In this document: positions 1-64,000 of the stretch, one piece after another
Layout of the letters: every line of letters begins with the position of its first letter
Numbering within the stretch: the first letter of the stretch is position 1
Origin: Synechococcales cyanobacterium GL140_1_metabat_312
Lineage (GTDB): Bacteria; Cyanobacteriota; Cyanobacteriia; Leptolyngbyales; Leptolyngbyaceae
DNA length: 64,000 bases
Direction of reading: 5' to 3'
Assembly: GCA_025351345.1 (NCBI GenBank)
Contig: JANXWB010000025.1
Location: forward strand, 1-64,000
Position numbers and translations under genes: made by a program
Notes under the pieces: generated by a model
The model's database searches: none
Told to the model about the DNA's origin: nothing
What the model saw: only the letters and a program-made list of their open reading frames with translations

Positions 1-129
1 CGCTAAAAATGCACAAGGAAACAGCAAAATCCCTGACCAGCCCACAAACACAAAGCGATCGCGTTTTAGCCAATCGTCGAGTACGTCAAATACGCCCCGC
101 TCTGGCGCACGCCCCATTGCTATGGTCAT
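1..129 (-). CDS. psbD: Photosystem II D2 protein, N-terminal 43 residues (partial)
   Basis: The minus-strand reading from an ATG at 129 gives 43 residues that run off the left edge. They match the D2 N-terminus: a start of MTIAMGRAP, then [19 protein letters not shown] before the first membrane helix. D2 is one of the two core reaction-centre subunits of photosystem II in the thylakoid membrane and binds the special-pair chlorophylls and the QA plastoquinone. Only the stromal N-terminus and the beginning of helix 1 are present. A GGAGA ribosome binding site lies 7-8 bases before the ATG. In cyanobacteria psbC usually follows and overlaps psbD, so it should lie just beyond the left edge. The gene diverges from ycf4. 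The identification is firm. Confidence 0.95.
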
Positions 130-214
130 GTACAAATCTCCGCTAATACAAAAGAGGATGAATTTCTAGAGTGAACGCGAATTTCGTATTTCCATCATAG
201 AGGAAATCAGTTTT

Positions 215-232
215 TTTACAAACCGATACATG
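215..232. promoter_or_regulatory. HLR1-like site (RpaB box) between psbD and ycf4
   Basis: The bases TTTACAAA-CC-GATACATG fit the high-light regulatory element 1 consensus of two (G/T)TTACA(T/A)(T/A) repeats separated by 2 nt. The first repeat matches 8/8 and the second 6/8. The site lies 86 bases upstream of the psbD start. RpaB binding to HLR1 at cyanobacterial photosystem genes is established; its use here is inferred from the match and position only. Confidence 0.4.
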
Positions 233-476
233 AATTCTCAGATAAGAAATTTTTAAAGGACTTGGGAATGAGTATTTGTACTTACGGCTAGTTCACTGTT
301 AAGTTTTAGAAATAAAAGGGACCGATCGTTAGATTTTCGTAGGCTTACAAAGCAGAGCGACTCCTCTGCCAGATACAATTAGTTGCGTAGACCTCCAGTT
401 GGATTAGACCTAAAGCTTGATTAGAGCTTCCGCCCGATCCAAAAACGAACGGTAATGTATTAGGTATTTCTGAACT

Positions 477-1046
477 ATGACCAGCACACCCGCAATGAAA
501 AAAGAAGATCAGGTTTTTCGTCAAGACATTCTGGGTTCGCGTCGATTTAGCAACTATTTTTGGGCAGTGGTAGTCACGATCGGTGGGACGGGATTTTTCC
601 TAGCCAGCTTATCGAGCTATACCGGAACTAATTTTCTTCCCTTTGCAAATCCCCTTGAATTAATTTTTCTGCCTCAAGGATTAGCAATGGGACTTTATGG
701 CACAGCGGGAATTTTGCTGGCGACCTATCTCTGGCTAACGATCGTATGGAATTTGGGCAGTGGATACAATGAGTTCGACAAGGCTACTAAGGAGGTCAAG
801 ATATTCCGCTGGGGATTCCCTGGGAAAAATCGTAATGTCCAGTTGACCTGCAAATTGGATGATGTGCAAGCCGTGAAGGTGACCCTGAAAGAAGGACTGA
901 ACCCAAAGCGGGCGATTTACTTGCGAGTAAAAGGAATGCGTGATATTCCACTTACTCGGGTTGGGCAACCAATTTCACTTTCATCTTTAGAAACCCAAGC
1001 TGCTGAATTGGTGCGTTTTTTGGGTGTGCCTCTCGAAGGTCTTTAG
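477..1046 (+). CDS. ycf4: Photosystem I assembly protein Ycf4
   Basis: The 189-aa product matches Ycf4 in length and sequence. It has a short N-terminal stretch ending in the family signature LGSRRFSNYFWA, two membrane helices (about residues 26-47 and 66-92) separated by a short loop, and a soluble C-terminal domain of about 95 residues. Ycf4 acts in the thylakoid membrane as a scaffold for assembling photosystem I. The gene diverges from psbD across 347 bases. No strong Shine-Dalgarno precedes the ATG at 477; a second in-frame ATG at 495 would remove only six residues. It is separated by 114 bases from the cyclophilin downstream, so cotranscription is possible but not shown. Confidence 0.95.
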   Translation: MTSTPAMKKEDQVFRQDILGSRRFSNYFWAVVVTIGGTGFFLASLSSYTGTNFLPFANPLELIFLPQGLAMGLYGTAGILLATYLWLTIVWNLGSGYNEFDKATKEVKIFRWGFPGKNRNVQLTCKLDDVQAVKVTLKEGLNPKRAIYLRVKGMRDIPLTRVGQPISLSSLETQAAELVRFLGVPLEGL

Positions 1047-1160
1047 ATGAATTGGTCGCAAATGCCGATCGCTTTGATCTGGCAGGGGGCGTTACTCAAG
1101 GATTGTTTAACGATCGAATTTCCTACGTAAAGCGCGTTTTTTATTTGAGGTAATTTTCTG

Positions 1161-1964
1161 ATGTATCAGCAAGTTTGGTTCCAACAACTTCGGATATGGT
1201 CAATGGCTTTGGCTCTGGGATGTGTCCTATTGACGACAGGCTGCAATAATACTGCAACACCTGAAGCGATCGTAGGCTCTCCTAGTCCTTCTCCATCCCC
1301 GATCGCAACCGTCAGTCCAGCCGCGAGTCCGACGAGTCAAGGCGACTCCAAGGAACCCGTTCAATTTCCGGAGTTAGCGCGTTTAGAGGGTAAGGCTACC
1401 GTCGTGATGGTGGTGAAAGGTTCGCCAATTACATTGGAAATTGATGGCACCAATGCTCCAATTACGGCAGGAAATTTTGTAGATTTAGTCGATAAAAAAG
1501 TTTACGATGGCTTAATTTTCCATCGTGTTGTCCGTCAACCGCAGCCCTTTGTCGTGCAAGGCGGCGATCCTCAAGGAAAAGATCCAAATGTGAAACCCGA
1601 AAGTTTGGGGACAGGGGGCTACATTGATCCAGCGACCAAGGCACCGCGCAATATTCCTTTGGAAATTAAGAGTTCCGATGGCAAGCTGATTTATGGCCAG
1701 ACCTTTGAAACTGCCAAGATCTCTGGCGTGCCGAAGCTACGACATATCCGTGGGGCAATCGCTATGGCTCGATCGGCTTATCCCGATTCTGCATCTTCAC
1801 AGTTCTATGTAGCACTTGCTGATTTGACATTTTTAGATGGTAGTTATGCTGTATTTGGCAACGTGACCCAAGGCATGGAAGCTGTCGATAAGATTCAGCA
1901 GGGCGATCGGATTGATTCCGCAATCGTAACTCAAGGCATTGAGAATCTGAAAAACCGCCGTTAG
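1161..1964 (+). CDS. Peptidyl-prolyl cis-trans isomerase, cyclophilin type, lipoprotein
   Basis: The 267-aa protein starts with a signal peptide ending in a lipobox (LLTTGC, Cys about residue 28). A Pro/Ser-rich linker follows, and from about residue 78 there is a cyclophilin domain. Family signatures are visible: NFVDLVDKKVYDGLIFHRV, FVVQGGDPQG, and near the end SASSQFYVALADLTFLDGSYAVFG. Such proteins catalyse proline isomerisation during folding of exported proteins. The predicted location is membrane-anchored, facing the periplasm or thylakoid lumen. The start at 1161 has a GAGG ribosome binding site. The stop lies only 9 bases before the ATG of the ketoacyl synthase, so the two are probably cotranscribed. 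No key residue appears to be missing. Confidence 0.9.
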   Translation: MYQQVWFQQLRIWSMALALGCVLLTTGCNNTATPEAIVGSPSPSPSPIATVSPAASPTSQGDSKEPVQFPELARLEGKATVVMVVKGSPITLEIDGTNAPITAGNFVDLVDKKVYDGLIFHRVVRQPQPFVVQGGDPQGKDPNVKPESLGTGGYIDPATKAPRNIPLEIKSSDGKLIYGQTFETAKISGVPKLRHIRGAIAMARSAYPDSASSQFYVALADLTFLDGSYAVFGNVTQGMEAVDKIQQGDRIDSAIVTQGIENLKNRR

Positions 1965-1973
1965 AGGAAATTG

Positions 1974-3086
1974 ATGAGGGTCGTTGTTACGGGAATCGGG
2001 TGTCAGACGGCACTAGGCGATTTAGATGAAACGTGGCGGCGGCTGTTGCTCGGACAGTCGGGCATTAAAAATCATCAACCCTTCCCCTCCTTTCCTGTTT
2101 CCCCGTTGGCCATGATGCGCCATCAGCCTATGACGCTATCGGATTTAGTGATTCCGATCGTCAAAGCCGCTTGTGTCGATGCCAAATTAACGCCGCCCTT
2201 AACGGATTGTGTCGTAGTAGTTGGGTCAAGTCGAGGAAATCAAGCTCGCTTAGAACAGGTCCTTTCTGAATCAGTTCCGATCGATTGGTTAGACTTACTG
2301 CCCAATTATGCGGCAATCACCACAACGCGATATATCGGCACAACGGCTGAGGTTCATAGTCCGATGGCGGCCTGTGCAACAGGGTTGATGGCGATCGCAC
2401 AGGGATTTCAACTACTACAGGAAAATCTGTGCGATCGGGTGATCGTCGGAGCAATCGAGGCGCCCATCACACCATTGACCTTGGCAGGGTTTGAACGAAT
2501 GGGCGCTCTAGCAAAAACGGGCTGTTATCCCTTCGACAAACGACGAGAAGGATTTGTGTTGGGTGAAGGCGGTGCCGTCCTAGTGCTGGAACGATCGGCC
2601 CAAGCGGAAGCAAGAGGCGCAAAGATTTATGGTGAGATTTTAGGTACGAGTGCCACGGCGGATGCATTTCATTTCAGTGCGCCGGAGCCACTAGGTAACA
2701 TGGCCTCTATTACCATTCAACGCTGTCTAATTCAAAGTCAGCGTCGTGCTTCAGATGTCGATTATGTTCATGCCCATGGAACGGCGACTCAATTGAACGA
2801 TGCTCGCGAGGCTCAATTAATTCAGACTATTTTCCCAACTGCGGCGGCGAGTTCCAGCAAGGGCGCTATTGGTCACACCCTAGGAGCATCGGGTGCGATC
2901 GGCGTTGCATTATCTCTAAAAGCATTACAAACCCAAACCTTGCCCCCGACAGTTGGACTAAGAGAACCGGAATATCCGCAAATTGATTGGGTCCGATCGG
3001 CGAGACATCAGAAGATTGAAACCGCAGTTTGTTTGAGCTTTGGGTTTGGAGGACAGAATGTAGCGATCGCGCTGGGGCAAGCCTAA
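1974..3086 (+). CDS. Beta-ketoacyl-ACP synthase, FabF/KAS II-like
   Basis: This 370-aa protein has the thiolase fold of condensing enzymes. It shows the catalytic Cys in MAACATG (about residue 134), the first His in YVHAHGTATQLND and the second in KGAIGHTLGASGA, giving the complete Cys-His-His triad of elongating synthases. The Gly-rich FGFGGQN motif is close to the C-terminus. It would condense malonyl-ACP with an acyl-ACP in fatty acid or related acyl-chain synthesis. At 370 residues it is shorter than housekeeping FabF (about 410), so it may be a second, specialised copy. The longest ORF starts at a TTG (1971); the ATG at 1974 is preferred because GAGG at 1964-1967 is better spaced for it. 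Confidence 0.85.
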   Translation: MRVVVTGIGCQTALGDLDETWRRLLLGQSGIKNHQPFPSFPVSPLAMMRHQPMTLSDLVIPIVKAACVDAKLTPPLTDCVVVVGSSRGNQARLEQVLSESVPIDWLDLLPNYAAITTTRYIGTTAEVHSPMAACATGLMAIAQGFQLLQENLCDRVIVGAIEAPITPLTLAGFERMGALAKTGCYPFDKRREGFVLGEGGAVLVLERSAQAEARGAKIYGEILGTSATADAFHFSAPEPLGNMASITIQRCLIQSQRRASDVDYVHAHGTATQLNDAREAQLIQTIFPTAAASSSKGAIGHTLGASGAIGVALSLKALQTQTLPPTVGLREPEYPQIDWVRSARHQKIETAVCLSFGFGGQNVAIALGQA

Positions 3087-3102
3087 GCTTAAGCAGTCAG
3101 TG

Positions 3103-3129
3103 ACTCAGTACCTAGCTTCGTAACTGAGT
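3103..3129. terminator. Weak hairpin between convergent genes
   Basis: ACTCAGT and ACTGAGT form a perfect 7-bp inverted repeat with a 13-base loop, between the stop of the ketoacyl synthase and the stop of the DUF3598 gene. There is no T-tract on either strand, so termination is only a possibility. Confidence 0.25.
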
Positions 3130-3199
3130 AGGAAACAGATCTAAACATCCCAAGTACAACTAGAATTGTGCGCGAACACTAAAGAATGGATTTGGGCGG

Positions 3200-4024
3200 C
3201 TAATTAATTTTCCGCTCGACTACACGAATCAGGCTGGTCCATTCACCTTTGGCATCGTAATTACGAATAAGGCGTTGACGGAGATTAGGTTCTGGCATCC
3301 AGCCGCATTCCATGAAAAAGGGAATCCCTTTCGGAATTTCTAGGGGGAAACTAGCGGAAGCTTTGTCTGGCAACATTAGAACTTGGGTCTTTGAGGCAGA
3401 TTGATCAAAAAGTAGGCTATTTCCCTCAATTCGGCCTTGCGATCGAATGATTCGATCGCCAAATTGTAGGGATTGATCCAATGTGCCCGCGTCCGGTTGG
3501 CTCAGGGTTAATGTGGATGTGAATTGGGTTGGAGTGCGCCAGTCAGGATAGTAAGTCGTCGCTGTACCCTTCCAAGTGCCGATCAAGTCGGAGATCTGAA
3601 GACGATCGCAAAGAGGCGCTTGAGATGCCGATCGGACTTCGCGAATTAGGGTAATGAATTCAGGTTTGCCTTCTGGGGTGAAAAGCTGAACTAGGCGCAG
3701 ACGACGATCGGCCCAAACATGTCCAAACTCGCTACCAAATTGTGCAAACGGTGCAAATTGGATTGACCCTTGCGAAAAAGCTCCACAATCGCAGAACAAA
3801 AGTCCTTGGCTGAGACTAGCGTATTCTTGAACTAATGGAGTTGGGTGTTGGGGCGATCGGCGAGTGAGGGTGAGTTTTGCACTATGATTGCCAAGATCTT
3901 CCAGTTTTAAATGGGATGGAATATTACTAATCTCCGTACCATTCAAATCAAATTTGGTAAATGAGCCATCCCATTCACCCACATTTTTCAACATATTCTC
4001 CCAAGGCGTGGATTCGAGGTTCAT
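3200..4024 (-). CDS. DUF3598 family protein (lipocalin-like)
   Basis: The 274-aa protein resembles the DUF3598 family of cyanobacteria and chloroplast-bearing eukaryotes. It opens with a WENMLKNVGEWDGSFTKFD-type start and contains two beta-rich halves, the second beginning near residue 145 (LIGTWKGTATTYYPDW). These are expected to form calycin-like barrels that bind a small hydrophobic ligand; the ligand is unknown. There is no signal peptide or membrane segment, so it is probably cytoplasmic. The ATG at 4024 is fixed by this conserved opening. A perfect hairpin ends only 10 bases upstream of the ATG and could influence expression. The gene lies downstream of the surface-protein operon on the same strand, but nothing links their functions. 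Confidence 0.75.
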   Translation of the reverse strand: MNLESTPWENMLKNVGEWDGSFTKFDLNGTEISNIPSHLKLEDLGNHSAKLTLTRRSPQHPTPLVQEYASLSQGLLFCDCGAFSQGSIQFAPFAQFGSEFGHVWADRRLRLVQLFTPEGKPEFITLIREVRSASQAPLCDRLQISDLIGTWKGTATTYYPDWRTPTQFTSTLTLSQPDAGTLDQSLQFGDRIIRSQGRIEGNSLLFDQSASKTQVLMLPDKASASFPLEIPKGIPFFMECGWMPEPNLRQRLIRNYDAKGEWTSLIRVVERKIN

Positions 4025-4034
4025 AAGATTTAGC

Positions 4035-4074
4035 TCAGATATGATGAATGTTAATCGCCACTCATCATATCTGA
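4035..4074 (-). terminator. Perfect 13-bp hairpin between the surface operon and DUF3598 gene
   Basis: TCAGATATGATGA at 4035-4047 is the exact reverse complement of 4062-4074, with a 14-base loop. On the minus strand it follows the stop of the 1272-aa protein by 25 bases and precedes the DUF3598 ATG by 10 bases. No U-tract follows. It may terminate or stabilise the operon transcript, or act as a leader structure for the DUF3598 mRNA. Confidence 0.5.
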
Positions 4075-4099
4075 AGCACCGATCGACTCCTTAATTTGA

Positions 4100-7000
4100 C
4101 TAATTGACCCGCACCCGGAATCGGAAGAACCCAACATTACCGGGACTTAGGTTTGTCAAGGTACCAAGTTGAACGATCGCAGCACCATTTGGATTACTGG
4201 GATTGCTGCACCCATTAGGCGCTGGCAGCGGGGCTAAAGACGGCAGGAAAGAACTCCGATCGGCATCGGATGCATTGGTTTGAATAGTGGTGGCGTTGTT
4301 GGCGCGCAGGGTAATTCCTTGCTGAGCACCAAAGCTATTGGGAACAAAAGTGGTGCCTGTGGGAATAAGATCACAAAGAGCCACATTTTGCGCAACAGAC
4401 TTACCATCGGAAAGAAAATAGACCGTGTATTCAGTTTCGTCACCACTGCGTAATGGGGTGAGTGCCGATAGTTCTAGCAATCCAAAAGGAGTAAGCCCAG
4501 CCGTTCTAATATCAGCACTATCCGTACTCTCTTCAATGTATTGATTAAAGCTCAGACCTGCGATCGTCACACCATTACGAGTGGCCCCCGTAATCCGTTT
4601 CACCAGTTTAAGTCTTGCCTCACCTGGTTCTTTCACCGTTAATAAATTCGGTTCATCATCGCCCGTATTTCCTGCAATGTTTCCTGTATCAGTTCCATCA
4701 TCTGGAATTTGGGGTTCATCTCTAGGTCCCGAAATAGCATCGGTTAAAGAGGGGTTAATGGGACCACTAGAAGCTGCGCTAGCTTGGTTTCTAATAATAG
4801 TGTTAGCGGGGGCAATAACAGTAGCGCGGAAAGTGATGGTGACAGAAGAGTTTGCAATCAGGGTTCCCGTTCCTGTCATCAAGAGATCGGTACTGCCATT
4901 GTAAGTCGGTCGAGCTGGGACAGTAGTGGTTGGGGCTGACTTGGCAAAGGTATAGCTGCCAGGGACAAAAGTAAGGTTTGCCGTGTCGATCGCATCGGTG
5001 ATTTGGAAATTATTAACATCAATGTTTGAAGTGTTTCTGTAGATAACTGTATATTCAACACCATCACCAATAGAAACAGATCCACTGCCATCTTTGTCAT
5101 CAACTAAACGAACAGATTTTGTTCCGAGTGGGTTGACTGGAGACACAATGTTGAGAATGGTTTCATCATCAGGGGCGAGATTCGGTTGAGCGACATTACC
5201 GTTGGCATCGGGGGTGCCAGAATTTCCGCCGGATCCGGGTGCTGATGGATTTGTACTATCACTGGCATCCGATCGGACAGGTGTACCCAAATCCCCTTTG
5301 AAATTTGCTAGGGCTTGGTTTGCGATCGGGCTAGCTGCACCGGGAAGGATTTTGGCGTTAAATGTAACGGTGATACTCGCGCCGGGGGCCAGGGTTGCAC
5401 TATTGGTAAGAGCGATCGGAGTCGTGCCATCACCGTTGAAATCAGCCGTAGGTAAAGTACTCGCGCGGACAAAGGGCGAACCCGTGACCGTGACTAGGTT
5501 AGCCGCGTCCGTCAGGAATCTCAATTGGGTGGGAATGGCATCACTGACGACGACATTTTGAATCGGGGCGACGGGGTTAGGGTTGCGCAGCACAATGGTG
5601 TATTGCACATCGTCGCCGGGAGTAAGCGTTCCTGAACCGTCGTTGTCTCGTAAGCGTCTGACGGATTTATTTAAGACAGGTTTCGGGCTGACTATGGTAA
5701 TGCCTGTGGGGTCAATTACCGACCCTGTGGGATAGACAGACTGGTTGACGGAGGTGTTTGGGATGCCTGATGTGGTGCCATCTCGGGTATCGGTGAGGAT
5801 GCCCCCTGTGGGGTAGTCCGGACTGCTAGAGGTTCCTTTGGCTTGATTAAATAGATCTCCCGTAGCCGTGCCGTTGATGGTGGCTTGGATCGTGACCGTA
5901 ATCGTTCCGTTTATACCCAAAACTGCACTTGCTGCCAACAAATTTGGAACCGTTTTGCCGTTGTAAGCCCCATTCACCGCCGCAATAGTTCCAGCTCCAG
6001 CAACAGCAACCGTCATACTGGCCGGGACAAAAGTGACATCTGGGGGAAGCGTATCGGCGATTTGGAATCCAGTAGCAGCGGCAGTTCCACTGTTGTTGTA
6101 AATGATGGTGTAGCGGATTCTGTCTCCGCCTGTCAGGGTTCCACTCCCATCTGTATCCGCAACCAACTCGACATACTTAACCGCGTTTGCTTGGGGGACA
6201 GAGCTGGGGATAATAATCACTTGGGTCGTTTGGGCCGCACTAGGAAAATAGGTCCAAAGATCTAGCCCCTTCGCATCCCCAAAGGAGCTATTACTATCAC
6301 AGGTTGCATTGCTGTTGCCGCCTGAGGCTTGGCCATAAGCTCTTGCTGACGTAGTGGAGTCATAGCCCGTTAGGGTGTTGCTGAAAATAGGATTTGGCAA
6401 GGCTCCAACAGTTGTTGGACAAAGGGGACCATTCAGAGAAGTCCCGACTGTTGCACCGTTTGCGGTAACATAGCCCCGATCGTCATAAAACGCTGTGGAT
6501 GCTGCAAACCCTAGCGCAAAGCTTCCTGGAGGATTAAGGACAGTAAGTGACGGACCACCAGTGGTATTATTCTCCGCATCTAGGAGTGGAAAGTGATATT
6601 CTCCGCCGCGAAGGCTAGCTCGTACAGGATAGTTAGGCTGAGTGGTATTGATAGGGAAAAATGTACCGTCATTGCGTTTCCCGTCCCACACAACAGTCTG
6701 CGCTCCGAAGGTCGTGAGTTGTCTCCGAATCGTGCGGTTGAGCGGATTGGTCGGGTCAAAATCCGTGCCATTGCTACTAATCACCAACTCGTAACTACCG
6801 GGAACATTGGTATTAAACGTGAATGTTCCACCCGTGTTTTCAGTACTGGTGGCGGCGGTGGCGGTTCCGGCAAATGCCAGGTTAGAGAGAACGGGCAGCG
6901 TGGGGGTTGTGGGAATGCCAAGGGCTTGGAGAACTGTTAAGTCAACTCTATTGAAGAAAAGAGGAAATTCGGGGCGGGCCATGGTTACGCCCCCTTGAAT

Positions 7001-7918
7001 CGTTTGGATTAGAGCGGGATTTGGCCCACCCACGACCCCGAGCGCATCGCGGTAAAGCGGAGTTCCATCAGTATTGAGAAAGCCCGATCGACTACCAAGT
7101 GCGACAAATCCATTGGGATCTAATCCTTTAAAGGCGGTTTGATACTGATAGCCATCCGTGGTGACGGGGAAAATGATGGAGTTGATAGGTCGTCCGTTGT
7201 CCCCAGTGAAGGCCGTGAGATAGTAAGTAAAAAGCCGCCCATTTTGATTTGTCGCCGCATTGTTAGCATCGGTTCGCACCGTCACATCCCAAGTGGATAT
7301 GCTAGAACCTTGCCCCCCATTAAAATTTCCGACATCATCCGCAATACTGCCTGTAACACCTCCGTCTCCAGTCGCCCCAAACCCACCCGGTCCCGTGAAA
7401 ACCACATCATAAACTCCATCACCACCTATGGGTACGAGGTAGGTACAGGGTGTATAGCCTCCTGCGGCTGGGGTCGGTCCAGCGAGTTCTTGGGCACGGG
7501 TAGCAATGAATCCTTTAACAGGTTGAGTGTTGCAGCTTAGGGTGGCAGACGCTGGGGCTGGTACAGTTTCGGCACCTATTGCTCCGGTGATAAGTCCAGG
7601 TCTGTAAAGCAGAATATCCCCAGTACCAACGCCAACGGCACTAGAACCGAGCAAAATTGTTTCGCCTGCTCTTGCATAAACTTTGAAGAGCGATCGTCTA
7701 ATTAATATTCCGCCATAACGTCCGTCACTTGCCGCCCGCCATTCAATGTTAGCGCGGGAACCCGTGGCACCCGATGGATAGAGGTCTTTGCTTCCTTCAG
7801 CATGGGCAGAGTTAGCGACACCTAGGATGCTACTGAGAATGGTAATAGAGGCTGCAAGTAGATGATTTTTAGAACGTTGCATCGATCGGACTTGAACAGG
7901 CTTGACAAAAAAACTCAT
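4100..7918 (-). CDS. Large exported DUF11-repeat protein, 1272 aa
   Basis: This is the last gene of a four-gene minus-strand operon. A signal peptide covers about residues 1-40 (cleavage near AHA). The N-terminal half (about 45-560) is beta-rich with no family I can name. Four DUF11-type beta-sandwich repeats follow at about 577-700, 747-870, 932-1050 and 1100-1272. The first three begin with a DxDGSG(T/S) loop followed by GD, resembling calcium-binding loops. Such repeats occur in adhesins and surface-layer-like proteins. There is no sortase, LPXTG or C-terminal anchor. The longest ORF starts at GTG 7927; ATG 7918 is chosen because AAGG lies 8 bases upstream. The gap to the preceding gene is 67 bases. 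Function is unknown; an exported adhesive or structural surface role is inferred. Confidence 0.75.
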   Translation of the reverse strand: MSFFVKPVQVRSMQRSKNHLLAASITILSSILGVANSAHAEGSKDLYPSGATGSRANIEWRAASDGRYGGILIRRSLFKVYARAGETILLGSSAVGVGTGDILLYRPGLITGAIGAETVPAPASATLSCNTQPVKGFIATRAQELAGPTPAAGGYTPCTYLVPIGGDGVYDVVFTGPGGFGATGDGGVTGSIADDVGNFNGGQGSSISTWDVTVRTDANNAATNQNGRLFTYYLTAFTGDNGRPINSIIFPVTTDGYQYQTAFKGLDPNGFVALGSRSGFLNTDGTPLYRDALGVVGGPNPALIQTIQGGVTMARPEFPLFFNRVDLTVLQALGIPTTPTLPVLSNLAFAGTATAATSTENTGGTFTFNTNVPGSYELVISSNGTDFDPTNPLNRTIRRQLTTFGAQTVVWDGKRNDGTFFPINTTQPNYPVRASLRGGEYHFPLLDAENNTTGGPSLTVLNPPGSFALGFAASTAFYDDRGYVTANGATVGTSLNGPLCPTTVGALPNPIFSNTLTGYDSTTSARAYGQASGGNSNATCDSNSSFGDAKGLDLWTYFPSAAQTTQVIIIPSSVPQANAVKYVELVADTDGSGTLTGGDRIRYTIIYNNSGTAAATGFQIADTLPPDVTFVPASMTVAVAGAGTIAAVNGAYNGKTVPNLLAASAVLGINGTITVTIQATINGTATGDLFNQAKGTSSSPDYPTGGILTDTRDGTTSGIPNTSVNQSVYPTGSVIDPTGITIVSPKPVLNKSVRRLRDNDGSGTLTPGDDVQYTIVLRNPNPVAPIQNVVVSDAIPTQLRFLTDAANLVTVTGSPFVRASTLPTADFNGDGTTPIALTNSATLAPGASITVTFNAKILPGAASPIANQALANFKGDLGTPVRSDASDSTNPSAPGSGGNSGTPDANGNVAQPNLAPDDETILNIVSPVNPLGTKSVRLVDDKDGSGSVSIGDGVEYTVIYRNTSNIDVNNFQITDAIDTANLTFVPGSYTFAKSAPTTTVPARPTYNGSTDLLMTGTGTLIANSSVTITFRATVIAPANTIIRNQASAASSGPINPSLTDAISGPRDEPQIPDDGTDTGNIAGNTGDDEPNLLTVKEPGEARLKLVKRITGATRNGVTIAGLSFNQYIEESTDSADIRTAGLTPFGLLELSALTPLRSGDETEYTVYFLSDGKSVAQNVALCDLIPTGTTFVPNSFGAQQGITLRANNATTIQTNASDADRSSFLPSLAPLPAPNGCSNPSNPNGAAIVQLGTLTNLSPGNVGFFRFRVRVN

Positions 7919-7985
7919 GGGATTCACCTTAACTCACAGTAAAAAATAAAATGTCAAACATTTACGATGTGAAACACTAACGTCA

Positions 7986-10028
7986 TCACTCCAGTTGTAA
8001 ATCACTCTCTTCGACTGTGAGTTCAAAGCCATCACTATCACGATAGATGATTTCTACTCTCCGATCGCGAGCATAATCAATTTTGGAATTGCCTTTTGCA
8101 ATGCGTTTGGTTTCGCCCAACGATCGTAATATCATCCGACTAGCGCTAATGCCTTGCCTTAGTAAATAGGTTCGGGCATTAGTTGCACGGCGCATTCCGA
8201 GCGCTTGGTTGTAATCGTTGTTTGCACGGGGGTCGGTGTGGCCTTCGAGTTCAATACTCACACCAGGATACTGATTTAGGACGGTAGCAATCCTGTTGAG
8301 AATTGTGGCACTCACAGGACTAATAAAGTCTTGGTCTAGGGCGAAATGAATTCGAGTCGGGGCTTTGAGCTTGATGGGAAGAACAGGCTGCGGAGTGATT
8401 ATGGGAGGATTTGGTGGAGTTGTACAGGCCGGAATCGCCGTAGGATTGCGAGTTGTTTTGACATCCTTCCAAGTCCCGATCGCAGCATTAATCGCGGGTT
8501 CCGAGGTTCCTTTTGTTGGATCGGTTGCCGTTGCACTAATCCGATCGCCCTTGCCCAATCCTGTAAGTTGCGCGGTGAATTTACCTTCTGCATCAGCCAT
8601 AACTTGTCCGATCGGTTGGCTTAAGGGTCCGCGATCGTCTTCCGTATTCAATTGAACTTTATAAAGTGCGATTTGGCTATTGGGTTCAGCGGTTCCAGTA
8701 ATCACATTAGCGTTTGTAAATTCATCCGTTGTAAATTCAGGGGAATCAATCGCAGCGTTGCCCGTTTCGAGATGGCGGTAACTCCCTTTGTGTTTTGGAT
8801 TGGGTCCATCTCCCGTTTGCCAAGCTTGCGCGTAGGTATTCTCTTGAGTGTTGAGATCAATGCTCATTCCTTCAAGAGTATCAAAGCGGTTATTAGCAAT
8901 TATGTTCCGATCGCTCTGAGGATACGCCCCAACGACAACCCCAGATCCCGATTGATGAGAGATTTGATTGTCTATCACTTCATGGCCGGAACCTGTAAGG
9001 TAGATAGCCGCTCGGCGGAGTCTGCGACCGTTGTATCGGATTTGATTATCACTGATTTTTACAGAACCGTTCGGTTTAAACAAATACACCCCTGCACCAT
9101 CATTTCCGCACATGAGATTGCCATGAATACGAGAACGATCGATATTGCCTTCGAGTCTAATTGCATCAGGCATTCCGGCGAGGCCATTATTAACAATAAT
9201 ATTTTCACTTACGTCAGTATTAGTCGCAGCGACACTCGTGATGATTGCGCTTCCATCATGAAACTCAATCCGATTTCGTCGAATTGTTGTGTTTTCACCC
9301 TGAAAGACCGATACCCCAAAGGCCGATGGTCGGTCCGTTTTACCGATCGGAGATATGCCCAACCAGTTGTTCTCAATAATGATATTTTTAGGCGGTATGT
9401 CATCGGGATAATAAGGGGCAAAATTTGCAGGCATTTTCTGCTTTTCAATGCTGGGCGGCGGGGTTGCATGGCTAATAAAAATATCGGCGGGCGGGGTCAT
9501 GGCGGTGGATTTGTGGGCGGCTGAAAACCCATGAATGCTTAACCCCCGAATGGTTACGCGATCGCTCACAATAGTCAATCCGCGCAACACATCCACATTC
9601 GCTGCCGGAATCAATTCAACAACGGGAATCGCAATGCTAATCTCTTGGGTTGCAGATTTGGTTGCGTCATAACCGGGTTGAGTAGTGCCGTCGATTGTGG
9701 TGCCGGGAATGGTAATTGATGGCAGTTCAGAGTTCAGGGCGATTTGGGTTTGTCCGGAGGGCAGATTGAAACCGATCGTGGAGGATTGAGATGCGGGGGT
9801 GACTTGCGATCGTTCGGCACTACTCAGATTTTCAAGTTTCAATTCACCATTAATCAATGCGATCGCTTCTCTGAGAGTTAAACCATTGTCAACCTTGATC
9901 TCGTCAGCGTTACTAGTTACAGTTGTTTTATAAAATGGAATTGGTTGCGAAATAGCTGATTGAGATAGTCCTAATAGCAACAAAATTTGAACAGTACTGA
10001 ATTGGTAGATGTATTTTGAGGTTTTCAT
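7986..10028 (-). CDS. Right-handed beta-helix protein with C-terminal OmpA domain
   Basis: This 680-aa protein has a signal peptide (residues 1-28, ending in QSAISQ). A segment at 48-58 (NGLTLREAIAL) resembles the CSLREAI motif of secreted beta-helix proteins. Parallel beta-helix rungs follow at about 150-395, with repeated N-x-I/N-x-R patterns, then a possible Ig-like segment (about 430-520), a Pro-rich linker, and an OmpA C-terminal domain at about 555-665 (IELEGHTDP, then LGMRRATNARTYL). OmpA domains bind peptidoglycan non-covalently, so the protein could tether surface material to the wall. A GGAGA ribosome binding site sits 7 bases before the ATG, and only 2 bases separate it from the barrel gene upstream. 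Substrate or ligand is unknown. Confidence 0.8.
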   Translation of the reverse strand: MKTSKYIYQFSTVQILLLLGLSQSAISQPIPFYKTTVTSNADEIKVDNGLTLREAIALINGELKLENLSSAERSQVTPASQSSTIGFNLPSGQTQIALNSELPSITIPGTTIDGTTQPGYDATKSATQEISIAIPVVELIPAANVDVLRGLTIVSDRVTIRGLSIHGFSAAHKSTAMTPPADIFISHATPPPSIEKQKMPANFAPYYPDDIPPKNIIIENNWLGISPIGKTDRPSAFGVSVFQGENTTIRRNRIEFHDGSAIITSVAATNTDVSENIIVNNGLAGMPDAIRLEGNIDRSRIHGNLMCGNDGAGVYLFKPNGSVKISDNQIRYNGRRLRRAAIYLTGSGHEVIDNQISHQSGSGVVVGAYPQSDRNIIANNRFDTLEGMSIDLNTQENTYAQAWQTGDGPNPKHKGSYRHLETGNAAIDSPEFTTDEFTNANVITGTAEPNSQIALYKVQLNTEDDRGPLSQPIGQVMADAEGKFTAQLTGLGKGDRISATATDPTKGTSEPAINAAIGTWKDVKTTRNPTAIPACTTPPNPPIITPQPVLPIKLKAPTRIHFALDQDFISPVSATILNRIATVLNQYPGVSIELEGHTDPRANNDYNQALGMRRATNARTYLLRQGISASRMILRSLGETKRIAKGNSKIDYARDRRVEIIYRDSDGFELTVEESDLQLE

Positions 10029-10030
10029 AA

Positions 10031-13000
10031 TTATTTCTCCATCGCGATCGGTTGAATTTTTGATTCTTGCTGTTGAGGCGGTGCGGTTTTTTGTAACCCA
10101 AACCCATCAAACAATTCATTCAACTTGAACTGTAAGCCAGCATAGAATCCACCCCGACTCCGATCGCCCACATCTGGGTCACTCGCTCGTCCAAAGCTGT
10201 AGCCCGCACCCACTCGAAGGTTTGGCGTGAGATAGTAGCCCGCTTCAAGCGCTAGCCCGATTTCATTAAATCCGGTGGTCGTTTGGGTGATGCTGCGAAT
10301 AGCTCCGACCGCATCCCACCGATCGTTAAAATGATAAGTCGTGCGAAGCTGGCTAAATAGAATAGTGTTGGAATTGATCAGATTGTTTGCGAGAGAAGAC
10401 TCGGTGCTCCGCAATCCCACTTTCCCATAGAATTCCCAACGCCAATTTGGGGCATAGATCGCTTCAGTAGAAAAGAGATGAATGTTTGCACCTGTTCCGG
10501 TCCCAAACAAAAGGGTATCGGGAATTGAGCTAGGATTTTTACGATATTCGTACCGCAAAAGCGCATTAAATTTATCGCTCTTCGGATCCCGGTACGCTAG
10601 ACCCAGCTTGAGATTTGACGTGTCACCCAAACCCACGACATTGCTGTAATTTGCTTGTTGATAGCGAAATAACGTTGTTAACGCAGGTGAAATTTTCCCA
10701 TTGACCGCAGCAGAGAACACAGTATTTGTCCCGACACTGGAAAAGCGATGTTCAAATCTGGTGCTGGCTTTGAAATTTGGATTGTCAGTGTAATCTAAAC
10801 CAATACTGTAACTATCTCCAGAGTTTGTCGCTAGTGATGCACCACTTTGTCCTACAGCGTAGGGCGTAATGAGTTGTTGTCCGGTTCCCGTGTAGGTGTA
10901 AATGTCACCAAAGATATGTTCATAAGCGAGGTTCATTCGCAGTCCCGGTGCAAGAATCATTCGATGATTTAAACCCAGTGCGCCTTGTCCCGTCAGACCA
11001 TTTACCCCATTTAATAACGAATACCGTCCGGTTACACTAGTGTCGTCAGTAAGCCGTTGATCCATTAAGGTATCCAAGCTTGTAATCGCACCCTGTCGAT
11101 AGGCTCCGCCTGTGAAAAACTGGTGCGCAAGTCGCATGGTGATTCCTGGCATCACAGCCCAATCTAGACCCACCGTGGTCCGATCGGGATACAAGAAGTC
11201 ACTATTACTACCCAGATTTAATTCATTCTGAGCGCGTAGGGTCAGAGATTTGGCGATCGGGAATGAGAATGATGAAACCAATTGACTACTGGAGTTATTC
11301 AGCAGACTAGAGCTATTGCGATCGCTCCGGGTTCGATTGACATAATCAACAGCGAGTTCTGCACTCCCAACCGTTTGGCTGAGTCCGGCTCGAAGGGTGG
11401 TTAGATTATTATCAACTCGGCTACCCGGAATCGGTTGTGCTTGAGGATTGAATAAATCAGTAAATCCAAGCACGCTACGATCGGCACTAGCAATTCCAAA
11501 ATTTTCCTCACGATCGAATTGGAGTTTAAGCCTTGTCCCTATGGCGATACTGCTAGCAACATCCACGCCATAGCGGGTTTGACCCGGATTAAAACTCAAG
11601 GTTCCAGTATTTGAAAAACCTTGATCCACTGTTCGATAATAGGCCCGCGCTAGAACTGACTCGCTGAGCTTGCCATTCACCTCAAATCGATAAGCTGTTC
11701 CAGATATGGCACCTTGATAGAGTGAATCATTGTTTGATTTTGAGATTTCTGCAATGATTTGGCCGCCATCACCCAAGGGAAAAATTGCATCTGCGCCATA
11801 CAGTTCAAAATTGCGTATGCCCTGACTTTCTTTCAAATAACTAGTTCCCAGCCAACTTTCACGCCCCAAAACCCGAGACAGATTGTACTGTAATCGCCCC
11901 GCATATAAACTTGCTTCATTGCCTTGAGAATCGGATTGATAGGTGACGACAATTTTACGGACCAACGATCGCCCGAACAAATCAAACTCCGTTCGCAACA
12001 TGGGTCGCCGGAAGAGGAATGCTCCCCGATCGTAATCAATCTCGTAGTCTGCGGTTCGAGTTAAACTTTTACGCTCAATCACTGTTCCAGGACGACCGAG
12101 TTCTTCAGTCTCAATGAATACATTTTCACTACCCGGTATGACCAATCGTTGAGACAAAAAGTAGTAGCCACTAGTTCCATCAGGGGCGATCGCATCTCGG
12201 CGGAAACTTTGTAAATTGTTGCCATACATAATGGTGGCTTGCAAATTGCCAAAATTATAATTAGCTTTCAATCCATGCAATTGACGCGTAGTTGCACTAT
12301 AAAGCTGGGAGGCTGTGGCAAATTCCTGAGAATTATAATCTCCCCACATCGCATAGTCAGTGCCCGCATTTGGAATAAGCGACTGACGTTCAGCTTTAAA
12401 ATAGACACTATCAATAGAGGGGGCTAAGTAGTCAACTTTTGAACTATCCCCAAATACCGGATAGACCTGATCGCAAGATTGGGTATCGCGAAATAGTCTA
12501 GAGTTTCCATCGCAGGTTTGATTTAAGGGCCGTTGATTATTGATTGCACCCGTAATCAACCAATCGCCGACTTTCCCGGTGGCAAAAACTGCCGTATCTA
12601 CATCTAGCCTTGTTCCTTCTGTCAATCGATCGGGATTGAGAAAGTCACGATAACTGCCAAAATAATCGGTTCCTGATGCACCAATGCGGACATTTATTAC
12701 TCCGGCCACAATGGGCGATCGTAAATCAGGAATAAATTCGACTTGAGTATAGGTGCTGATGTCTTGGAAATTAGTTGAAGCAGCGACAATGGCGTTGGGA
12801 TTATTTTGAGGGTTTGGTGCAATGGTGAAAGAAGCGTCTGGGGCAAGCGGTTTTGGCGTTAGACCAGGGTTTGGATCAGAGTCTAATAATTGCTTTGCGA
12901 TCGCGGCCCGAACTCGAACTTTTTTCGCCTCTAAATCTGATTGTAATTCTGCTGTAAATTTCCCACGAATCGCCAGCACCTGAAACCCCGGCAAATCTGT

Positions 13001-13375
13001 ATCTTGGTCTGCGCCAATGAATTTCCCGGCGCTACTGGTTAAGGTGACGATCGCCCGAGACGAGACTAATTGCCCTTCTTTATCTAGTAATCGCCCTTCA
13101 AATTTCACGGTCGATCGTCCATCAGCCGCAACCTGGGACGATCGTAGGGGAAGTAATTCTAATTGGGTTATTTCTGATTTCGCGGCCTGATTTATGGTTG
13201 TATTCGTCACGATCGGAGCAACGGTTTCAGCATTAGCCACTCCGATCGTTAAACTATTTGCAACAATATTAAAAATAGCAATTCCAAGCCCGATCGTACT
13301 CGTATTAGAACCAAATTTACTACCAGGTAAGATCTGTCTAGCCATTCGTATTTGCATTTGCATTAAGATTTTCAT
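10031..13375 (-). CDS. Outer-membrane beta-barrel protein with N-terminal Ig-like (Big_1-type) domain
   Basis: This 1114-aa protein has an N-terminal export signal (about residues 25-48, ending in VANA). Residues about 65-160 read like a bacterial Ig-like Big_1 domain: ADGRSTVKFEGRLLDKEGQ, then TLTSSAGKF, then a T/A-x-L strand. From about residue 215 to 1090 there are many alternating amphipathic strands with turns rich in N, D and G, typical of a large outer-membrane barrel; the last strand ends GGFYAGLQFKLNELF. A polar tail of about 25 residues follows. No TonB box or plug domain is evident, so a TonB-dependent receptor is not supported. It sits between the small DUF11 gene (5-base gap) and the OmpA gene (2-base gap). 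Likely role: export pore or surface anchor for its partners; this is inference. Confidence 0.75.
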   Translation of the reverse strand: MKILMQMQIRMARQILPGSKFGSNTSTIGLGIAIFNIVANSLTIGVANAETVAPIVTNTTINQAAKSEITQLELLPLRSSQVAADGRSTVKFEGRLLDKEGQLVSSRAIVTLTSSAGKFIGADQDTDLPGFQVLAIRGKFTAELQSDLEAKKVRVRAAIAKQLLDSDPNPGLTPKPLAPDASFTIAPNPQNNPNAIVAASTNFQDISTYTQVEFIPDLRSPIVAGVINVRIGASGTDYFGSYRDFLNPDRLTEGTRLDVDTAVFATGKVGDWLITGAINNQRPLNQTCDGNSRLFRDTQSCDQVYPVFGDSSKVDYLAPSIDSVYFKAERQSLIPNAGTDYAMWGDYNSQEFATASQLYSATTRQLHGLKANYNFGNLQATIMYGNNLQSFRRDAIAPDGTSGYYFLSQRLVIPGSENVFIETEELGRPGTVIERKSLTRTADYEIDYDRGAFLFRRPMLRTEFDLFGRSLVRKIVVTYQSDSQGNEASLYAGRLQYNLSRVLGRESWLGTSYLKESQGIRNFELYGADAIFPLGDGGQIIAEISKSNNDSLYQGAISGTAYRFEVNGKLSESVLARAYYRTVDQGFSNTGTLSFNPGQTRYGVDVASSIAIGTRLKLQFDREENFGIASADRSVLGFTDLFNPQAQPIPGSRVDNNLTTLRAGLSQTVGSAELAVDYVNRTRSDRNSSSLLNNSSSQLVSSFSFPIAKSLTLRAQNELNLGSNSDFLYPDRTTVGLDWAVMPGITMRLAHQFFTGGAYRQGAITSLDTLMDQRLTDDTSVTGRYSLLNGVNGLTGQGALGLNHRMILAPGLRMNLAYEHIFGDIYTYTGTGQQLITPYAVGQSGASLATNSGDSYSIGLDYTDNPNFKASTRFEHRFSSVGTNTVFSAAVNGKISPALTTLFRYQQANYSNVVGLGDTSNLKLGLAYRDPKSDKFNALLRYEYRKNPSSIPDTLLFGTGTGANIHLFSTEAIYAPNWRWEFYGKVGLRSTESSLANNLINSNTILFSQLRTTYHFNDRWDAVGAIRSITQTTTGFNEIGLALEAGYYLTPNLRVGAGYSFGRASDPDVGDRSRGGFYAGLQFKLNELFDGFGLQKTAPPQQQESKIQPIAMEK

Positions 13376-13380
13376 AGTAA

Positions 13381-14346
13381 CTAGCGCACTCCCTCCCGAT
13401 AAGTTGGCGTAACCGCAAAATTCATTCTGGCCATCCCACTTGGCTCTAGACGCACCGATCGGGATGTACTATTTTTGTCAATTCGGTATAAATTTGGAGC
13501 TAGGGTATACCCCGGTAAACTAGTCAGGTCAAGGGTTCCGGTATGATATCCAGCAAGTACAAAGGGCAATGAATACAATCCATCAGCATCAGTCATGACG
13601 CGATTCCCATCTTCTAAAATGACCACCGCATTAGGAATCCCCGGTTCTCCGGGCTGTTGCTCTCCATCAAAGTTACGATCCTCAAACACCCGGCCAATTA
13701 GTGTTCCACAATCAGAAACAATCCCTGCTTGAACTAGAACTCGGTGACTAGCAATGTTGCTATTTACCGAACCACTCGGCGATAACCCAAATGCAATGGC
13801 GCTATTTCGCCCCGTACCCCGCACCGCATCAGGACTAGTCAATGCAGCATAGGCAATAATCAAAGATTGCTGAGGTTGTAATTCTGGATACTTAAAGGTG
13901 ATAACAGATCCCGAAACCGTTGCTGTAATTGGTGACGGAGTGGTGATGGGGGTTCCGGCGGCATTTGCGATCGCACCCACGGGCGACTTGGCCAAAAATT
14001 TGAACCCCAGCGGTAATGTGTCCTTAATACTCAAGTCTGTAATAGTTGCAGTCCCCGTATTGCGAATCTGCAACCGATAACTAATCGCATCACCCGGTTC
14101 TATGCTAGCGCGATCGCCAATTTTAATTATTTCTAAAGCCGCAGTTCCACCTTGAACTGGAATTTTTACAGTATTGGAAGAGATAGACTTCGGCGGTTTC
14201 CCAGGGCTATTAAATTCAGCCGTCGCTGTATTCGGAATGATTGTAGAGGTCGATTGAGCAACAGCCGGAAGAGAAATTCCGCAGATACTCATGACTAAAA
14301 GTCCCCCTAACCAGAACGGGGATTGCATTGAATTCACGCTTACCAT
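13381..14346 (-). CDS. Exported DUF11 plus SdrD-B-like domain protein
   Basis: First gene of the surface-protein operon, 321 aa. A signal peptide spans residues 1-30 (ending LPAVAQ). A DUF11 domain occupies about 70-190 (DRASIEPGDAISYRLQIRNTG, LSIKDTLPLGFKFL). An SdrD-B/Cna-B-like domain covers about 215-300, with the diagnostic GRVFEDRNFDGEQQPGEPGI and MTDADGLYSLP motifs. Both are beta-sandwich modules of surface proteins; the second often binds calcium. There is no membrane anchor, so it is probably secreted or held by a partner such as the neighbouring barrel protein. The ATG at 14346 has a poor ribosome binding site; an in-frame ATG at 14328 is an alternative. An imperfect palindrome lies about 75 bases upstream. 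Confidence 0.75.
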   Translation of the reverse strand: MVSVNSMQSPFWLGGLLVMSICGISLPAVAQSTSTIIPNTATAEFNSPGKPPKSISSNTVKIPVQGGTAALEIIKIGDRASIEPGDAISYRLQIRNTGTATITDLSIKDTLPLGFKFLAKSPVGAIANAAGTPITTPSPITATVSGSVITFKYPELQPQQSLIIAYAALTSPDAVRGTGRNSAIAFGLSPSGSVNSNIASHRVLVQAGIVSDCGTLIGRVFEDRNFDGEQQPGEPGIPNAVVILEDGNRVMTDADGLYSLPFVLAGYHTGTLDLTSLPGYTLAPNLYRIDKNSTSRSVRLEPSGMARMNFAVTPTYREGVR

Positions 14347-14420
14347 AGGATTTTATACGTATTAGCTAATAGCCACAGAATCACTTAGAAGAAACAACTT
14401 AACCCAGATGACAACCCAAT

Positions 14421-14437
14421 AATACACAATGTATATT
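14421..14437. promoter_or_regulatory. Imperfect palindrome upstream of the surface operon
   Basis: AATACAC-AAT-GTATATT forms a 7-bp inverted repeat with one mismatch in an AT-rich stretch, 75-91 bases upstream of the first operon start. It could be an operator or part of a promoter, but no regulator is known. Confidence 0.2.
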
Positions 14438-14588
14438 AATTAAAAAAAAAATCTTACATCTATCTAAGGAATGATGAGATAAGCGTAAAGTACTGAGTCA
14501 TAAGTGGCACCCGTATCATGGCTTGTTGTCAAATCAGATCAGATCTTGCTAAAATCATTGACCTCTTATGTCTAAATAGTGAATTTAT

Positions 14589-14616
14589 TTGCATGTATTT
14601 GATCAAATCATAGAAT
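14589..14616 (+). promoter_or_regulatory. Candidate promoter for sbcD-mutL with palindromic spacer
   Basis: TTGCAT (14589-14594) and TAGAAT (14611-14616) are separated by 16 bases and resemble a sigma-70 type promoter. The spacer contains the perfect 12-bp palindrome ATTTGATCAAAT (14597-14608). A second inverted repeat, ATATGA-AAAA-TCATAT (14615-14630), overlaps the -10 end. The arrangement suggests possible repressor control. The sbcD ATG is 89 bases beyond the -10. Confidence 0.35.
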
Positions 14617-14704
14617 ATGAAAAATCATATCCCTACAAAACACTTTAATCACTTTTCCGGAGAAGTGCATTACTATTGGACTACTGTCTAAATTCTTGAC
14701 TCCC

Positions 14705-16165
14705 ATGTTCAAAGTCTTACATCTTTCAGATATTCATATGGGAAGCGGCTATATCCACGGTCGTCTGAATCCTGAAACAGGTTTAAATACCCGTTTTGAA
14801 GACTTTGTACAAACTCTTTCATTTTGTATCGATCGGGCTATTAACGATCAAGTTGATTTAGTCTTATTTGGTGGCGATGCATTCCCAGATGCCGTTCCTG
14901 CACCTTATCTTCAGCAGGCATTCGCAAAACAATTTTGTCGGCTGAGTACAGCAAACATTCCCACCGTTTTACTGGTCGGCAATCACGATCAACATTCCCA
15001 AGGCGAGGGCGGCGCAAGTTTATCCATATACCGATCGCTGGGTGTGCCAAATGTCATCGTCGGAGACACTTTAGCGACCTATCGAATTGAAACAAAATCT
15101 GGCCATTTACAGGTAACAACCTTGCCCTGGCTTAACCGATCGACCCTCATGAGTAAGACTGAAACGGATGGAATGTCGATGGCGCAAGTGAGTGAAGTAT
15201 TACTGGATCGGCTGCGGGTTGCCTTAGAAGGTGAAATTCGGCAGCTTGATCCGACCATGCCACATATTTTGTTAGGTCATTTAATGGCCGATGCCGCAAC
15301 TTTTGGTGCCGAGAAGTTTTTGGCGGTCGGTAAAGGATTCACAGTCCCCTTGAATATTTTGACCCGAGATTGTTTTAATTATGTTGCCTTAGGTCACGTT
15401 CATAAACATCAAGTTCTATGTGAAAATCCATTGACAATCTATCCCGGAAGCATTGAACGCGTTGACTTTAGTGAAGAGAAAGAACTAAAGGGTTTTGTTC
15501 TGCTTGAGATTATACCCAAAGAAGATGAAAATCCGATCGTACAAAATTTATCCAGATCTTCTAAAACCACTGATCGCCAGAATCTTACGTCACAAAATCT
15601 ATTTAAAACAACCTATGAATTTTGTCCTGTCCCTGCCCGATCGTTTCACACCATAGAAATCAATCTGTGCAACTCGACCATGCCACAGGATGATTTGTTA
15701 ATGGCCATTCATCGATCGACCATCCAAGATGCAGTCGTACGATTGATTTATCATCTGCGACCAGAACAAGTAGAACTAATCCAGGATACTAGCGTACGAT
15801 CGGCTTTGAGTACCGCCCATAGCTATACAATTCAAAGCGATTTAGTCATGAAACTATCCAGATCTCGTTTACCAGAACTAGGAGTAGGAGCGACTATTAC
15901 GCCCATGGAAGCCCTAAAAGCCTATTTAATAAATCGCGAAGATTTACAAGATTTAGAATCATCTATTTTAGAAGCAGCACAGGCTTTAATGGGCGATGAA
16001 CAAGGCGTAATGTTTGGGTCCAGTGGTGATCCAATGTTCAATCCAATGTTTGGTATTAATATCGAAGGTCTGGGAAATCGTTCAATGGAGACGATCGATT
16101 TCACAGTAGATTCAACAGATGTAGATTCAACAGAGACGGCAAATATTCAATTAAGATTGCTATGA
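14705..16165 (+). CDS. sbcD: SbcD/Mre11-type exonuclease subunit
   Basis: The 486-aa product carries the calcineurin-like phosphodiesterase motifs of SbcD/Mre11 nucleases in order: LHLSDIHMG (Asp9, His11), FGGDAFPD, VGNHDQHS, a GH motif (ILLGHLMAD) and ALGHVHKHQ. These bind two metal ions and process DNA ends and hairpins. SbcD normally works with the SMC-like ATPase SbcC, which is not in this window. The protein is somewhat long for SbcD; the last 60 or so residues (Met/Phe/Gly-rich, then Asp/Thr-rich) look like a lineage-specific tail. The longest ORF begins at TTG 14696; ATG 14705 places the conserved FKVLHLSD strand at the N-terminus and is preferred. Its stop overlaps the mutL start by 4 bases (ATGA), implying translational coupling. 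Confidence 0.9.
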   Translation: MFKVLHLSDIHMGSGYIHGRLNPETGLNTRFEDFVQTLSFCIDRAINDQVDLVLFGGDAFPDAVPAPYLQQAFAKQFCRLSTANIPTVLLVGNHDQHSQGEGGASLSIYRSLGVPNVIVGDTLATYRIETKSGHLQVTTLPWLNRSTLMSKTETDGMSMAQVSEVLLDRLRVALEGEIRQLDPTMPHILLGHLMADAATFGAEKFLAVGKGFTVPLNILTRDCFNYVALGHVHKHQVLCENPLTIYPGSIERVDFSEEKELKGFVLLEIIPKEDENPIVQNLSRSSKTTDRQNLTSQNLFKTTYEFCPVPARSFHTIEINLCNSTMPQDDLLMAIHRSTIQDAVVRLIYHLRPEQVELIQDTSVRSALSTAHSYTIQSDLVMKLSRSRLPELGVGATITPMEALKAYLINREDLQDLESSILEAAQALMGDEQGVMFGSSGDPMFNPMFGINIEGLGNRSMETIDFTVDSTDVDSTETANIQLRLL

Positions 16166-17889
16166 CGATAGACATGACACCAGATCAGCCCAATTCAATA
16201 GAAATCAAAGCCATTCGCCCGCTGACCTTAGATGTCATTCATCGGATGGCAGCAGGTGAAGTGATTGATTCAGCGGCAGCGGTCGTTCGGGAATTGGTGG
16301 AAAATGCAATCGATGCAAACGCCAGTAGAATTGTGGTGTATCTATGGTTGGACCAGTGGAAGATTCACGTTATGGATAACGGCTGTGGTATTGATGTCGA
16401 AAATTTAACTACAATTGCACATCCCCACACTACTAATAAAATTTTAAATCAATCTGACTTATCAAACATCACAACTTTAGGATTTCGCGGAGAAGCCCTC
16501 CATAGCATCGCCCAATTTTCAGAATTGGACATTCTAAGTTGCATTCTAGATGCTGGTTGGTGCGCACAATATAACAATGAAGGTGAACTGGTTAAACTCG
16601 AAGAAACCGCGATCGCCCCTGGCACCATTATTCGAGTAACAGATTTATTTAAAAACTGGGAAACTCGCCGTACCGGATCACGTTCAATCAAGCAACAACT
16701 CAAACAAATTCAAACCTGTATTCAATCCATCGCCGTCGTTCATCCAGACCTAACCTTTCAAGTTTTTCAGGATGATCGCGAATGGTTGATGTTGGGCCAG
16801 ACTAAACAATGGATTCAACGATTACTGCAAATATTACCAACGGGAAGCTTAAATGATTTCAGCACCCTTCAAACCGATCGCATTGAATTAATCTTAGGAT
16901 TGCCCGATCGAATTTCGAGACGATCGCCCGATTGGATAAAAATAGCTGTAAACGGTCGAATTGTTCAACTCCCTACCATCCTTCAGACCATCATGGCGGC
17001 CCTACGAAAAATGCTGCCCCGCGATCGTTATCCGATCGTCCTAATTCATTTACACGTCCCACCCGCGCAAGTCGATTGGAACCGAGATCCTGCTAAATCG
17101 TCCTTATATTTACAAGACCTAGACAATTGGCAAACCCTAATCACTCAGAGCATCCAGCAAGCGCTTCAACTATCACAGCAGTTACTATCTGGGACCCGAA
17201 CCACAAATTTTCTGCGGGCTGCCGAGCAACGTGCCGGGTACGGCCTAGCGCGATCGATTGATCCTGCAACAGATAGCCCAATTGACGCATCGATCGAACC
17301 CAATTCTCAGATATCCAACACTACTGACCGATTGTTACCGAACAGCTTAAAAGCAATAGCGCAGGTCCGTAACACCTATATCTTGGCTGAACATAGTAGT
17401 GGCATGTATCTAATCGAACAACATATCGCTCATGAACGGATTTTGTACGAACAGATCTGCGATCGGTGGCAGGTAGTGCCAATTGAGCCATCCGTTATAC
17501 TGAGTGACCTCTCGACCCGTCAATTGGAACAGTTAGAAGGAATAGGTCTATTGGTAGACGAGTTTGGGGATAGATTGTGGGCCATCCGAACCATTCCAGA
17601 ACCCTTGCTTCACCGAGAAGATTGTGCCGCAGCCCTACTAGAACTGAGTCTAGGCGGGGATTTACAAACGGCCCAAGTCGCGATCGCCTGCCGAACCGCT
17701 ATTCGTAATGGCACCACCTTATCAAGCTCAGAACAACGTCGCCTCCTTGAACAATGGCAACAAACTCGTAATCCACACACCTGTCCCCATGGCCGCCCCA
17801 TCTACTTAGTCCTGCAAGAAACCGCATTAGCTCAATTTTTTCGTAGACCGTGGGTCATCGGAAAAAGCCATGGCCTTGAGTCGTCGTAA
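16162..17889 (+). CDS. mutL: DNA mismatch repair protein MutL
   Basis: This 575-aa GHKL ATPase has the MutL N-terminal motifs ELVENAIDA (residues 44-52), DNGCGI, HTTNKI and TLGFRGEAL. The C-terminal dimerisation/endonuclease domain has EQHIAHERILYE (about 419-430), ACRTAIRNG (about 511) and CPHGRP. These correspond to the endonuclease motif DQHA(X)2E(X)4E and associated metal-site motifs, with conservative D-to-E and A-to-I changes, so it is probably a nicking-type MutL, as expected in a lineage without MutH. It couples mismatch recognition by MutS to strand incision. The start overlaps the sbcD stop. The middle linker (about 340-390) is low in conservation, as usual. Confidence 0.95.
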   Translation: MTIDMTPDQPNSIEIKAIRPLTLDVIHRMAAGEVIDSAAAVVRELVENAIDANASRIVVYLWLDQWKIHVMDNGCGIDVENLTTIAHPHTTNKILNQSDLSNITTLGFRGEALHSIAQFSELDILSCILDAGWCAQYNNEGELVKLEETAIAPGTIIRVTDLFKNWETRRTGSRSIKQQLKQIQTCIQSIAVVHPDLTFQVFQDDREWLMLGQTKQWIQRLLQILPTGSLNDFSTLQTDRIELILGLPDRISRRSPDWIKIAVNGRIVQLPTILQTIMAALRKMLPRDRYPIVLIHLHVPPAQVDWNRDPAKSSLYLQDLDNWQTLITQSIQQALQLSQQLLSGTRTTNFLRAAEQRAGYGLARSIDPATDSPIDASIEPNSQISNTTDRLLPNSLKAIAQVRNTYILAEHSSGMYLIEQHIAHERILYEQICDRWQVVPIEPSVILSDLSTRQLEQLEGIGLLVDEFGDRLWAIRTIPEPLLHREDCAAALLELSLGGDLQTAQVAIACRTAIRNGTTLSSSEQRRLLEQWQQTRNPHTCPHGRPIYLVLQETALAQFFRRPWVIGKSHGLESS

Positions 17890-18335
17890 AGCTTTATCAG
17901 ATTTAGATGAATATAAGTTAGTAAAATGAAATAGCCACACTTAGACCTCTCTAGGATTTCACTGTCTTTCAACACTCTTTGATCTATGTTCAGAAAATAT
18001 TTTGTATGCAACATCAAATAGCTGAGGAATAGTCGAGGCGTCAAAGAATCAATGCCTGCGCAAGAATAGGCGTCATTAGTTATATTTTTTAGGAAAATGC
18101 TCTAGGAGACCTAATCTTTAGGCTAAGAGTTTCTAGGGAGCTTACAGATTTATTTTGGCTTTATGGAAATTTGTTAATCAGTAATAGTACGGTAAAGCTT
18201 GGTAGGTAGGCTTTCATCTCATCAGTTCCAAATGTTATCAATTGGACAGGAAAAAGCACACCGCAATCCAGATTTGATTTATCAATCGCTCGGATGCTAG
18301 TGACTATCTCTAACATTCAGATGGCTTCTTAGATC
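17890..18335. other. Intergenic region mutL to exopolysaccharide cluster
   Basis: This 446-base AT-rich stretch holds no convincing ORF, RNA gene or strong hairpin. It presumably contains the promoter of the exopolysaccharide cluster, but no -35/-10 pair stood out. A short inverted repeat, CCTAA-TCT-TTAGG, lies at 18110-18122. No JUMPstart/ops-like element was found. Confidence 0.4.
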
Positions 18336-19565
18336 ATGCGTAACCCTAGCCTCACTATTTTCTATCAATTCAACCCCTGGAATAGTACGATCGGCGGCAT
18401 TCAAACCGTCATCCGATCGTTCATTAAATACGCTCCAGAAGACTTCAATCTTCAACTGGTAGGAACGGGCGACGCAAGGAAAATGAAGATCGGCAAGTGG
18501 CATGACGAAATATTCGCAGGCAAAAAACTACGCTTTCTCCCAGTATTGGATTTGCCAGAAGATAATGTGCGAGGCCGAATTCCCACCACCGTTAAGTACA
18601 CCGCTGCCTTAATGTCCCACCGAATCGAGTCGGACTTCATGCATTTCCATCGCCTAGAGCCAACCTTGGCCGCAAAAGGCTGGAGCGGAGACAAGACCTT
18701 TTTCGTACACAACGATATTCATCAGCAAATGGCAGCGAAAGATGGCAAAAATGCGATTCTATGGCGACGGTTTCCGAAAGCCTATTTCACCCTAGAAGGC
18801 TGGCTCGTGAAGCAATTTGACGAAATCCTCTCTTGCAATTCTGAATCCGTCAGCCTCTACCAGCAGCAATATCCAGATTTGGCCCATCGAGTCTCCTTCA
18901 TCCGCAATACCGTCGATACAGAAGTCTGCAAGCCGCTTAGTGAAAACGATCGATCGGTCGCTCGGCGGAACTTCTCTCGAGAGCATGCCCTACCCGAAAC
19001 CACTCAGTATGTATTGTTCGCAGGACGGCTTCACCCTCAAAAAGACCCGCTATTGCTAGCCAAAACCATTGCAGCCCTTCAGGATCCTCAAGTTCATCTA
19101 CTGGTCGCTGGAGATGGAGAACTGGCCCCAGAGCTAAAAGCTGAAATTCTCCGCCTGAATCTATCGGCTCAAGTCACACTGTTGGGGGCCGTTAATTCAG
19201 TTAACCTCGTCAGACTGTACCAAATCGCCAATGCTTTAATCCTGACGAGCGAATTTGAAGGATTACCTTTAGTTGCATTAGAAGCACTGGCCTGCGGTAC
19301 GCCCATTGTGACGACAAGATGCGGCGAAACTCCAAAATTTCTCACCCCTCAGAGCGGCATGATTAGCGACGATCGGACCCCTGAAGCCATTGCCCGTGCG
19401 CTAAATCAAGTGATATCCAATCCGGACCACTATCCCCAAACTGCATGTGTTCGAGTTGCCGAACCATATAGTGCCCGTAAGGTTGTCGGCCAAGTTTACG
19501 AATCTATGCTTCACCGATGGCGTAACCAACAGCATGGACAACGGCAAACTCCGATCGCTGCATAA
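18336..19565 (+). CDS. Glycosyltransferase, GT4 family
   Basis: This 409-aa protein has the GT-B fold of GT4 enzymes. The C-terminal nucleotide-sugar half starts near residue 225 (YVLFAGRLHPQKDPLLLAK), and the EX7E signature is EFEGLPLVALEALACGTP near residue 305. The N-terminal half contains GGIQTVIRSF, the acceptor-side glycine motif, and HFHRLEP. It would transfer a sugar to a lipid-linked intermediate at the inner face of the cytoplasmic membrane. Donor and acceptor cannot be told from sequence. It is the first gene of the exopolysaccharide cluster, 81 bases upstream of a second GT4 gene. Confidence 0.88.
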   Translation: MRNPSLTIFYQFNPWNSTIGGIQTVIRSFIKYAPEDFNLQLVGTGDARKMKIGKWHDEIFAGKKLRFLPVLDLPEDNVRGRIPTTVKYTAALMSHRIESDFMHFHRLEPTLAAKGWSGDKTFFVHNDIHQQMAAKDGKNAILWRRFPKAYFTLEGWLVKQFDEILSCNSESVSLYQQQYPDLAHRVSFIRNTVDTEVCKPLSENDRSVARRNFSREHALPETTQYVLFAGRLHPQKDPLLLAKTIAALQDPQVHLLVAGDGELAPELKAEILRLNLSAQVTLLGAVNSVNLVRLYQIANALILTSEFEGLPLVALEALACGTPIVTTRCGETPKFLTPQSGMISDDRTPEAIARALNQVISNPDHYPQTACVRVAEPYSARKVVGQVYESMLHRWRNQQHGQRQTPIAA

Positions 19566-19646
19566 CAGCCATAACGTCTGCATAACACTCGAATTTCTGT
19601 ATTTACTCATCTTACTTACCACTTACCTACTAGGACACAGTTGATC

Positions 19647-20804
19647 ATGAAAATTGCAGTCATCGGCGCTAAAGGTCTTCCTCCCAAACAAGGTGGCATT
19701 GAACACTATTGCGCAGGCGTTTACCCTCGTATGGTCGCGCAGGGTCATGAGGTGGATTTATTTGGCCGATCGTCCTACACTGAGTCCCCAGCATTCCATT
19801 GTGATGACTTCCAAGGCGTACGGACAATCTCCATGCCATCGTTAGGAATGCGCGGAATGGATGCCTTTGTTGGCTCTGCAATGGGCGCGTTGATGGCCAG
19901 CCGCAAGCATTACGACATTATTCATTTCCATGCCCTTGGCCCATCATTATTCACCTGTCTCCCCAAGCTAGCCACCCGCAGCAAAATTGTTGTTACCTGC
20001 CAAGGACTCGACTGGCAGCGCGATAAGTGGGGCAAGCTTCCCAGCCGATTGATCCGTCTTGGAGAACAAGCTGCTGCGAAATATGCAGATGGTCTGGTCG
20101 TGGTGTCCGACGACCTCCGTCAATACTTCCAACGCACCTACTCCCGCGATGCAACGTACATTCCCAATGCACCTGGAACTTATGCAGCATCTGATTCTAG
20201 CTTTGCTTTTGGCAAGTCTCTAGGTCTCGAACAAGGCAAATACATGATCTATCTCGGTCGTTTGGTGCCTGAAAAATGCCCCGATTTATTAATTCAAGCC
20301 TTCCGTAAACTCAAAAATACAGGCTGGAAATTAGTACTCGTCGGCGGGACTAGCGACACTAATGGCTTTACTTCCGAGCTTCAAGCGCTCTCCCAAGGGT
20401 CCTCGGACATCGTGTTTACTGGCGAATTGCAAGGTGCACGACTCGCTGAAATTGTCCGTGGTGCTGGGCTATTTACCTTACCTTCTAACCTAGAAGGCTT
20501 ACCGCTTGCCATGCTTGAGGGAATGCAAGAAGGTCTACCTGTCGTCGCCAGCAACATCCCACCCCACCGCCAATTGATTGGTGACGATCGCGGACTATTG
20601 TTCCAAGCTGGAGATATTGATTCCTGCGTTGCGGCATTAACTTGGGCCATCGATCATCCCGGTGAAATGCGCAGCATGGGCGATCGTGGACAACATCATG
20701 TCAAGTCCTATTACACCTGGGACCAGATCACCCGCGACAACTTAAATCTCTACAAGTCTCTCATCAGCACCAAGGTGAATCAAAAAGTCGCGGTTACTGC
20801 ATAA
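19647..20804 (+). CDS. Glycosyltransferase, GT4 family
   Basis: The 385-aa product is a second GT4 enzyme. It starts MKIAVIGAKGLPPKQGGIEHY, a glycine-rich opening common in exopolysaccharide GT4s. The catalytic half begins near residue 190 (YMIYLGRLVPEKCPDLLIQAF) and has the EX7E signature in LEGLPLAMLEGMQEGLP. It probably acts after the upstream glycosyltransferase in building the repeat unit of a secreted polysaccharide. The longest ORF uses a TTG at 19641; the ATG at 19647 gives the canonical N-terminus. About 210 bases separate it from the Wzc-like gene, including a weak hairpin. Confidence 0.88.
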   Translation: MKIAVIGAKGLPPKQGGIEHYCAGVYPRMVAQGHEVDLFGRSSYTESPAFHCDDFQGVRTISMPSLGMRGMDAFVGSAMGALMASRKHYDIIHFHALGPSLFTCLPKLATRSKIVVTCQGLDWQRDKWGKLPSRLIRLGEQAAAKYADGLVVVSDDLRQYFQRTYSRDATYIPNAPGTYAASDSSFAFGKSLGLEQGKYMIYLGRLVPEKCPDLLIQAFRKLKNTGWKLVLVGGTSDTNGFTSELQALSQGSSDIVFTGELQGARLAEIVRGAGLFTLPSNLEGLPLAMLEGMQEGLPVVASNIPPHRQLIGDDRGLLFQAGDIDSCVAALTWAIDHPGEMRSMGDRGQHHVKSYYTWDQITRDNLNLYKSLISTKVNQKVAVTA

Positions 20805-20808
20805 TAAG

Positions 20809-20833
20809 AACCAGAATTAAGAAAATTTTGGTT
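20809..20833 (+). terminator. Weak hairpin after second GT4 gene
   Basis: AACCAGAATT and AATTTTGGTT pair over 10 bp with one G-U, around a 5-base loop, 5 bases after the glycosyltransferase stop. No T-run follows, so it may be a weak or partial terminator or a mRNA-stabilising hairpin. Confidence 0.3.
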
Positions 20834-21017
20834 AATAGTGTCCTATAAACGTTGCAGTATGGAGATAAAAGGCTAGTTGTCTAATCTATCTCCCAATGAA
20901 TTCTCCTAGTGCATTACCAAGTCAGCGAATTCTCTTTTCTTGCACGAAATACATACAACCATCGTTAAGACCAGGAAATCCTAGTCTTTAACCCTCCACC
21001 CCAGTGGTTTACCCGAA

Positions 21018-23144
21018 ATGCCCCAGTTTTCTCCCGCTCTTCTGAAACGTCACGCCTTACCTGTTTGCATGACTCTCTGTGCGGCGATCGGGGCAGCACT
21101 TTTCTATGGGCAAAAAGCACCTCGTAGCTATGAGTCATCCGCCCGGCTAGTATTGGACGATCGAACCCGTAGTATCTCTGAACTAGGCCGAAATTTAACA
21201 AAACTGCCTGATAATGTACCCGGTGGATCCACAGCGATCGCAACCCAAGCTGAGCTAATTAAATCTGAAGGAGTTCTAAGACGGGCCTTAGCCGCCATGT
21301 TACCCCCTGGTCAGAGCGAGGATCGCAGTCGCAAATTAACCGTTATGGATCTGAGTCGGGCGCTGAAGGTCAAGATTCTGCCTGCGACCAACCTGTTAGA
21401 TGTTTCTTATCAGAATAATGATCCTGAACTGGTCGCTAAAGTATTGAACGCTGTAGCAGACGCAACGGTTAAAGAAGACGCTAACTCTATTCGACGGGAA
21501 GCCTCGACAGTCCGTGAATTTCTAGAGAAAAATGTTCCAGTTCAGCAATCTCAAGTCCTTGAGGCCGAGGCAATTGAAAGTCGCTACCGTCAAGACACCG
21601 GGGCTGTCGCCTTAGAAAACCAAACCCAAAGTCTGGTGACTAGCCTTGCAGATGTAGAAAATCAAGAACGAACCGTCGTGGCGCAGTTGCGAGAGTCGGC
21701 AACAAAAGGAGCCTTGGTTCAACAAGTCACAGGGGTAAATAATCCCGGAACTGCCTATGCTGCAACCCGTGTGGGACAAGACGAGCAGCTTAAAGCTATA
21801 AGACTTCGCTTAGCGGAAATTGAAATTAAAGTCAACGAAACCCGATCGCGCCTAGGCGATCAACATCCTGACTTATTGGCCGTGATCGAACAGCGCAACG
21901 AAATGCAAAAATCTTACAATGCACGAGTGGCAGAAGTGTTGCCAGATGGCCAAAACCAGCCGCAAGCAAGCCAATCCGCTACCGATGAAGTGAGTAAAGG
22001 TATTCTGTCTCAGTACATCACTGGAGAAATCGATCGGACGGCTCTTGAACAAAAACTGAAAACACTACAAACCGCCAAAGCTGATCTGCAAAGCCGAATT
22101 GCCCAGATTCCAGAAAAACAACAGGGGCTATCCGCCGTCACCCGTCAACGCGAAGAGAAATCATTGTCCCTTAAGGGCATTCAAACCAAACTCGAAGAAG
22201 CTCGGATTGCAGAAGCTCAGTTGATTAGTAATATTCGGGTACTCGATCGGGCCGAAGTTCCCACCAAACCATCCTCTCCTCAGCAGACTGTAATTATGGC
22301 TGTAGCGATCGCAGCGGGCCTAGTTTTAGCGATCGGACTGTCATTGTTATTAGAATTGCTGGACAACACATTGCGAGATCCAAAAGAACTTCCTGGCCTA
22401 ACAGATATTCCAATTTTAGGTAAATTGCCGAAGCTTCCCTTTAAGCCAACTTACGCGCGGCTGGACCAATTTCTCGATATGCCGAACCTAGTAGAACCTT
22501 ACCGGATGCTACTTAAAGCGCTCGATCGTCGCCTTGTCCAACGCCCAAAAATTATTTTGGTGAGCAGCGTTATGGAAGGCGAAGGTAAATCTAACTTAGT
22601 CGCGTATCTTGGGGCCGTGGCGGCGAGCTTATCCTATCGAACTTTAGTAATTGATACGGATTGCGCTCAGGCAATGCAACATACATTGTTGGGCGTTTCG
22701 GCGACACCAGGATTTTCCAATGCGATCGTCAACAGGGCTGAGTTTAAGGATGTTGTTAAATCAACGGCGATTGAGAACCTATTCATCATGCCCTACGGAG
22801 AACTACCCAAACGTCCTGCCACCATCATGGAATCCACGGCGTTACCCAAGCTGTTGGAGACTATCGGGAATGAGTTTGATTTAGTCCTTGTGGATACGTC
22901 GGTGTTGAGCCGTAGTGTTGATGCCGTTACGCTCCATCCGTATGTAGGCGGCATGATTATCTCGACACGCCCAGACCATACGCGTCGGGATATTTTGAAA
23001 CAGCTTTTATTAGATTTAAAAGATGCTCAAATTGAACCTTTGGGTCTTGTCGTCAATCACAATGTAGATACACCATCTCACGAAATTCCACCTATGTTGC
23101 GATCGACATCCCGTACTGATCACTCTGTTTCACCTATTTTGTAG
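21018..23144 (+). CDS. Wzc/Wzz-like polysaccharide co-polymerase with divergent tyrosine-kinase domain
   Basis: This 708-aa protein has the PCP-2a layout: membrane helix 1 (about 13-30), a Wzz domain with long helical coils (about 160-410), membrane helix 2 (about 424-446) with the following Pro-Leu-rich entry to the kinase (LPGLTDIPILGKLPK), then a BY-kinase domain (510-680). The kinase motifs are eroded: Walker A reads SSVMEGEGKSN (516-526; Lys and Ser kept), Walker A' keeps DxD but lacks the usual Arg, and Walker B reads LVLVDTS rather than DxPP. There is no C-terminal tyrosine cluster. It probably controls chain length and export of exopolysaccharide with the Wza-like protein downstream; kinase activity is doubtful. 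Confidence 0.85.
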   Translation: MPQFSPALLKRHALPVCMTLCAAIGAALFYGQKAPRSYESSARLVLDDRTRSISELGRNLTKLPDNVPGGSTAIATQAELIKSEGVLRRALAAMLPPGQSEDRSRKLTVMDLSRALKVKILPATNLLDVSYQNNDPELVAKVLNAVADATVKEDANSIRREASTVREFLEKNVPVQQSQVLEAEAIESRYRQDTGAVALENQTQSLVTSLADVENQERTVVAQLRESATKGALVQQVTGVNNPGTAYAATRVGQDEQLKAIRLRLAEIEIKVNETRSRLGDQHPDLLAVIEQRNEMQKSYNARVAEVLPDGQNQPQASQSATDEVSKGILSQYITGEIDRTALEQKLKTLQTAKADLQSRIAQIPEKQQGLSAVTRQREEKSLSLKGIQTKLEEARIAEAQLISNIRVLDRAEVPTKPSSPQQTVIMAVAIAAGLVLAIGLSLLLELLDNTLRDPKELPGLTDIPILGKLPKLPFKPTYARLDQFLDMPNLVEPYRMLLKALDRRLVQRPKIILVSSVMEGEGKSNLVAYLGAVAASLSYRTLVIDTDCAQAMQHTLLGVSATPGFSNAIVNRAEFKDVVKSTAIENLFIMPYGELPKRPATIMESTALPKLLETIGNEFDLVLVDTSVLSRSVDAVTLHPYVGGMIISTRPDHTRRDILKQLLLDLKDAQIEPLGLVVNHNVDTPSHEIPPMLRSTSRTDHSVSPIL

Positions 23145-23213
23145 ATTTATTTGTTCTAAATCTATTTGTTCTAAATCTATTGTCCTGAATCTGTTCTTCT
23201 AAATTTTTATACT

Positions 23214-24392
23214 ATGAAATTTCAACTTGCTGCGAGTTACGGACTATTTTTTCTAAGTACGATCACCCCCACGATCGCCGCTCCAATCCCTTCAGAATTA
23301 TCAACGCCGTCACCCACTCCGTCGTCAACTCCGCCGTCAATTCTACCGACTGTCAGCCCATCAATTACTCCTACTTTTTCAACCGATACAAGCAGTCCAT
23401 TACCCGCGAGTGCGACGACAGTAATCAAGTCAATAAAGTCAGGAATAAATTCGGGGCAACTCAGTGATGTGATTCCATTAAAGTCAGGCGATCGGATTCG
23501 GTTGACAGTTGTGGGCTTTCCCGACATGACCGGAGAGCAAATCATTCTTTCCGACGGAACCATTCAACTCCCTCTGGCTGGATCTATTCCGATCGCAGGA
23601 CTCACACCGGGGTCGGCCAGTACCGCCATCATAAACTCACTTCAGCCCTACGTTCGTCGTCCCCAAGTCAGCATTGTCGTGTTGGCCCTCAGTCCGTTAC
23701 GGGTCAATGTAATTGGAGAAGTGCTTCAGCCCGGACCACGGACTTTAGAACCCACTAAAAATCAAACCAGTAGCTATGGCTTACCCACCATTTCGCCTAT
23801 TACTCTGAGCGATGCTGTCAACATTGCCGGGGGAATTACACCGAATGCAGACCTGCGAAATGTGATCATTCGACGAACAACCGTCCAGTCCCCAGGTCCC
23901 GGTGAGCCTTTGGTGGCCATGCGATCGGATGTGAAAGTAGATCTGTGGCAAGTATTACAAAGCGGCGACCTAGATGCGGATCCACGGCTCAACTACGGTG
24001 ACGAAATTTTAATTCCTACTGCATTAATTAGCACTCCAGAACAACAAGCCTTACTCAAATCAACCTTTGCCCCCACTCGAATTCGGGTACAGGTGGCGGG
24101 GGAAGTGCAGCGGGCGGGCCAAGTGGAAGTCTCGGCAAATTCGGGAGTGAGTCAAGCGATCGCAGCAGCAGGCGGCCCAACGCGAGATGCGAAAAGTCGT
24201 GACATTGTGCTCTATCGCACGAGTCCTGAGGGTCGAGTTGAATCTCAGAAATTTGACTTTGGCAAAGACTCCATTGCCTTACGGGACGGCGATCTAATTG
24301 TGGTCGGCCAAACTGGAAGTAGCAAAATCCTGGACTTCTTAGGGAAACTAATTTCACCCCTTAGCCCGTTCATCAACCTCATTCGTTTTTAG
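23214..24392 (+). CDS. Polysaccharide export protein, Wza-like (Poly_export and SLBB domains)
   Basis: The 392-aa protein has a signal peptide (residues 1-22) and a long Pro/Ser/Thr-rich linker (about 25-85). A polysaccharide-export domain follows at about 88-165 (LKSGDRIRLTVVGFPDMTG), then two SLBB-type beta-grasp segments (about 168-250, LRVNVIGEVLQPG; and about 285-365, IRVQVAGEVQRAG). Near the C-terminus is a short hydrophobic stretch. Wza-type proteins form the outer-membrane channel that works with Wzc-like co-polymerases. No lipobox Cys is seen, which departs from enteric Wza. It lies 69 bases downstream of the co-polymerase gene and 8 bases upstream of the polymerase/ligase gene, supporting one transcription unit. 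Confidence 0.85.
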   Translation: MKFQLAASYGLFFLSTITPTIAAPIPSELSTPSPTPSSTPPSILPTVSPSITPTFSTDTSSPLPASATTVIKSIKSGINSGQLSDVIPLKSGDRIRLTVVGFPDMTGEQIILSDGTIQLPLAGSIPIAGLTPGSASTAIINSLQPYVRRPQVSIVVLALSPLRVNVIGEVLQPGPRTLEPTKNQTSSYGLPTISPITLSDAVNIAGGITPNADLRNVIIRRTTVQSPGPGEPLVAMRSDVKVDLWQVLQSGDLDADPRLNYGDEILIPTALISTPEQQALLKSTFAPTRIRVQVAGEVQRAGQVEVSANSGVSQAIAAAGGPTRDAKSRDIVLYRTSPEGRVESQKFDFGKDSIALRDGDLIVVGQTGSSKILDFLGKLISPLSPFINLIRF

Positions 24393-24400
24393 GCCCAGTC

Positions 24401-25882
24401 ATGTACACCGAGCATTCCTCAAAACCTGCGGCAATTTGGCTTCCCTGGCTAATTACAATAGTGGGATTAGTTGTAGGGACTGGACTGGGGCTAGCTTCTG
24501 GTGCGCAGCCGTTGCTGTTGGGCGGTGCGATCGGCGCAATTTTATTTGTCATGACCTTCTTTTTAAAATTTGAAGTAGTGGTCATTGGACTATTGATTTT
24601 GAGAACGGCGATCGATTGTTTTGTGACGCTTCAATTACCAACCGTGTTTGCGATCGGGATCGATGCTCTAACCATTCTGTATTTGATTGTTCAATTATTT
24701 CGACGACAGACGATTCAAACGGATTGGTTTTTTTGGTGGTTTTTCGGGTGGTGGCTTTTTCAAGGACTATGGCTTGTGCTGATGGTTTTAGGCGGACTAG
24801 GATTGGGAGCTGGCTTTTTAGCCGATAGTATTCGGGAATGGATTCGTATTTTTTCGTGGGTCGTAGCGTACTTCTTAGCCATGCAAATGAAAGGGAAAAT
24901 TAAACCGAGAACTTTTATCTATGGATTGTTCTGGTCTTTGGTTGCGCCCTTGACTGTGGCGGTAATACAAATCATTGCACCGAACGTATTGCCGGGAGAT
25001 TTAAATCTCAATGGAAGTAGTATGCAAGGAATGGACGGGCCAGCGTCTGAAGGAGCCAGAATCCGAGGGACTCTCGGCCATCCAAACTCATTTGTCACCT
25101 ATACCTTTATGTTTATGTCCTTAACTCAGTGGCGATTGTCTCAGGAAAAAAATAAGTTATTTTGGGGAATATTACTCGGCTTACTGGCTTTTTTCTTCGT
25201 TAGTGCTAAGGCGCTTTATAGCTTGATGATGTTGGCCGTTTTAATTTTAGTCTTGATCGCCCCTCGATTGAGTATTTTGAAAATGGTCGGCGGGATTATC
25301 TTTTTTATATTAATAATTTCACTGTTCGGAAGTACTGAATTTGGCCAGGAACGCCTTGGCTCGATCGGAAAAACACCCTTACTTAATCCTGATATTGACG
25401 TTACCCGTGCCATTTTGCTTTCAAAAGGAGACAATAACAGTTTTAATTGGCGGATTGCTCAGTGGTATCAACTGCTGGGGGAATTCAACCTATTTCCTTG
25501 GTTTGGGTATGGTTTAGGCGTAAGTATTAAAATCAGCACAAATAATCTTCTTCCCCACAATGATTATGTTCGAGCGTTGGTGGAAGGCGGTGTCGTTGGG
25601 TTTGCAAGCTTTATGAGCTTCATGACGATGCAGATAGTAAGACTAGTACAGCTTTGGCGGAATGCTTGGAATAACTCAGTACAACGGGGATTTTGTTTGG
25701 CATTATTAGCAATCTTTATGGCCTTACCCGCTGCAATGTTGACAGAAAACATTTGGACCCATACGATGCTATTTTTCTATCTTTATACATTCATGGCGAT
25801 CGCAGGATGGGATTGGTCGGAGACGAATGAGCCGGGTAGTCAAGTCAAGACTCCTCGTGTTTTAGGCCAAAATAGAATCTGA
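24401..25882 (+). CDS. O-antigen ligase/polymerase family membrane protein (Wzy-like)
   Basis: This 493-aa protein has about 11-12 hydrophobic helices spread along its length. It has the features of the O-antigen ligase/polymerase family: a large periplasmic loop before the last helices, a conserved GHPNSF near residue 230 and [15 protein letters not shown] near residue 385. Members either polymerise repeat units (Wzy) or ligate polysaccharide to an acceptor (WaaL). Position between Wza-like and flippase genes favours a Wzy role in exopolysaccharide synthesis. The ATG follows the export gene stop by 8 bases. Codon use and composition look like the neighbours. Confidence 0.82.
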
Positions 25883-25959
25883 GATTTTTACTTCTTAATG
25901 TATTCATTCTGAAACAACGCTCACGATTGTTCAACATCACAGGGAGTAAACAAAATTTT

Positions 25960-26523
25960 ATGGATTCTTACAAATCATTTCTATTTCAAGATTGGGAAAT
26001 TAACCGTGAAACTAGTCTCAAATCCAGATTGTCACTTGTTTTATTTCGATCAGCACAATACCCGAAAAATTCGACCAGTCAAGGTCTATTCACGAAGCCA
26101 TTTCGAGCTATTTATCAAATCTTAGTAGAGTGGATTTTGGGAATAGAAATTCCTTGGGATACTGACATCGGGCACTCATTACAACTTCAACATGGTCATG
26201 GTTTAGTCATTAATCACCACACAACGATCGGGCGTAATTGTGTCTTACGACATACAACTACGATCGGCAACAAAAAAAATGCAGATGGTTCATATTCTGC
26301 TGCACCCACCATCGGAAATTATGTAGATATTGGCTGTCATGTTGTTATTTTAGGCCCGGTGAAGATTGGCGATCGGGCCGTCATTGGTGCAGGTTCTGTA
26401 GTACTTAAAGACGTGCCAGCAGGAGGAGTCGTCGTCGGCAATCCAGCACGGTTAATTCGAGTTGTAGAACAGATTTCTCATCTGTCCGTCCTAGAGCCTA
26501 TGTCACAAAAATTGGAGCATTGA
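25960..26523 (+). CDS. Serine acetyltransferase-like hexapeptide-repeat acyltransferase
   Basis: The 187-aa protein ends in a left-handed parallel beta-helix with hexapeptide repeats (about 75-170): [49 protein letters not shown], then [11 protein letters not shown]. This is the serine acetyltransferase (CysE-like/WcaB-like) arrangement. In polysaccharide clusters such enzymes usually O-acetylate sugars rather than make O-acetylserine; that role is inferred from context. It is shorter than CysE, with an N-terminal helical part of about 70 residues. The longest ORF starts at TTG 25927; ATG 25960 is preferred, although the upstream AGGGAG is 13 bases away. Confidence 0.75.
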
Positions 26524-26610
26524 GTAATATCCCTATTTAGATTCTCTTTAGGTTTCTACAGATCAATAGGAAGCTTCAAGTTAATATGTCGGTTACATTA
26601 GACTAGTACT

Positions 26611-26652
26611 TCTCTACGTTCTTCAAATTCATCCGAATCGTAGAGAGTTTTT
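26611..26652 (+). terminator. Hairpin with T-run upstream of the flippase gene
   Basis: TCTCTACG (26611-26618) and CGTAGAGA (26639-26646) are perfect inverted repeats with a 20-base loop, followed by GTTTTTCC. It could be an intrinsic terminator ending the upstream transcript, or an attenuating leader hairpin 24 bases before the flippase ATG. Confidence 0.4.
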
Positions 26653-26675
26653 CCCTCACATTATTTTTACTTCTT

Positions 26676-27965
26676 ATGCAAAAGCTCAAGACACTTACCG
26701 CAAGCCGATATGTTCAAAATGTTGGGTGGCTAGGTGTAGCGGAGTTAATTAATCGGATCTTTCGCTTAGCTACAACAATCACCTTAATTCGATTGTTTAG
26801 CAAAGCTGACTATGGAATGCTGTCTGCGATTTATACCGTATTTGAGTTTGGTCTAACGTTCTCAATGGGGGAAGGTATCGGCAGTACGATTCTTCAGGCA
26901 GATGATGAAAATGTGGATGAGGTTGCAACCAATGTATATTGGCTCAATTGGATTTTGTTGGGTTCTATTTTTCTAATTCAATGTGTACTCGCCTATCCGA
27001 TCGCATTGTTTTATAAAAACCCAGATTTAACATTACCGATCGTATTTTTGGGACTTTGTTATTTAATGATGCCGATTTACAGTGTTCAAGAGACACTCTT
27101 AGCGCGTAAAAATCGTCTAGAAGTTCAATCTTGGGCAATAGCCGCCCAGGCGATCGTATCGAATGTGTTGACGGTCGGACTAGTCATCGCTGGGTTTGGC
27201 ATCCAAGGAGTCGTGCTGTCAATGTTATTGAGTCATGTGCCTTGGATTGTATTGATGTTCCGCCACGAGTCTTGGAGACCGAAGTATTTTACAATTTCTC
27301 GCTGGCGTGAGATTTTTCGATTTGGAAGTCGCGTATTAGGCGTAGAGTTGCTAAATCGCTTTCGGATGAATGTGGACTATTTGTTAGTAGCAGGGATGTT
27401 GGGTACGGAAGCATTAGGGTTATATTTCTTTGCCTTTAATGCGGGTTTAGGGATTAGTCAAAGTATTCTGTGGGCGATCGGATCGGCATGGTATCCAGAA
27501 TTCTGTGAGGCTCGGGGGAGTTTGAGTGGGCTGCGAGCAAAATGGATGAATAGTTTTAAAACCATTGGTTTTGTAATTTTACCGATGGTGTTATTCCAAG
27601 TGACATTTGCCCATTGGTATATTCCGATTTTGGCAAAGGGCAATAAGTGGGATGATGCAATTCCCATTGTGATGATTATTTGTTTATCAGCAATTCCATT
27701 AGCTATTTCACGATCGACGTCTCAACTTTTACGATCCATGGATCGAATGAAGCTAGATTTGATTTGGAGTGTAGTCTTTATGACTGTCTTTAGTGCCGCG
27801 ATCGGAGCAGCAATTCTGATTTCTAAGGGATTCGAGATCAATGGAAGTTATCAGATTTCACTATTAGCGGTAGCAGTAACGGTGTTGGTTTGTCAGGCTA
27901 TCTTTGTGCCGGGATTTGCACTATTTATCGATCGCAAGTTGTTTGGTGGGATTCGTAAAGCCTAG
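26676..27965 (+). CDS. Oligosaccharide flippase family protein (Wzx-like)
   Basis: This 429-aa integral membrane protein has about 12 hydrophobic helices and fits the polysaccharide synthesis/MATE-like flippase family. The N-terminus (ASRYVQNVGWLGVAELINRIFRL) and the LIRLFSKADYGMLSA stretch are typical of Wzx-type exporters. It would move lipid-linked repeat units across the cytoplasmic membrane before polymerisation by the Wzy-like protein. It is the last gene of the exopolysaccharide cluster, 152 bases after the acetyltransferase, and is followed by a strong hairpin. Substrate is unknown. Confidence 0.85.
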   Translation: MQKLKTLTASRYVQNVGWLGVAELINRIFRLATTITLIRLFSKADYGMLSAIYTVFEFGLTFSMGEGIGSTILQADDENVDEVATNVYWLNWILLGSIFLIQCVLAYPIALFYKNPDLTLPIVFLGLCYLMMPIYSVQETLLARKNRLEVQSWAIAAQAIVSNVLTVGLVIAGFGIQGVVLSMLLSHVPWIVLMFRHESWRPKYFTISRWREIFRFGSRVLGVELLNRFRMNVDYLLVAGMLGTEALGLYFFAFNAGLGISQSILWAIGSAWYPEFCEARGSLSGLRAKWMNSFKTIGFVILPMVLFQVTFAHWYIPILAKGNKWDDAIPIVMIICLSAIPLAISRSTSQLLRSMDRMKLDLIWSVVFMTVFSAAIGAAILISKGFEINGSYQISLLAVAVTVLVCQAIFVPGFALFIDRKLFGGIRKA

Positions 27966-28011
27966 TTTCACGCTTAGGTTAAAAACCCGGTCTAGCAGCG
28001 AAAGTTCATTA

Positions 28012-28053
28012 AAATAGACTAAAAGCCAATTCACGTAGGTTTTTAGTCTATTT
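28012..28053. terminator. Strong bidirectional terminator
   Basis: A 16-bp stem (one G-U pair) pairs 28012-28027 with 28038-28053 around a 10-base loop. The arms are AT-rich at their ends, so each strand reads T-rich after the stem. It separates the flippase (+) from ndbB (-), which converge on it. Confidence 0.75.
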
Positions 28054-28133
28054 CAATAGATTTTTGCTATGGGCTTGGATTTATTCACGAGCAATCTTAT
28101 TCGCGAGTAAGTTACCACATTCTTAGAAGTCAC

Positions 28134-29339
28134 CTAAGGAGTTTTAGCTAGGCTTTTCAAAAAGTCAGTCGCAGGCTTAGTAATCCAGTTCAAACCCACC
28201 TTAATTTGATGCTCAAACGTCGGCATTCGCATGAGATAAATCATCCGTCTGGCTAAATGAGCCGAAACACCATTGAGTTGTAATCCCAGACCCGCTAACG
28301 TTGCATCATCCGAACCCAAGGTCATCATTTCACCAAGATGTTGATATTTGAAGGTCAGCAAAGGCCGATCGGTTAGAGAAGCCCAGAGATTCCAGCCTGC
28401 ATAATCGGCTTGCTGAAACGCAGCTTGAGCGGTCGTCGGGATAGTCTGTCCATCAGCATCTTTACAATCAGCCAGATCGCCCAGTGCATAAACTTCCGGA
28501 TACCCTTCAACTTGAAGTGTCGTTTGAACTTTGAGTTGCCCGCGATCGTTTTTCGGCAACGGCAAGCTTTGAATCACCTCAGAAATGCGCGTCCCGACTG
28601 TCCACAGCACCAAATCAACAGGTAAGGTTTCAGACTTATCATCATATTGCAGCGTAATCTCTTCACTCGTCACGTCGCTAGTTTTGGTCTGGAGATCTGT
28701 CCAAACTTTGCGATCGATCAACGCTTTTTCAGCGGCTTTACGGTTGAAGTCAGGCGAAAAATTCAAGATCCGATCGCCCAATTCCACAATCCGCACTCGC
28801 CCCCGCTCACCCAATCGTTCCGCCAAATTACAGGCCAGCTCAACCCCGCTATACCCTGCCCCAATAATCGCCACCCGAATTCGGTCCGCATCGCTCGCTT
28901 CCAAATCTCTCAGCCGATCGCTAAGACGCATCGCATCATTCAAAGTCCGAAATGGAAGCGCATGATCCGCCGCACCCGGAACCTTCCCAATCACCGATTC
29001 ACCGCCCATCGCCAACACTAAACGATCGTAAGAAAGCTCTTCAGCTTGGCCATTTTGAGTAATTTGAACCGTACGATCTGCCAGATTTACAGAATCAACC
29101 GTAGCCTGAACATAGCGAATACCAGTCCCTGAAAGAAGTTCGCTGTAATAGGGCGCAACTTCCCAGCTTTGCAAATCGCCTGTGACCACTTCATACAGCA
29201 ACGGCAAAAAGACAAACCGATCGCACTTATCTACTAACGTAATTTCCGGCTTCTCATGCCCAGTCCACGGCAACTGACTCAGCCGTAGCGCAGTATATAG
29301 ACCGCCGAAGCCGCCACCCAGAATGCAAATACGAGACAT
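28134..29339 (-). CDS. ndbB: Type II NAD(P)H dehydrogenase, NdbB-like (demethylphylloquinone reductase)
   Basis: The 401-aa flavoprotein has an N-terminal FAD Rossmann motif (ICILGGGFGGLYTALRL), a second dinucleotide motif for NAD(P)H near residue 160 (VAIIGAGYSGVELACNLAE), the RFVFLPLLYEVVTGDLQSWE segment typical of type II dehydrogenases, and a YALGDLADC motif for FAD near residue 295. Length and sequence pattern are closest, from memory, to cyanobacterial NdbB (plant NDC1), which reduces demethylphylloquinone for vitamin K1 synthesis. A C-terminal amphipathic region may attach it to the membrane. Other type II dehydrogenases (NdbA/NdbC) cannot be wholly excluded without an alignment. A 17-bp tandem duplication lies just upstream. 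Confidence 0.7.
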   Translation of the reverse strand: MSRICILGGGFGGLYTALRLSQLPWTGHEKPEITLVDKCDRFVFLPLLYEVVTGDLQSWEVAPYYSELLSGTGIRYVQATVDSVNLADRTVQITQNGQAEELSYDRLVLAMGGESVIGKVPGAADHALPFRTLNDAMRLSDRLRDLEASDADRIRVAIIGAGYSGVELACNLAERLGERGRVRIVELGDRILNFSPDFNRKAAEKALIDRKVWTDLQTKTSDVTSEEITLQYDDKSETLPVDLVLWTVGTRISEVIQSLPLPKNDRGQLKVQTTLQVEGYPEVYALGDLADCKDADGQTIPTTAQAAFQQADYAGWNLWASLTDRPLLTFKYQHLGEMMTLGSDDATLAGLGLQLNGVSAHLARRMIYLMRMPTFEHQIKVGLNWITKPATDFLKSLAKTP

Positions 29340-29375
29340 GAGTCAACCAGTATTAAGGAATGTATCTCACCAGTT

Positions 29376-29409
29376 TACTGCGTTTTTAGAGTTACTGTGT
29401 TTTTAGAGT
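29376..29409. repeat. 17-bp tandem duplication upstream of ndbB
   Basis: Two adjacent 17-base units, 29376-29392 and 29393-29409, differ by one base (C81/T98). They lie between the ndbB start (minus strand) and the mreD stop. The unit is TACTG(C/T)GTTTTTAGAGT. Its function is unknown. Confidence 0.7.
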
Positions 29410-29425
29410 TCCTACATTGCGTAGC

Positions 29426-29992
29426 CTAAGCATCGGGACTCTGAGACCACTTCCAAAGCTGATTAAGCGGAAAATATAGCACAGGTGCCCAGAGGCTACT
29501 TAGAATAGCGGAACTCAATGCAATAAGCTGATGATGCCTCCAAATATCCACTACGGTGCGGGTGCCGAGAAAACTGAATTGCAATGCCATGACAGTCTCA
29601 GCGACCACAGCCATCCCAAACGTAATGAGAGTAATAAAAATAAAATCTTCGCGGAGAACTCGTTGTTTTTGAAGGCGTGAAATGAGATAGGCAACCACCA
29701 TTAAACTAAAAATATGGGTCGGATGTTCTTCAGTCATCGCATCTTGTAATAGTCCTAGCACCAGCCCTGCACTTAGACCTTGCCACACCGATCGTTTCAA
29801 GCTCCAAATCACGACCCAAATCAGCAGCCAATTCGGACCAATTCCGGCCAATGCCATGCCTGGTAAACGAGTAGGAAGCAACATTAGACAGATCCATACC
29901 GACATCACCGTCAAAACACTCCCAAAAAACAGTCGAAGTGCGGGACTACGATCGATCGTCTGAACCATCTGAGTCATGGCAGGAAATTGCAT
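29426..29992 (-). CDS. mreD: Rod shape-determining protein MreD
   Basis: This 188-aa protein has about five hydrophobic helices after a short charged N-terminus, the size and topology of MreD. MreD is the membrane subunit of the elongasome that connects cytoplasmic MreB filaments to periplasmic MreC and the wall synthases. Its start codon overlaps the mreC stop by one base (TAATG on the minus strand), showing translational coupling. Sequence conservation in MreD is low, so the call rests on context, length and topology together. Confidence 0.9.
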   Translation of the reverse strand: MQFPAMTQMVQTIDRSPALRLFFGSVLTVMSVWICLMLLPTRLPGMALAGIGPNWLLIWVVIWSLKRSVWQGLSAGLVLGLLQDAMTEEHPTHIFSLMVVAYLISRLQKQRVLREDFIFITLITFGMAVVAETVMALQFSFLGTRTVVDIWRHHQLIALSSAILSSLWAPVLYFPLNQLWKWSQSPDA

Positions 29993-30816
29993 TAGGGTTT
30001 CTCAGCGGGAGGCAAAACTTGGCCGTTTTTAGGTTCGGGATCTGGCGTAATATCTTCTGTCTGGGCGGGTAAATGAGGATAAATGGCCGTCCATTCGAGG
30101 GCAGCGATCGGGGCCGTGAGCTGAATCACAGCCTCGGGCGACGGACTCTTACCCATATCAACAGATTCCACACGTCCAACGGGAAGGCCAGATGGGAATT
30201 TGGTACTAAAGGAAGAGGTCACGACAGTATCACCGCGACGAACGTCAACGTTTTTGTCGAAAAACTCCATAATCACTTGGCTCCCAGCCTTGTCTCCGCT
30301 TTGGCCCTTAATAAATCCTGTGGCGCGGGTCCGGCTAACAGTGACCCCTACCTGGTTAAAGGCATCACTTAAGAGAGTAACAAGACTAACATTATCCGAA
30401 ACTTTGCTAACTCGGCCCACGACCCCACCCGGACTCATGACAACACTATTGAGTTCGACTCCATCTTTTTTACCGCGCCCCAGAACAAGATGGGACCACC
30501 AGTGATCAGCACTGCGGCCAATTACTGGGGCAGGAATACCCTTTGTTTTTTGGGCTTGGGTGAAGCCGAGAAGATCTTCTAATTTCTGATTTTTATTTTG
30601 AAGGTCAATTAAACGTTGCTGAAGCTCTTGGGCCTGGGCATTTTCCAGTTGAGCGGTCCGATCGGGACTGTTATAAAATGGACGTGTAATAAATTGATAG
30701 CTCTCAAGTAAAAAACTGCCTTGAGTTTGACGAATAATTAATGCGATACCGACAGCAGCGCCAGTTAACAGCGTACTTGTTCCAAACCGTTCCCACCAAC
30801 GACGTACTGATAACAT
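29992..30816 (-). CDS. mreC: Rod shape-determining protein MreC
   Basis: The 274-aa protein has one N-terminal membrane helix (about 13-30), a short coiled coil (about 55-82: AQAQELQQRLIDLQNKNQKL) and two beta-barrel lobes (about 95-245) with the MreC signatures PAPVIGRSADHWW and GVVGRVSKVSDNVSLVTLLSDA. The C-terminal 25 residues are Pro/acid-rich. MreC is a periplasmic scaffold for lateral wall synthesis. It follows mreB by about 165 bases and overlaps mreD by one base. Confidence 0.95.
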   Translation of the reverse strand: MLSVRRWWERFGTSTLLTGAAVGIALIIRQTQGSFLLESYQFITRPFYNSPDRTAQLENAQAQELQQRLIDLQNKNQKLEDLLGFTQAQKTKGIPAPVIGRSADHWWSHLVLGRGKKDGVELNSVVMSPGGVVGRVSKVSDNVSLVTLLSDAFNQVGVTVSRTRATGFIKGQSGDKAGSQVIMEFFDKNVDVRRGDTVVTSSFSTKFPSGLPVGRVESVDMGKSPSPEAVIQLTAPIAALEWTAIYPHLPAQTEDITPDPEPKNGQVLPPAEKP

Positions 30817-30982
30817 AAAACAATAAAATAATGATTACTTGGATTAATGTGAAGAATCTTAGAGCGCTTAACACAGAACCATTGAGGAATTCGCCATTAG
30901 TTCCTTCCCATTCATAGCTAGAGATTCAGGATAATTTCAACTCCACAGGCCAAAATCATCCGAATCCAACAAACCATTCAGC

Positions 30983-32020
30983 CTAACGAGGGCGACTACT
31001 GAAGACGCGCTCCAATTCCTTGAAGTTTTCCAGGACGCGCCCGGTTCCTAATACGACGCAGCTCAAGGGATCGGCAGCCACATGAACCACAATCCCAGTT
31101 TCATGACTAATCAAGGCATCAAGTCCTCGTAACAAGGCACCACCACCCGCCAGCATAATCCCACGATCGATAATATCTGAGGCCAACTCAGGCGGAGTCC
31201 GTTCCAGAGTGCGTTTGACAGCATCGACAATCACTGCCAACGGTTCAGCCATGCTTTCCCGAATTTCTGGGGTCTTAATGGTAACGATCTGGGGCAAGCC
31301 CGACAGTAAATGCAAGCCTCTGACTTCCATGGTCTCTTCATCCATTTCACGGTTCGGATAGGCCGATCCAACCGCAATTTTAATTTCCTCTGAGGTACGT
31401 TCGCCGATCACCAGGTTGTGAACTTTTTTCATGTATTGCATGATAGCTTCACTGAGTTCGTCACCCGCGACCCGCACCGATTCACTGAGTACGGTTCCCT
31501 GCAAGCTTAGAATCGCAACTTCAGTAGTACCGCCGCCAATGTCGATGATCATGTTCCCCGTCGGTTCCTGCACTGGAAGCCCCGCACCGATCGCCGCCGC
31601 CACAGGCTCATCAATCAAAAAAACTTCCCGCGCTCCAGCTTGGGTTGCGGCATCCATCACCGCTCGGCGTTCGACCCCAGTCACACCACTCGGAATCCCA
31701 ATTACCACACGGGGCGAGACCAATTGACGACCATCATGAACCTTAGTGATGAAATGCTTCAACATCAGCTCAGCGATATCAAAATCCGCAATCACACCAT
31801 CTCGCAGCGGACGGGATGCCACAATATTGCCGGGGGTCCGCCCTATCATCCGTTTAGCCTCTTCACCGACTGCAAGAGGAACTCCTTCACGCTGATCCAT
31901 GGCCACTACGGATGGCTCTTGCAGAACGATTCCCTTCCCAGAAACATACACCAAGGTGTTGGCAGTACCTAGGTCAATACCCATATCTCGGGAGGCAGAA
32001 AAGCGGCCAAAAAAATTCAC
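30983..32020 (-). CDS. mreB: Rod shape-determining actin-like protein MreB
   Basis: The 345-aa product is a full-length bacterial actin. The phosphate-1 motif reads [15 protein letters not shown], the phosphate-2 motif [16 protein letters not shown], and the adenosine motif ends in [15 protein letters not shown]. It polymerises under the cytoplasmic membrane and guides elongasome movement. It heads the mreBCD operon on the minus strand and is divergent from ssb. Presence of mreBCD implies an elongated or filament-forming cell type, though the operon also occurs in some near-spherical cyanobacteria. Confidence 0.97.
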
Positions 32021-32405
32021 GACAGTAGCCTCAGCAAATTTAGTCCAACAGAATAGAAATGATTGGCTACAGGCATTCAGGAAACCCTCGAAGCAATCAG
32101 TGCTAAATCTTATTACGTTTCATTCCCCTCGTCTAGCCACATTAGATACTGCACCATTTCTGCACTACTAAGATCAGAGATGTTTTAAAATACGCACCCC
32201 TTGCCGAAAGAGGTACCGGACGGACATCTCGGCACGACTAATGTTTAAAACTAAATAAATAATACTAGCCACATAGCGTTTGAAATTAAAGCTCTTGCTA
32301 CCAGTTGGATCCCAACATTGCGAAATTATTGCAAGATTTTCTAAGGCTAACGTCTGAGGCTAACGGTAGAATACTTCTAGCAATTGAAGTGAGCGATCGG
32401 AAATC
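32021..32405. promoter_or_regulatory. Divergent mreB/ssb intergenic region with candidate ssb promoter
   Basis: In this 385-base region a TAGAAT -10-like hexamer (32367-32372) lies 34 bases before the ssb ATG. Just upstream, AGGCTAACG occurs twice (32344-32352 and 32357-32365), 13 bases apart, on one face of roughly 1.2 helical turns. No clear -35 was seen, nor a clear mreB promoter. Small ORFs here have no recognisable product. Confidence 0.3.
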
Positions 32406-32774
32406 ATGAGTTTAAACGTTGTGACTTTGGTGGGACGTGTGGGAGGAGAGCCAGATGTTCGTCATTTTGAGTCGGGGAGCGTAAAATGTCGCTTGACGCT
32501 GGCAGTGAACCGTCGGACAAAAAATGACCAGCCTGACTGGTTTACACTGGAAATCTGGGGTAAAACTGCACAGATCGCCGAGCAGTATGTAAATAAAGGA
32601 TCTTTGATCGGTGTAAAAGGATTGCTCAAGTTTGATACTTGGGTCGATCGGAACACAGGAGCAAACCGGATGTCTCCAGTTGTAGTGGTGGACCAACTCA
32701 ATTTGCTGGGATCTCGCCGAGACAATGAAGCCAGCCAACAGTCGGCCAATGAAGGCTATTCAGACGATTTTTAG
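32406..32774 (+). CDS. ssb: Single-stranded DNA-binding protein
   Basis: This 122-aa protein has one OB-fold covering about residues 1-105. Typical motifs are LNVVTLVGRVGGEPDVRHF, a Phe/Trp-bearing DWFTLEIWGKTAQ and GSLIGVKGLLKFDTW. The short C-terminal tail is acidic and ends SDDF, the equivalent of the DDxPF tail that recruits repair and replication proteins. It coats single-stranded DNA in replication and repair. It is shorter than enterobacterial SSB because the linker is reduced, as in other cyanobacteria. argC follows 123 bases downstream. Confidence 0.95.
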   Translation: MSLNVVTLVGRVGGEPDVRHFESGSVKCRLTLAVNRRTKNDQPDWFTLEIWGKTAQIAEQYVNKGSLIGVKGLLKFDTWVDRNTGANRMSPVVVVDQLNLLGSRRDNEASQQSANEGYSDDF

Positions 32775-32897
32775 AGTGAATTTCACCTTATTTTCCCTGA
32801 CGCCATTGAATTCAGGTGAAAGTGAAAGACCAAAACGGGAGACAACGCACTACAATTCATCACATCGTTCAAGGCGTATTGGCCTCAAGAGTCAGAT

Positions 32898-33956
32898 ATG
32901 GGTGATTTAGTGCGGGTTCCGGTTGGTATTGTGGGCGCTTCCGGCTATGGCGGAGTACAGTTGGTGCGTCTGCTTCAGGACCATCCCCATTTAGAACTGA
33001 CGTATATTGCGGGCGACAGTACCGTGGGGCAGGACTTTGGAGTACTTTATCCCTACTTGGCCCATGCAGTAGTGCAGACTGTCGAGGCCGTGGATGTCGA
33101 GGTGATTGCGGAGCGAGCAAAGATTGTCTTTCTGTCGTTGCCCAATGGAATTGCCTGCAATCTAGCTCCGCAACTTCTTGCAAAAGGCTGTCAGGTCTTG
33201 GATTTATCTGCGGATTATCGGTTTAGGGATTTAGATACTTACAAAGCTTGGTACAACACCGATCGCACTGACGACGAGGTGAATCATCAGGCCGTATATG
33301 GGCTGCCGGAACTGTATCGCGATCGGATCCGCAATGCGATGTTAATTGGCTGTCCAGGGTGCTATCCGACGGCAAGTTTGTTGGCGTTGGCCCCCTTGAT
33401 GAAACAGGGGTTGATTGTGCCAGAGACTGCCATTATTGATGCGAAGTCGGGGGCATCGGGTGGCGGGCGAACGGCCAAGGTGGGCATGTTGTTGGCGGAG
33501 GCTGATAATGCGATCGCTCCTTATGGTGTGGTGAGGCATCGACATACGCCGGAAATTGAGCAAATTTGTAGTGATTTAGCGGGTCGTGAAGTCTGTGTGC
33601 AATTTACCCCGCATTTAGTTCCGATGGTGCGCGGCATTTTAGCAACAGTCTATGCAAATCTGCGAGATCCGGGGTTGGTTCGAGAGGATTTAATTACCAT
33701 ATATAAGGCGTTTTATCGGAATTCGCCTTGGGTGAAAATTTTGCCAGCGGGCGTATATCCCCAGACGAAATGGGCGGCGGGTACGAATCTTTGCTATATC
33801 AGCATTGAGGTGGATCCGAGGACCGATAGGGTGATTGTGATGTCGGTGATCGACAATTTGCTGAAGGGTCAGGCGGGTCAGGCGATTCAATGTGTGAATA
33901 TTATGCAGGGCTGGGATGAGATGTTGGGTTTACCAAAGTTAGCATTCTATCCATAA
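32898..33956 (+). CDS. argC: N-acetyl-gamma-glutamyl-phosphate reductase
   Basis: The 352-aa enzyme catalyses the NADPH-dependent reduction of N-acetylglutamyl phosphate to the semialdehyde, the third step of arginine synthesis, in the cytoplasm. The N-terminal Rossmann motif is [18 protein letters not shown]. The catalytic Cys is residue 155 in [12 protein letters not shown]. The conserved KSGASGGGR and [14 protein letters not shown] motifs are present. Length matches long-form (type 1) ArgC. The ATG at 32898 puts the dinucleotide fold near the N-terminus. It stands alone with no other arginine gene nearby. Confidence 0.96.
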
Positions 33957-34027
33957 ATACCTTTATTCAAATTCTCCCAAATCCGCCTGGATTCGGGGGA
34001 TTTACTCAGGTTATTGCACAACAAAAG

Positions 34028-34759
34028 TTATCTGCTTCGCTTCGGAGCCACATATCTATAGTTCCCTTCCCCCACGCTACGATCGAGGATGGCTATGATT
34101 TTACCGGGGAAGTCGCTCGGACCTGGAACAAACAACGGTTTGCCATCGGAAGCTCCACACCAAATGCTTAGTTTCTGATTCCAAAGTCCAAGATGGGATT
34201 TTGCGGTTTCGGTAAAATCAAGATGGGGTGATAACTCTAAGCCATCTGCATAGGCCAGAGCGCTGAGAACGATGGCTTGAGCTTGTTCGATCGTGACTAT
34301 TTTCGAGTCATTATCGAAGGCTTGAAAACATTTTTCCTTAAATTTAGGGTATTCAGATTCAAGGATTTGCTTCGGTCCAATTACATTTTTAACGCCTAAA
34401 CAGTAATAGTCCACTAAGTAATTACAAACTATCAATTTCCCAGGGCGACTGTTTCGGGCCACAACCACGATCGTCATTCCTATACTGGTCTCCATACTGG
34501 CATCAATATTGGCCGATGGTTCAGGGCGTTGTTCGCCAAGAGTAAGGAATCGATCGTCTGGAAAGCTTGCACTGACTAAGCATTCATAAATCGGGGATAT
34601 TTCGCCGCGATCGAAACGATCTTGGGCAGATTTTTCACCCTCCGATCGGATGATGGCAGCAACTTCAGCAGGTCGAAGTCCCAATTTACGGGCAATCTCT
34701 TTAGGGGTAAAATTTTGGACTCGGAGTGCCAAAACCTCCTGGATTTGTTCGGGTATCAT
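34028..34759 (-). CDS. HTH-domain protein of unknown function
   Basis: The 243-aa protein opens with a helix-turn-helix of resolvase/sigma-like type (residues about 5-40: VLALRVQNFTPKEIARKLGL, then PAEVAAIIRSEG). The remaining 200 residues form a domain I cannot name; it includes GMTIVVVARNSRPGKLIVCN, YLVDYYCLGVKNVIGP and a helical IEQAQAIVLSALAYADGLEL stretch. There is no signal peptide or membrane segment. It could be a regulator or a DNA-associated protein, but the second domain might equally have a catalytic role. It is downstream of thiC on the same strand, separated by two hairpins, so it probably has its own promoter. Confidence 0.6.
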   Translation of the reverse strand: MIPEQIQEVLALRVQNFTPKEIARKLGLRPAEVAAIIRSEGEKSAQDRFDRGEISPIYECLVSASFPDDRFLTLGEQRPEPSANIDASMETSIGMTIVVVARNSRPGKLIVCNYLVDYYCLGVKNVIGPKQILESEYPKFKEKCFQAFDNDSKIVTIEQAQAIVLSALAYADGLELSPHLDFTETAKSHLGLWNQKLSIWCGASDGKPLFVPGPSDFPGKIIAILDRSVGEGNYRYVAPKRSR

Positions 34760-34810
34760 TCGCCTATTAGTCAGTAATTAGTAGTGGATAATCGGGTAAA
34801 AATTTAAATA

Positions 34811-34834
34811 CCCCCGATCTTTAAAAGACGGGGG
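34811..34834 (-). terminator. thiC terminator hairpin
   Basis: On the minus strand CCCCCG(TCTT) pairs with (AAGA)TCGGGGG, giving a GC-rich stem with one bulge, followed by TATTTAAATTTTT. It begins 42 bases after the thiC stop. Confidence 0.7.
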
Positions 34835-34837
34835 CAA

Positions 34838-34855
34838 AAGAGTAAGATCACTCTT
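34838..34855 (-). terminator. Second small hairpin after thiC
   Basis: AAGAGT-GATCTT-ACTCTT forms a 6-bp hairpin 21 bases after the thiC stop and just before the GC-rich terminator. It is probably an accessory structure. Confidence 0.35.
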
Positions 34856-34875
34856 CACTCTACAAATTTGATACT

Positions 34876-36267
34876 CTACACCGCAGCCGTAGCTTTTAAG
34901 CGATCGCCATCTTTGACTAAGAATGCCTGCAACTCAGCAAGATCCTCATCTTCGATTTTGGTTTGCATCGGGCAGAACTTCGGTCCACACATAGAACAGA
35001 ATTCTGCGGTTTTATAGACATCTTCGGGAAGCGTCTCGTCATGGTATTCCCGAGCGCGCTCAGGATCCAAGGACAATTCAAATTGACGATTCCAGTCAAA
35101 GTTATATCGAGCGCGGGACAGTTCATCATCCCGATCACGGGCACCCGGACGATGACGGGCAATATCCGCTGCATGGGCTGCAATTTTATAAGCAATCAAA
35201 CCATTGCGAACATCTTCAGCATTCGGCAAACCTAAATGCTCTTTTGGAGTCACATAGCAAAGCATTGCTGTACCATACCAACCCGCCATCGCCGCACCGA
35301 TCGCACTGGTAATGTGGTCATAACCGGGCGCAATATCGGTGACCAATGGACCTAGAACATAGAAAGGTGCTTCGGAGCATTCTTCCATTTGTTTTTTGAC
35401 GTTGAATTCGATTTGATCCATAGGGATATGTCCCGGACCTTCGACCATAACTTGCAAATCATCTTCCCAAGCCCGACGAGTCAAGTTACCCAGGGTTTTG
35501 AGTTCCGCCAATTGGGCCGCATCCGTCGCATCATGACTACAACCCGGACGCAATGAATCGCCCAGACTAAACGTGACATCATATTTTTTGAAAATATTCA
35601 TGATGTCGGTGTAGCGCGTATACAAAGGATTTTGGCGCTTGTGGTGGAGCATCCATTTCGCAATGATTCCGCCGCCACGAGAGACGATTCCAGTGAGACG
35701 AGTACGGGTTAGGGGCAGGTGTTCAATCAACAATCCAGCATGGATAGTCATGTAATCCACACCTTGCTGGGCGTGCTTCTCAATGATGTGAAGAAAGTCA
35801 TCTTCAGTGAAATTATCAAAATTTCCGTGGACGCTTTCTAAGGCTTGATAAATGGGGACGGTGCCGATCGGAATTGGGGACGCATTGATAATGGCCGTCC
35901 GAATTTCGTCTAAGTTGCCGCCGCCTGTGGAAAGATCCATCAGCGTATCTGCACCATATTTCACGGCTAGGGTGAGTTTGGCAATTTCTTCGCTGATGTC
36001 CGAAGAGTTTGGCGATGCACCAATGTTTGCATTAACTTTACAGGTCGAAGCAATTCCGATCGCCATCGGTTCGAGATTGGGGTGATTGATATTTGCAGGA
36101 ATCACCATGCGGCCCCGTGCCACTTCGTCCCGAATTAACGTTGGAGGAAGTTTTTCCCGTTTTGCAACGTAATCCATTTCCTCTGTAATCAAACCCTGAC
36201 GGGCGTAGTGCATTTGTGAAGTATTGCCATGTCCTGCACGTTTCGCAATCCAGTCTGAACGCAACAT
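34876..36267 (-). CDS. thiC: Phosphomethylpyrimidine synthase ThiC
   Basis: The 463-aa radical SAM enzyme converts 5-aminoimidazole ribotide to HMP phosphate in thiamine synthesis. Visible are [69 protein letters not shown] and the C-terminal 4Fe-4S motif CSMCGPKFC. An in-frame ORF extends 45 codons further upstream to 36402, but that segment is a TPP riboswitch. The ATG at 36267 is preferred: it is preceded by AAGGAAGAG at good spacing and gives the usual cyanobacterial ThiC N-terminus ([10 protein letters not shown]). Expression is predicted to fall when thiamine pyrophosphate binds the riboswitch. Confidence 0.96.
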
Positions 36268-36289
36268 ATGACTCTTCCTTAAAATAAAC

Positions 36290-36410
36290 AGCTTCCCTTC
36301 GCTGGTATTACCCAGAGACAACAGACCTGATAACAATTCTAGTAATCTGTAGCCCGTTTCAGGTTCTAAGGGTTGTTTCTCAGCCGATCGTTTTTTCGGC
36401 ACCCCTAGCT
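36290..36410 (-). ncRNA. TPP riboswitch (THI element) controlling thiC
   Basis: Minus-strand sequence from 36410 to 36290 contains the conserved THI elements in order: AGGGGTGCCG, CGGCTGAGA, ACCCTT, GAACCTGA, then CTGGGTAATACCAGCGAAGGGAAG (36315-36292). The closing arms AGCT (36410-36407 and 36293-36290) pair as P1. Between CCTGA and the CTGG/CCAG hairpin lie 43 extra bases (36316-36358) that can fold on themselves through ACAGA/TCTGT plus flanking pairs. The aptamer ends 22 bases before the thiC ATG and just upstream of its ribosome binding site, suggesting control of translation initiation. The motif order makes the call firm; folding was not computed. Confidence 0.92.
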
Positions 36411-36438
36411 ATATAAAAATCCTACACTGTTTCTAACG

Positions 36439-37041
36439 TTACTGGCCCATATCACATTCAAGTTCAACAAAAGCAGGTATCTCTAAAGGCTGATTGTGTA
36501 AAACCATGGTTGTAGTCTGATTTTCTGTGAACCCAATCCGTTCATAAAAGGCTTGCTGATTAGTAGTCATGAGATAAATACGTTCCACTCGACTGAGACG
36601 CGGATGGGTGATTAAGGTCTGCACAAGTTTGCGGCCAATGCCTGCCCCTTGATAGTTGGGATCCACTACTACATCCCAAATCGTAGCGCGGTAAACTCCA
36701 TCGGACGTGGCGCGGGCAAAACCAATGAGCATCGTGTTGTCCCATGCGGTAACGATCGGGTCACTGTGATCGAGAGCCGTCTGAAGATCCTCAAGAGTCC
36801 GATCGCTAGCCCAAAACGCGACGAGATTAAATAACTCCTGAAGCGATCGCAACTCGACAAATTCAGGCCCAACCCGTAACTGAACGTTTCGACAATCCAC
36901 GTTCTTGGTAATATCGTTGATACTATCTACGGTCTGATGTTGGGCGGAATGATGATCCTTTCCAATGTTCGACTTAGATTTCGACTCAGATTTCGGCTGA
37001 GACTTTAACTCAGATTTCGGCTCCCCCTTCGACTGTCCCAT
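36439..37041 (-). CDS. GNAT family N-acetyltransferase (Ycf52/NSI-like)
   Basis: This 200-aa protein has an N-terminal tail of about 45 residues built from Lys/Ser/Glu/Pro repeats, then a GNAT domain. The core reads FARATSDGVYRATIWDVVV, followed by the acetyl-CoA pyrophosphate loop YQGAGIGRKLVQTL and a C-terminal FYERIGF motif. The ARATSDG..ATIWDV pattern is typical of the Ycf52/NSI-type GNATs of cyanobacteria and plastids, whose plant members acetylate photosynthetic proteins. Substrate here is unknown. The stop is 29 bases upstream of the thiC riboswitch, so read-through into thiC is possible. It is divergent from the c-type cytochrome gene. Confidence 0.8.
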   Translation of the reverse strand: MGQSKGEPKSELKSQPKSESKSKSNIGKDHHSAQHQTVDSINDITKNVDCRNVQLRVGPEFVELRSLQELFNLVAFWASDRTLEDLQTALDHSDPIVTAWDNTMLIGFARATSDGVYRATIWDVVVDPNYQGAGIGRKLVQTLITHPRLSRVERIYLMTTNQQAFYERIGFTENQTTTMVLHNQPLEIPAFVELECDMGQ

Positions 37042-37152
37042 CTAATGCGCCTACATAATGTTGTGGTTATCATTGTGGAGACAGATTCCGGATTTGTGAA
37101 GGGGCTGTCGAAAATACCTGATAGCTGTTGTTTTTATTTTTGATGGTTTCTC

Positions 37153-37764
37153 ATGTCCCGATCGCGCACCCGCCGAACAACCCGCCGTCAATCTGGTCCT
37201 GCTGTGGTGGGATTGGTGATGCTGTTAATTTTGTTTACATTAATGATGGGGATCGGCCTTGCCCAAGCCCTGGAGCCAAAGAACAATCCATTGTTGCAAA
37301 CTCCTAAGTTGCAAACTCCTAATATTCAAAGCAGCCCAAGCGTTCAGAGCGCAGAGATTGGAACAGTTGATCCGGTGAGCGATCGCGATCGTTTAGGCCA
37401 AGAACTTTACTTAGAGTCCTGCCGAAGCTGCCACATTGGAATTCCACCCGCTGTCATGCCCACTCAAACCTGGCAGGCATTGCTTCAGGATCCACAACAT
37501 TATGGCGTGACAATAGATATTCCTCAAGGTCCAGAAAAACGGATTATGTGGAACTACGTCAAAAATGCATCGCGTCCAGTGGCGAGTACCGACGAACGAG
37601 TGCCCTACCGAATTTCAGAATCGAGATATTTTAAAGCGCTCCATCCAAAAGTAAAACTTGCGACAAAGCCAACGCTGACCACTTGTATTACCTGTCATCC
37701 GAGTGCCCAGGCATTTAATTTCCGTAAATTGTCGGCAGAAGCTGAAGCGCAGGCAGAAAAATAA
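37153..37764 (+). CDS. Diheme-type c cytochrome, membrane-anchored or exported
   Basis: The 203-aa product has a strongly basic N-terminus (RSRTRRTTRRQ) followed by one hydrophobic helix (about 18-38) that serves as signal peptide or anchor. Two CXXCH heme c motifs are present: CRSCH near residue 94 and CITCH near residue 178. The segment between them contains WNYVKNASRP and YRISESRYFKALHPKV. This fits the small cyanobacterial diheme c family. It would act in the lumen or periplasm as an electron carrier; the partner is unknown. It converges tail-to-tail with the polymerase gene, leaving only 6 bases between the stops. Confidence 0.82.
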   Translation: MSRSRTRRTTRRQSGPAVVGLVMLLILFTLMMGIGLAQALEPKNNPLLQTPKLQTPNIQSSPSVQSAEIGTVDPVSDRDRLGQELYLESCRSCHIGIPPAVMPTQTWQALLQDPQHYGVTIDIPQGPEKRIMWNYVKNASRPVASTDERVPYRISESRYFKALHPKVKLATKPTLTTCITCHPSAQAFNFRKLSAEAEAQAEK

Positions 37765-37770
37765 AAGGGT

Positions 37771-39126
37771 CTATGGGTCTCCTAGCTTCAAACTCTTTAG
37801 AAATTCGATCGCACTAGAACGATCGTTTACGACCTGATCCAATGTCACCGCCCGCAATTGAGTCAGAATAAGCTTTAAACTCTTCCCCGGTTTAAATCCT
37901 AATTCCTGTAAATCTTTACCTGACAACATGGGTTTAACTTGGGCGTACTCCGTCAAATATTTCCAAATCTGACACCGCCAAGGGTCATCACTTCGCGCTG
38001 CAATTAACAACAATGTAACCCGGTCAAACGCACTTAATACTTGGTCTACTCGACTCGGACGATCGCCCTGGTTCAACAATTGATGAATCTGAACTTCAAT
38101 CCCATTTAACGTTGATAAACGATCGATCGCAACTTTCGGCAATTGCAACTGTAACGCAATGATTGCAGGTTCATCAGCCATCGCCAGAATCAACTCCAAC
38201 ATCGCTTGCCATCGTTGCAACCCCGGATTGAGCCGATCGTCCTTCAGCCACAAATCCATCCGACATAGCGATCGCCAAAGCCGCCGCCAACCCAGATCAT
38301 CCAAATTTTGCGAAATAGATAAACTCGGGTGCAAACAATAAAACGCATCCACCGATCGCAAACTCCGCAACGCACCTTTCCAAGTTGACGATGAGAACAA
38401 ATATTTAAACTCAGACCTGAGTCGAGTTTGCAGGGCCGGAACCGAACCGAATTCCTGGCGAGATTGCTCATAAATTCCCGACGCGATCGCCGACGCAAAC
38501 TGATCTTTGGTCTCCGGCTCAAACTCAAACTCAAACCGCGCCGCAAACCGTGCCCCCCGGAATATACGAGTTGGGTCATCCAGCAAACTCCGATCGTGCA
38601 AAACCCTCAAAACCCGTGCTGCCAAATCCTCCACACCATGGTGTAAATCCAACACCAAGCCCGCACCGGGATCGGTCAATCTCAACGCCATCGCATTCAC
38701 TGAAAAATCGCGCCGAAACAAATCCAATTCAATAGAACTAGCCACAACAGTCGGGTTTGCTGCCGGATACGCATAAGTCTCCGTTCGCGCCGTCGCCAAA
38801 TCCACAGACAAATCCCCCAATACCGGATCCCCATGCCAGGTCAAAGCCGCCGTCTGAAACTTGCCGTGGATTTCTAGCACCACCTCGGGATAACGCGATC
38901 GTAACGCCTCCGCCAACTTCACCCCAGCTCCCACGAAACCTTCTACTACACCATCCACAACCAGATCCAAATCCGACAGCATCACCGGACCATCTCCCGT
39001 CGCCCGCATCAAATCACGCACTCCGCCCCCCACCAAATACAGATGCCATCCCTGAGCCGCTGCCACTGCCACCGCGATCGCCAAAATCTCTTGCAAAGGA
39101 AGTGCCAGTCGTTCGATCGTCACCAT
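37771..39126 (-). CDS. CCA tRNA nucleotidyltransferase / poly(A) polymerase family
   Basis: This 451-aa class II nucleotidyltransferase has the head-domain motifs YLVGGGVRDLM and the metal-binding SDLDLVVDG, then RRDFSVNAMAL (motif B-like) and LLDDPTRIFRGARFAARFEFE (motif D region). A helical body follows. These enzymes add CCA, or parts of it, to tRNA 3' ends, or polyadenylate RNA. Cyanobacteria often split A- and CC-addition between two proteins, and which reaction this one performs cannot be read from motifs alone. The start at 39126 is an ATG immediately before the psbZ upstream region. The C-terminal body (about 230-451) is poorly conserved. Confidence 0.85.
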   Translation of the reverse strand: MVTIERLALPLQEILAIAVAVAAAQGWHLYLVGGGVRDLMRATGDGPVMLSDLDLVVDGVVEGFVGAGVKLAEALRSRYPEVVLEIHGKFQTAALTWHGDPVLGDLSVDLATARTETYAYPAANPTVVASSIELDLFRRDFSVNAMALRLTDPGAGLVLDLHHGVEDLAARVLRVLHDRSLLDDPTRIFRGARFAARFEFEFEPETKDQFASAIASGIYEQSRQEFGSVPALQTRLRSEFKYLFSSSTWKGALRSLRSVDAFYCLHPSLSISQNLDDLGWRRLWRSLCRMDLWLKDDRLNPGLQRWQAMLELILAMADEPAIIALQLQLPKVAIDRLSTLNGIEVQIHQLLNQGDRPSRVDQVLSAFDRVTLLLIAARSDDPWRCQIWKYLTEYAQVKPMLSGKDLQELGFKPGKSLKLILTQLRAVTLDQVVNDRSSAIEFLKSLKLGDP

Positions 39127-39152
39127 GAAAGACCTCGTGGCTGAGAGACAGC

Positions 39153-39170
39153 TTTACAAAAAGTTACGTT
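39153..39170 (+). promoter_or_regulatory. HLR1-like site (RpaB box) upstream of psbZ
   Basis: TTTACAAA-AA-GTTACGTT matches the HLR1 consensus at 15 of 16 repeat positions with the required 2-nt gap. A further GTTACATC overlaps its end. It lies about 160 bases before the psbZ ATG and 27 bases upstream of the polymerase start. Confidence 0.5.
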
Positions 39171-39328
39171 ACATCTCGATTCCATAGAATCAAAACCAGT
39201 TTTCTGATACGGTACAGACATGGGAAATACAGCGCATGGCCTGTGCATTTTAGTGCCTTGGGGCGGCCTGTTTATTCTCACTCATAATCGCTGAGATCAC
39301 TAAACTTGCTGTCCATAGGGAGAAAGTC

Positions 39329-39517
39329 ATGACCGTCGTATTCCAATTGCTACTTGCCGCATTAGTGTTTTTCTCATTCGCGATGATCGTGTATGTACCC
39401 GTCGCTTACGCATCCCCCCAAAACTGGGACCAATCCAAACGGTTAATTTTGCTCGGGTCCGCTATCTGGGGTGGCTTGGTTGTTGCTGTAGGCGCATTAA
39501 ACTTCTTGGTGGCGTAA
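39329..39517 (+). CDS. psbZ: Photosystem II protein PsbZ (Ycf9)
   Basis: The 62-aa protein matches PsbZ: two membrane helices (about 4-26 and 38-60) joined by a short loop containing [14 protein letters not shown]. PsbZ sits at the periphery of photosystem II and helps stabilise its association with antenna and small subunits. AGGGAGAAAGTC gives a good ribosome binding site. It is followed by a clear terminator and then ribH, a gene order found in several cyanobacteria. Confidence 0.96.
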
Positions 39518-39535
39518 GCGCTAGCACTGGATTTT

Positions 39536-39580
39536 ATAAAACAGCCCATCGGACAATGCGATCGGCTGTTTTATTTTGTT
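39536..39580 (+). terminator. psbZ terminator
   Basis: ATAAAACAGCC (39536-39546) pairs perfectly with GGCTGTTTTAT (39564-39574) around a 17-base loop, followed by TTTGTT. It lies 19 bases after the psbZ stop. Confidence 0.85.
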
Positions 39581-39686
39581 TAAAATTCAGCCCTGAAACA
39601 CATCTAGTGAGACCAATCTGGACTAACAAGGTAATCTAGATAAAGTCAAAGCATCTCACATGTTGCATTAACGGTAAAAAATTTCA

Positions 39687-40250
39687 ATGGCTGTTTTTGA
39701 AGGAACTTTTGCACATTCCAATACCTATCGATATGCGATCGTAATTGGGCGTTTCAACGATCTTGTGACAACAAGGCTCTTAGAGGGGTGTCAAGATTGT
39801 TTAAAGCGTCACGGAGTCGATGTAGATCCCCAAGGAACTCAAGTGGATTACGCTTGGGCGCCAGGTTGTTTTGAATTGCCTCTACTGGCACGTCAGTTGG
39901 CGATGTCGGGGCGCTATGACGCAGTAATTTGTATTGGAGCTGTGATTCGCGGCAGTACTCCACATTTCGACTATGTTGCAGGCGAAGTCTCGAAAGGAAT
40001 CGCAGCGGCGGCATTTCAAACGGGAGTTCCGGTCGTCTTTGGTGTGCTGACAACAGACACAATGCAGCAAGCCTTAGAACGCGCGGGTATTAAGAGCAAT
40101 AAGGGTTGGGACTTCGCGATGAGCGCCCTCGAAATGGCCAGTCTGATGCAATCTATCCGATCGGTCCCACCCGCACATCAAGGATCTATTAGCGCTTCGG
40201 GTGCGCTACCAACGCTGAGTTATGCACAGGCAGATACGATCGCCGAATAG
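39687..40250 (+). CDS. ribH: 6,7-dimethyl-8-ribityllumazine synthase
   Basis: This 187-aa enzyme joins 5-amino-6-ribitylaminouracil and dihydroxybutanone phosphate, the penultimate step of riboflavin synthesis. Conserved segments are [54 protein letters not shown] and [17 protein letters not shown]. The lumazine synthase fold fills about residues 10-155; a C-terminal extension of about 25 residues is not part of the core. It assembles as pentamers or icosahedral 60-mers in other species. Its own promoter is likely, because psbZ ends in a strong terminator. Confidence 0.96.
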
Positions 40251-40307
40251 CTATGAATTAGATTCTGGTTCCCTCTTTTTGAGGGGGATTGGGTCTGCCT
40301 CTGTCAA

Positions 40308-41201
40308 ATGCATAGTCACGTTAAACATAGGAAGGCATGCTTGAAAGCTAAACTTCGAGGCACAGAAATCTTTTTCGACGTAGAAGGAGCATCGATCGTC
40401 TCTGAAGGTTCGCGCTTTCGAGAAAAACCTGTCGCCTTTCTACTCCATGGTGGGCCGGGTGCCGACCATACCGGATATAAGCCAACCTTTAGCGCTCTAG
40501 CTGATCGCTTTCAACTGGTCTATATCGATCATCGGGGTCAAGGTCGATCAGCACGCGGACCCCAATCGACCTACACACTCGATAACAATGTCGAAGATAT
40601 TGAAGCACTCCGAATTTACCTAGGGTTAGAGCAAATTATTGTAATTGGTGGATCCTATGGCGGCATGGTAGCAATGGCCTACGCCGCACGCTATCCCTCA
40701 TCGGTATCGCACCTAATTGCCTATGCGACCGCCGCAAGTTACGAGTTTTTAGCCAAGGCCCAACAAACGCTAAACGATCGCGGCACCCTAGAACAGATCA
40801 AAATAGCTCAAATGCTCTGGGATGGTGATTTCCCGTCAGTTGACGCATTACAGACTTATTTTGACCTGTTAGGACCGTTGTACAGCTATCAGTCTAAATC
40901 CCCCCAACCGATCGACTGGACCGATCGTATTTTGTCCGTTGAGGCCATTAATGAAGCCTTCGGTGGTTTCTTGCGATCCTATGATTTGCGATCGGAATTG
41001 AAAAACATCACAGCACCCAGTTTAATTCTGGCAGGCCGACATGACTGGATTTGTGCCCCAGAATTTAGCGAAGAGATTGCAGCACTCATTCCCCGATCGG
41101 ACTTGCGTATTTTTGAAAACAGCGGCCATGCCCTCCGCACCGATGAACCTCAGAAATTATTGGATGCGATCGCAGGATTTCTCGTGTATCAACGAATCTA
41201 A
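40308..41201 (+). CDS. Alpha/beta hydrolase, proline iminopeptidase-like
   Basis: The 297-aa protein has an alpha/beta hydrolase core: oxyanion-hole motif FLLHGGPGADH (the HGGPG typical of prolyl iminopeptidases), DHRGQGRS, nucleophile elbow GGSYGG (Ser), acid residue in LAGRHDWIC and catalytic His in ENSGHAL. A cap domain spans about 145-225. HGGPG favours an aminopeptidase or related hydrolase, but substrate is uncertain. There is no signal peptide. The start codon is ambiguous: the first about 12 residues (HSHVKHRKA) look unlike the family, and no later ATG fits. A small CCCTC-TTTTT-GAGGG hairpin lies at 40271-40285, between ribH and this gene. Confidence 0.8.
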   Translation: MHSHVKHRKACLKAKLRGTEIFFDVEGASIVSEGSRFREKPVAFLLHGGPGADHTGYKPTFSALADRFQLVYIDHRGQGRSARGPQSTYTLDNNVEDIEALRIYLGLEQIIVIGGSYGGMVAMAYAARYPSSVSHLIAYATAASYEFLAKAQQTLNDRGTLEQIKIAQMLWDGDFPSVDALQTYFDLLGPLYSYQSKSPQPIDWTDRILSVEAINEAFGGFLRSYDLRSELKNITAPSLILAGRHDWICAPEFSEEIAALIPRSDLRIFENSGHALRTDEPQKLLDAIAGFLVYQRI

Positions 41202-41225
41202 AAAACGAGAACCCCAACCTTAAAA

Positions 41226-41263
41226 TAAGTGCCCCTATGAATTGGTCTCAGTAGGAGCACTTA
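41226..41263. terminator. Hairpin between convergent genes
   Basis: A 12-bp stem with one mismatch (TAAGTGCCCCTA with TAGGAGCACTTA) and a 14-base loop separates the hydrolase (+) from the RGG-tailed gene (-). There is no T-run; bidirectional termination is possible. Confidence 0.4.
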
Positions 41264-41304
41264 CCTAGGGAGGCTTATCTATCCATACAACTTATTCGAG
41301 AATC

Positions 41305-42405
41305 TTAGTCTCCACTAATTGAGTCCTCTTTTCGCTTCACCACAGGCTTAGGCGGGGCTACCTCACCCTCACGCCTTGTAGGGGGCGGGGAAGCAGGAGG
41401 ACGATCGCCCCCCCGTCCAGGAGGTGGACCACCCGGACGACGATTACCACCACCAGCACCCATAGGCCGACGACCGCCCATCATGGGACGTTTGGGATAC
41501 TTCTTAGGCATTACCAAGATAATAGAAGTGCCACTCAGAATTCGTAGATCTTGGCCATCTCGCTTGACATCTAGATCCCAGAAATATCCTAAGACTTTTC
41601 CTTTCAGATCGCCCTCAAGGTTGAGTTTGAAATATTTCATTGATGGTTCTTTTTCACCTTTTTTACGAAGAACCTGCTGAATTTTAACCGAAACCTTCTG
41701 GTTCTCGGGTTCATGAGCAATGATTTCACCCCGAATTGAAAATACGTCAGTATCTACTTCAGAAGAGGGCACATAGTGAACAGCATCCTCAGATGAAGTC
41801 GAAACCGCTGAACTTGAGACCTTCGGATCTTCCGCTTGGGCTTCCTGATCGATCGTCTCATTAGTCAGATCATCACCCGCCTCCACCGAATCAGGCTCAT
41901 TACTCAGATTCTCCGGCTCCCATACCCCAACAATTTGCAGGTGAAGGGTTGCTTCCCGTTCTCGAGTTCGCGGATAAACTACCCAGACATGCTCTTGGTC
42001 CAGTTGAAGATGATTGCGGACTAAACTCATGACCCGGCCCAGCAAGACAGCTTCCACATGGGAACCATCCGCCATCACCATATTGCCCCGCGTAAATTGT
42101 TCATCGGAAGGATGGTAGATACCACGAACCACTCCGATCGCCCGATATTGAGTTGGTTCGCTAGGGGGCGGAATGGGACGCTGACGACCATCAGTCGGAA
42201 CTGGCTCAATGGCGATCTTAGATTCAACCGCAGGGACCGATGGAACAGCAGGAATGGCTTTTTCCACAGATGCAGGGGCGGGCCGCGATGGCGGACGGAC
42301 TAACTTCATAGACTGACCAGATGGTAGGGTTTCCTCTGCCATGGGAGTTAGCAAGAGGTCTTCAGCCGAAGCTTTAGATGGGAGAGACTCAGGTTGATTT
42401 GACAC
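41305..42405 (-). CDS. Unknown protein with Pro-rich N-terminus and RGG/GRP-rich basic tail
   Basis: I do not recognise this 366-aa protein beyond a likely cyanobacterial family. A Pro/Ser-rich disordered N-terminus (about 1-85) precedes a folded segment (about 86-165, containing YRAIGVVRGIYHPSDEQFTRGNM and HVEAVLLGRVMSLVRNHLQL). An acidic linker follows, then a second folded segment (about 220-300, FSIRGEIIAHEPENQKVSVKIQQV) that reads like an OB-type beta barrel. The last 60 residues are Gly/Arg/Pro-rich with RGG-like motifs, as in RNA-binding proteins. An RNA- or ribosome-associated role is possible but inferred only from the tail. The start is a GTG at 42405 without a clear ribosome binding site; ATG at codon 22 is an alternative. 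Confidence 0.6.
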   Translation of the reverse strand: MSNQPESLPSKASAEDLLLTPMAEETLPSGQSMKLVRPPSRPAPASVEKAIPAVPSVPAVESKIAIEPVPTDGRQRPIPPPSEPTQYRAIGVVRGIYHPSDEQFTRGNMVMADGSHVEAVLLGRVMSLVRNHLQLDQEHVWVVYPRTREREATLHLQIVGVWEPENLSNEPDSVEAGDDLTNETIDQEAQAEDPKVSSSAVSTSSEDAVHYVPSSEVDTDVFSIRGEIIAHEPENQKVSVKIQQVLRKKGEKEPSMKYFKLNLEGDLKGKVLGYFWDLDVKRDGQDLRILSGTSIILVMPKKYPKRPMMGGRRPMGAGGGNRRPGGPPPGRGGDRPPASPPPTRREGEVAPPKPVVKRKEDSISGD

Positions 42406-42757
42406 GGGACTTAAATACTATTTCACGCAGAGCAGTAGCCAAGGGTTGAATCAGCTATGGTAATGAATCCAAGTGGACTTAAAAGAGATCCCTGCAATTT
42501 TGCAATTTTATGGAAATCTGACGCAAAACAAACAAATCAAATTCGTTGCTTTGGCCTGCGATCGTCACCATGCTCAACCCTTTGGATACGCCTTCATTCT
42601 TACATGATACTGATTTCTCAGGGGGTACTTAGGATTACTTGGCTACAAATTCCTAAAAATATTGGTTTTCCCGATCGATGATTAACCAAATGTCCAGTCC
42701 ACAAGCGGGGAAGCCATGTATTAAGATAGGTAACAGCCCTACTGTTTTGATCGTGCG
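42406..42757. other. Divergent intergenic region
   Basis: This 352-base region separates the RGG-tailed gene (-) from the efflux adaptor (+). It must contain promoters in both directions, but I found no convincing -35/-10 pair, hairpin or RNA gene. The small ORFs in it have no recognisable product. Confidence 0.35.
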
Positions 42758-44308
42758 ATGAAATTTTCTTCACTCAACAATTTATTTCAAAAACGCCGCA
42801 CTCCGATTCTGATTTTAGGAGGAGTCTTGTTGACTGGTGCGATCGGTCTGGTTGGGGCAACACAATTGAGCTGGCTGAAGCCAGGGGGTGAGGTAAATAA
42901 AGCGCTGGCCGAGTTGACGGTGGAAGCGAGGCGCGAGAAATTGATCGCAAAAGTGAAAGCCAGTGGCACCATTACCCCGCGTCAAACCGTCAACGTCAGC
43001 CCAAAGAGCGCAGGACGGGTGATAAAACTCATGGTGGAGCAAGGGGATTCCGTGGTGGAAGGCCAAGAACTCGCCCGTATGGATGCTTCAGACATTGAAG
43101 GAGAACGAGATCAGGTGCTAGCGGCGATCGCTTCGGCACAGGCAAGGCTTGAACAACTTCGATCGCCCAACCGTCCAGAATTAGTCCGTCAGGCTGCAAA
43201 TGAAGTAGGCCGATCGGAAGGTGATGTTTTTAATGCTGAAAGTGAAATATCGAATGCTCAGAGCGACATTACCCGCAGTGAAGGGTTAATTGCCGATGCT
43301 CGGGCAGGACTTGAGCTAGCGCAACGACAATATGACCGAAATCTTAACCTACAGGGCCAGGGAGCCATTTCGATTAATGCCCTTGATGAATTTGAGCGTA
43401 AACTCCAAGGCGCAAGGCAAACCCTTCGTCAAACCGTAGCCCAACGCGATCAAGCTCAAGAAAAAGTGCGGCAGGCCAAGGCAAAACGAACTCAAGCCCA
43501 GATTCAAGTATCGAGTAAGCAAGAAGGCTTAACGCAGCAGGGGCAATCTGGAAGCGACGGGGACATTGCTGTGCAGCAGGCTCAAGTTGAAGAAGCACAG
43601 GCGAGACTTAAAGCCATTGAAACCCGCATCGAAGACACGATTATCCGTGCGCCATTTTCGGGACTGGTGACCCAACGTTATGCATCGGTCGGGGCCTTTG
43701 TCACGCCAACAACTCAGGCATCGGCTTCTGCTACTGGCGGTGCGACCTCAACCTCTATTGTCGCGATCGCCAGTGAATTAGAAGTGTTGGCAAAAATTCC
43801 AGAGATTGATATTAATCAAGTGAAGATTGGTCTTTCTAGTGAGATGGTGGTGGATGCATTCCCGAGCGAGATCTTTAAGGCGAAAGTTCGGTTGATTGCC
43901 CCAGAGGCGATCGAAGAGCGAGATGTGAAGTTTTTCCAGGTTCGGCTGAAGTTGCTGAGTGGTCAGCGCACGCTCAAATCTGGGATGAACGTTGATATGG
44001 AGTTTGCTGGACCTGAATCCGAGGCATTATTGGTGCCGACGGTCGCGATCGTGACTAAAAAAGGCAGGCCGGGTGTTTTGGTTCCTGATGAAAAAGGCAA
44101 CCCAAAATTCAAACCTGTCACCGTTGGGACTACTCAATCAGGGCGTAGTCGAAGCAAAAGTAAGGATGACGGTGGAGATAAGTCGGGGGGTAGTACCGGG
44201 AAAACCCAGGTCACAGAAGGCTTAAAAGAGGGCGATCGGGTCTTTATCAATCTTCCAGAGGGTCAAAAGCTAGATCAATTGCTCAAGGATGAAAAAGACA
44301 AGAAATAG
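42758..44308 (+). CDS. Efflux periplasmic adaptor protein (HlyD/MacA-like)
   Basis: The 516-aa protein has an N-terminal membrane helix (about 17-36) and a biotinyl-lipoyl-like half (ITPRQTVNVSPKSAGRVIKLMVEQGDSVVEGQ). A long helical hairpin follows at about 115-275, rich in Gln, Ala and Glu. The second half of the lipoyl domain (DTIIRAPFSGLVTQR) precedes a beta-barrel domain and a C-terminal membrane-proximal domain. Such adaptors bridge an inner-membrane transporter to an outer-membrane channel. The gene is the first of three (adaptor, permease, ATPase). A Ser/Lys/Gly-rich insertion (about 460-485) interrupts the C-terminal domain. No outer-membrane factor gene is in this window. Confidence 0.88.
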   Translation: MKFSSLNNLFQKRRTPILILGGVLLTGAIGLVGATQLSWLKPGGEVNKALAELTVEARREKLIAKVKASGTITPRQTVNVSPKSAGRVIKLMVEQGDSVVEGQELARMDASDIEGERDQVLAAIASAQARLEQLRSPNRPELVRQAANEVGRSEGDVFNAESEISNAQSDITRSEGLIADARAGLELAQRQYDRNLNLQGQGAISINALDEFERKLQGARQTLRQTVAQRDQAQEKVRQAKAKRTQAQIQVSSKQEGLTQQGQSGSDGDIAVQQAQVEEAQARLKAIETRIEDTIIRAPFSGLVTQRYASVGAFVTPTTQASASATGGATSTSIVAIASELEVLAKIPEIDINQVKIGLSSEMVVDAFPSEIFKAKVRLIAPEAIEERDVKFFQVRLKLLSGQRTLKSGMNVDMEFAGPESEALLVPTVAIVTKKGRPGVLVPDEKGNPKFKPVTVGTTQSGRSRSKSKDDGGDKSGGSTGKTQVTEGLKEGDRVFINLPEGQKLDQLLKDEKDKK

Positions 44309-44401
44309 TCGTTAGTTAACCCGTTTAGTCCGATCGGCCAATTTGTAATCCCAGATCGTAACCCAACTTAATCAATCTCAACTCGTACAGAGGACTTCAA
44401 C

Positions 44402-45619
44402 ATGGATTGGCTCGAAAGTGGCAATATGGCAGTCAAAACCCTGACTTCCAACAAACTCAGAACCGGACTGACCATGCTGGGCATGATTATTGGCAATGCA
44501 TCTGTCATTGCAATGATCGGCATTGGCCAAGGCGCGCAAAGATTGGCCTCAGAACAATTTGAATCCCTCGGACCCAACGTTTTATTCGTCACGCCCGGAT
44601 CACAAGGTGCCCGTCAGCGCACCACTTTTTTACCGCGTAATTTAGTCTGGGATGATGCCAAAGCGATCGCCGCTCAAGTGCCCAGTGTTGCCAGTGTCGC
44701 CCCACAGCGTCAGTCTCAGCTCTCCATCACCTACGGCGGCAAAAACCGAACCACATTGGTCATGGGGACCGCACCCGAGTATCTAGTCGTCCGGGACTTC
44801 GACGTAGCAAAAGGGCGTTTCATTAACAATGTTGACCTCGAACGCAACACCCGCGTGGCAATTTTGGGATCTGAGGTTGCAGAACAGTTTTTTGAGGGGA
44901 AAGACCCGATCGGCAGCAAAATCCGAATCCGCAACATAAGTTTTGAGGTGGTAGGGGTCTTGCAACCAAAAGGCTCTTTTTTAGGCAATAACCAGGATGA
45001 CGCGGTTTATATCCCCCTAACAACTTCCGCGACATCGCTCACGGGGCGCACTTCACCCTTTGGTTTAGATCTGACCTTTATTTCTATATCAGCCATTAAC
45101 GAAGCCAGTATTCCTGCCGCCGAATTTCAAATCACTAATCTACTTCGTCGTCGCCACAAAATTATTAATGAAGACGACTTCACCGTCCAAACTCAAAAAG
45201 ACATTCTTCGCATCGTTGGCACCATTACGGGCGGATTGACAGCACTGTTAGCCGCGATCGCCGCAGTATCACTTTTGGTTGGCGGCATTGGCATCATGAA
45301 TATCATGTTGGTATCAGTGTCCGAACGCACCCAAGAAATTGGACTACGAAAGGCGATCGGGGCATCGGAGCAAGATATTTTGATGCAATTTATGATTGAG
45401 GCCGTGATGCTATCGGCAGCGGGGGGCATTGTGGGGACAGGCGTAGGCATTGGGGGAATTTTGCTGGTTGCAGCCTTCTCTCCATTGCAAGCTGTGGTTT
45501 CGCCCCTAGCGATTACTTTAGCCGTGACTGTCTCCGGGACAATTGGGCTAGTGTTTGGAGTGTTTCCAGCCCGTCAAGCCGCACGATTAGATCCGATCGT
45601 TGCCCTACGCAGCGCTTAA
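44402..45619 (+). CDS. MacB-type ABC transporter permease (FtsX family)
   Basis: This 405-aa permease starts with the MacB hallmark SNKLRTGLTMLGMIIGNASVIAM in its first helix. A large periplasmic MacB_PCD domain (about 50-255) follows, then three C-terminal helices with the FtsX signature GGIGIMNIMLVSVSERTQEIGLR. Unlike E. coli MacB, the ATPase is a separate polypeptide encoded next. The family moves peptides, antibiotics or lipids from the periplasm outward by mechanotransmission. Substrate is unknown. A GAGG ribosome binding site precedes the ATG. It is 93 bases downstream of the adaptor gene. Confidence 0.9.
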   Translation: MDWLESGNMAVKTLTSNKLRTGLTMLGMIIGNASVIAMIGIGQGAQRLASEQFESLGPNVLFVTPGSQGARQRTTFLPRNLVWDDAKAIAAQVPSVASVAPQRQSQLSITYGGKNRTTLVMGTAPEYLVVRDFDVAKGRFINNVDLERNTRVAILGSEVAEQFFEGKDPIGSKIRIRNISFEVVGVLQPKGSFLGNNQDDAVYIPLTTSATSLTGRTSPFGLDLTFISISAINEASIPAAEFQITNLLRRRHKIINEDDFTVQTQKDILRIVGTITGGLTALLAAIAAVSLLVGGIGIMNIMLVSVSERTQEIGLRKAIGASEQDILMQFMIEAVMLSAAGGIVGTGVGIGGILLVAAFSPLQAVVSPLAITLAVTVSGTIGLVFGVFPARQAARLDPIVALRSA

Positions 45620-45682
45620 AGCTTTATTTATTCTCCAATCTAAACTTAAAAACTCAAAATCCTCAAAACCGCTAAAAATCCT

Positions 45683-46396
45683 ATGTCTACGATCGTTCAA
45701 CTCCAATCTATTACCAAGGTTTACGGCATCGGCGACATTATTGTAAATGCCCTATCTGGAGTTGATCTGACCGTCAACGCAGGAGAATATTGCTCCATCA
45801 TGGGCACATCCGGATCCGGAAAGTCTACCATGATGAATATTATCGGCTGCCTCGATCGCCCGACCGCCGGACGTTATTACCTAGACGGAATTGAGGTCGA
45901 TACTCTTGCCGATAACGAACTCGCCCGGATCCGCAACCAAAAATTAGGCTTTGTCTTTCAACAATTTCACCTTCTCTCTCAACTGACCGCTTGGGAAAAT
46001 GTCATGTTGCCAATGATCTACGCCGGAGTTCCGGTTCAAGAACGCCGCGATCGTGCCCGTGAAGCCCTTGTTCGAGTTGGTCTAGAGCAGCGTCTACAAA
46101 ATAAACCCACCCAACTTTCCGGCGGCCAACAACAGCGAGTCGCCATTGCCCGAGCGATCGTTAACCGCCCCGTCGTACTGTTAGCCGACGAACCCACCGG
46201 AGCCTTAGATTCCACTACTACAGAAGAAATTCTGGATATTTTCGGCGAACTCAACGCCAGCGGAATGACCGTAGTGATGGTCACGCATGAGGCTGATGTC
46301 GCCCGCCGGACCCACCGCATCATCTGGTTTAAAGACGGCAAAGTTCTCGAATCAAACCTCTCGCCTAAAGATGTCGCCTTAGTCAGTGCAGGTTAG
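45683..46396 (+). CDS. ABC transporter ATP-binding protein (MacB/LolD type)
   Basis: The 237-aa ATPase has a Walker A (GTSGSGKST, about residue 40), Q-loop (FVFQQFHLL), signature LSGGQQQRVAIARA, Walker B (VVLLADEPTGALD) and H-loop (VMVTHEAD). The sequence type is that of ATPases pairing with MacB/LolC/FtsX permeases. It powers the neighbouring permease and adaptor. It ends the three-gene unit, 63 bases after the permease. Confidence 0.93.
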   Translation: MSTIVQLQSITKVYGIGDIIVNALSGVDLTVNAGEYCSIMGTSGSGKSTMMNIIGCLDRPTAGRYYLDGIEVDTLADNELARIRNQKLGFVFQQFHLLSQLTAWENVMLPMIYAGVPVQERRDRAREALVRVGLEQRLQNKPTQLSGGQQQRVAIARAIVNRPVVLLADEPTGALDSTTTEEILDIFGELNASGMTVVMVTHEADVARRTHRIIWFKDGKVLESNLSPKDVALVSAG

Positions 46397-46900
46397 TTAA
46401 CACGGCTAGTTTTGACTACTCGCACTGGATCGGTCGAAATTTATTAAGCATTATCACTATATTGATATTGCTAATTCGCAACTCCCCATGTATGGACAAG
46501 GGGATTAAATTATCGTTGAAGAGCTTCAAATAAAGCCATATTTTCGAGCACAACAATTTTTTACAGGTAGGCCAATAATTATTAAGTCTTGATTAAACTA
46601 TACAAAACTACTTGGAAATCATGAAATTTACCTATTTTGACCGATCGTCAGTCATCACAATTATCATCAATTCATGATAATTATATTTAGATGAGCAGCG
46701 GTTGCTTAGGACCATCAACTTAGTCAACTCTACTGCCATAGCACCTTTACCCAAAAGACAGACCGTTCCTTGGAGACTCAAAGAAAGAGCGTCACACGAC
46801 ATCAACACTTTACTGGGGGATAGATAACCCATTGTTTTATGGCATCTTTGTAGGTCTAAAATATTGAGATTGTAGTGCATCTTACATTTTGAACTCACAC
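46397..46900. other. Intergenic region before the RlpA-like gene, with one inverted repeat
   Basis: This 504-base AT-rich region has no convincing gene. At 46659-46682, AATTATCAT and ATGATAATT form a perfect 9-bp inverted repeat with a 6-base spacer; no T-run follows, so an operator is as likely as a terminator. An 88-codon minus-strand reading frame (46632-46898) begins with TTG and has no recognisable motif. No tRNA or known small RNA was identified. Confidence 0.35.
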
Positions 46901-48139
46901 ATGTGTATCGTCAAATCAATTGCCGTTGTTTCCGCTGTTATTGGAGTCTTGGGTTTGAGTACAAAACTCTACTCAGTTTTTTACAAGTCTTCGGGTGCAT
47001 CTAGCCAAGGGATAACATCTACGTTTTCACCTCTCGTGACCTCATCTCCGGAACAATTGGATAAAATCTCACACTCTTCAGACTGGATTAAAGCATTAGA
47101 TGAGAAGTTGTTTAAAAAGAGCACCCCCATTCAGAATTCAGCGAGGGGTTCAGCGACAGATATATCGTTTAACAGATTAATGCCAGATGGCCCATCGACA
47201 AGCGATCGCAAAGAGACTCAAAGCTTTTCGATCGATCGCCTCATGACTCAAACCGTAGGCAGTTGGTTCGATCAGTTCCATCGTGTTTCTGGAGATTGGA
47301 ACTCTGTATTGCCCGCAGTACTTGTCGTTGTGAAAGGGGATTCATCGGTACGATCGACTCCCGAAATGCCGTCCTCTATTGCTGAACTCCGGACCGCATT
47401 TTGGCAATGTTCTCCTCGTCAGGATATGAAATCGACAACGCAAGCAACTGAAGGTGGACTCTTTCAAGTGTGGGTAAAAGGATGTCAGATTGCAGAACTT
47501 CCCACCCGACAATCTGCCGAGGCACTATCCACTCGGTTAAGTGAGCTGTTACGGGCAGACAACTTAGATCTTTCTAAACTGAGAGCTGTTTACCAAGACG
47601 ACCACCCAATCATGATGCTGGGCGATCAGACCGTGTTTGTCATTACCCCAGAACTTTCCCAGCAGTTAGGCCACAATGGCGATCTGATTGCGATCAAATG
47701 GATCAATCATCTACGCGTTGCTGTCGGCCAACCGGAAATAGAGCTAGCCAAAGCCCAGTCGAATCTATACAGTCTAGAAGAAACAAGTGAAGCCCTCAGT
47801 GGTTCAGCATCTTGGTACGGTCCCTATTTTCATGGCCGAATTACCGCCACGGGTGAAGTGTACAACCAGTTTGACTTAACCGCCGCATCCCGAACCTTAC
47901 CCTTTAACACCTATGTGAAAATCACAAACAAAAAAAATGGCAAGCAGGTCATCGTTCGCATCAACGATCGGGGTCCTTATGTCGATGAAAATTTACGGAT
48001 TCTCGACTTGTCCTATGGCGCCGCCACTTGTTTGGGCAGCGATGAATCAGGTGTCGTTCCGATCGATGCCGTCATTCTAAAACCCGCACCCGGTTCTAAC
48101 CTACGGACTGCTCAAAAAATTGAGCCAACAGCACTCTAA
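46901..48139 (+). CDS. RlpA-like septal ring lytic transglycosylase family protein
   Basis: This 412-aa protein has an N-terminal hydrophobic segment (about 1-22, signal peptide or anchor) and a Ser/Thr-rich stretch. A middle domain at about 125-285 is common to cyanobacterial RlpA-like proteins but otherwise undefined. A C-terminal double-psi beta-barrel follows (about 305-400), with SGSASWYGPYFHGRITATGE, AASRTLPFNTYVKITN and VIVRINDRGPY. RlpA proteins cleave denuded glycan strands at the septum. A SPOR domain is not evident. The longest ORF starts at a TTG (46889); ATG 46901 is preferred, although neither has a clear ribosome binding site. It lies upstream of sodB, which has its own promoter region. 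Confidence 0.82.
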   Translation: MCIVKSIAVVSAVIGVLGLSTKLYSVFYKSSGASSQGITSTFSPLVTSSPEQLDKISHSSDWIKALDEKLFKKSTPIQNSARGSATDISFNRLMPDGPSTSDRKETQSFSIDRLMTQTVGSWFDQFHRVSGDWNSVLPAVLVVVKGDSSVRSTPEMPSSIAELRTAFWQCSPRQDMKSTTQATEGGLFQVWVKGCQIAELPTRQSAEALSTRLSELLRADNLDLSKLRAVYQDDHPIMMLGDQTVFVITPELSQQLGHNGDLIAIKWINHLRVAVGQPEIELAKAQSNLYSLEETSEALSGSASWYGPYFHGRITATGEVYNQFDLTAASRTLPFNTYVKITNKKNGKQVIVRINDRGPYVDENLRILDLSYGAATCLGSDESGVVPIDAVILKPAPGSNLRTAQKIEPTAL

Positions 48140-48171
48140 ACAAATCCTGAGTTGGTGATGTTTTTGCTTGA

Positions 48172-48234
48172 TCAAGCCTGGGAGAAATCTGCGTCGTAAA
48201 GGCTTTTGTTTTGGTCAAGCCTGAGAGAAATCTG
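48172..48234 (+). repeat. Paired 20-bp direct repeats upstream of sodB
   Basis: The bases TCAAGCCTG(G/A)GAGAAATCTG occur at 48172-48191 and 48215-48234, with one mismatch. The start-to-start distance is 43 bases, about four helical turns. The second copy lies between a TTGGTC (48211-48216) and a TAAAAT (48236-48241) that could be the sodB promoter, so it may be an operator. Confidence 0.6.
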
Positions 48235-48286
48235 TTAAAATTGTTAAGAGAGATGAAGTCAAACAATTGTAGAGAGAGTATCTAGC

Positions 48287-48889
48287 ATGGCATTCGAGCA
48301 ATCCCCCTTACCTTTCGCACCTGACGCCTTAGAATCCGCTGGGATGAAGGCTGAAACGTTTGAATATCACTACGGCAAGCACCATAAAGCCTATGTTGAC
48401 AACCTCAACAAATTAGTAGAAGGCAAAGCTGAATTTGAAGGCAAATCCCTAGAAGACGTTATTGTCATGACAGCGGGCAACGCAGACCAAACCGGGATCT
48501 TCAATAATGCAGCTCAAGTGTGGAACCACAGCTTCTTCTGGAACAGCTTAAAAGCAGGCGGCGGCGGTGTACCAACAGGTGATTTGCTACAGAAGATTGA
48601 AACAGCGTTCGGTAGCTATGATGCCTTCAAAACTGAATTTGCAGCAGCAGCAGCAACTCAATTCGGCAGCGGTTGGGCATGGCTTGTGGAAGACGCAGGC
48701 ACTTTAAAAATCACCAAGACTGCAAATGCTGACAACCCTCTAACTAAAGGTCAGAAGCCATTGTTGACCTTAGATGTCTGGGAACATGCTTATTACATTG
48801 ACTTCCGCAATGCTCGCCCTGGCTACATTGCCAACTATTTAGACAAGCTTGTGAATTGGGATTTCGTGGCTGCTAATTTAGCTGCGTAA
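48287..48889 (+). CDS. sodB: Iron superoxide dismutase
   Basis: The 200-aa enzyme dismutates superoxide to oxygen and peroxide. Metal ligands are His28, His81 (QVWNHSFFW), Asp163 and His167 (LDVWEHAYYIDF). The AAQVWNHSFFW context and absence of a signal peptide favour the cytosolic Fe form over Mn. The gene has a GAGAGAGT-type leader; a candidate promoter and paired direct repeats lie upstream, and a terminator follows. It is divergent in function from, but close to, a Crp/Fnr regulator on the other strand. Confidence 0.95.
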   Translation: MAFEQSPLPFAPDALESAGMKAETFEYHYGKHHKAYVDNLNKLVEGKAEFEGKSLEDVIVMTAGNADQTGIFNNAAQVWNHSFFWNSLKAGGGGVPTGDLLQKIETAFGSYDAFKTEFAAAAATQFGSGWAWLVEDAGTLKITKTANADNPLTKGQKPLLTLDVWEHAYYIDFRNARPGYIANYLDKLVNWDFVAANLAA

Positions 48890-48908
48890 TTACTTCAAGA
48901 TTTTATCG

Positions 48909-48950
48909 AAAAAGGGTGATGTTCTAGAACCAGTACATCGCCCTTTTTTT
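48909..48950 (+). terminator. sodB terminator
   Basis: AAAAAGGGTGATGT and ACATCGCCCTTTTT pair over 14 bp (one G-U) around a 12-base loop and run into a T7 tract. It starts 20 bases after the sodB stop. The flanking A and T runs also permit termination of the convergent Crp/Fnr gene. Confidence 0.9.
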
Positions 48951-48991
48951 AATTGATTTGTTTTTAATTGATGCGTCTATTATCTATTTTA

Positions 48992-49639
48992 CTAAGACAG
49001 AATGATGTGACGAGTATCATCAAAGTCCAGAACGCCTCGATCGCGGAGTTGGCCCAATAGTCGGGTAATCGTGACGCGAGTGGTACCGATCGCATTAGCA
49101 AAATGTTGATGGGTTAGACGAATGGTGATGCGATTTAGGGATTTGCCATTAAGGGTAATGGGGGAACTGATTTCTCGCTTCAATAAGGCTAAAAATTCCA
49201 CAAGTCGATCTTCCACTCGGCGATAACTCGCGATCGCCAATAATGATTCACTCTGCTGAAGGCGACGCTTCATTTGGCCAAATAAACATTGCGTCATCTC
49301 AGGTGACTGTAAAACTTCTTGCCAGTTCAACCGCATGAGATCAACATCAGAAAGCGCCGTTGCACTGTACGGCTGCATACAGCTAAGGGGTTCACCAAAG
49401 GGCATTAGTGGCGAAATCAGGCCCAAGATAGCTTCATCTCCATTAGGATAGAGAGTACTGAGTTGCACTACGCCCCGATATACGAGCCAAATATCGTGTT
49501 CATAGAGAGGAATGAATTGTCCTCTACGGAAAGTTTTCAAGCCTTTGCTTTGGTAGAGGGCTTCCAGAACTTCCTGAATAGGAGCAAGAGGGGTAGAAGA
49601 GGTCGATCGCGTTGGCTGGTCGATTGATGAGAATTGCAT
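48992..49639 (-). CDS. Crp/Fnr family transcriptional regulator
   Basis: The 215-aa protein has a cyclic-nucleotide-binding-like beta-roll (about 30-115, FRRGQFIPLYEHDIWLVYRGVVQLS) and a C-terminal winged helix with recognition helix THQHFANAIGTTRVTITRLLGQLRDRGVL. Spacing fits Crp/Fnr regulators. It is not NtcA by sequence as I recall it. The residues that bind cAMP in Crp are not obviously present, and no Fe-S cysteine cluster is seen, so the effector is unknown. It converges on sodB. The upstream 480 bases contain a repeated TGACTTAG and a 6-bp inverted repeat that may be autoregulatory sites. Confidence 0.85.
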   Translation of the reverse strand: MQFSSIDQPTRSTSSTPLAPIQEVLEALYQSKGLKTFRRGQFIPLYEHDIWLVYRGVVQLSTLYPNGDEAILGLISPLMPFGEPLSCMQPYSATALSDVDLMRLNWQEVLQSPEMTQCLFGQMKRRLQQSESLLAIASYRRVEDRLVEFLALLKREISSPITLNGKSLNRITIRLTHQHFANAIGTTRVTITRLLGQLRDRGVLDFDDTRHIILS

Positions 49640-50117
49640 GAGCTAACCTTAAAAATTCACAAGAAATAGTGACTTAGTGCAGACTTTAACCGAGTGCTGA
49701 CTTAGCACTGAGTATGCATAAATTGGGTAATGCCCTAGTGGAAAAAATGAAGAATAACCAGGACTTCATGAAAATTCTATCCTATGGGCCTTCTAGATTC
49801 GGCTGCTTTTTTCTATCCTTGCGGTAGAGGGGATACCATAAATTAAAACTAAAATATAAACTCAAGCTAAGTACGTATAAATTGAAACTAAGTAGTTTGA
49901 CCGCTAATGCTCAATATAGAGCGTGAAGTTCAAGACAAGGTAATTAATACATTGAATTTTGGTTAAATTCTAGATAATATTATGTCTGGGACAAATTATG
50001 TTTTCCGACCCGATTAATAGAAGTTAAATCTCGAAATTAAATTGTGATATTCAAAGCTTGCATATCTGAAGCGAGTTCCCAATAATATAGGGGCGGATAT
50101 TGGGGAGGGCGATCGTT
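49640..50117. promoter_or_regulatory. Divergent regulatory region of the Crp/Fnr gene and J-domain gene
   Basis: This 478-base AT-rich region contains TGACTTAG twice (49670-49677 and 49698-49705, 28 bases apart). The second copy sits inside the perfect inverted repeat AGTGCT-GACTT-AGCACT (49693-49709), 54-70 bases upstream of the Crp/Fnr start. These are candidates for regulator binding. I see nothing else in the rest of the interval. Confidence 0.3.
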
Positions 50118-50609
50118 ATGGGATTTTCTGAGACGACAACCGAACATCTGACACACTATGAGCGATTGGGGATTCAGGTTTCAGCATCTAGTGGAGACAT
50201 TCGGCGGGCGTACCGAGAACTAAGTCGGCAATATCACCCTGATACAACACATTTGCCCGCGTTACTGGCAACCCAGAGATTTCTAATCCTGAATGAAGCT
50301 TATGCCACGTTGAGCAATCCTGAACGTCGTCTACATTACGATCGGTCTATTGGTTATTCCTCTATTTCAATGGTGCGATCGATTCCATCGCTATATTCAA
50401 CCCCTTCACAGTCATCATCTAACCCCAAAAATAATCCTAGAAATCCCCCCGCTAAGCCACACACCCAGTTCGATCCTCAATTCAGCGCTTATTTGGACGC
50501 AGAGGATCGGCCCTTATCGGCAGGTGAACAGTTTGCTCTTTTTTTGATGGGAGCGACGTTTGTGGGATGTCTTGGAGTGGTGATCTTGTTAAGTGTGTTC
50601 AAAGCCTGA
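50118..50609 (+). CDS. Membrane-anchored J-domain protein
   Basis: This 163-aa protein has a J-domain at about residues 10-75 with the HPD motif (RQYHPDTT) that stimulates Hsp70 ATPase. A Ser/Pro/Asn-rich linker follows (about 80-125), and one hydrophobic helix near the C-terminus (about 138-160). It is probably a membrane-tethered cochaperone of a DnaK; the client is unknown. The longest ORF starts at TTG 50100; ATG 50118 is preferred, with GGGGAGG 9 bases upstream. The DUF3143 gene follows 74 bases downstream, a pairing that I believe recurs in cyanobacteria. Confidence 0.82.
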   Translation: MGFSETTTEHLTHYERLGIQVSASSGDIRRAYRELSRQYHPDTTHLPALLATQRFLILNEAYATLSNPERRLHYDRSIGYSSISMVRSIPSLYSTPSQSSSNPKNNPRNPPAKPHTQFDPQFSAYLDAEDRPLSAGEQFALFLMGATFVGCLGVVILLSVFKA

Positions 50610-50683
50610 TACCGTAGGGATTTGAGACCTGTTTTTTTAGCTATCCGATCGCCAAAATACAATCTACACAATTACGCCTCAAA

Positions 50684-50950
50684 ATGAATTTACCTCCCTC
50701 GAATACTGCCCTCTACAATCATCCATTGCCGCAATTAGAAGCGTGGCTTTTGTCGTTGGGATGTCGCCAGGATGAACAATTGCGACATCGCTGGACCGTC
50801 ATGCGATCGTCTTGGCAAGCCGAGCTGCTATTGGATACAGAACAAGTAATCGTGCGATACGTGGGCAGCGGCGTGGGGGAAGTAGTGCGATCGTTTAAAT
50901 ATTCCTTGAGCCGTCAAGATATTGAGGAAGCAATTTTTGCAGGACCATAG
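50684..50950 (+). CDS. DUF3143 family protein
   Basis: The 88-aa product fits DUF3143, a small cyanobacterial family: an opening LYNHPLPQLEAWLLSLGC, a W-rich middle (HRWTVMRSSWQAELLLD) and a C-terminal RSFKYSLSRQDIEEAIFAGP. There is no signal or membrane segment. Function is unknown. Placement directly after a J-domain gene suggests cotranscription and perhaps a link to protein folding. Confidence 0.8.
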   Translation: MNLPPSNTALYNHPLPQLEAWLLSLGCRQDEQLRHRWTVMRSSWQAELLLDTEQVIVRYVGSGVGEVVRSFKYSLSRQDIEEAIFAGP

Positions 50951-51073
50951 CGTGTGACCCCATACGCACTAGCACCATAAGCGTGTAGGACTAGTATTTA
51001 CGGAACCCTAGCAGTTGAAGTGGTCGGGTGAGTTAAGTTAATCACTTTTAAAAAATTTTGTCATCGGGGAATT

Positions 51074-51673
51074 ATGTCTGCTCCACTCTGGCCTTATGTT
51101 ACGCCCGGAATCCCGGATGATTACTTTGAAACCTTACCTGGGATTCCCATCACGCAACGGGAAGTTCGCTTGTTGATGCTGTCCTACTTACGCCTCCAAA
51201 TCGACTCAGTATTATGGGACATTGGGGCCGGGACGGGGACGATTTCGGTGGAAGCAGGACTTTTTTCACCCGAAGGTAAGATTATCGCGATCGAGCGTGA
51301 TGGGGAAGTGGCGGGCTTGATTGCCCGAAATTGCGATCGGTTTGGAGTCAAGAATGTGGAAGTGATTGAGGGCAGTGCTCCTGAATGTTTGGCCGCATTA
51401 AAGACCGCACCCGATCGGATTTGTTTGGGAGGAGGACGACCAATTAAGCCCATTTTGAGTGCGGTGTGGCAACGGCTAAAACCCTGTGGACGAATTGTCA
51501 CCATTGCGCCGAGTCTGGAAAGCTTGTATCAAGTTTCAGAGAGCTTTGCGGAGTTACAGGTGAGGAATATTGAGATTGTACAGTCGGCGATTAATCGCTT
51601 AGAAAAGCGAGGCAATCATCAAGTCTTTGCGGCAGTGGATCCGATGTTTGTGTTGAGTGGTGAGAAGCTGTAA
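51074..51673 (+). CDS. cbiT: Precorrin-6B C15 methyltransferase/decarboxylase subunit CbiT
   Basis: This 199-aa SAM-dependent methyltransferase carries the CbiT opening (YVTPGIPDDYFETLPGIPIT), the SAM motif VLWDIGAGTGTISVEAG, and IEGSAPECL. CbiT methylates C15 and decarboxylates the C12 acetate in corrin ring synthesis. Its length matches stand-alone CbiT; no CbiE is fused or adjacent. It indicates a cobamide (likely pseudocobalamin) pathway, with the other genes elsewhere. Confidence 0.92.
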   Translation: MSAPLWPYVTPGIPDDYFETLPGIPITQREVRLLMLSYLRLQIDSVLWDIGAGTGTISVEAGLFSPEGKIIAIERDGEVAGLIARNCDRFGVKNVEVIEGSAPECLAALKTAPDRICLGGGRPIKPILSAVWQRLKPCGRIVTIAPSLESLYQVSESFAELQVRNIEIVQSAINRLEKRGNHQVFAAVDPMFVLSGEKL

Positions 51674-51804
51674 ATTTGGACTGTGAATTTGGACTATGGG
51701 TCTAGATTTTAATCTGATGACGAATTTTCAAGAATCCAGTACAGTTACAATGACTAGAATAATGACATTTTAGTCTTGCCTTAATCTTCGGTCTTAATCT
51801 TCAG

Positions 51805-52683
51805 GTGAATGAGTTGCGATCGAAAACCCTAAAGCGAATTATTAGCAGCGTGGTGGGAATCGCGGTGGCCATTGCCATCCTTATTTTAGGCGGATGGTAC
51901 TTCACAATCGCGTTGGCTGTGCTGGTCTACTTGGGACAGTTGGAGTATTTTCGGATGGTGGCGGCAAAGGGGATCTTGCCAGCAGTACGGACGACGATGA
52001 TCCTGAGTCAAGCGTTGATCCTGATGTCTCACGTCAACCCAACCTTGACAGATGCGCTGTTGCCGATCGCGGGAACCTTGATTTGTTTTTATCTTTTATT
52101 TCAGCCAAAACTAGCCACGATCGCCGATTTATCTGCCTCCGTCATGGGCTTGTTTTATACGGGGTTTTTGCCTAGTTTTTGGATTCGGCTGCGCGATTTA
52201 GGTCAGAATGCGGTGAGTAATTTGCCGTTTGATGGATTTTGGCTAGCGGGCGCAACAGAATTGCCCCAAGGATTGAGGGTAACCTTATTAGCCTTTATCT
52301 GTATTTGGGCCGCAGATATTGGTGCCTATGTGATGGGCCGAATGGTTGGAAAAACCCCACTTTCTGACATCAGTCCAAAGAAGACTTGGGAAGGTGCATT
52401 TTTTGGAACATTTGGCAGCATTTTGGTGGCGATCGTTGGGGCCAAAACCATGGGCTGGGGATTTTTTGGAGTAACGGGTGCGCTATTTGGGTTGATGATT
52501 GGAGTGGTGAGTTTACTGGGAGATCTGACAGAATCTTTAATGAAACGAGATGCTGGAGTCAAAGATTCTGGCGATCTAATTCCAGGTCATGGCGGCATTC
52601 TTGATCGGACCGATAGCTATTTATTTACAGCACCGTTGGTCTATTATTTTGTGACTTTATTCGTGCCATTGGTGAAGTGGTAA
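51805..52683 (+). CDS. cdsA: Phosphatidate cytidylyltransferase
   Basis: The 292-aa polytopic membrane enzyme makes CDP-diacylglycerol from phosphatidate and CTP, the branch point for phosphatidylglycerol. The CdsA signature is intact near the C-terminus: SLMKRDAGVKDSGDLIPGHG, then GILDRTDS. About eight hydrophobic helices precede and follow it. The start is uncertain. GTG 51805 has no ribosome binding site, while TTG 51814 is preceded by AGG at 51803-51805, eight bases away. The stop lies 8 bases from the converging NYN gene stop. Confidence 0.93.
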   Translation: MNELRSKTLKRIISSVVGIAVAIAILILGGWYFTIALAVLVYLGQLEYFRMVAAKGILPAVRTTMILSQALILMSHVNPTLTDALLPIAGTLICFYLLFQPKLATIADLSASVMGLFYTGFLPSFWIRLRDLGQNAVSNLPFDGFWLAGATELPQGLRVTLLAFICIWAADIGAYVMGRMVGKTPLSDISPKKTWEGAFFGTFGSILVAIVGAKTMGWGFFGVTGALFGLMIGVVSLLGDLTESLMKRDAGVKDSGDLIPGHGGILDRTDSYLFTAPLVYYFVTLFVPLVKW

Positions 52684-52691
52684 TTAAATGC

Positions 52692-53330
52692 TTATTTCCA
52701 ATCAGGAGAGTCATCTGATATTTTCCGAATTAAATCTTTAATGTCATTCAAATCAATAAACCGATCGGCAAGATTTATTAATTGCTCATTAGTATTAGCA
52801 CGAAGACTAAATAGCTCAATTTTGACACCACGGTAAGACAGCGTATCCACTGCATAATTTAGATCCCCCGTCCCACTAAGCAGCACCAACGTGTCGCAAT
52901 AATTTCCCAACATCAACATATCCACCGCCATTTCCACATCCATAGTTGCCTTCCGACTCCCATCCGGCAAGGTAATTAAATCTTTTGTGAAAACCCGATA
53001 ACCATTGCGCCGCATCCACAATAAAAACCCTTGCTGGCGATCATTCGCACGATCGATCCCCGTATAAAAATATGCCCGCAACAGAGGACGATCGTTCTTG
53101 AGATGAGCCAAAAGCTTCAAATAGTCAATTTCGATTTTCAACTGTAGCGCCGCATAAAACAAACTAGCTCCGTCAATTAAAATAGCAATCCGATGTTGTC
53201 GATGTAGGGGAGAGGATTTGTGCTGAGAAAGAAAACCTTCAGTAGGTATCAATGAAGCAGAATCATTATATGAAAAATCAGACACGTTACCGTATCCAGA
53301 GTTCCCTTCAAGAGGAGCATTGGACTGCAT
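52692..53330 (-). CDS. NYN domain protein (LabA/DUF88-like)
   Basis: This 212-aa protein has a PIN-like NYN domain at about residues 45-195: IAILIDGASLFYAAL (first Asp), RAYFYTGIDRANDRQQGFL, VDMLMLGNYCDTLVLLSGTGD (acidic pair), and YAVDTLSYRGVKIELFSL. Such proteins are putative metal-dependent RNases; LabA in Synechococcus affects circadian output, but this copy need not share that role. An N-terminal 40 residues are disordered. A 15-bp palindrome (TAAAGTT-G-AACTTTA, 53424-53438) sits 94 bases upstream. It converges with cdsA. Confidence 0.8.
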   Translation of the reverse strand: MQSNAPLEGNSGYGNVSDFSYNDSASLIPTEGFLSQHKSSPLHRQHRIAILIDGASLFYAALQLKIEIDYLKLLAHLKNDRPLLRAYFYTGIDRANDRQQGFLLWMRRNGYRVFTKDLITLPDGSRKATMDVEMAVDMLMLGNYCDTLVLLSGTGDLNYAVDTLSYRGVKIELFSLRANTNEQLINLADRFIDLNDIKDLIRKISDDSPDWK

Positions 53331-53423
53331 AAACAGTCTCCCAAAAAACTAAAGGAACATCAAAACTCACAAGTAAAAAATGAGATTAAAAACATAAATA
53401 CATAACAAAGTAGTTGATTTTAT

Positions 53424-53438
53424 TAAAGTTGAACTTTA
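53424..53438. promoter_or_regulatory. Perfect palindrome upstream of the NYN gene
   Basis: TAAAGTT-G-AACTTTA is a perfect 7-bp inverted repeat around a single base in the 278-base AT-rich interval between the NYN and DUF2993 genes. It is a candidate operator; no binding protein is known. Confidence 0.3.
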
Positions 53439-53608
53439 CCAAAGCTAATAACTGGTAGAAGCTACAGTTCTTATATTAATAATCCTATCCATAATGATTA
53501 ACATTATTCCAGAAATAATAGAAGTGTTAACCCATCTACATAGTCCCAATAGTCTCACTCCGCGTTCTATGGCAAGTTACAAAATTAGGGCATATCAGAA
53601 TTAGGAAA

Positions 53609-54466
53609 CTAGGGTAGAACAGTAAGTCGGCCAATGCAAGATATCTTACCTAATTCGATCGTCACCTCAGTCATAGATGTACCCGAGCCGAGGTCGAATT
53701 CATAACCATTAAGTTCATTTATTGCCATACCTCGCTTAGCTTTTGCATGGGGAAGCCAGACCGGATTTTGGAGTGCGATTTTGTTAGGCTGGGTGAGCTG
53801 AAGTCCGGTACGAATTGCAATCTCGGTCGTATTACCCTGAGCATCACCCGAGCTAGAGGGTAGATTTCCAGACAAAATGATTAGGTCATCTTGTAACTTA
53901 GCTTTAAGATTTGTAATGGTCAAACGATTCTGAGAACTTCTATCGGCAGATCCCAAGATTCCCATCAAAAACTGGGTCACCGCCTGCTGAATCATCGGAG
54001 TACAGAGCGATCGGTTTAGATCTTCTTCAGATAACGATAGTTTGAGATCGATCGGAAATGCTGCTAATAGTTTTAACGCCTTGCCCCGCATCACTTGACC
54101 CAGATTAACTTGAATTTCTTGAGCCGTAAGCTGGAGATCCCGGATGTGGATACCTTGATAAACTGCTGCCACAACGGAGGCTTCAATTCTAGGGATCTTG
54201 CCCGCAAGAATCTGCCGATCGCCCGCCTGAATTGAAAGTTTAAGCTCTTCAAGATGTTCCGTTTGGGACTTTAACCAAAGCCGGATCGCCGGAGCCAAGA
54301 CCTTACCAATCAATCCTGGCGATCGTTTTGCAGTTTGGTCGTCAGTCAAGGTTTCGCTTAAGGCATCAGTCGCTGCGTCAGTCGCGCTACCAGTCGCTGG
54401 GTCAGTCAAAGCATCAGCAAAAGCATCGGTCGAATTTTTTTGAATATCAGGCATCGATTCAGTCAT
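53609..54466 (-). CDS. DUF2993 family (LmeA-like) protein
   Basis: The 285-aa protein has an N-terminal low-complexity segment of Asp/Ala/Thr repeats (about 8-45) and then a DUF2993 domain (about 50-285; PAIRLWLKSQTEHLEELKLS, IPRIEASVVAAVYQGIHIRD). DUF2993 relates to the mycobacterial LmeA phospholipid-binding protein and is common in cyanobacteria. A signal peptide is not obvious, so it is perhaps a peripheral lipid-binding protein on the cytoplasmic or thylakoid membrane. The gene diverges from corA by 43 bases. Confidence 0.75.
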   Translation of the reverse strand: MTESMPDIQKNSTDAFADALTDPATGSATDAATDALSETLTDDQTAKRSPGLIGKVLAPAIRLWLKSQTEHLEELKLSIQAGDRQILAGKIPRIEASVVAAVYQGIHIRDLQLTAQEIQVNLGQVMRGKALKLLAAFPIDLKLSLSEEDLNRSLCTPMIQQAVTQFLMGILGSADRSSQNRLTITNLKAKLQDDLIILSGNLPSSSGDAQGNTTEIAIRTGLQLTQPNKIALQNPVWLPHAKAKRGMAINELNGYEFDLGSGTSMTEVTIELGKISCIGRLTVLP

Positions 54467-54509
54467 GGGAAGAGTATGGTTGAGGGCGTACCGAATTTAA
54501 GAATAGGCC

Positions 54510-55736
54510 ATGGCGCACCCCCGTTCATACCGATCGTCTCGGTCAAAATCATCTGGAGCGAGGTCATTTAGGCCATCAAGCCCAACAAAACCCGAATATT
54601 TCCGCGAGAGCATCGGCAGCATCCCCGGCACGTTAAACATTCGGCCCGAATCTGCACCGCCTGAGATCGATATCTTAGACTATGCATCCGATAGCTGCGA
54701 AGACCGGAGCGGAGTTACTCCTCTAGAAATTAAGGTCTACCTTGAGCATTCGTCCATAACCTGGATTGATCTCAAAGGCTTGGGTCATGAAGAGACGCTA
54801 CGTCAAGTGGGTGAAGTCTTTCAGTTACATCCCCTGCTCCTAGAAGACATCGTAAATGTCCCCCAGCGCCCAAAAGTGCAGGACTCAGCGAAACAATTGT
54901 TGATTATTGCTCGTATGGTGGTTTTGACCGGAACGCTGGACGAAAATTCGCTCCATTCTGCCTTCATAACGGAGCAAGTGAGCTTTGTGGTTGGATCGAA
55001 CTATGTCTTAACAGTTCAAGAAGAGCCAGATTACGACTGCTTTGAAACCGTCCGATCGCGTCTACGGGATGGCCGGGGCACAATCCGAAAAAAAGGAGCC
55101 GACTACTTAATGTATGCGCTACTAGATTCGATTATTGATGGATTTTTTCCGGTTTTAGAAGCTTACGGCGAAGCTTTGGAACTGCTCGAAGACGAAGTGG
55201 TCGCGAACCCAACGGCTCATACCCTTGAAAAAATTCATCAAATGAAGCGTGATTTAATTACACTTCGTCGCGCCATTTGGCCCCAACGAGATGCGATTAA
55301 TTCTCTAATTCGGGATGAAAATCCACTGATTGGCGACGAGGTACGGCTACATCTGCGCGACTGTTATGACCATTCCGTACAAGTAATGGACATGGTGGAG
55401 ACTTACCGAGAAGTCGCGTCTAGTTTGATGGATGTCTATCTTTCGTCCGTGAGCAATCGGATGAACGAAATTATGAAGTTTCTGACCGTGATTTCCAGTA
55501 TCTTTATCCCGCTGACATTCATTGCGGGGATTTATGGCATGAATTTCAATCCTGAAAAATCGCGGTTGAATATGCCAGAACTCAACTCGCCCTACGGGTA
55601 TGTCATTTGTTTGGGGGTGATGGCCAGCGTGGCCGTCGGTATGGTGACATTTTTTTGGCGTAAGGGCTGGTTTAGCAACTATGCCATGCAGCCCAGGTCC
55701 AAATCTTACGATCGTAGTCGTCGTAATTCTTCTTGA
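54510..55736 (+). CDS. corA: Magnesium/cobalt transporter CorA
   Basis: This 408-aa transporter has a disordered basic N-terminus (about 1-35) and a large cytosolic domain (about 45-345) with a long stalk helix. Two C-terminal membrane helices are joined by the family signature YGMNF. A CorA-typical LEDIVNVPQRPKVQ segment lies in the cytosolic part. It imports Mg2+ and related ions as a pentamer. The C-terminus (Arg/Ser-rich) overlaps the tail of the converging phasin-like gene by 31 bases. Confidence 0.94.
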   Translation: MAHPRSYRSSRSKSSGARSFRPSSPTKPEYFRESIGSIPGTLNIRPESAPPEIDILDYASDSCEDRSGVTPLEIKVYLEHSSITWIDLKGLGHEETLRQVGEVFQLHPLLLEDIVNVPQRPKVQDSAKQLLIIARMVVLTGTLDENSLHSAFITEQVSFVVGSNYVLTVQEEPDYDCFETVRSRLRDGRGTIRKKGADYLMYALLDSIIDGFFPVLEAYGEALELLEDEVVANPTAHTLEKIHQMKRDLITLRRAIWPQRDAINSLIRDENPLIGDEVRLHLRDCYDHSVQVMDMVETYREVASSLMDVYLSSVSNRMNEIMKFLTVISSIFIPLTFIAGIYGMNFNPEKSRLNMPELNSPYGYVICLGVMASVAVGMVTFFWRKGWFSNYAMQPRSKSYDRSRRNSS

Positions 55737-56149
55737 AGTTCAGCCACTTGACGCCGCATGTCTTCAACAGGATTGCCGCTACTTTCAGATTTAGGAGCTT
55801 GCTCTGGCTTGACAACCTCTGACTGAGCGGTTGAATTACTCGCTGAATTGCTCTTCGAGGCAGAACCCTCATCCACAATCTCAATACGACGGGGTTCTCT
55901 AGGGGTGCCTTCTGGTTTTTGAGCTTGTTGGGCAAGATTTTCAAATTCCTGCTGAGCCGTCTTCATTTTTTCATCCACATAGCGCCGGGCTTCTTCTGTG
56001 GTCATTTCCCCGCGCTCTACCATTTCGTCCACCAGCTTTTGCAGTTGCCCCCCAAACTCGCCCAACTTATTTCCCGCCTTTTCCCCCGCATAGGATGCCG
56101 CCCCGATACCGATATAGACTGCCCTTTGTACCAAGTCACTCAAGCTCAT
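55706..56149 (-). CDS. Phasin-family-like coiled-coil protein
   Basis: The 147-aa product has an N-terminal Ala/Gly-rich amphipathic helix (LVQRAVYIGIGAASYAGEKA), a helical region (about 30-75, LVDEMVERGEMTTEEARRYVDE), a Ser/Pro/acidic linker, and a C-terminal short coiled coil (MRRQVAELQEELRRLRS). This is the layout of small cyanobacterial phasin-like proteins, though granule binding is unproven. Its ATG overlaps the stop of an upstream short frame by 4 bases (ATGA), suggesting translational coupling. Its 3' end overlaps corA by 31 bases on the opposite strand. Confidence 0.65.
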   Translation of the reverse strand: MSLSDLVQRAVYIGIGAASYAGEKAGNKLGEFGGQLQKLVDEMVERGEMTTEEARRYVDEKMKTAQQEFENLAQQAQKPEGTPREPRRIEIVDEGSASKSNSASNSTAQSEVVKPEQAPKSESSGNPVEDMRRQVAELQEELRRLRS

Positions 56150-56358
56150 GGGTTGCGCCTCCAGAAAATAGATTCAATACTGCCGTCTACCTCTAGGATA
56201 GCGGTCATTCCGAAGGAACTTAGGTCGTAAGCCGCCCCTAAAATAAGTCGTAGTTTCCGATCGTAAGAATACAAAGGAATCCATGGTATATTGAAATCTG
56301 ACTCGGACTCATGCGGTTTCAACGCCCAAATTTTGTCAGGACCGGAAGGTAGCAGCAA
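56146..56358 (-). CDS. Short conserved-looking protein, possibly frameshifted or 5'-truncated
   Basis: This frame encodes 70 residues from a TTG at 56358 and looks protein-like: LLLPSGPDKIWALKPHE, then IPLYSYDRKLRLILGAAYDL. I cannot name a family. Another frame immediately upstream starts with GTG at 56417 and reads NFSKNAEDPDFTPVPSIP before losing sense near 56360. Joining the two by one extra base would give a continuous product of about 90 residues. It may be a single gene with a frameshift (mutation, sequencing error or recoding) or a TTG-initiated short gene. Its stop overlaps the phasin-like start (ATGA), which supports it being translated. Confidence 0.4.
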   Translation of the reverse strand: MLLPSGPDKIWALKPHESESDFNIPWIPLYSYDRKLRLILGAAYDLSSFGMTAILEVDGSIESIFWRRNP

Positions 56359-56441
56359 TACGGGATGCTTGGGACAGGCGTGAAATCCGGGTCTTCTGCG
56401 TTTTTAGAGAAATTCACGTTCGATCCCCCCAAGCACCTGAC

Positions 56442-56801
56442 TTACAGGCATTCCACCGCCACCGGATTTGCCCGTCCCGACTTCATCATTATTGCTGCAT
56501 CGTCATGGTTTGGACAATGGTCGAGACCGATCGGATCTCCCATCACCACATGCCACTCGTGTAACTTGTAATGAACACAGCAGTTCGCCACTAAGGGATC
56601 GCGGGCCACAATTTCCCTAGCCTGCTCCATTGACTCCGCTTCAAACAGCAGCATTCCACCGCCTTTCTGCTTCCAATAGCCTGTTTGAGCATGGTGGCCG
56701 TTTTGGATCAATTCTTGGACAAATGCAAGATGGGCGGGGACATATCGATCGAAGGTGGGTTTATCGACAATTCCTTCTTCAATTTTGACAAACCAAGGCA
56801 T
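56442..56801 (-). CDS. YciI-like family protein
   Basis: The 119-aa protein matches the YCII-related fold: PWFVKIEEGIVDKPTFDRYV, HLAFVQELIQNGHHAQTGYW, then a GGGMLLFEAESMEQAREIVARDP segment with the conserved Asp-Pro, and YKLHEWHVV. YciI-like domains are alpha/beta-barrel dimers of unclear enzymatic role. The last 28 residues (after GDPIGLDHCP) extend beyond the usual family length. It lies on the minus strand, divergent from ileS. Confidence 0.8.
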   Translation of the reverse strand: MPWFVKIEEGIVDKPTFDRYVPAHLAFVQELIQNGHHAQTGYWKQKGGGMLLFEAESMEQAREIVARDPLVANCCVHYKLHEWHVVMGDPIGLDHCPNHDDAAIMMKSGRANPVAVECL

Positions 56802-56933
56802 GGACGGTTCCTTTCGGTGGATTTAACAAAGGAAATTTTTAAGGATATTGAGGGTCCGGCTCATCAGGGCACAGGATGTTACTTCCCTTACCCCTTATAA
56901 TAAGCTTAATCCGATCGCAACTCGAATATCATC

Positions 56934-59822
56934 ATGGCGCTGACTGAACCTGGAAGTTATAAAGAAACCGTTAACCTTCCCCAAACCAAATTTGATATGC
57001 GGGCCAATGCGGTCAAGCGTGAACCTGAAATTCAGGCGTTTTGGACTGAGGCTCAGATTTATGAAAAGCTTGCGCAAGAGAATACGGGAGACCCCTTCAT
57101 CCTGCACGACGGACCGCCCTACGCCAACGGCTCACTTCATGTTGGTCATGCGCTAAATAAGATTCTGAAAGACATTATTAATAAATATCAGTTGCTAAAT
57201 GGTCGGAAGGTTCGATTTATTCCAGGCTGGGATTGCCACGGATTGCCGATCGAACTGAAAGTATTGCAAACCCTAAAACAAGATGAACGTAAAGCGCTAA
57301 CTCCGATCGCACTGCGGAAAAAAGCCAAAGAATTTGCCCTTGAAGCCGTCAACGATCAACGCGAAGGCTTTAAGCGCTACGGAGTCTGGGCTGATTGGGA
57401 AAAGCCTTATATCACCTTGGATCCGGCCTACGAAGCTGCCCAAATTGAAGTATTCGGGCAAATGTTTCTGAAGGGCTTTATCTATCGCGGATTGAAACCC
57501 GTCTACTGGAGTCCGAGTTCTCGTACAGCATTGGCAGAAGCGGAGTTGGAATATCCCGAAGGACATATTTCAACTAGTTTGTATGCTGCATTTGAAATGC
57601 TCACATTGTCGCCTGAATTACAAATGCCCTTTGATTCATTTTTGGGTGAATTAGGCGTGGCGATTTGGACCACAACACCTTGGACTTTACCGGGGAATTT
57701 AGCGATCGCAATCAATCCCGATCTGGTGTATTCCGTCGTTGAAGTGGGCGAAAACAATCCAACAAAATTTAAATATTGGTTAGTTGCAAAAGACTTGGTT
57801 GAGTCTCTTGCGGCCAAGCTGGGCGTAACGCTAGAAATCAAAGCATCGACCCTGGGTAAATTGCTGGAACATTGCACCTATCGTCATCCATTGTACGATC
57901 GCATCTCTGAAATCATTGTCGGCGGAGACTACATCACAACCGAAGCCGGAACAGGTTTGGTCCATACTGCGCCCGGTCATGGACAAGAAGACTACATTGT
58001 CGGTAAAAAGTACAATCTCCCCATTCTCGCACCCGTTGATGATGGCGGAATTTTGACCGAAGAAGCCGGAAAATTTGCGGGCCTAAATGTTTTAAAAGAT
58101 GCAAATCCAGCGATCATTGCTGCGATGCAAGAACTGGGTTGCGTGATCAAAGAAGAACCCTACCAACACAAATATCCCTACGATTGGCGTACAAAAAAAC
58201 CTGTTATTTTCCGAGCCACTGAACAATGGTTCGCATCGGTTGCAGGCTTCAGAGATGCTGCATTGGCCGCGATCGAAACCGTGACGTGGATTCCCTCCCA
58301 AGGTAAAAACCGTATCACTCCAATGATTGCGGAACGATCGGATTGGTGTATTTCTCGCCAACGTAATTGGGGCGTTCCAATTCCAGTTTTTTACAACACT
58401 GAAACCAATCAGCCTTTGATTACCGCCGAGACCATTACCCACATCAAAGCGATCGTGGCTGAACATGGTACGGATGCCTGGTGGGAAATGAGCCTTGAGG
58501 AATTGCTACCGGAACAGTATCGCAACGATGGCAACACCTATCGTCAAGGGTTCGACACGATGGACGTGTGGTTTGATTCTGGCTCGTCTTGGGCGGCGGT
58601 CGTGCAGCAACGCGAGGGCTTACAATACCCCGCAGATCTGTATCTCGAAGGTTCCGACCAACATCGCGGCTGGTTCCAATCTAGTCTTTTGACCAGCGTC
58701 GCCGTCACCGGACAAGCCCCTTACAAAAAAGTACTGACCCATGGCTTTGCGGTGGATGAAAAGGGGATAAAAATGAGTAAATCGATCGGCAATGTTGTCG
58801 ATCCATCCGTTGTAATTCTAGGCGGAAAAAATCAGAAGGAAGAACCGCCCTATGGGGCTGATGTGTTGCGCCTTTGGGTCTCATCTGTGGACTATTCCAA
58901 CGATGTCCCGCTGGGCAAGAATATGCTCAAGCAACTGAATGATGCAAGGGGCAAAATTCGCAATACCGCACGATTTTTATTAGGAAATCTCCATGATTTC
59001 GATCCTACTAATGATGCTGTGCCCTACGCCGAATTGTCAGAACTCGATCGGTACATGTTGCATCGAATGACAGAGGTATTTGCTGAAGTAACCGATGCAT
59101 TTGAAACCTACCAATTCTTCCGCTTTTTCCAAACCGTTCAAAATTTCTGTATTGTCGATTTATCTAACTTTTATCTAGACATTGCAAAAGACCGTTTGTA
59201 TATCAGTTCCGAGAATGCCCAGCGTCGTCGCAGTTGCCAAACCGTTCTCACGATCGCTCTAGAAAATCTCTGTAAAGCGATCGCACCCGTTCTCTCTCAC
59301 TTAGCTGAAGATATTTGGCAGTTCATTCCTTACGAAACAAGTCATAAATCAGTCTTTGAATCTGGCTGGATCAATCTAAATTCAAGCTGGATGCAGCCTG
59401 ATCTGGCTGAAAAATGGACAAAACTGCGGGAACTCCGGACCGAATCAAACAAGGTTTTGGAACAAGCACGAATGGCAAAAGAAATTGGTTCGTCTCTAGC
59501 CGCGAAACTCTTGGTTTATACCAATGATCCAGCATGGCGATCAGTACTCAATAGTTTGAATATGAACGATCGAACTCATGGAAACAATGTCGATGAGTTG
59601 CGCTATTTACTACTCGTTTCGCAAGTTGAATTAGTGGACTCGATCGATCGGATTTCAGGCATGAAGTTCTCAACTACTACCGAAACATTTGGGATTGGAG
59701 TAACGGATGCAGAGGGCGTGAAATGCGACAGATGCTGGAACTATTCAACCCATGTTGGTACATCTGAACTCCATCCTTTGCTGTGCGATCGGTGTGTTGA
59801 TGCGATAGATGAAAAATTTTAG
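56934..59822 (+). CDS. ileS: Isoleucyl-tRNA synthetase
   Basis: The 962-aa class Ia synthetase has the HIGH motif as HVGH (69-72), the KMSKS loop at 613-617, an editing domain (CP1, about 200-400; TTPWTLPGNLA, then GTGLVHTAPGHGQEDY), an anticodon-binding helical domain and a C-terminal zinc ribbon with two CxxC pairs (CDRCWN and CDRC). It charges isoleucine onto tRNA-Ile and hydrolyses mischarged valine. Length and domain order match bacterial type IleS. It ends 30 bases before a converging gene, with a weak hairpin between. Confidence 0.97.
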   Translation: MALTEPGSYKETVNLPQTKFDMRANAVKREPEIQAFWTEAQIYEKLAQENTGDPFILHDGPPYANGSLHVGHALNKILKDIINKYQLLNGRKVRFIPGWDCHGLPIELKVLQTLKQDERKALTPIALRKKAKEFALEAVNDQREGFKRYGVWADWEKPYITLDPAYEAAQIEVFGQMFLKGFIYRGLKPVYWSPSSRTALAEAELEYPEGHISTSLYAAFEMLTLSPELQMPFDSFLGELGVAIWTTTPWTLPGNLAIAINPDLVYSVVEVGENNPTKFKYWLVAKDLVESLAAKLGVTLEIKASTLGKLLEHCTYRHPLYDRISEIIVGGDYITTEAGTGLVHTAPGHGQEDYIVGKKYNLPILAPVDDGGILTEEAGKFAGLNVLKDANPAIIAAMQELGCVIKEEPYQHKYPYDWRTKKPVIFRATEQWFASVAGFRDAALAAIETVTWIPSQGKNRITPMIAERSDWCISRQRNWGVPIPVFYNTETNQPLITAETITHIKAIVAEHGTDAWWEMSLEELLPEQYRNDGNTYRQGFDTMDVWFDSGSSWAAVVQQREGLQYPADLYLEGSDQHRGWFQSSLLTSVAVTGQAPYKKVLTHGFAVDEKGIKMSKSIGNVVDPSVVILGGKNQKEEPPYGADVLRLWVSSVDYSNDVPLGKNMLKQLNDARGKIRNTARFLLGNLHDFDPTNDAVPYAELSELDRYMLHRMTEVFAEVTDAFETYQFFRFFQTVQNFCIVDLSNFYLDIAKDRLYISSENAQRRRSCQTVLTIALENLCKAIAPVLSHLAEDIWQFIPYETSHKSVFESGWINLNSSWMQPDLAEKWTKLRELRTESNKVLEQARMAKEIGSSLAAKLLVYTNDPAWRSVLNSLNMNDRTHGNNVDELRYLLLVSQVELVDSIDRISGMKFSTTTETFGIGVTDAEGVKCDRCWNYSTHVGTSELHPLLCDRCVDAIDEKF

Positions 59823-59843
59823 AGCCTGTATTTTTACAAGCTC
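59822..59843. terminator. Weak hairpin between ileS and converging gene
   Basis: GAGCCTGT and ACAAGCTC pair over 8 bp with one mismatch around an ATTTTT loop, immediately at the ileS stop. Weak bidirectional terminator at best. Confidence 0.3.
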
Positions 59844-59852
59844 TCTCAACCA

Positions 59853-62225
59853 TCAGCCCGCAGTTTTACTCGCGGGTATTTCTATTGGAGGAGTTTCAGG
59901 TGTTGTTTTTGGACGATTAAGCTTGGATTTTAGTTGATTAAATAGTTCATCTCCTGTGATAGATGGTTCTGTCGGAATCAGATAGGGTTTGCGTTCTGTC
60001 GGAGTCGGTTTTTTATTAAGACGATCGACCAAAGAATTCATTGAGTCTGTGGGTACGGATTTAGATTCTTCAGGTTTAGTCTTATTTTCAGGTTTTACAA
60101 CTTCTGGTTTAGATATTACGATCGGTTTTACAATTTCAGGTTTTAGAACTTCTGGTTTAGCGATCGTTTTCGGTACGGAACGGGATTTTACAACTTCCGG
60201 TTTTACAATTTCCGGTTTAGCGATCACGATCGGTTTTACAACTTCTGGTTTTACGATCGTTTTCGGTACGGAACGGGATTTTACAACTTCCGGTTTTACA
60301 ACTTCTGGTTTAGCGATCACGATCGGAGTTCTCGTAATCGGTTTAATCGTATTCTGAATTTTGTTTTTCACCACTACATCCGGTTTTAGGTCAGCATGAG
60401 GCTTAACGCTAGGAATCACCGGAGGAGTCTCGACTTTTTTACCTGGACCAAATAAATTGAGTGGCTTGCGAGTTTCGATCGCAGACTTTTTCTGAGTGGA
60501 AAGTTCTATTTTTTGGTCCTTAGTCAATTCCAGTACAGGCGGCGACGACATTCGGTTAGGCTTAGTCGGCATAACAGGTAATGGGACAATAGGCAGCACA
60601 GGCACTACAGATGTTTTAGACCCAGATGTTTTAGACCCAGATGTTTTAGATCCAGAACTCGATAGAGGTTCAACAATAATCGGAGCATCTGTTTGAATCG
60701 TCAAAGCCTTAACCGTCAAGTCTGGTTTAGGCCTATCAGATTTACGGAATCGATCGAACCAATTCCCTTTTTTAGGTTCATCCGCGTCGATATTAGGCGC
60801 TTTTGATTCAGTAACGGTCTTCGGAATTAGATCGGCTTTTGGCTCAACAGGTCTCTGTATAACGACCGCAGGTGGAACAGCAATCTTGACGTCTATCTTT
60901 TTACCTGGGCCAATAAAAGATGGCAGTTTATCCTGAATCGTTCTCCTAGATGCCGAATTGGGGGGAGCTTCCTTAACGTCGGGATTATTGATAATCGACG
61001 GCGCAAGCTTCTGTGGTTTCTTGTTTACGTTCTCTACTTTCGTACTTACTTTAAGATCAGGTTTTATTTCGATCGGCTTCACAGGTTTCGCAATAGGCTC
61101 GATCGACATTTTCGAGTTTTCGGCCTTCGATTCTGGTGCTTTATCTAGTGCTTTAGGAATTGGGACGATCGGAATAATAGGGACAATCGGAACCGGAACC
61201 CCAATTTCGGACGGATTAGGAACCAACTTAACTGGATCCGGTAGATCTACAGACTTGGTAGACTTAACAGCAGGAACGTCTGGTTCGATCGGTTTCGGTG
61301 GAGCAGGCGGCGTGTAGGTTGGATCGACAATTCCTTTTGCTTGGGCGATCGAAATCTCGCCTCGGGTTAGCTGTGCAAGGGGATCTTGACCACCCGGCTC
61401 ATAATTGAAAACTCGGGCCGTATTATTGCCAAAATTCTCAACCCGACGGCCCTTTTCATCAATAAATTCCAGTTGAACCCAATTTTTTCCCGACTTGAAA
61501 CCTTTTAAATACGTCGGTTGCCAACGATCAAGAAGAAAACTCTGACCATTAATAGTAGCTTTCACCTTCCAATCTTGAATACTATCGATATCGCTTTCCT
61601 GAGCAATTAAATGAAGCGGCGCATTAGTGACATAAAAGTCTAGCAAGATTGGCTCTGCGCCATAGGTTCCTTGAGGTTGATTATAAGTAAGGAGCGGTTT
61701 CTGGGTTTGGGGCCGATTATCATCAGTTTTCGTAAAAACATCAAACGTCACCTGAGCAAAGGATCCATCATTTTTAAACGCTTCATCCCAGGGGCTAGCT
61801 GCAAAAATTCTCACCGTGTGAGTCCCAGGCTCCAAGTCTTTAAGGACAATAGGCTCGCTGGCATCGTAGATACTTCGATGCGGCTGGTCATCCACGACTA
61901 AATGAAGATGGGGGCCGAGTCCCAGGATCTTATCCTTATAGATAGGTAAATCTTGAAGTTGAACATCGATCGTGACCGTGTTGTCAGAGAGAAGTTGCCC
62001 GGCTTTAGGAGAAATTATTTTAATCTGAGGCTGATACTGGTCTAAAACTCGACGCAGAGAAAGAAATGGCTTAGGCGGTGCTGTTTCGGTAAGCTGTCCC
62101 GTGGTCTTGAGCGATGCAGCCAGCGCACTCCCATTACCCCATAGAAGCTGGGTCACTAGAGCGATTACCAGCGATTTTTGAATCAATTTCCAAGGCTGTA
62201 CTGCCCACCAACGCCGTCCAACCAC
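59853..62225 (-). CDS. Exported protein with N-terminal beta-rich domain and Pro/Lys-rich repeat tail
   Basis: This 790-aa protein has a signal peptide (about 1-36) and a beta-rich N-terminal region (about 50-290; IKIISPKAGQLLSDNTVTID, LGLGPHLHLVVDDQPHRSIYD, TYGAEPILLDFYVTNAPLHL). The last 480 residues are Pro/Lys/Val-rich and disordered. They include a GSKTS triplet repeat and two near-identical 31-residue units (SRSVPKTIxKPEVxKP pattern) among shorter KPEVVKP repeats. I do not recognise a function. The tail resembles wall-spanning or TonB-like Pro-Lys linkers, but no TonB domain or membrane anchor is seen. The start is an ATG-initiated Arg/Trp-rich signal (VGRRWWAVQPWKL). Confidence 0.6.
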   Translation of the reverse strand: MVGRRWWAVQPWKLIQKSLVIALVTQLLWGNGSALAASLKTTGQLTETAPPKPFLSLRRVLDQYQPQIKIISPKAGQLLSDNTVTIDVQLQDLPIYKDKILGLGPHLHLVVDDQPHRSIYDASEPIVLKDLEPGTHTVRIFAASPWDEAFKNDGSFAQVTFDVFTKTDDNRPQTQKPLLTYNQPQGTYGAEPILLDFYVTNAPLHLIAQESDIDSIQDWKVKATINGQSFLLDRWQPTYLKGFKSGKNWVQLEFIDEKGRRVENFGNNTARVFNYEPGGQDPLAQLTRGEISIAQAKGIVDPTYTPPAPPKPIEPDVPAVKSTKSVDLPDPVKLVPNPSEIGVPVPIVPIIPIVPIPKALDKAPESKAENSKMSIEPIAKPVKPIEIKPDLKVSTKVENVNKKPQKLAPSIINNPDVKEAPPNSASRRTIQDKLPSFIGPGKKIDVKIAVPPAVVIQRPVEPKADLIPKTVTESKAPNIDADEPKKGNWFDRFRKSDRPKPDLTVKALTIQTDAPIIVEPLSSSGSKTSGSKTSGSKTSVVPVLPIVPLPVMPTKPNRMSSPPVLELTKDQKIELSTQKKSAIETRKPLNLFGPGKKVETPPVIPSVKPHADLKPDVVVKNKIQNTIKPITRTPIVIAKPEVVKPEVVKSRSVPKTIVKPEVVKPIVIAKPEIVKPEVVKSRSVPKTIAKPEVLKPEIVKPIVISKPEVVKPENKTKPEESKSVPTDSMNSLVDRLNKKPTPTERKPYLIPTEPSITGDELFNQLKSKLNRPKTTPETPPIEIPASKTAG
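60161..60302. repeat. 93-bp repeat in the Pro/Lys-rich tail
   Basis: A block starting CGATCGTTTTCGGTACGGAA at 60161 recurs at 60254, period 93 bases (31 codons). Shorter copies of a ttttacaacttccgg element flank it. The repeat lies within the exported protein gene, keeping its frame. Confidence 0.7.
60611..60655. repeat. Triplicated 15-bp repeat (GSKTS codons)
   Basis: GATGTTTTAGA(C/T)CCA occurs three times in tandem and encodes three GSKTS units on the minus strand. Confidence 0.65.
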
Positions 62226-62823
62226 AGGGATCGCGCTCCTTAAAATACTAAATTTAAATGTAGCTAATCAAATAAGTCAGTTTGCGATCGAACTGGCAAA
62301 ATCTTTTGATCCCAACGCGATCGCCCTTACTACTTTAATAGGTTTGCTGAACTCTGCTCAAGTTTACAAAACTTGCGTGAAATCCTTATTCGATCATGCC
62401 TTCAGTCATAAGCCAATTTTTGGAATTAAAATACTAGAGCCTGTGAAACAAATAGATTTACGATACATTTTTTTACACTATTTACCGTAAATCTAGCTGC
62501 TTAGGAGGAATTAGTCAGCGATCATCCAGCTATTGTTGCAAAGTGTAACTATCGTAATGACTTCCTTGACTTTGACCATTCTTTCAATCGTGGAAAGTCC
62601 AAGCTGTGCAGGGTTTGAGGGATCTTGAATTATTGTTAATGCTCGTTCAAAACCCTTAGATCATGCTCTTATAATAAAACCTGTGAGAACCTGACCATCA
62701 CAAAGACTCTGAGAAAGCCTCAGCAACAAAGTCTTTGTCTGACTGGCTCGATATACCTTGGCTCAAGGTGAGCTAGTTATGGGTTATGGGAGTCCTCGTT
62801 CCGTTCTAGAGAGGAGAGTCTCA
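62226..62823 (+). promoter_or_regulatory. psaA upstream region with candidate promoter and inverted repeat
   Basis: This 598-base region separates psaA from the exported-protein gene. TATAAT at 62670-62675, with TTCAAA (62646-62651) 18 bases upstream, is a candidate promoter with a leader of about 145 bases. Further upstream, TAGATTTACG (62453-62462) and CGTAAATCTA (62486-62495) form a perfect 10-bp inverted repeat whose 23-base loop holds more TTTAC units; TTTACAAA (62363-62370) is an isolated HLR1-like half site. These are plausible light-regulatory elements. No small photosystem gene was found here. Confidence 0.45.
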
Positions 62824-64000
62824 ATGACAATCAGCCCACCGGAGCGCAATGCGAAGGCAAGGATTGTTGTAGATAAGAATCCCGTCGCAACATCCACTGA
62901 AAAGTGGGGACAGCCGGGTCACTTCGATCGCACCCTAGCCAAGGGACCAAAAACCACAACCTGGATTTGGAACCTTCACGCAAACGCTCATGACTTCGAC
63001 AGCCATACTTCTGACTTAGAAGACGTATCACGTAAAATCTTCAGCGCTCACTTCGGCCATCTGGCAGTTGTATTTGTCTGGCTCAGCGGAATGTATTTCC
63101 ACGGAGCAAAATTTTCTAACTATGAAGCATGGTTAGGGGATCCGCTAAGTATTAAGCCCAGTGCACAGGTAGTCTGGCCGATCGTCGGTCAAGAAATCCT
63201 GAATGCAGACGTGGGAGGCGGGTTCCACGGGATTCAGATCACCTCTGGTCTGTTCCAAATGTGGCGCGGCGCAGGTATTACAAACTCCTATCAGCTCTAC
63301 TGCACCGCAATTGGCGGATTGGTCATGGCTGGTTTGATGTTGTTTGCCGGCTGGTTCCACTACCACAAGGCCGCTCCTAAACTGGAGTGGTTCCAGAACG
63401 TGGAATCCATGCTTAATCACCACTTATCCGGCCTATTTGGTCTGGGTTCGCTCGGTTGGGCTGGTCATCAAATCCACGTCGCAAACCCCATTAATGAACT
63501 GTTGGACAAAGGCGTTCCGGCTGGCAAGATTCCATTGCCTCATGAATTCATCCTTAACCCTCAGTTGATGGCAGATATCTACCCAAGTTTCGCGAAAGGC
63601 TTGACCCCTTTCTTCACGCTGAACTGGGGTGAGTATGCAGACTTCCTAACCTTCAAAGGTGGTCTGAACCCTGTTACTGGTGGCCTGTGGTTGTCTGATA
63701 CGGCGCATCATCATTTGGCTTTGGCCGTGATGTTCATCGTTGCAGGCCACATGTACCGCACCAACTGGGGTATCGGTCACAGCATCAAAGAAATTCTTGA
63801 AGCAAACGGCCCTGATCCTCTGATGATCACTGGACGCGGTCACAAGGGTCTGTTTGAAGTCTTGACCACCTCTTGGCACGCTCAACTGGCGATCAACTTG
63901 GCGATGGCAGGTTCTGTCACGATCATTGTTGCTCAGCATATGTATGCGATGCCTCCATACCCTTATCTGGCAACAGATTACGGTACGGTTCTATCTTTAT
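62824..64000 (+). CDS. psaA: Photosystem I P700 apoprotein A1 (partial, 5' part)
   Basis: An open frame from ATG 62824 continues past the right edge, giving 392 codons of the roughly 755 expected. It is Psa[41 protein letters not shown], then the first helices with [53 protein letters not shown], and [20 protein letters not shown]. The His residues listed are antenna chlorophyll ligands. PsaA and PsaB form the photosystem I core in the thylakoid; psaB is expected just beyond the edge. GAGGAGAG provides a strong ribosome binding site. Confidence 0.97.

Follow-up and report, generated by a model that had tools for sequence, protein, structure and literature searches.

A conserved four-gene set of cyanobacteria that may build a surface fibre joined through a split DUF11 domain

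Four adjacent genes of a cyanobacterium, all of them with apparent signal peptides, raise the question of whether their products act together in one surface structure and, if so, of how the parts are held to each other. The window, that is, the whole stretch of DNA analysed, is cyanobacterial: it comprises 64,000 nucleotides from an assembly that totals 3.85 Mb over 100 contigs, and the genomes most closely related to it come from uncultured cyanobacteria. A sequence-only reading had placed four neighbouring genes on the minus strand of this window and had inferred a joint surface assembly from them. The arrangement itself is borne out, since all four frames are open at the coordinates given below and the N-termini of A, B, C and D are all signal-peptide-like (judged by eye). 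The length given for D (1272 aa) and the gap before it (67 bases) are right for a start at ATG; from a GTG three codons earlier, D has 1275 aa and the C/D gap is 58 bases, the other gaps being 5 bases (A/B) and 2 bases (B/C). The genes and their parts are as follows:

13381-14346, minus strand: gene A, 321 aa; signal peptide, putative N-terminal donor hairpin, one complete DUF11 domain and an SdrD_B-like domain
14155-14241, minus strand: A residues 36-64 (IIPNTATAEF...SNTVKIPV), proposed donor hairpin equivalent to the last two DUF11 strands, with Asn39 at the isopeptide Asn position
13732-14136, minus strand: A residues 71-205, complete DUF11 domain (Pfam DUF11, 5.5e-08)
13399-13692, minus strand: A residues 219-316, SdrD_B-like domain, proposed dock on B (Pfam SdrD_B, 1.6e-05, under the Pfam curated cut-off)
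10031-13375, minus strand: gene B, 1114 aa; Ig-like domain and very large predicted outer-membrane barrel
12896-13177, minus strand: B residues 67-160, Ig-like (Big_1-like) domain (weak Big_1 match and model)
10112-12763, minus strand: B residues 205-1088, predicted barrel (structure model)
11972-12217, minus strand: B residues 387-468, small beta-domain inserted after strand 8 (conservation; own model)
7986-10028, minus strand: gene C, 680 aa; right-handed beta-helix, Big_6 and OmpA
8067-8345, minus strand: C residues 562-654, OmpA peptidoglycan-binding domain (Pfam OmpA, 4.8e-15)
4100-7927, minus strand: gene D, 1275 aa from GTG; N-terminal region and DUF11 stalk
4103-4615, minus strand: D residues 1105-1275, last DUF11 domain, proposed acceptor; Lys1110 and the Asp of CDLIP kept, ending GFFRFRVRVN without the last two strands

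The DUF11 family has been renamed CLIPPER; in the crystal structure of such a domain (9IFR), a Lys-Asn bond joins the first strand to the last but one, and an Asp lies close by (PMC12617251). In the window, the DUF11 and SdrD_B assignments of A and the beta-helix, Big_6 and OmpA assignments of C come from Pfam/NCBIfam, and residues 71-205 of A also match the CLIPPER crystal structure 9ifr in a profile comparison (E 5e-06). Protein D contains four DUF11 stretches (Pfam, 1.8e-20), three of which also match the isopeptide-forming TIGR04226 (6.6e-23), and it meets the tandem-DUF11 exported-protein criterion of the DUF11/CLIPPER fibrillar adhesins. The OmpA domain of C has the Asp and Arg of peptidoglycan binding (GHTDPR...LGMRRA), as read from the motif and without binding data. 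The flanking genes, for a DUF3598/BFA1 protein on one side and a metallophosphatase and MutL on the other, are unrelated to the set. Elsewhere in the window, positions 18336-27965 look, by sequence reading only, like an exopolysaccharide gene cluster, with two glycosyltransferase-like proteins and a Wzc-like protein of 708 aa.

The linkage of the four genes was counted in 58 related genomes. B is found in 45 of them, A and D in 44 each and C in 33, and none of the 13 genomes without B carries A, C or D. Matches of A lie within 2 kb of B and on the same strand in 66 of 69 cases, those of C within 3 kb and on the same strand in 37 of 39, and those of D within 12 kb in 63 of 83; the unlinked A and C matches sit on other contigs of draft assemblies, and a few D copies are truly solo, with no A or B nearby (e.g. 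in L135). Since the genomes are related, the Fisher values for co-occurrence (4e-12 for A and D) treat them as more independent than they are; the linkage pattern is nevertheless plain despite this kinship, and the counts establish A, B, C and D as a real conserved unit, beyond chance. Homologues routinely found apart, which would have refuted the earlier reading, are therefore not what these genomes contain. C is the least constant member, missing from a quarter of the B-positive genomes (present in 33/45).

Moreover, among some 110 loci from cyanobacteria, A lies before B in almost all of those with flanking sequence, and C and D usually follow. Two kinds of cluster can be distinguished: type I, as in the window, has the order A (~320 aa)-B-C-D, and type II the order X (~870 aa)-Y (~190 aa)-A (~520 aa)-B, followed by C and/or D. 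The source genome carries both types. It holds two further copies of the set: that on contig C46 has additional DUF11 proteins upstream, and that on contig C45 is degenerate. All DUF11 matches of the genome fall within these two loci and the window. In the C45 copy (L044, 22000-30798), B extends over two frames and stops ~400 residues short of its end, and D is likewise broken; an assembly error is possible. In another genome, with two B loci elsewhere, a satellite X-Y-D group without A or B nearby has been observed (L134; G026 contig C1, 497000-511000).

Relatives of B were also found by tblastn in plasmid records of Acinetobacter, Vibrio, Eleftheria, Sinorhizobium, Loktanella and others, several of them annotated as TonB receptors; none was found in phage genomes. 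The A, B and C profiles were run on eight of these plasmid-record loci. A is fused to B in Acinetobacter and Pacificitalea, the SdrD_B-like domain joining B directly; a giant DUF11 protein ending in an A module, with B directly after it, is encoded in five Proteobacteria, Loktanella, Pelagibacterium, Sinorhizobium, Vibrio and Eleftheria; and OmpA is fused to B in a Picosynechococcus plasmid and in Eleftheria. Given these A-B, D-A and OmpA-B fusions, components encoded separately in the window occur elsewhere joined in one polypeptide. In the Acinetobacter plasmid cluster, the X-like gene (L126:2630-5464) seems to be broken into several short frames.

The nature of B is less readily assigned. 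Pfam assigns it no family at the cut-off and gives just a weak match to Big_1 (residues 79-159), and the profile of B finds no chain among the solved structures at E up to 1. A model built from an alignment of 77 sequences (mean pLDDT 72, pTM 0.68) predicts an Ig-like domain, a disordered linker and about 40 barrel strands, interrupted after the eighth strand by an insert of 80 residues. With moderate confidence, and on the strength of this model, B may be taken as one very large barrel of ~40 strands; on structural re-alignment, the alignments to porins take in both its first and its last strand, which suggests that the modelled barrel closes. Among the re-aligned structures the FimD ushers come first (Z 15.9), with maltoporin, a porin, at 14.8; as the latter is only about one Z unit behind, the FimD match of the model is generic and no evidence of kinship. 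The Ig-like domain resembles those of beta-galactosidases (Z ~14, structure comparison). The insert (387-468) shows the strongest conservation within B, is conserved in the proteobacterial relatives too and, modelled alone, resembles the N-terminal domain of the T7 tail fibre gp17 (Z 7.6 over 70 residues, rmsd 2.9); it is possibly a plug. A conserved tail, NELFxGFGxQKxAPPQQQES, follows the last strand at the C-terminus of B (window 10031-10121).

Several identities have been considered for B and set aside. No TonB receptor or plug family matches B or six of its relatives (Pfam; relatives at E up to 0.1), for which reason a TonB receptor is rejected; together with the ~40-strand model, this also removes the other outcome that would have refuted the sequence-only reading, namely a barrel modelling as such a receptor with its plug. 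An intimin/invasin-like protein is rejected as well, since the Ig-like domain precedes the barrel instead of following it, and the barrel far exceeds those of such proteins in size. The usher family PF00577 has no match in B (Pfam, E up to 1) or in the six relatives (E up to 0.1), no PapD-type chaperone family is found by Pfam in the four genes or in three scanned neighbours, and no type V (autotransporter) barrel family appears in the Pfam scan. The insert is not claimed to be an usher plug, as the T7 tail-fibre domains rank first for its own model. Convincing kinship of B or of its insert to solved structures was not obtained, the matches to alginate lyase and UvrB (E >0.2) looking like chance.

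Beyond what the earlier reading contained, the ends of the DUF11 proteins point to a split domain that would link D to A. In an alignment of 30 relatives, the C-termini of D end in GF-x-RFR-x-K/R-V plus one residue, which corresponds to the strand before the Asn strand, and those of X (FTFQRKVN) and Y (YQTQVR) stop at the same point of the domain. The secreted N-termini of A and X, in turn, carry the pattern I-x-NTATA-x-F/Y ... SNTV-x-V, equivalent to the Asn strand and the last strand, and this donor hairpin pattern is present in 27 of the 27 type I A sequences listed. Positions were assigned with a complete-domain model of 131 positions, made from internal complete domains with the A sequences excluded; it replaced an earlier profile that was dominated by A sequences and too narrow. 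On this model, the C-termini of D, X and Y match from about 10 to 79-90, and the N-termini of A and X from about 94 to 125-127. By a fixed criterion, donor-like N-termini occur in 73 of 100 A, in 41 of 41 X and in only 6 of 705 other proteins; the X figure is partly circular, as X was picked by a motif in the same stretch, whereas A was picked by its C-terminus. The same rule for the termini is also valid in Acinetobacter and Pacificitalea.

The residues of the isopeptide triad are distributed accordingly in the alignments. Complete internal domains usually have the full Lys-Asp-Asn triad, and the last domain of D is without the Asn strand; no bond has been observed. All 71 D sequences retain the acceptor Asp, and at least 90% of the 30 aligned D C-termini retain the Lys. 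In Y, a single truncated DUF11 domain of ~190 aa, the Asp position is occupied by Gln in 47 of 48 sequences (L043:3287-3829 and 47 relatives). Furthermore, rejoined forms occur naturally. In four proteobacterial giants, the acceptor strand is followed by a short linker, an NTA-type hairpin and the A module without a break, so that these read as one unsplit domain where the window has a gene boundary. A protein of 2110 aa from a related cyanobacterial genome has an X C-terminus (GTFIFQREVN) followed, after six residues, by an X donor hairpin (VINNEAAATYEDL...), as would be expected for head-to-tail X-X joining. This fusion is without the Lys and Y is without the Asp, from which it follows that a covalent bond is not universal. 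The D and A ends can be regarded as complementary, as judged from alignments and profile positions.

From these elements, a strand-complemented surface fibre is proposed, in which D is held by A, A sits on B, and C reaches the peptidoglycan; we hold this scheme to be probable, with considerable room for error, and binding, the covalent bond, export through B and an adhesive function are all inferred, no model of a complex being at hand. D would form the exposed stalk and tip, its N-terminal region being followed by the DUF11 (CLIPPER) domains. The last of these, lacking its two final strands, would be filled by the N-terminus of A once the signal peptide has been removed, by donor-strand complementation, and the joint may then lock through a Lys-Asn bond, since the acceptor keeps the Lys and Asp and the donor carries the Asn of the CLIPPER triad. 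A would be the base subunit, its SdrD_B half docking on B, as suggested by the A-B fusions. B would anchor the fibre in the outer membrane and may also be its exit, and C, with its beta-helix and OmpA domain, would tie the complex to the peptidoglycan. In related clusters, X, with a donor N-terminus and an acceptor C-terminus, could polymerise between A and D, and Y, which only accepts, could cap donors without crosslinking them because its Asp is absent, possibly as a cap or chaperone.

The linkage, the fusions, the incomplete C-terminal domain, the donor N-terminus and the rejoined forms are read from the genomes and their alignments. The joint surface assembly proposed earlier gains support from the linkage, the non-TonB barrel model and the A-B, D-A and B-OmpA fusions, and its physical existence remains an inference. 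A more far-reaching version would see here an undescribed class of outer-membrane fibres, common to Cyanobacteria and Proteobacteria, with two-strand donation to a split CLIPPER domain, a spontaneous Lys-Asn lock, export and anchoring by a ~40-strand barrel among the largest single-chain ones known, and the inactivated Y as a reversible cap; taken as a whole, this is possible and tentative, and the balance leans against it.

The proposed fibre has to be weighed against other ways of reading the same genes. The four proteins could form a surface complex in which the last domain of D completes itself through its long insertion, the hairpin of A being used otherwise (packing on B or on A itself) and the parts meeting through ordinary surface contacts. 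All acceptor domains do have a long insertion or enlarged loop between the first strand and the PGD motif, which might complete the fold internally, and joining the D and A ends brings no gain in profile score (median change -1.8 bits), with the end of the match extended from position 78 to 116; linkage and fusions would fit such a complex equally well. What it leaves unaccounted for is that D, X and Y stop at the same domain point and that A and X begin with the missing piece, and also that the natural D-A and X-X fusions bring both pieces together, so that we regard self-completion as unlikely without dismissing it.

The two remaining explanations turn on B. It could be mainly a secretion pore for D and X, usher- or autotransporter-like, with A as an adaptor that starts export and anchoring as a secondary function: the modelled barrel is wide enough, the inserted domain could plug it, the FimD ushers head the re-aligned structures, and the A-B fusions put the passenger before the barrel, in an autotransporter-like order. 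The porins, however, come close enough to make the usher match generic, the insert alone is like phage tail-fibre domains and not like an usher plug, and the scans gave no usher, PapD chaperone or autotransporter family match, all of which renders a pore of this kind quite improbable. That B should be an uptake channel or receptor, with A, C and D as independent surface proteins sharing its operon, finds its support in the annotation of some B relatives as TonB-dependent receptors, yet neither B nor its relatives contain a TonB receptor or plug family, the A-B and B-OmpA fusions tie the parts together, and A and D never occur in the sampled genomes without B; this last possibility is held to be very remote.

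If the proposed fibre is real, it would explain the cell-surface retention of many Gram-negative "DUF11" surface proteins and assign a function to a barrel family that is widespread and for the most part without a name. It would also provide a natural counterpart to the engineered split isopeptide tags and a candidate fibre system for filamentous cyanobacteria that is accessible to simple gene deletions. As regards novelty, strand complementation is known from chaperone-usher pili and from archaeal threads with a proposed inter-subunit bond (PMC9715654), and CLIPPER is known as a stalk domain. No description of a split CLIPPER domain with this barrel, or of this gene set, was found in the papers searched, all of them open-access. 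The gene set is best placed among the strand-complemented surface fibres, as a variant of these, and it stands a fair chance of forming a separate class.

Among known systems, the DUF11/CLIPPER adhesins (PMC12617251, 9IFR) share the domain family of D and A, and the solved example also combines a Gram-negative stalk with an OmpA anchor, there in the same chain; unlike the proposed joint, its domain is complete and its bond lies within one chain. The text of the CLIPPER survey (PMC12617251) does not mention donor strands or split domains. In the threads of Sulfolobus (Saci_0406), subunits are joined head-to-tail by donor-strand complementation, with a proposed inter-subunit isopeptide bond; that bond, however, connects the N-terminal amino group to an Asn two subunits away (PMC9715654), there is no outer membrane or barrel, and no sequence relation to the present set has been shown. 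The chaperone-usher pili (type 1 and P, with FimD/PapC) are alike in their incomplete Ig-like subunits and N-terminal donor strand, here inferred from sequence only and in another domain family, as well as in the logic that leads from a base to a tip adhesin and in an outer-membrane barrel with a small inserted domain. They differ in that the present set is without a PapD chaperone or usher family, has DUF11/CLIPPER subunits and an OmpA partner, lacks two strands in the acceptor instead of one, and has a modelled barrel of ~40 strands against 24. SpyTag/SpyCatcher is an engineered split of a CnaB isopeptide domain whose two pieces rejoin covalently; the split considered here would be natural and would affect a CnaA-like domain, and its covalent step is unproven. 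Finally, the type IX translocon SprA, whose solved barrel has 36 strands, is likewise a very large single-chain barrel and stands among the generic structural matches of B.
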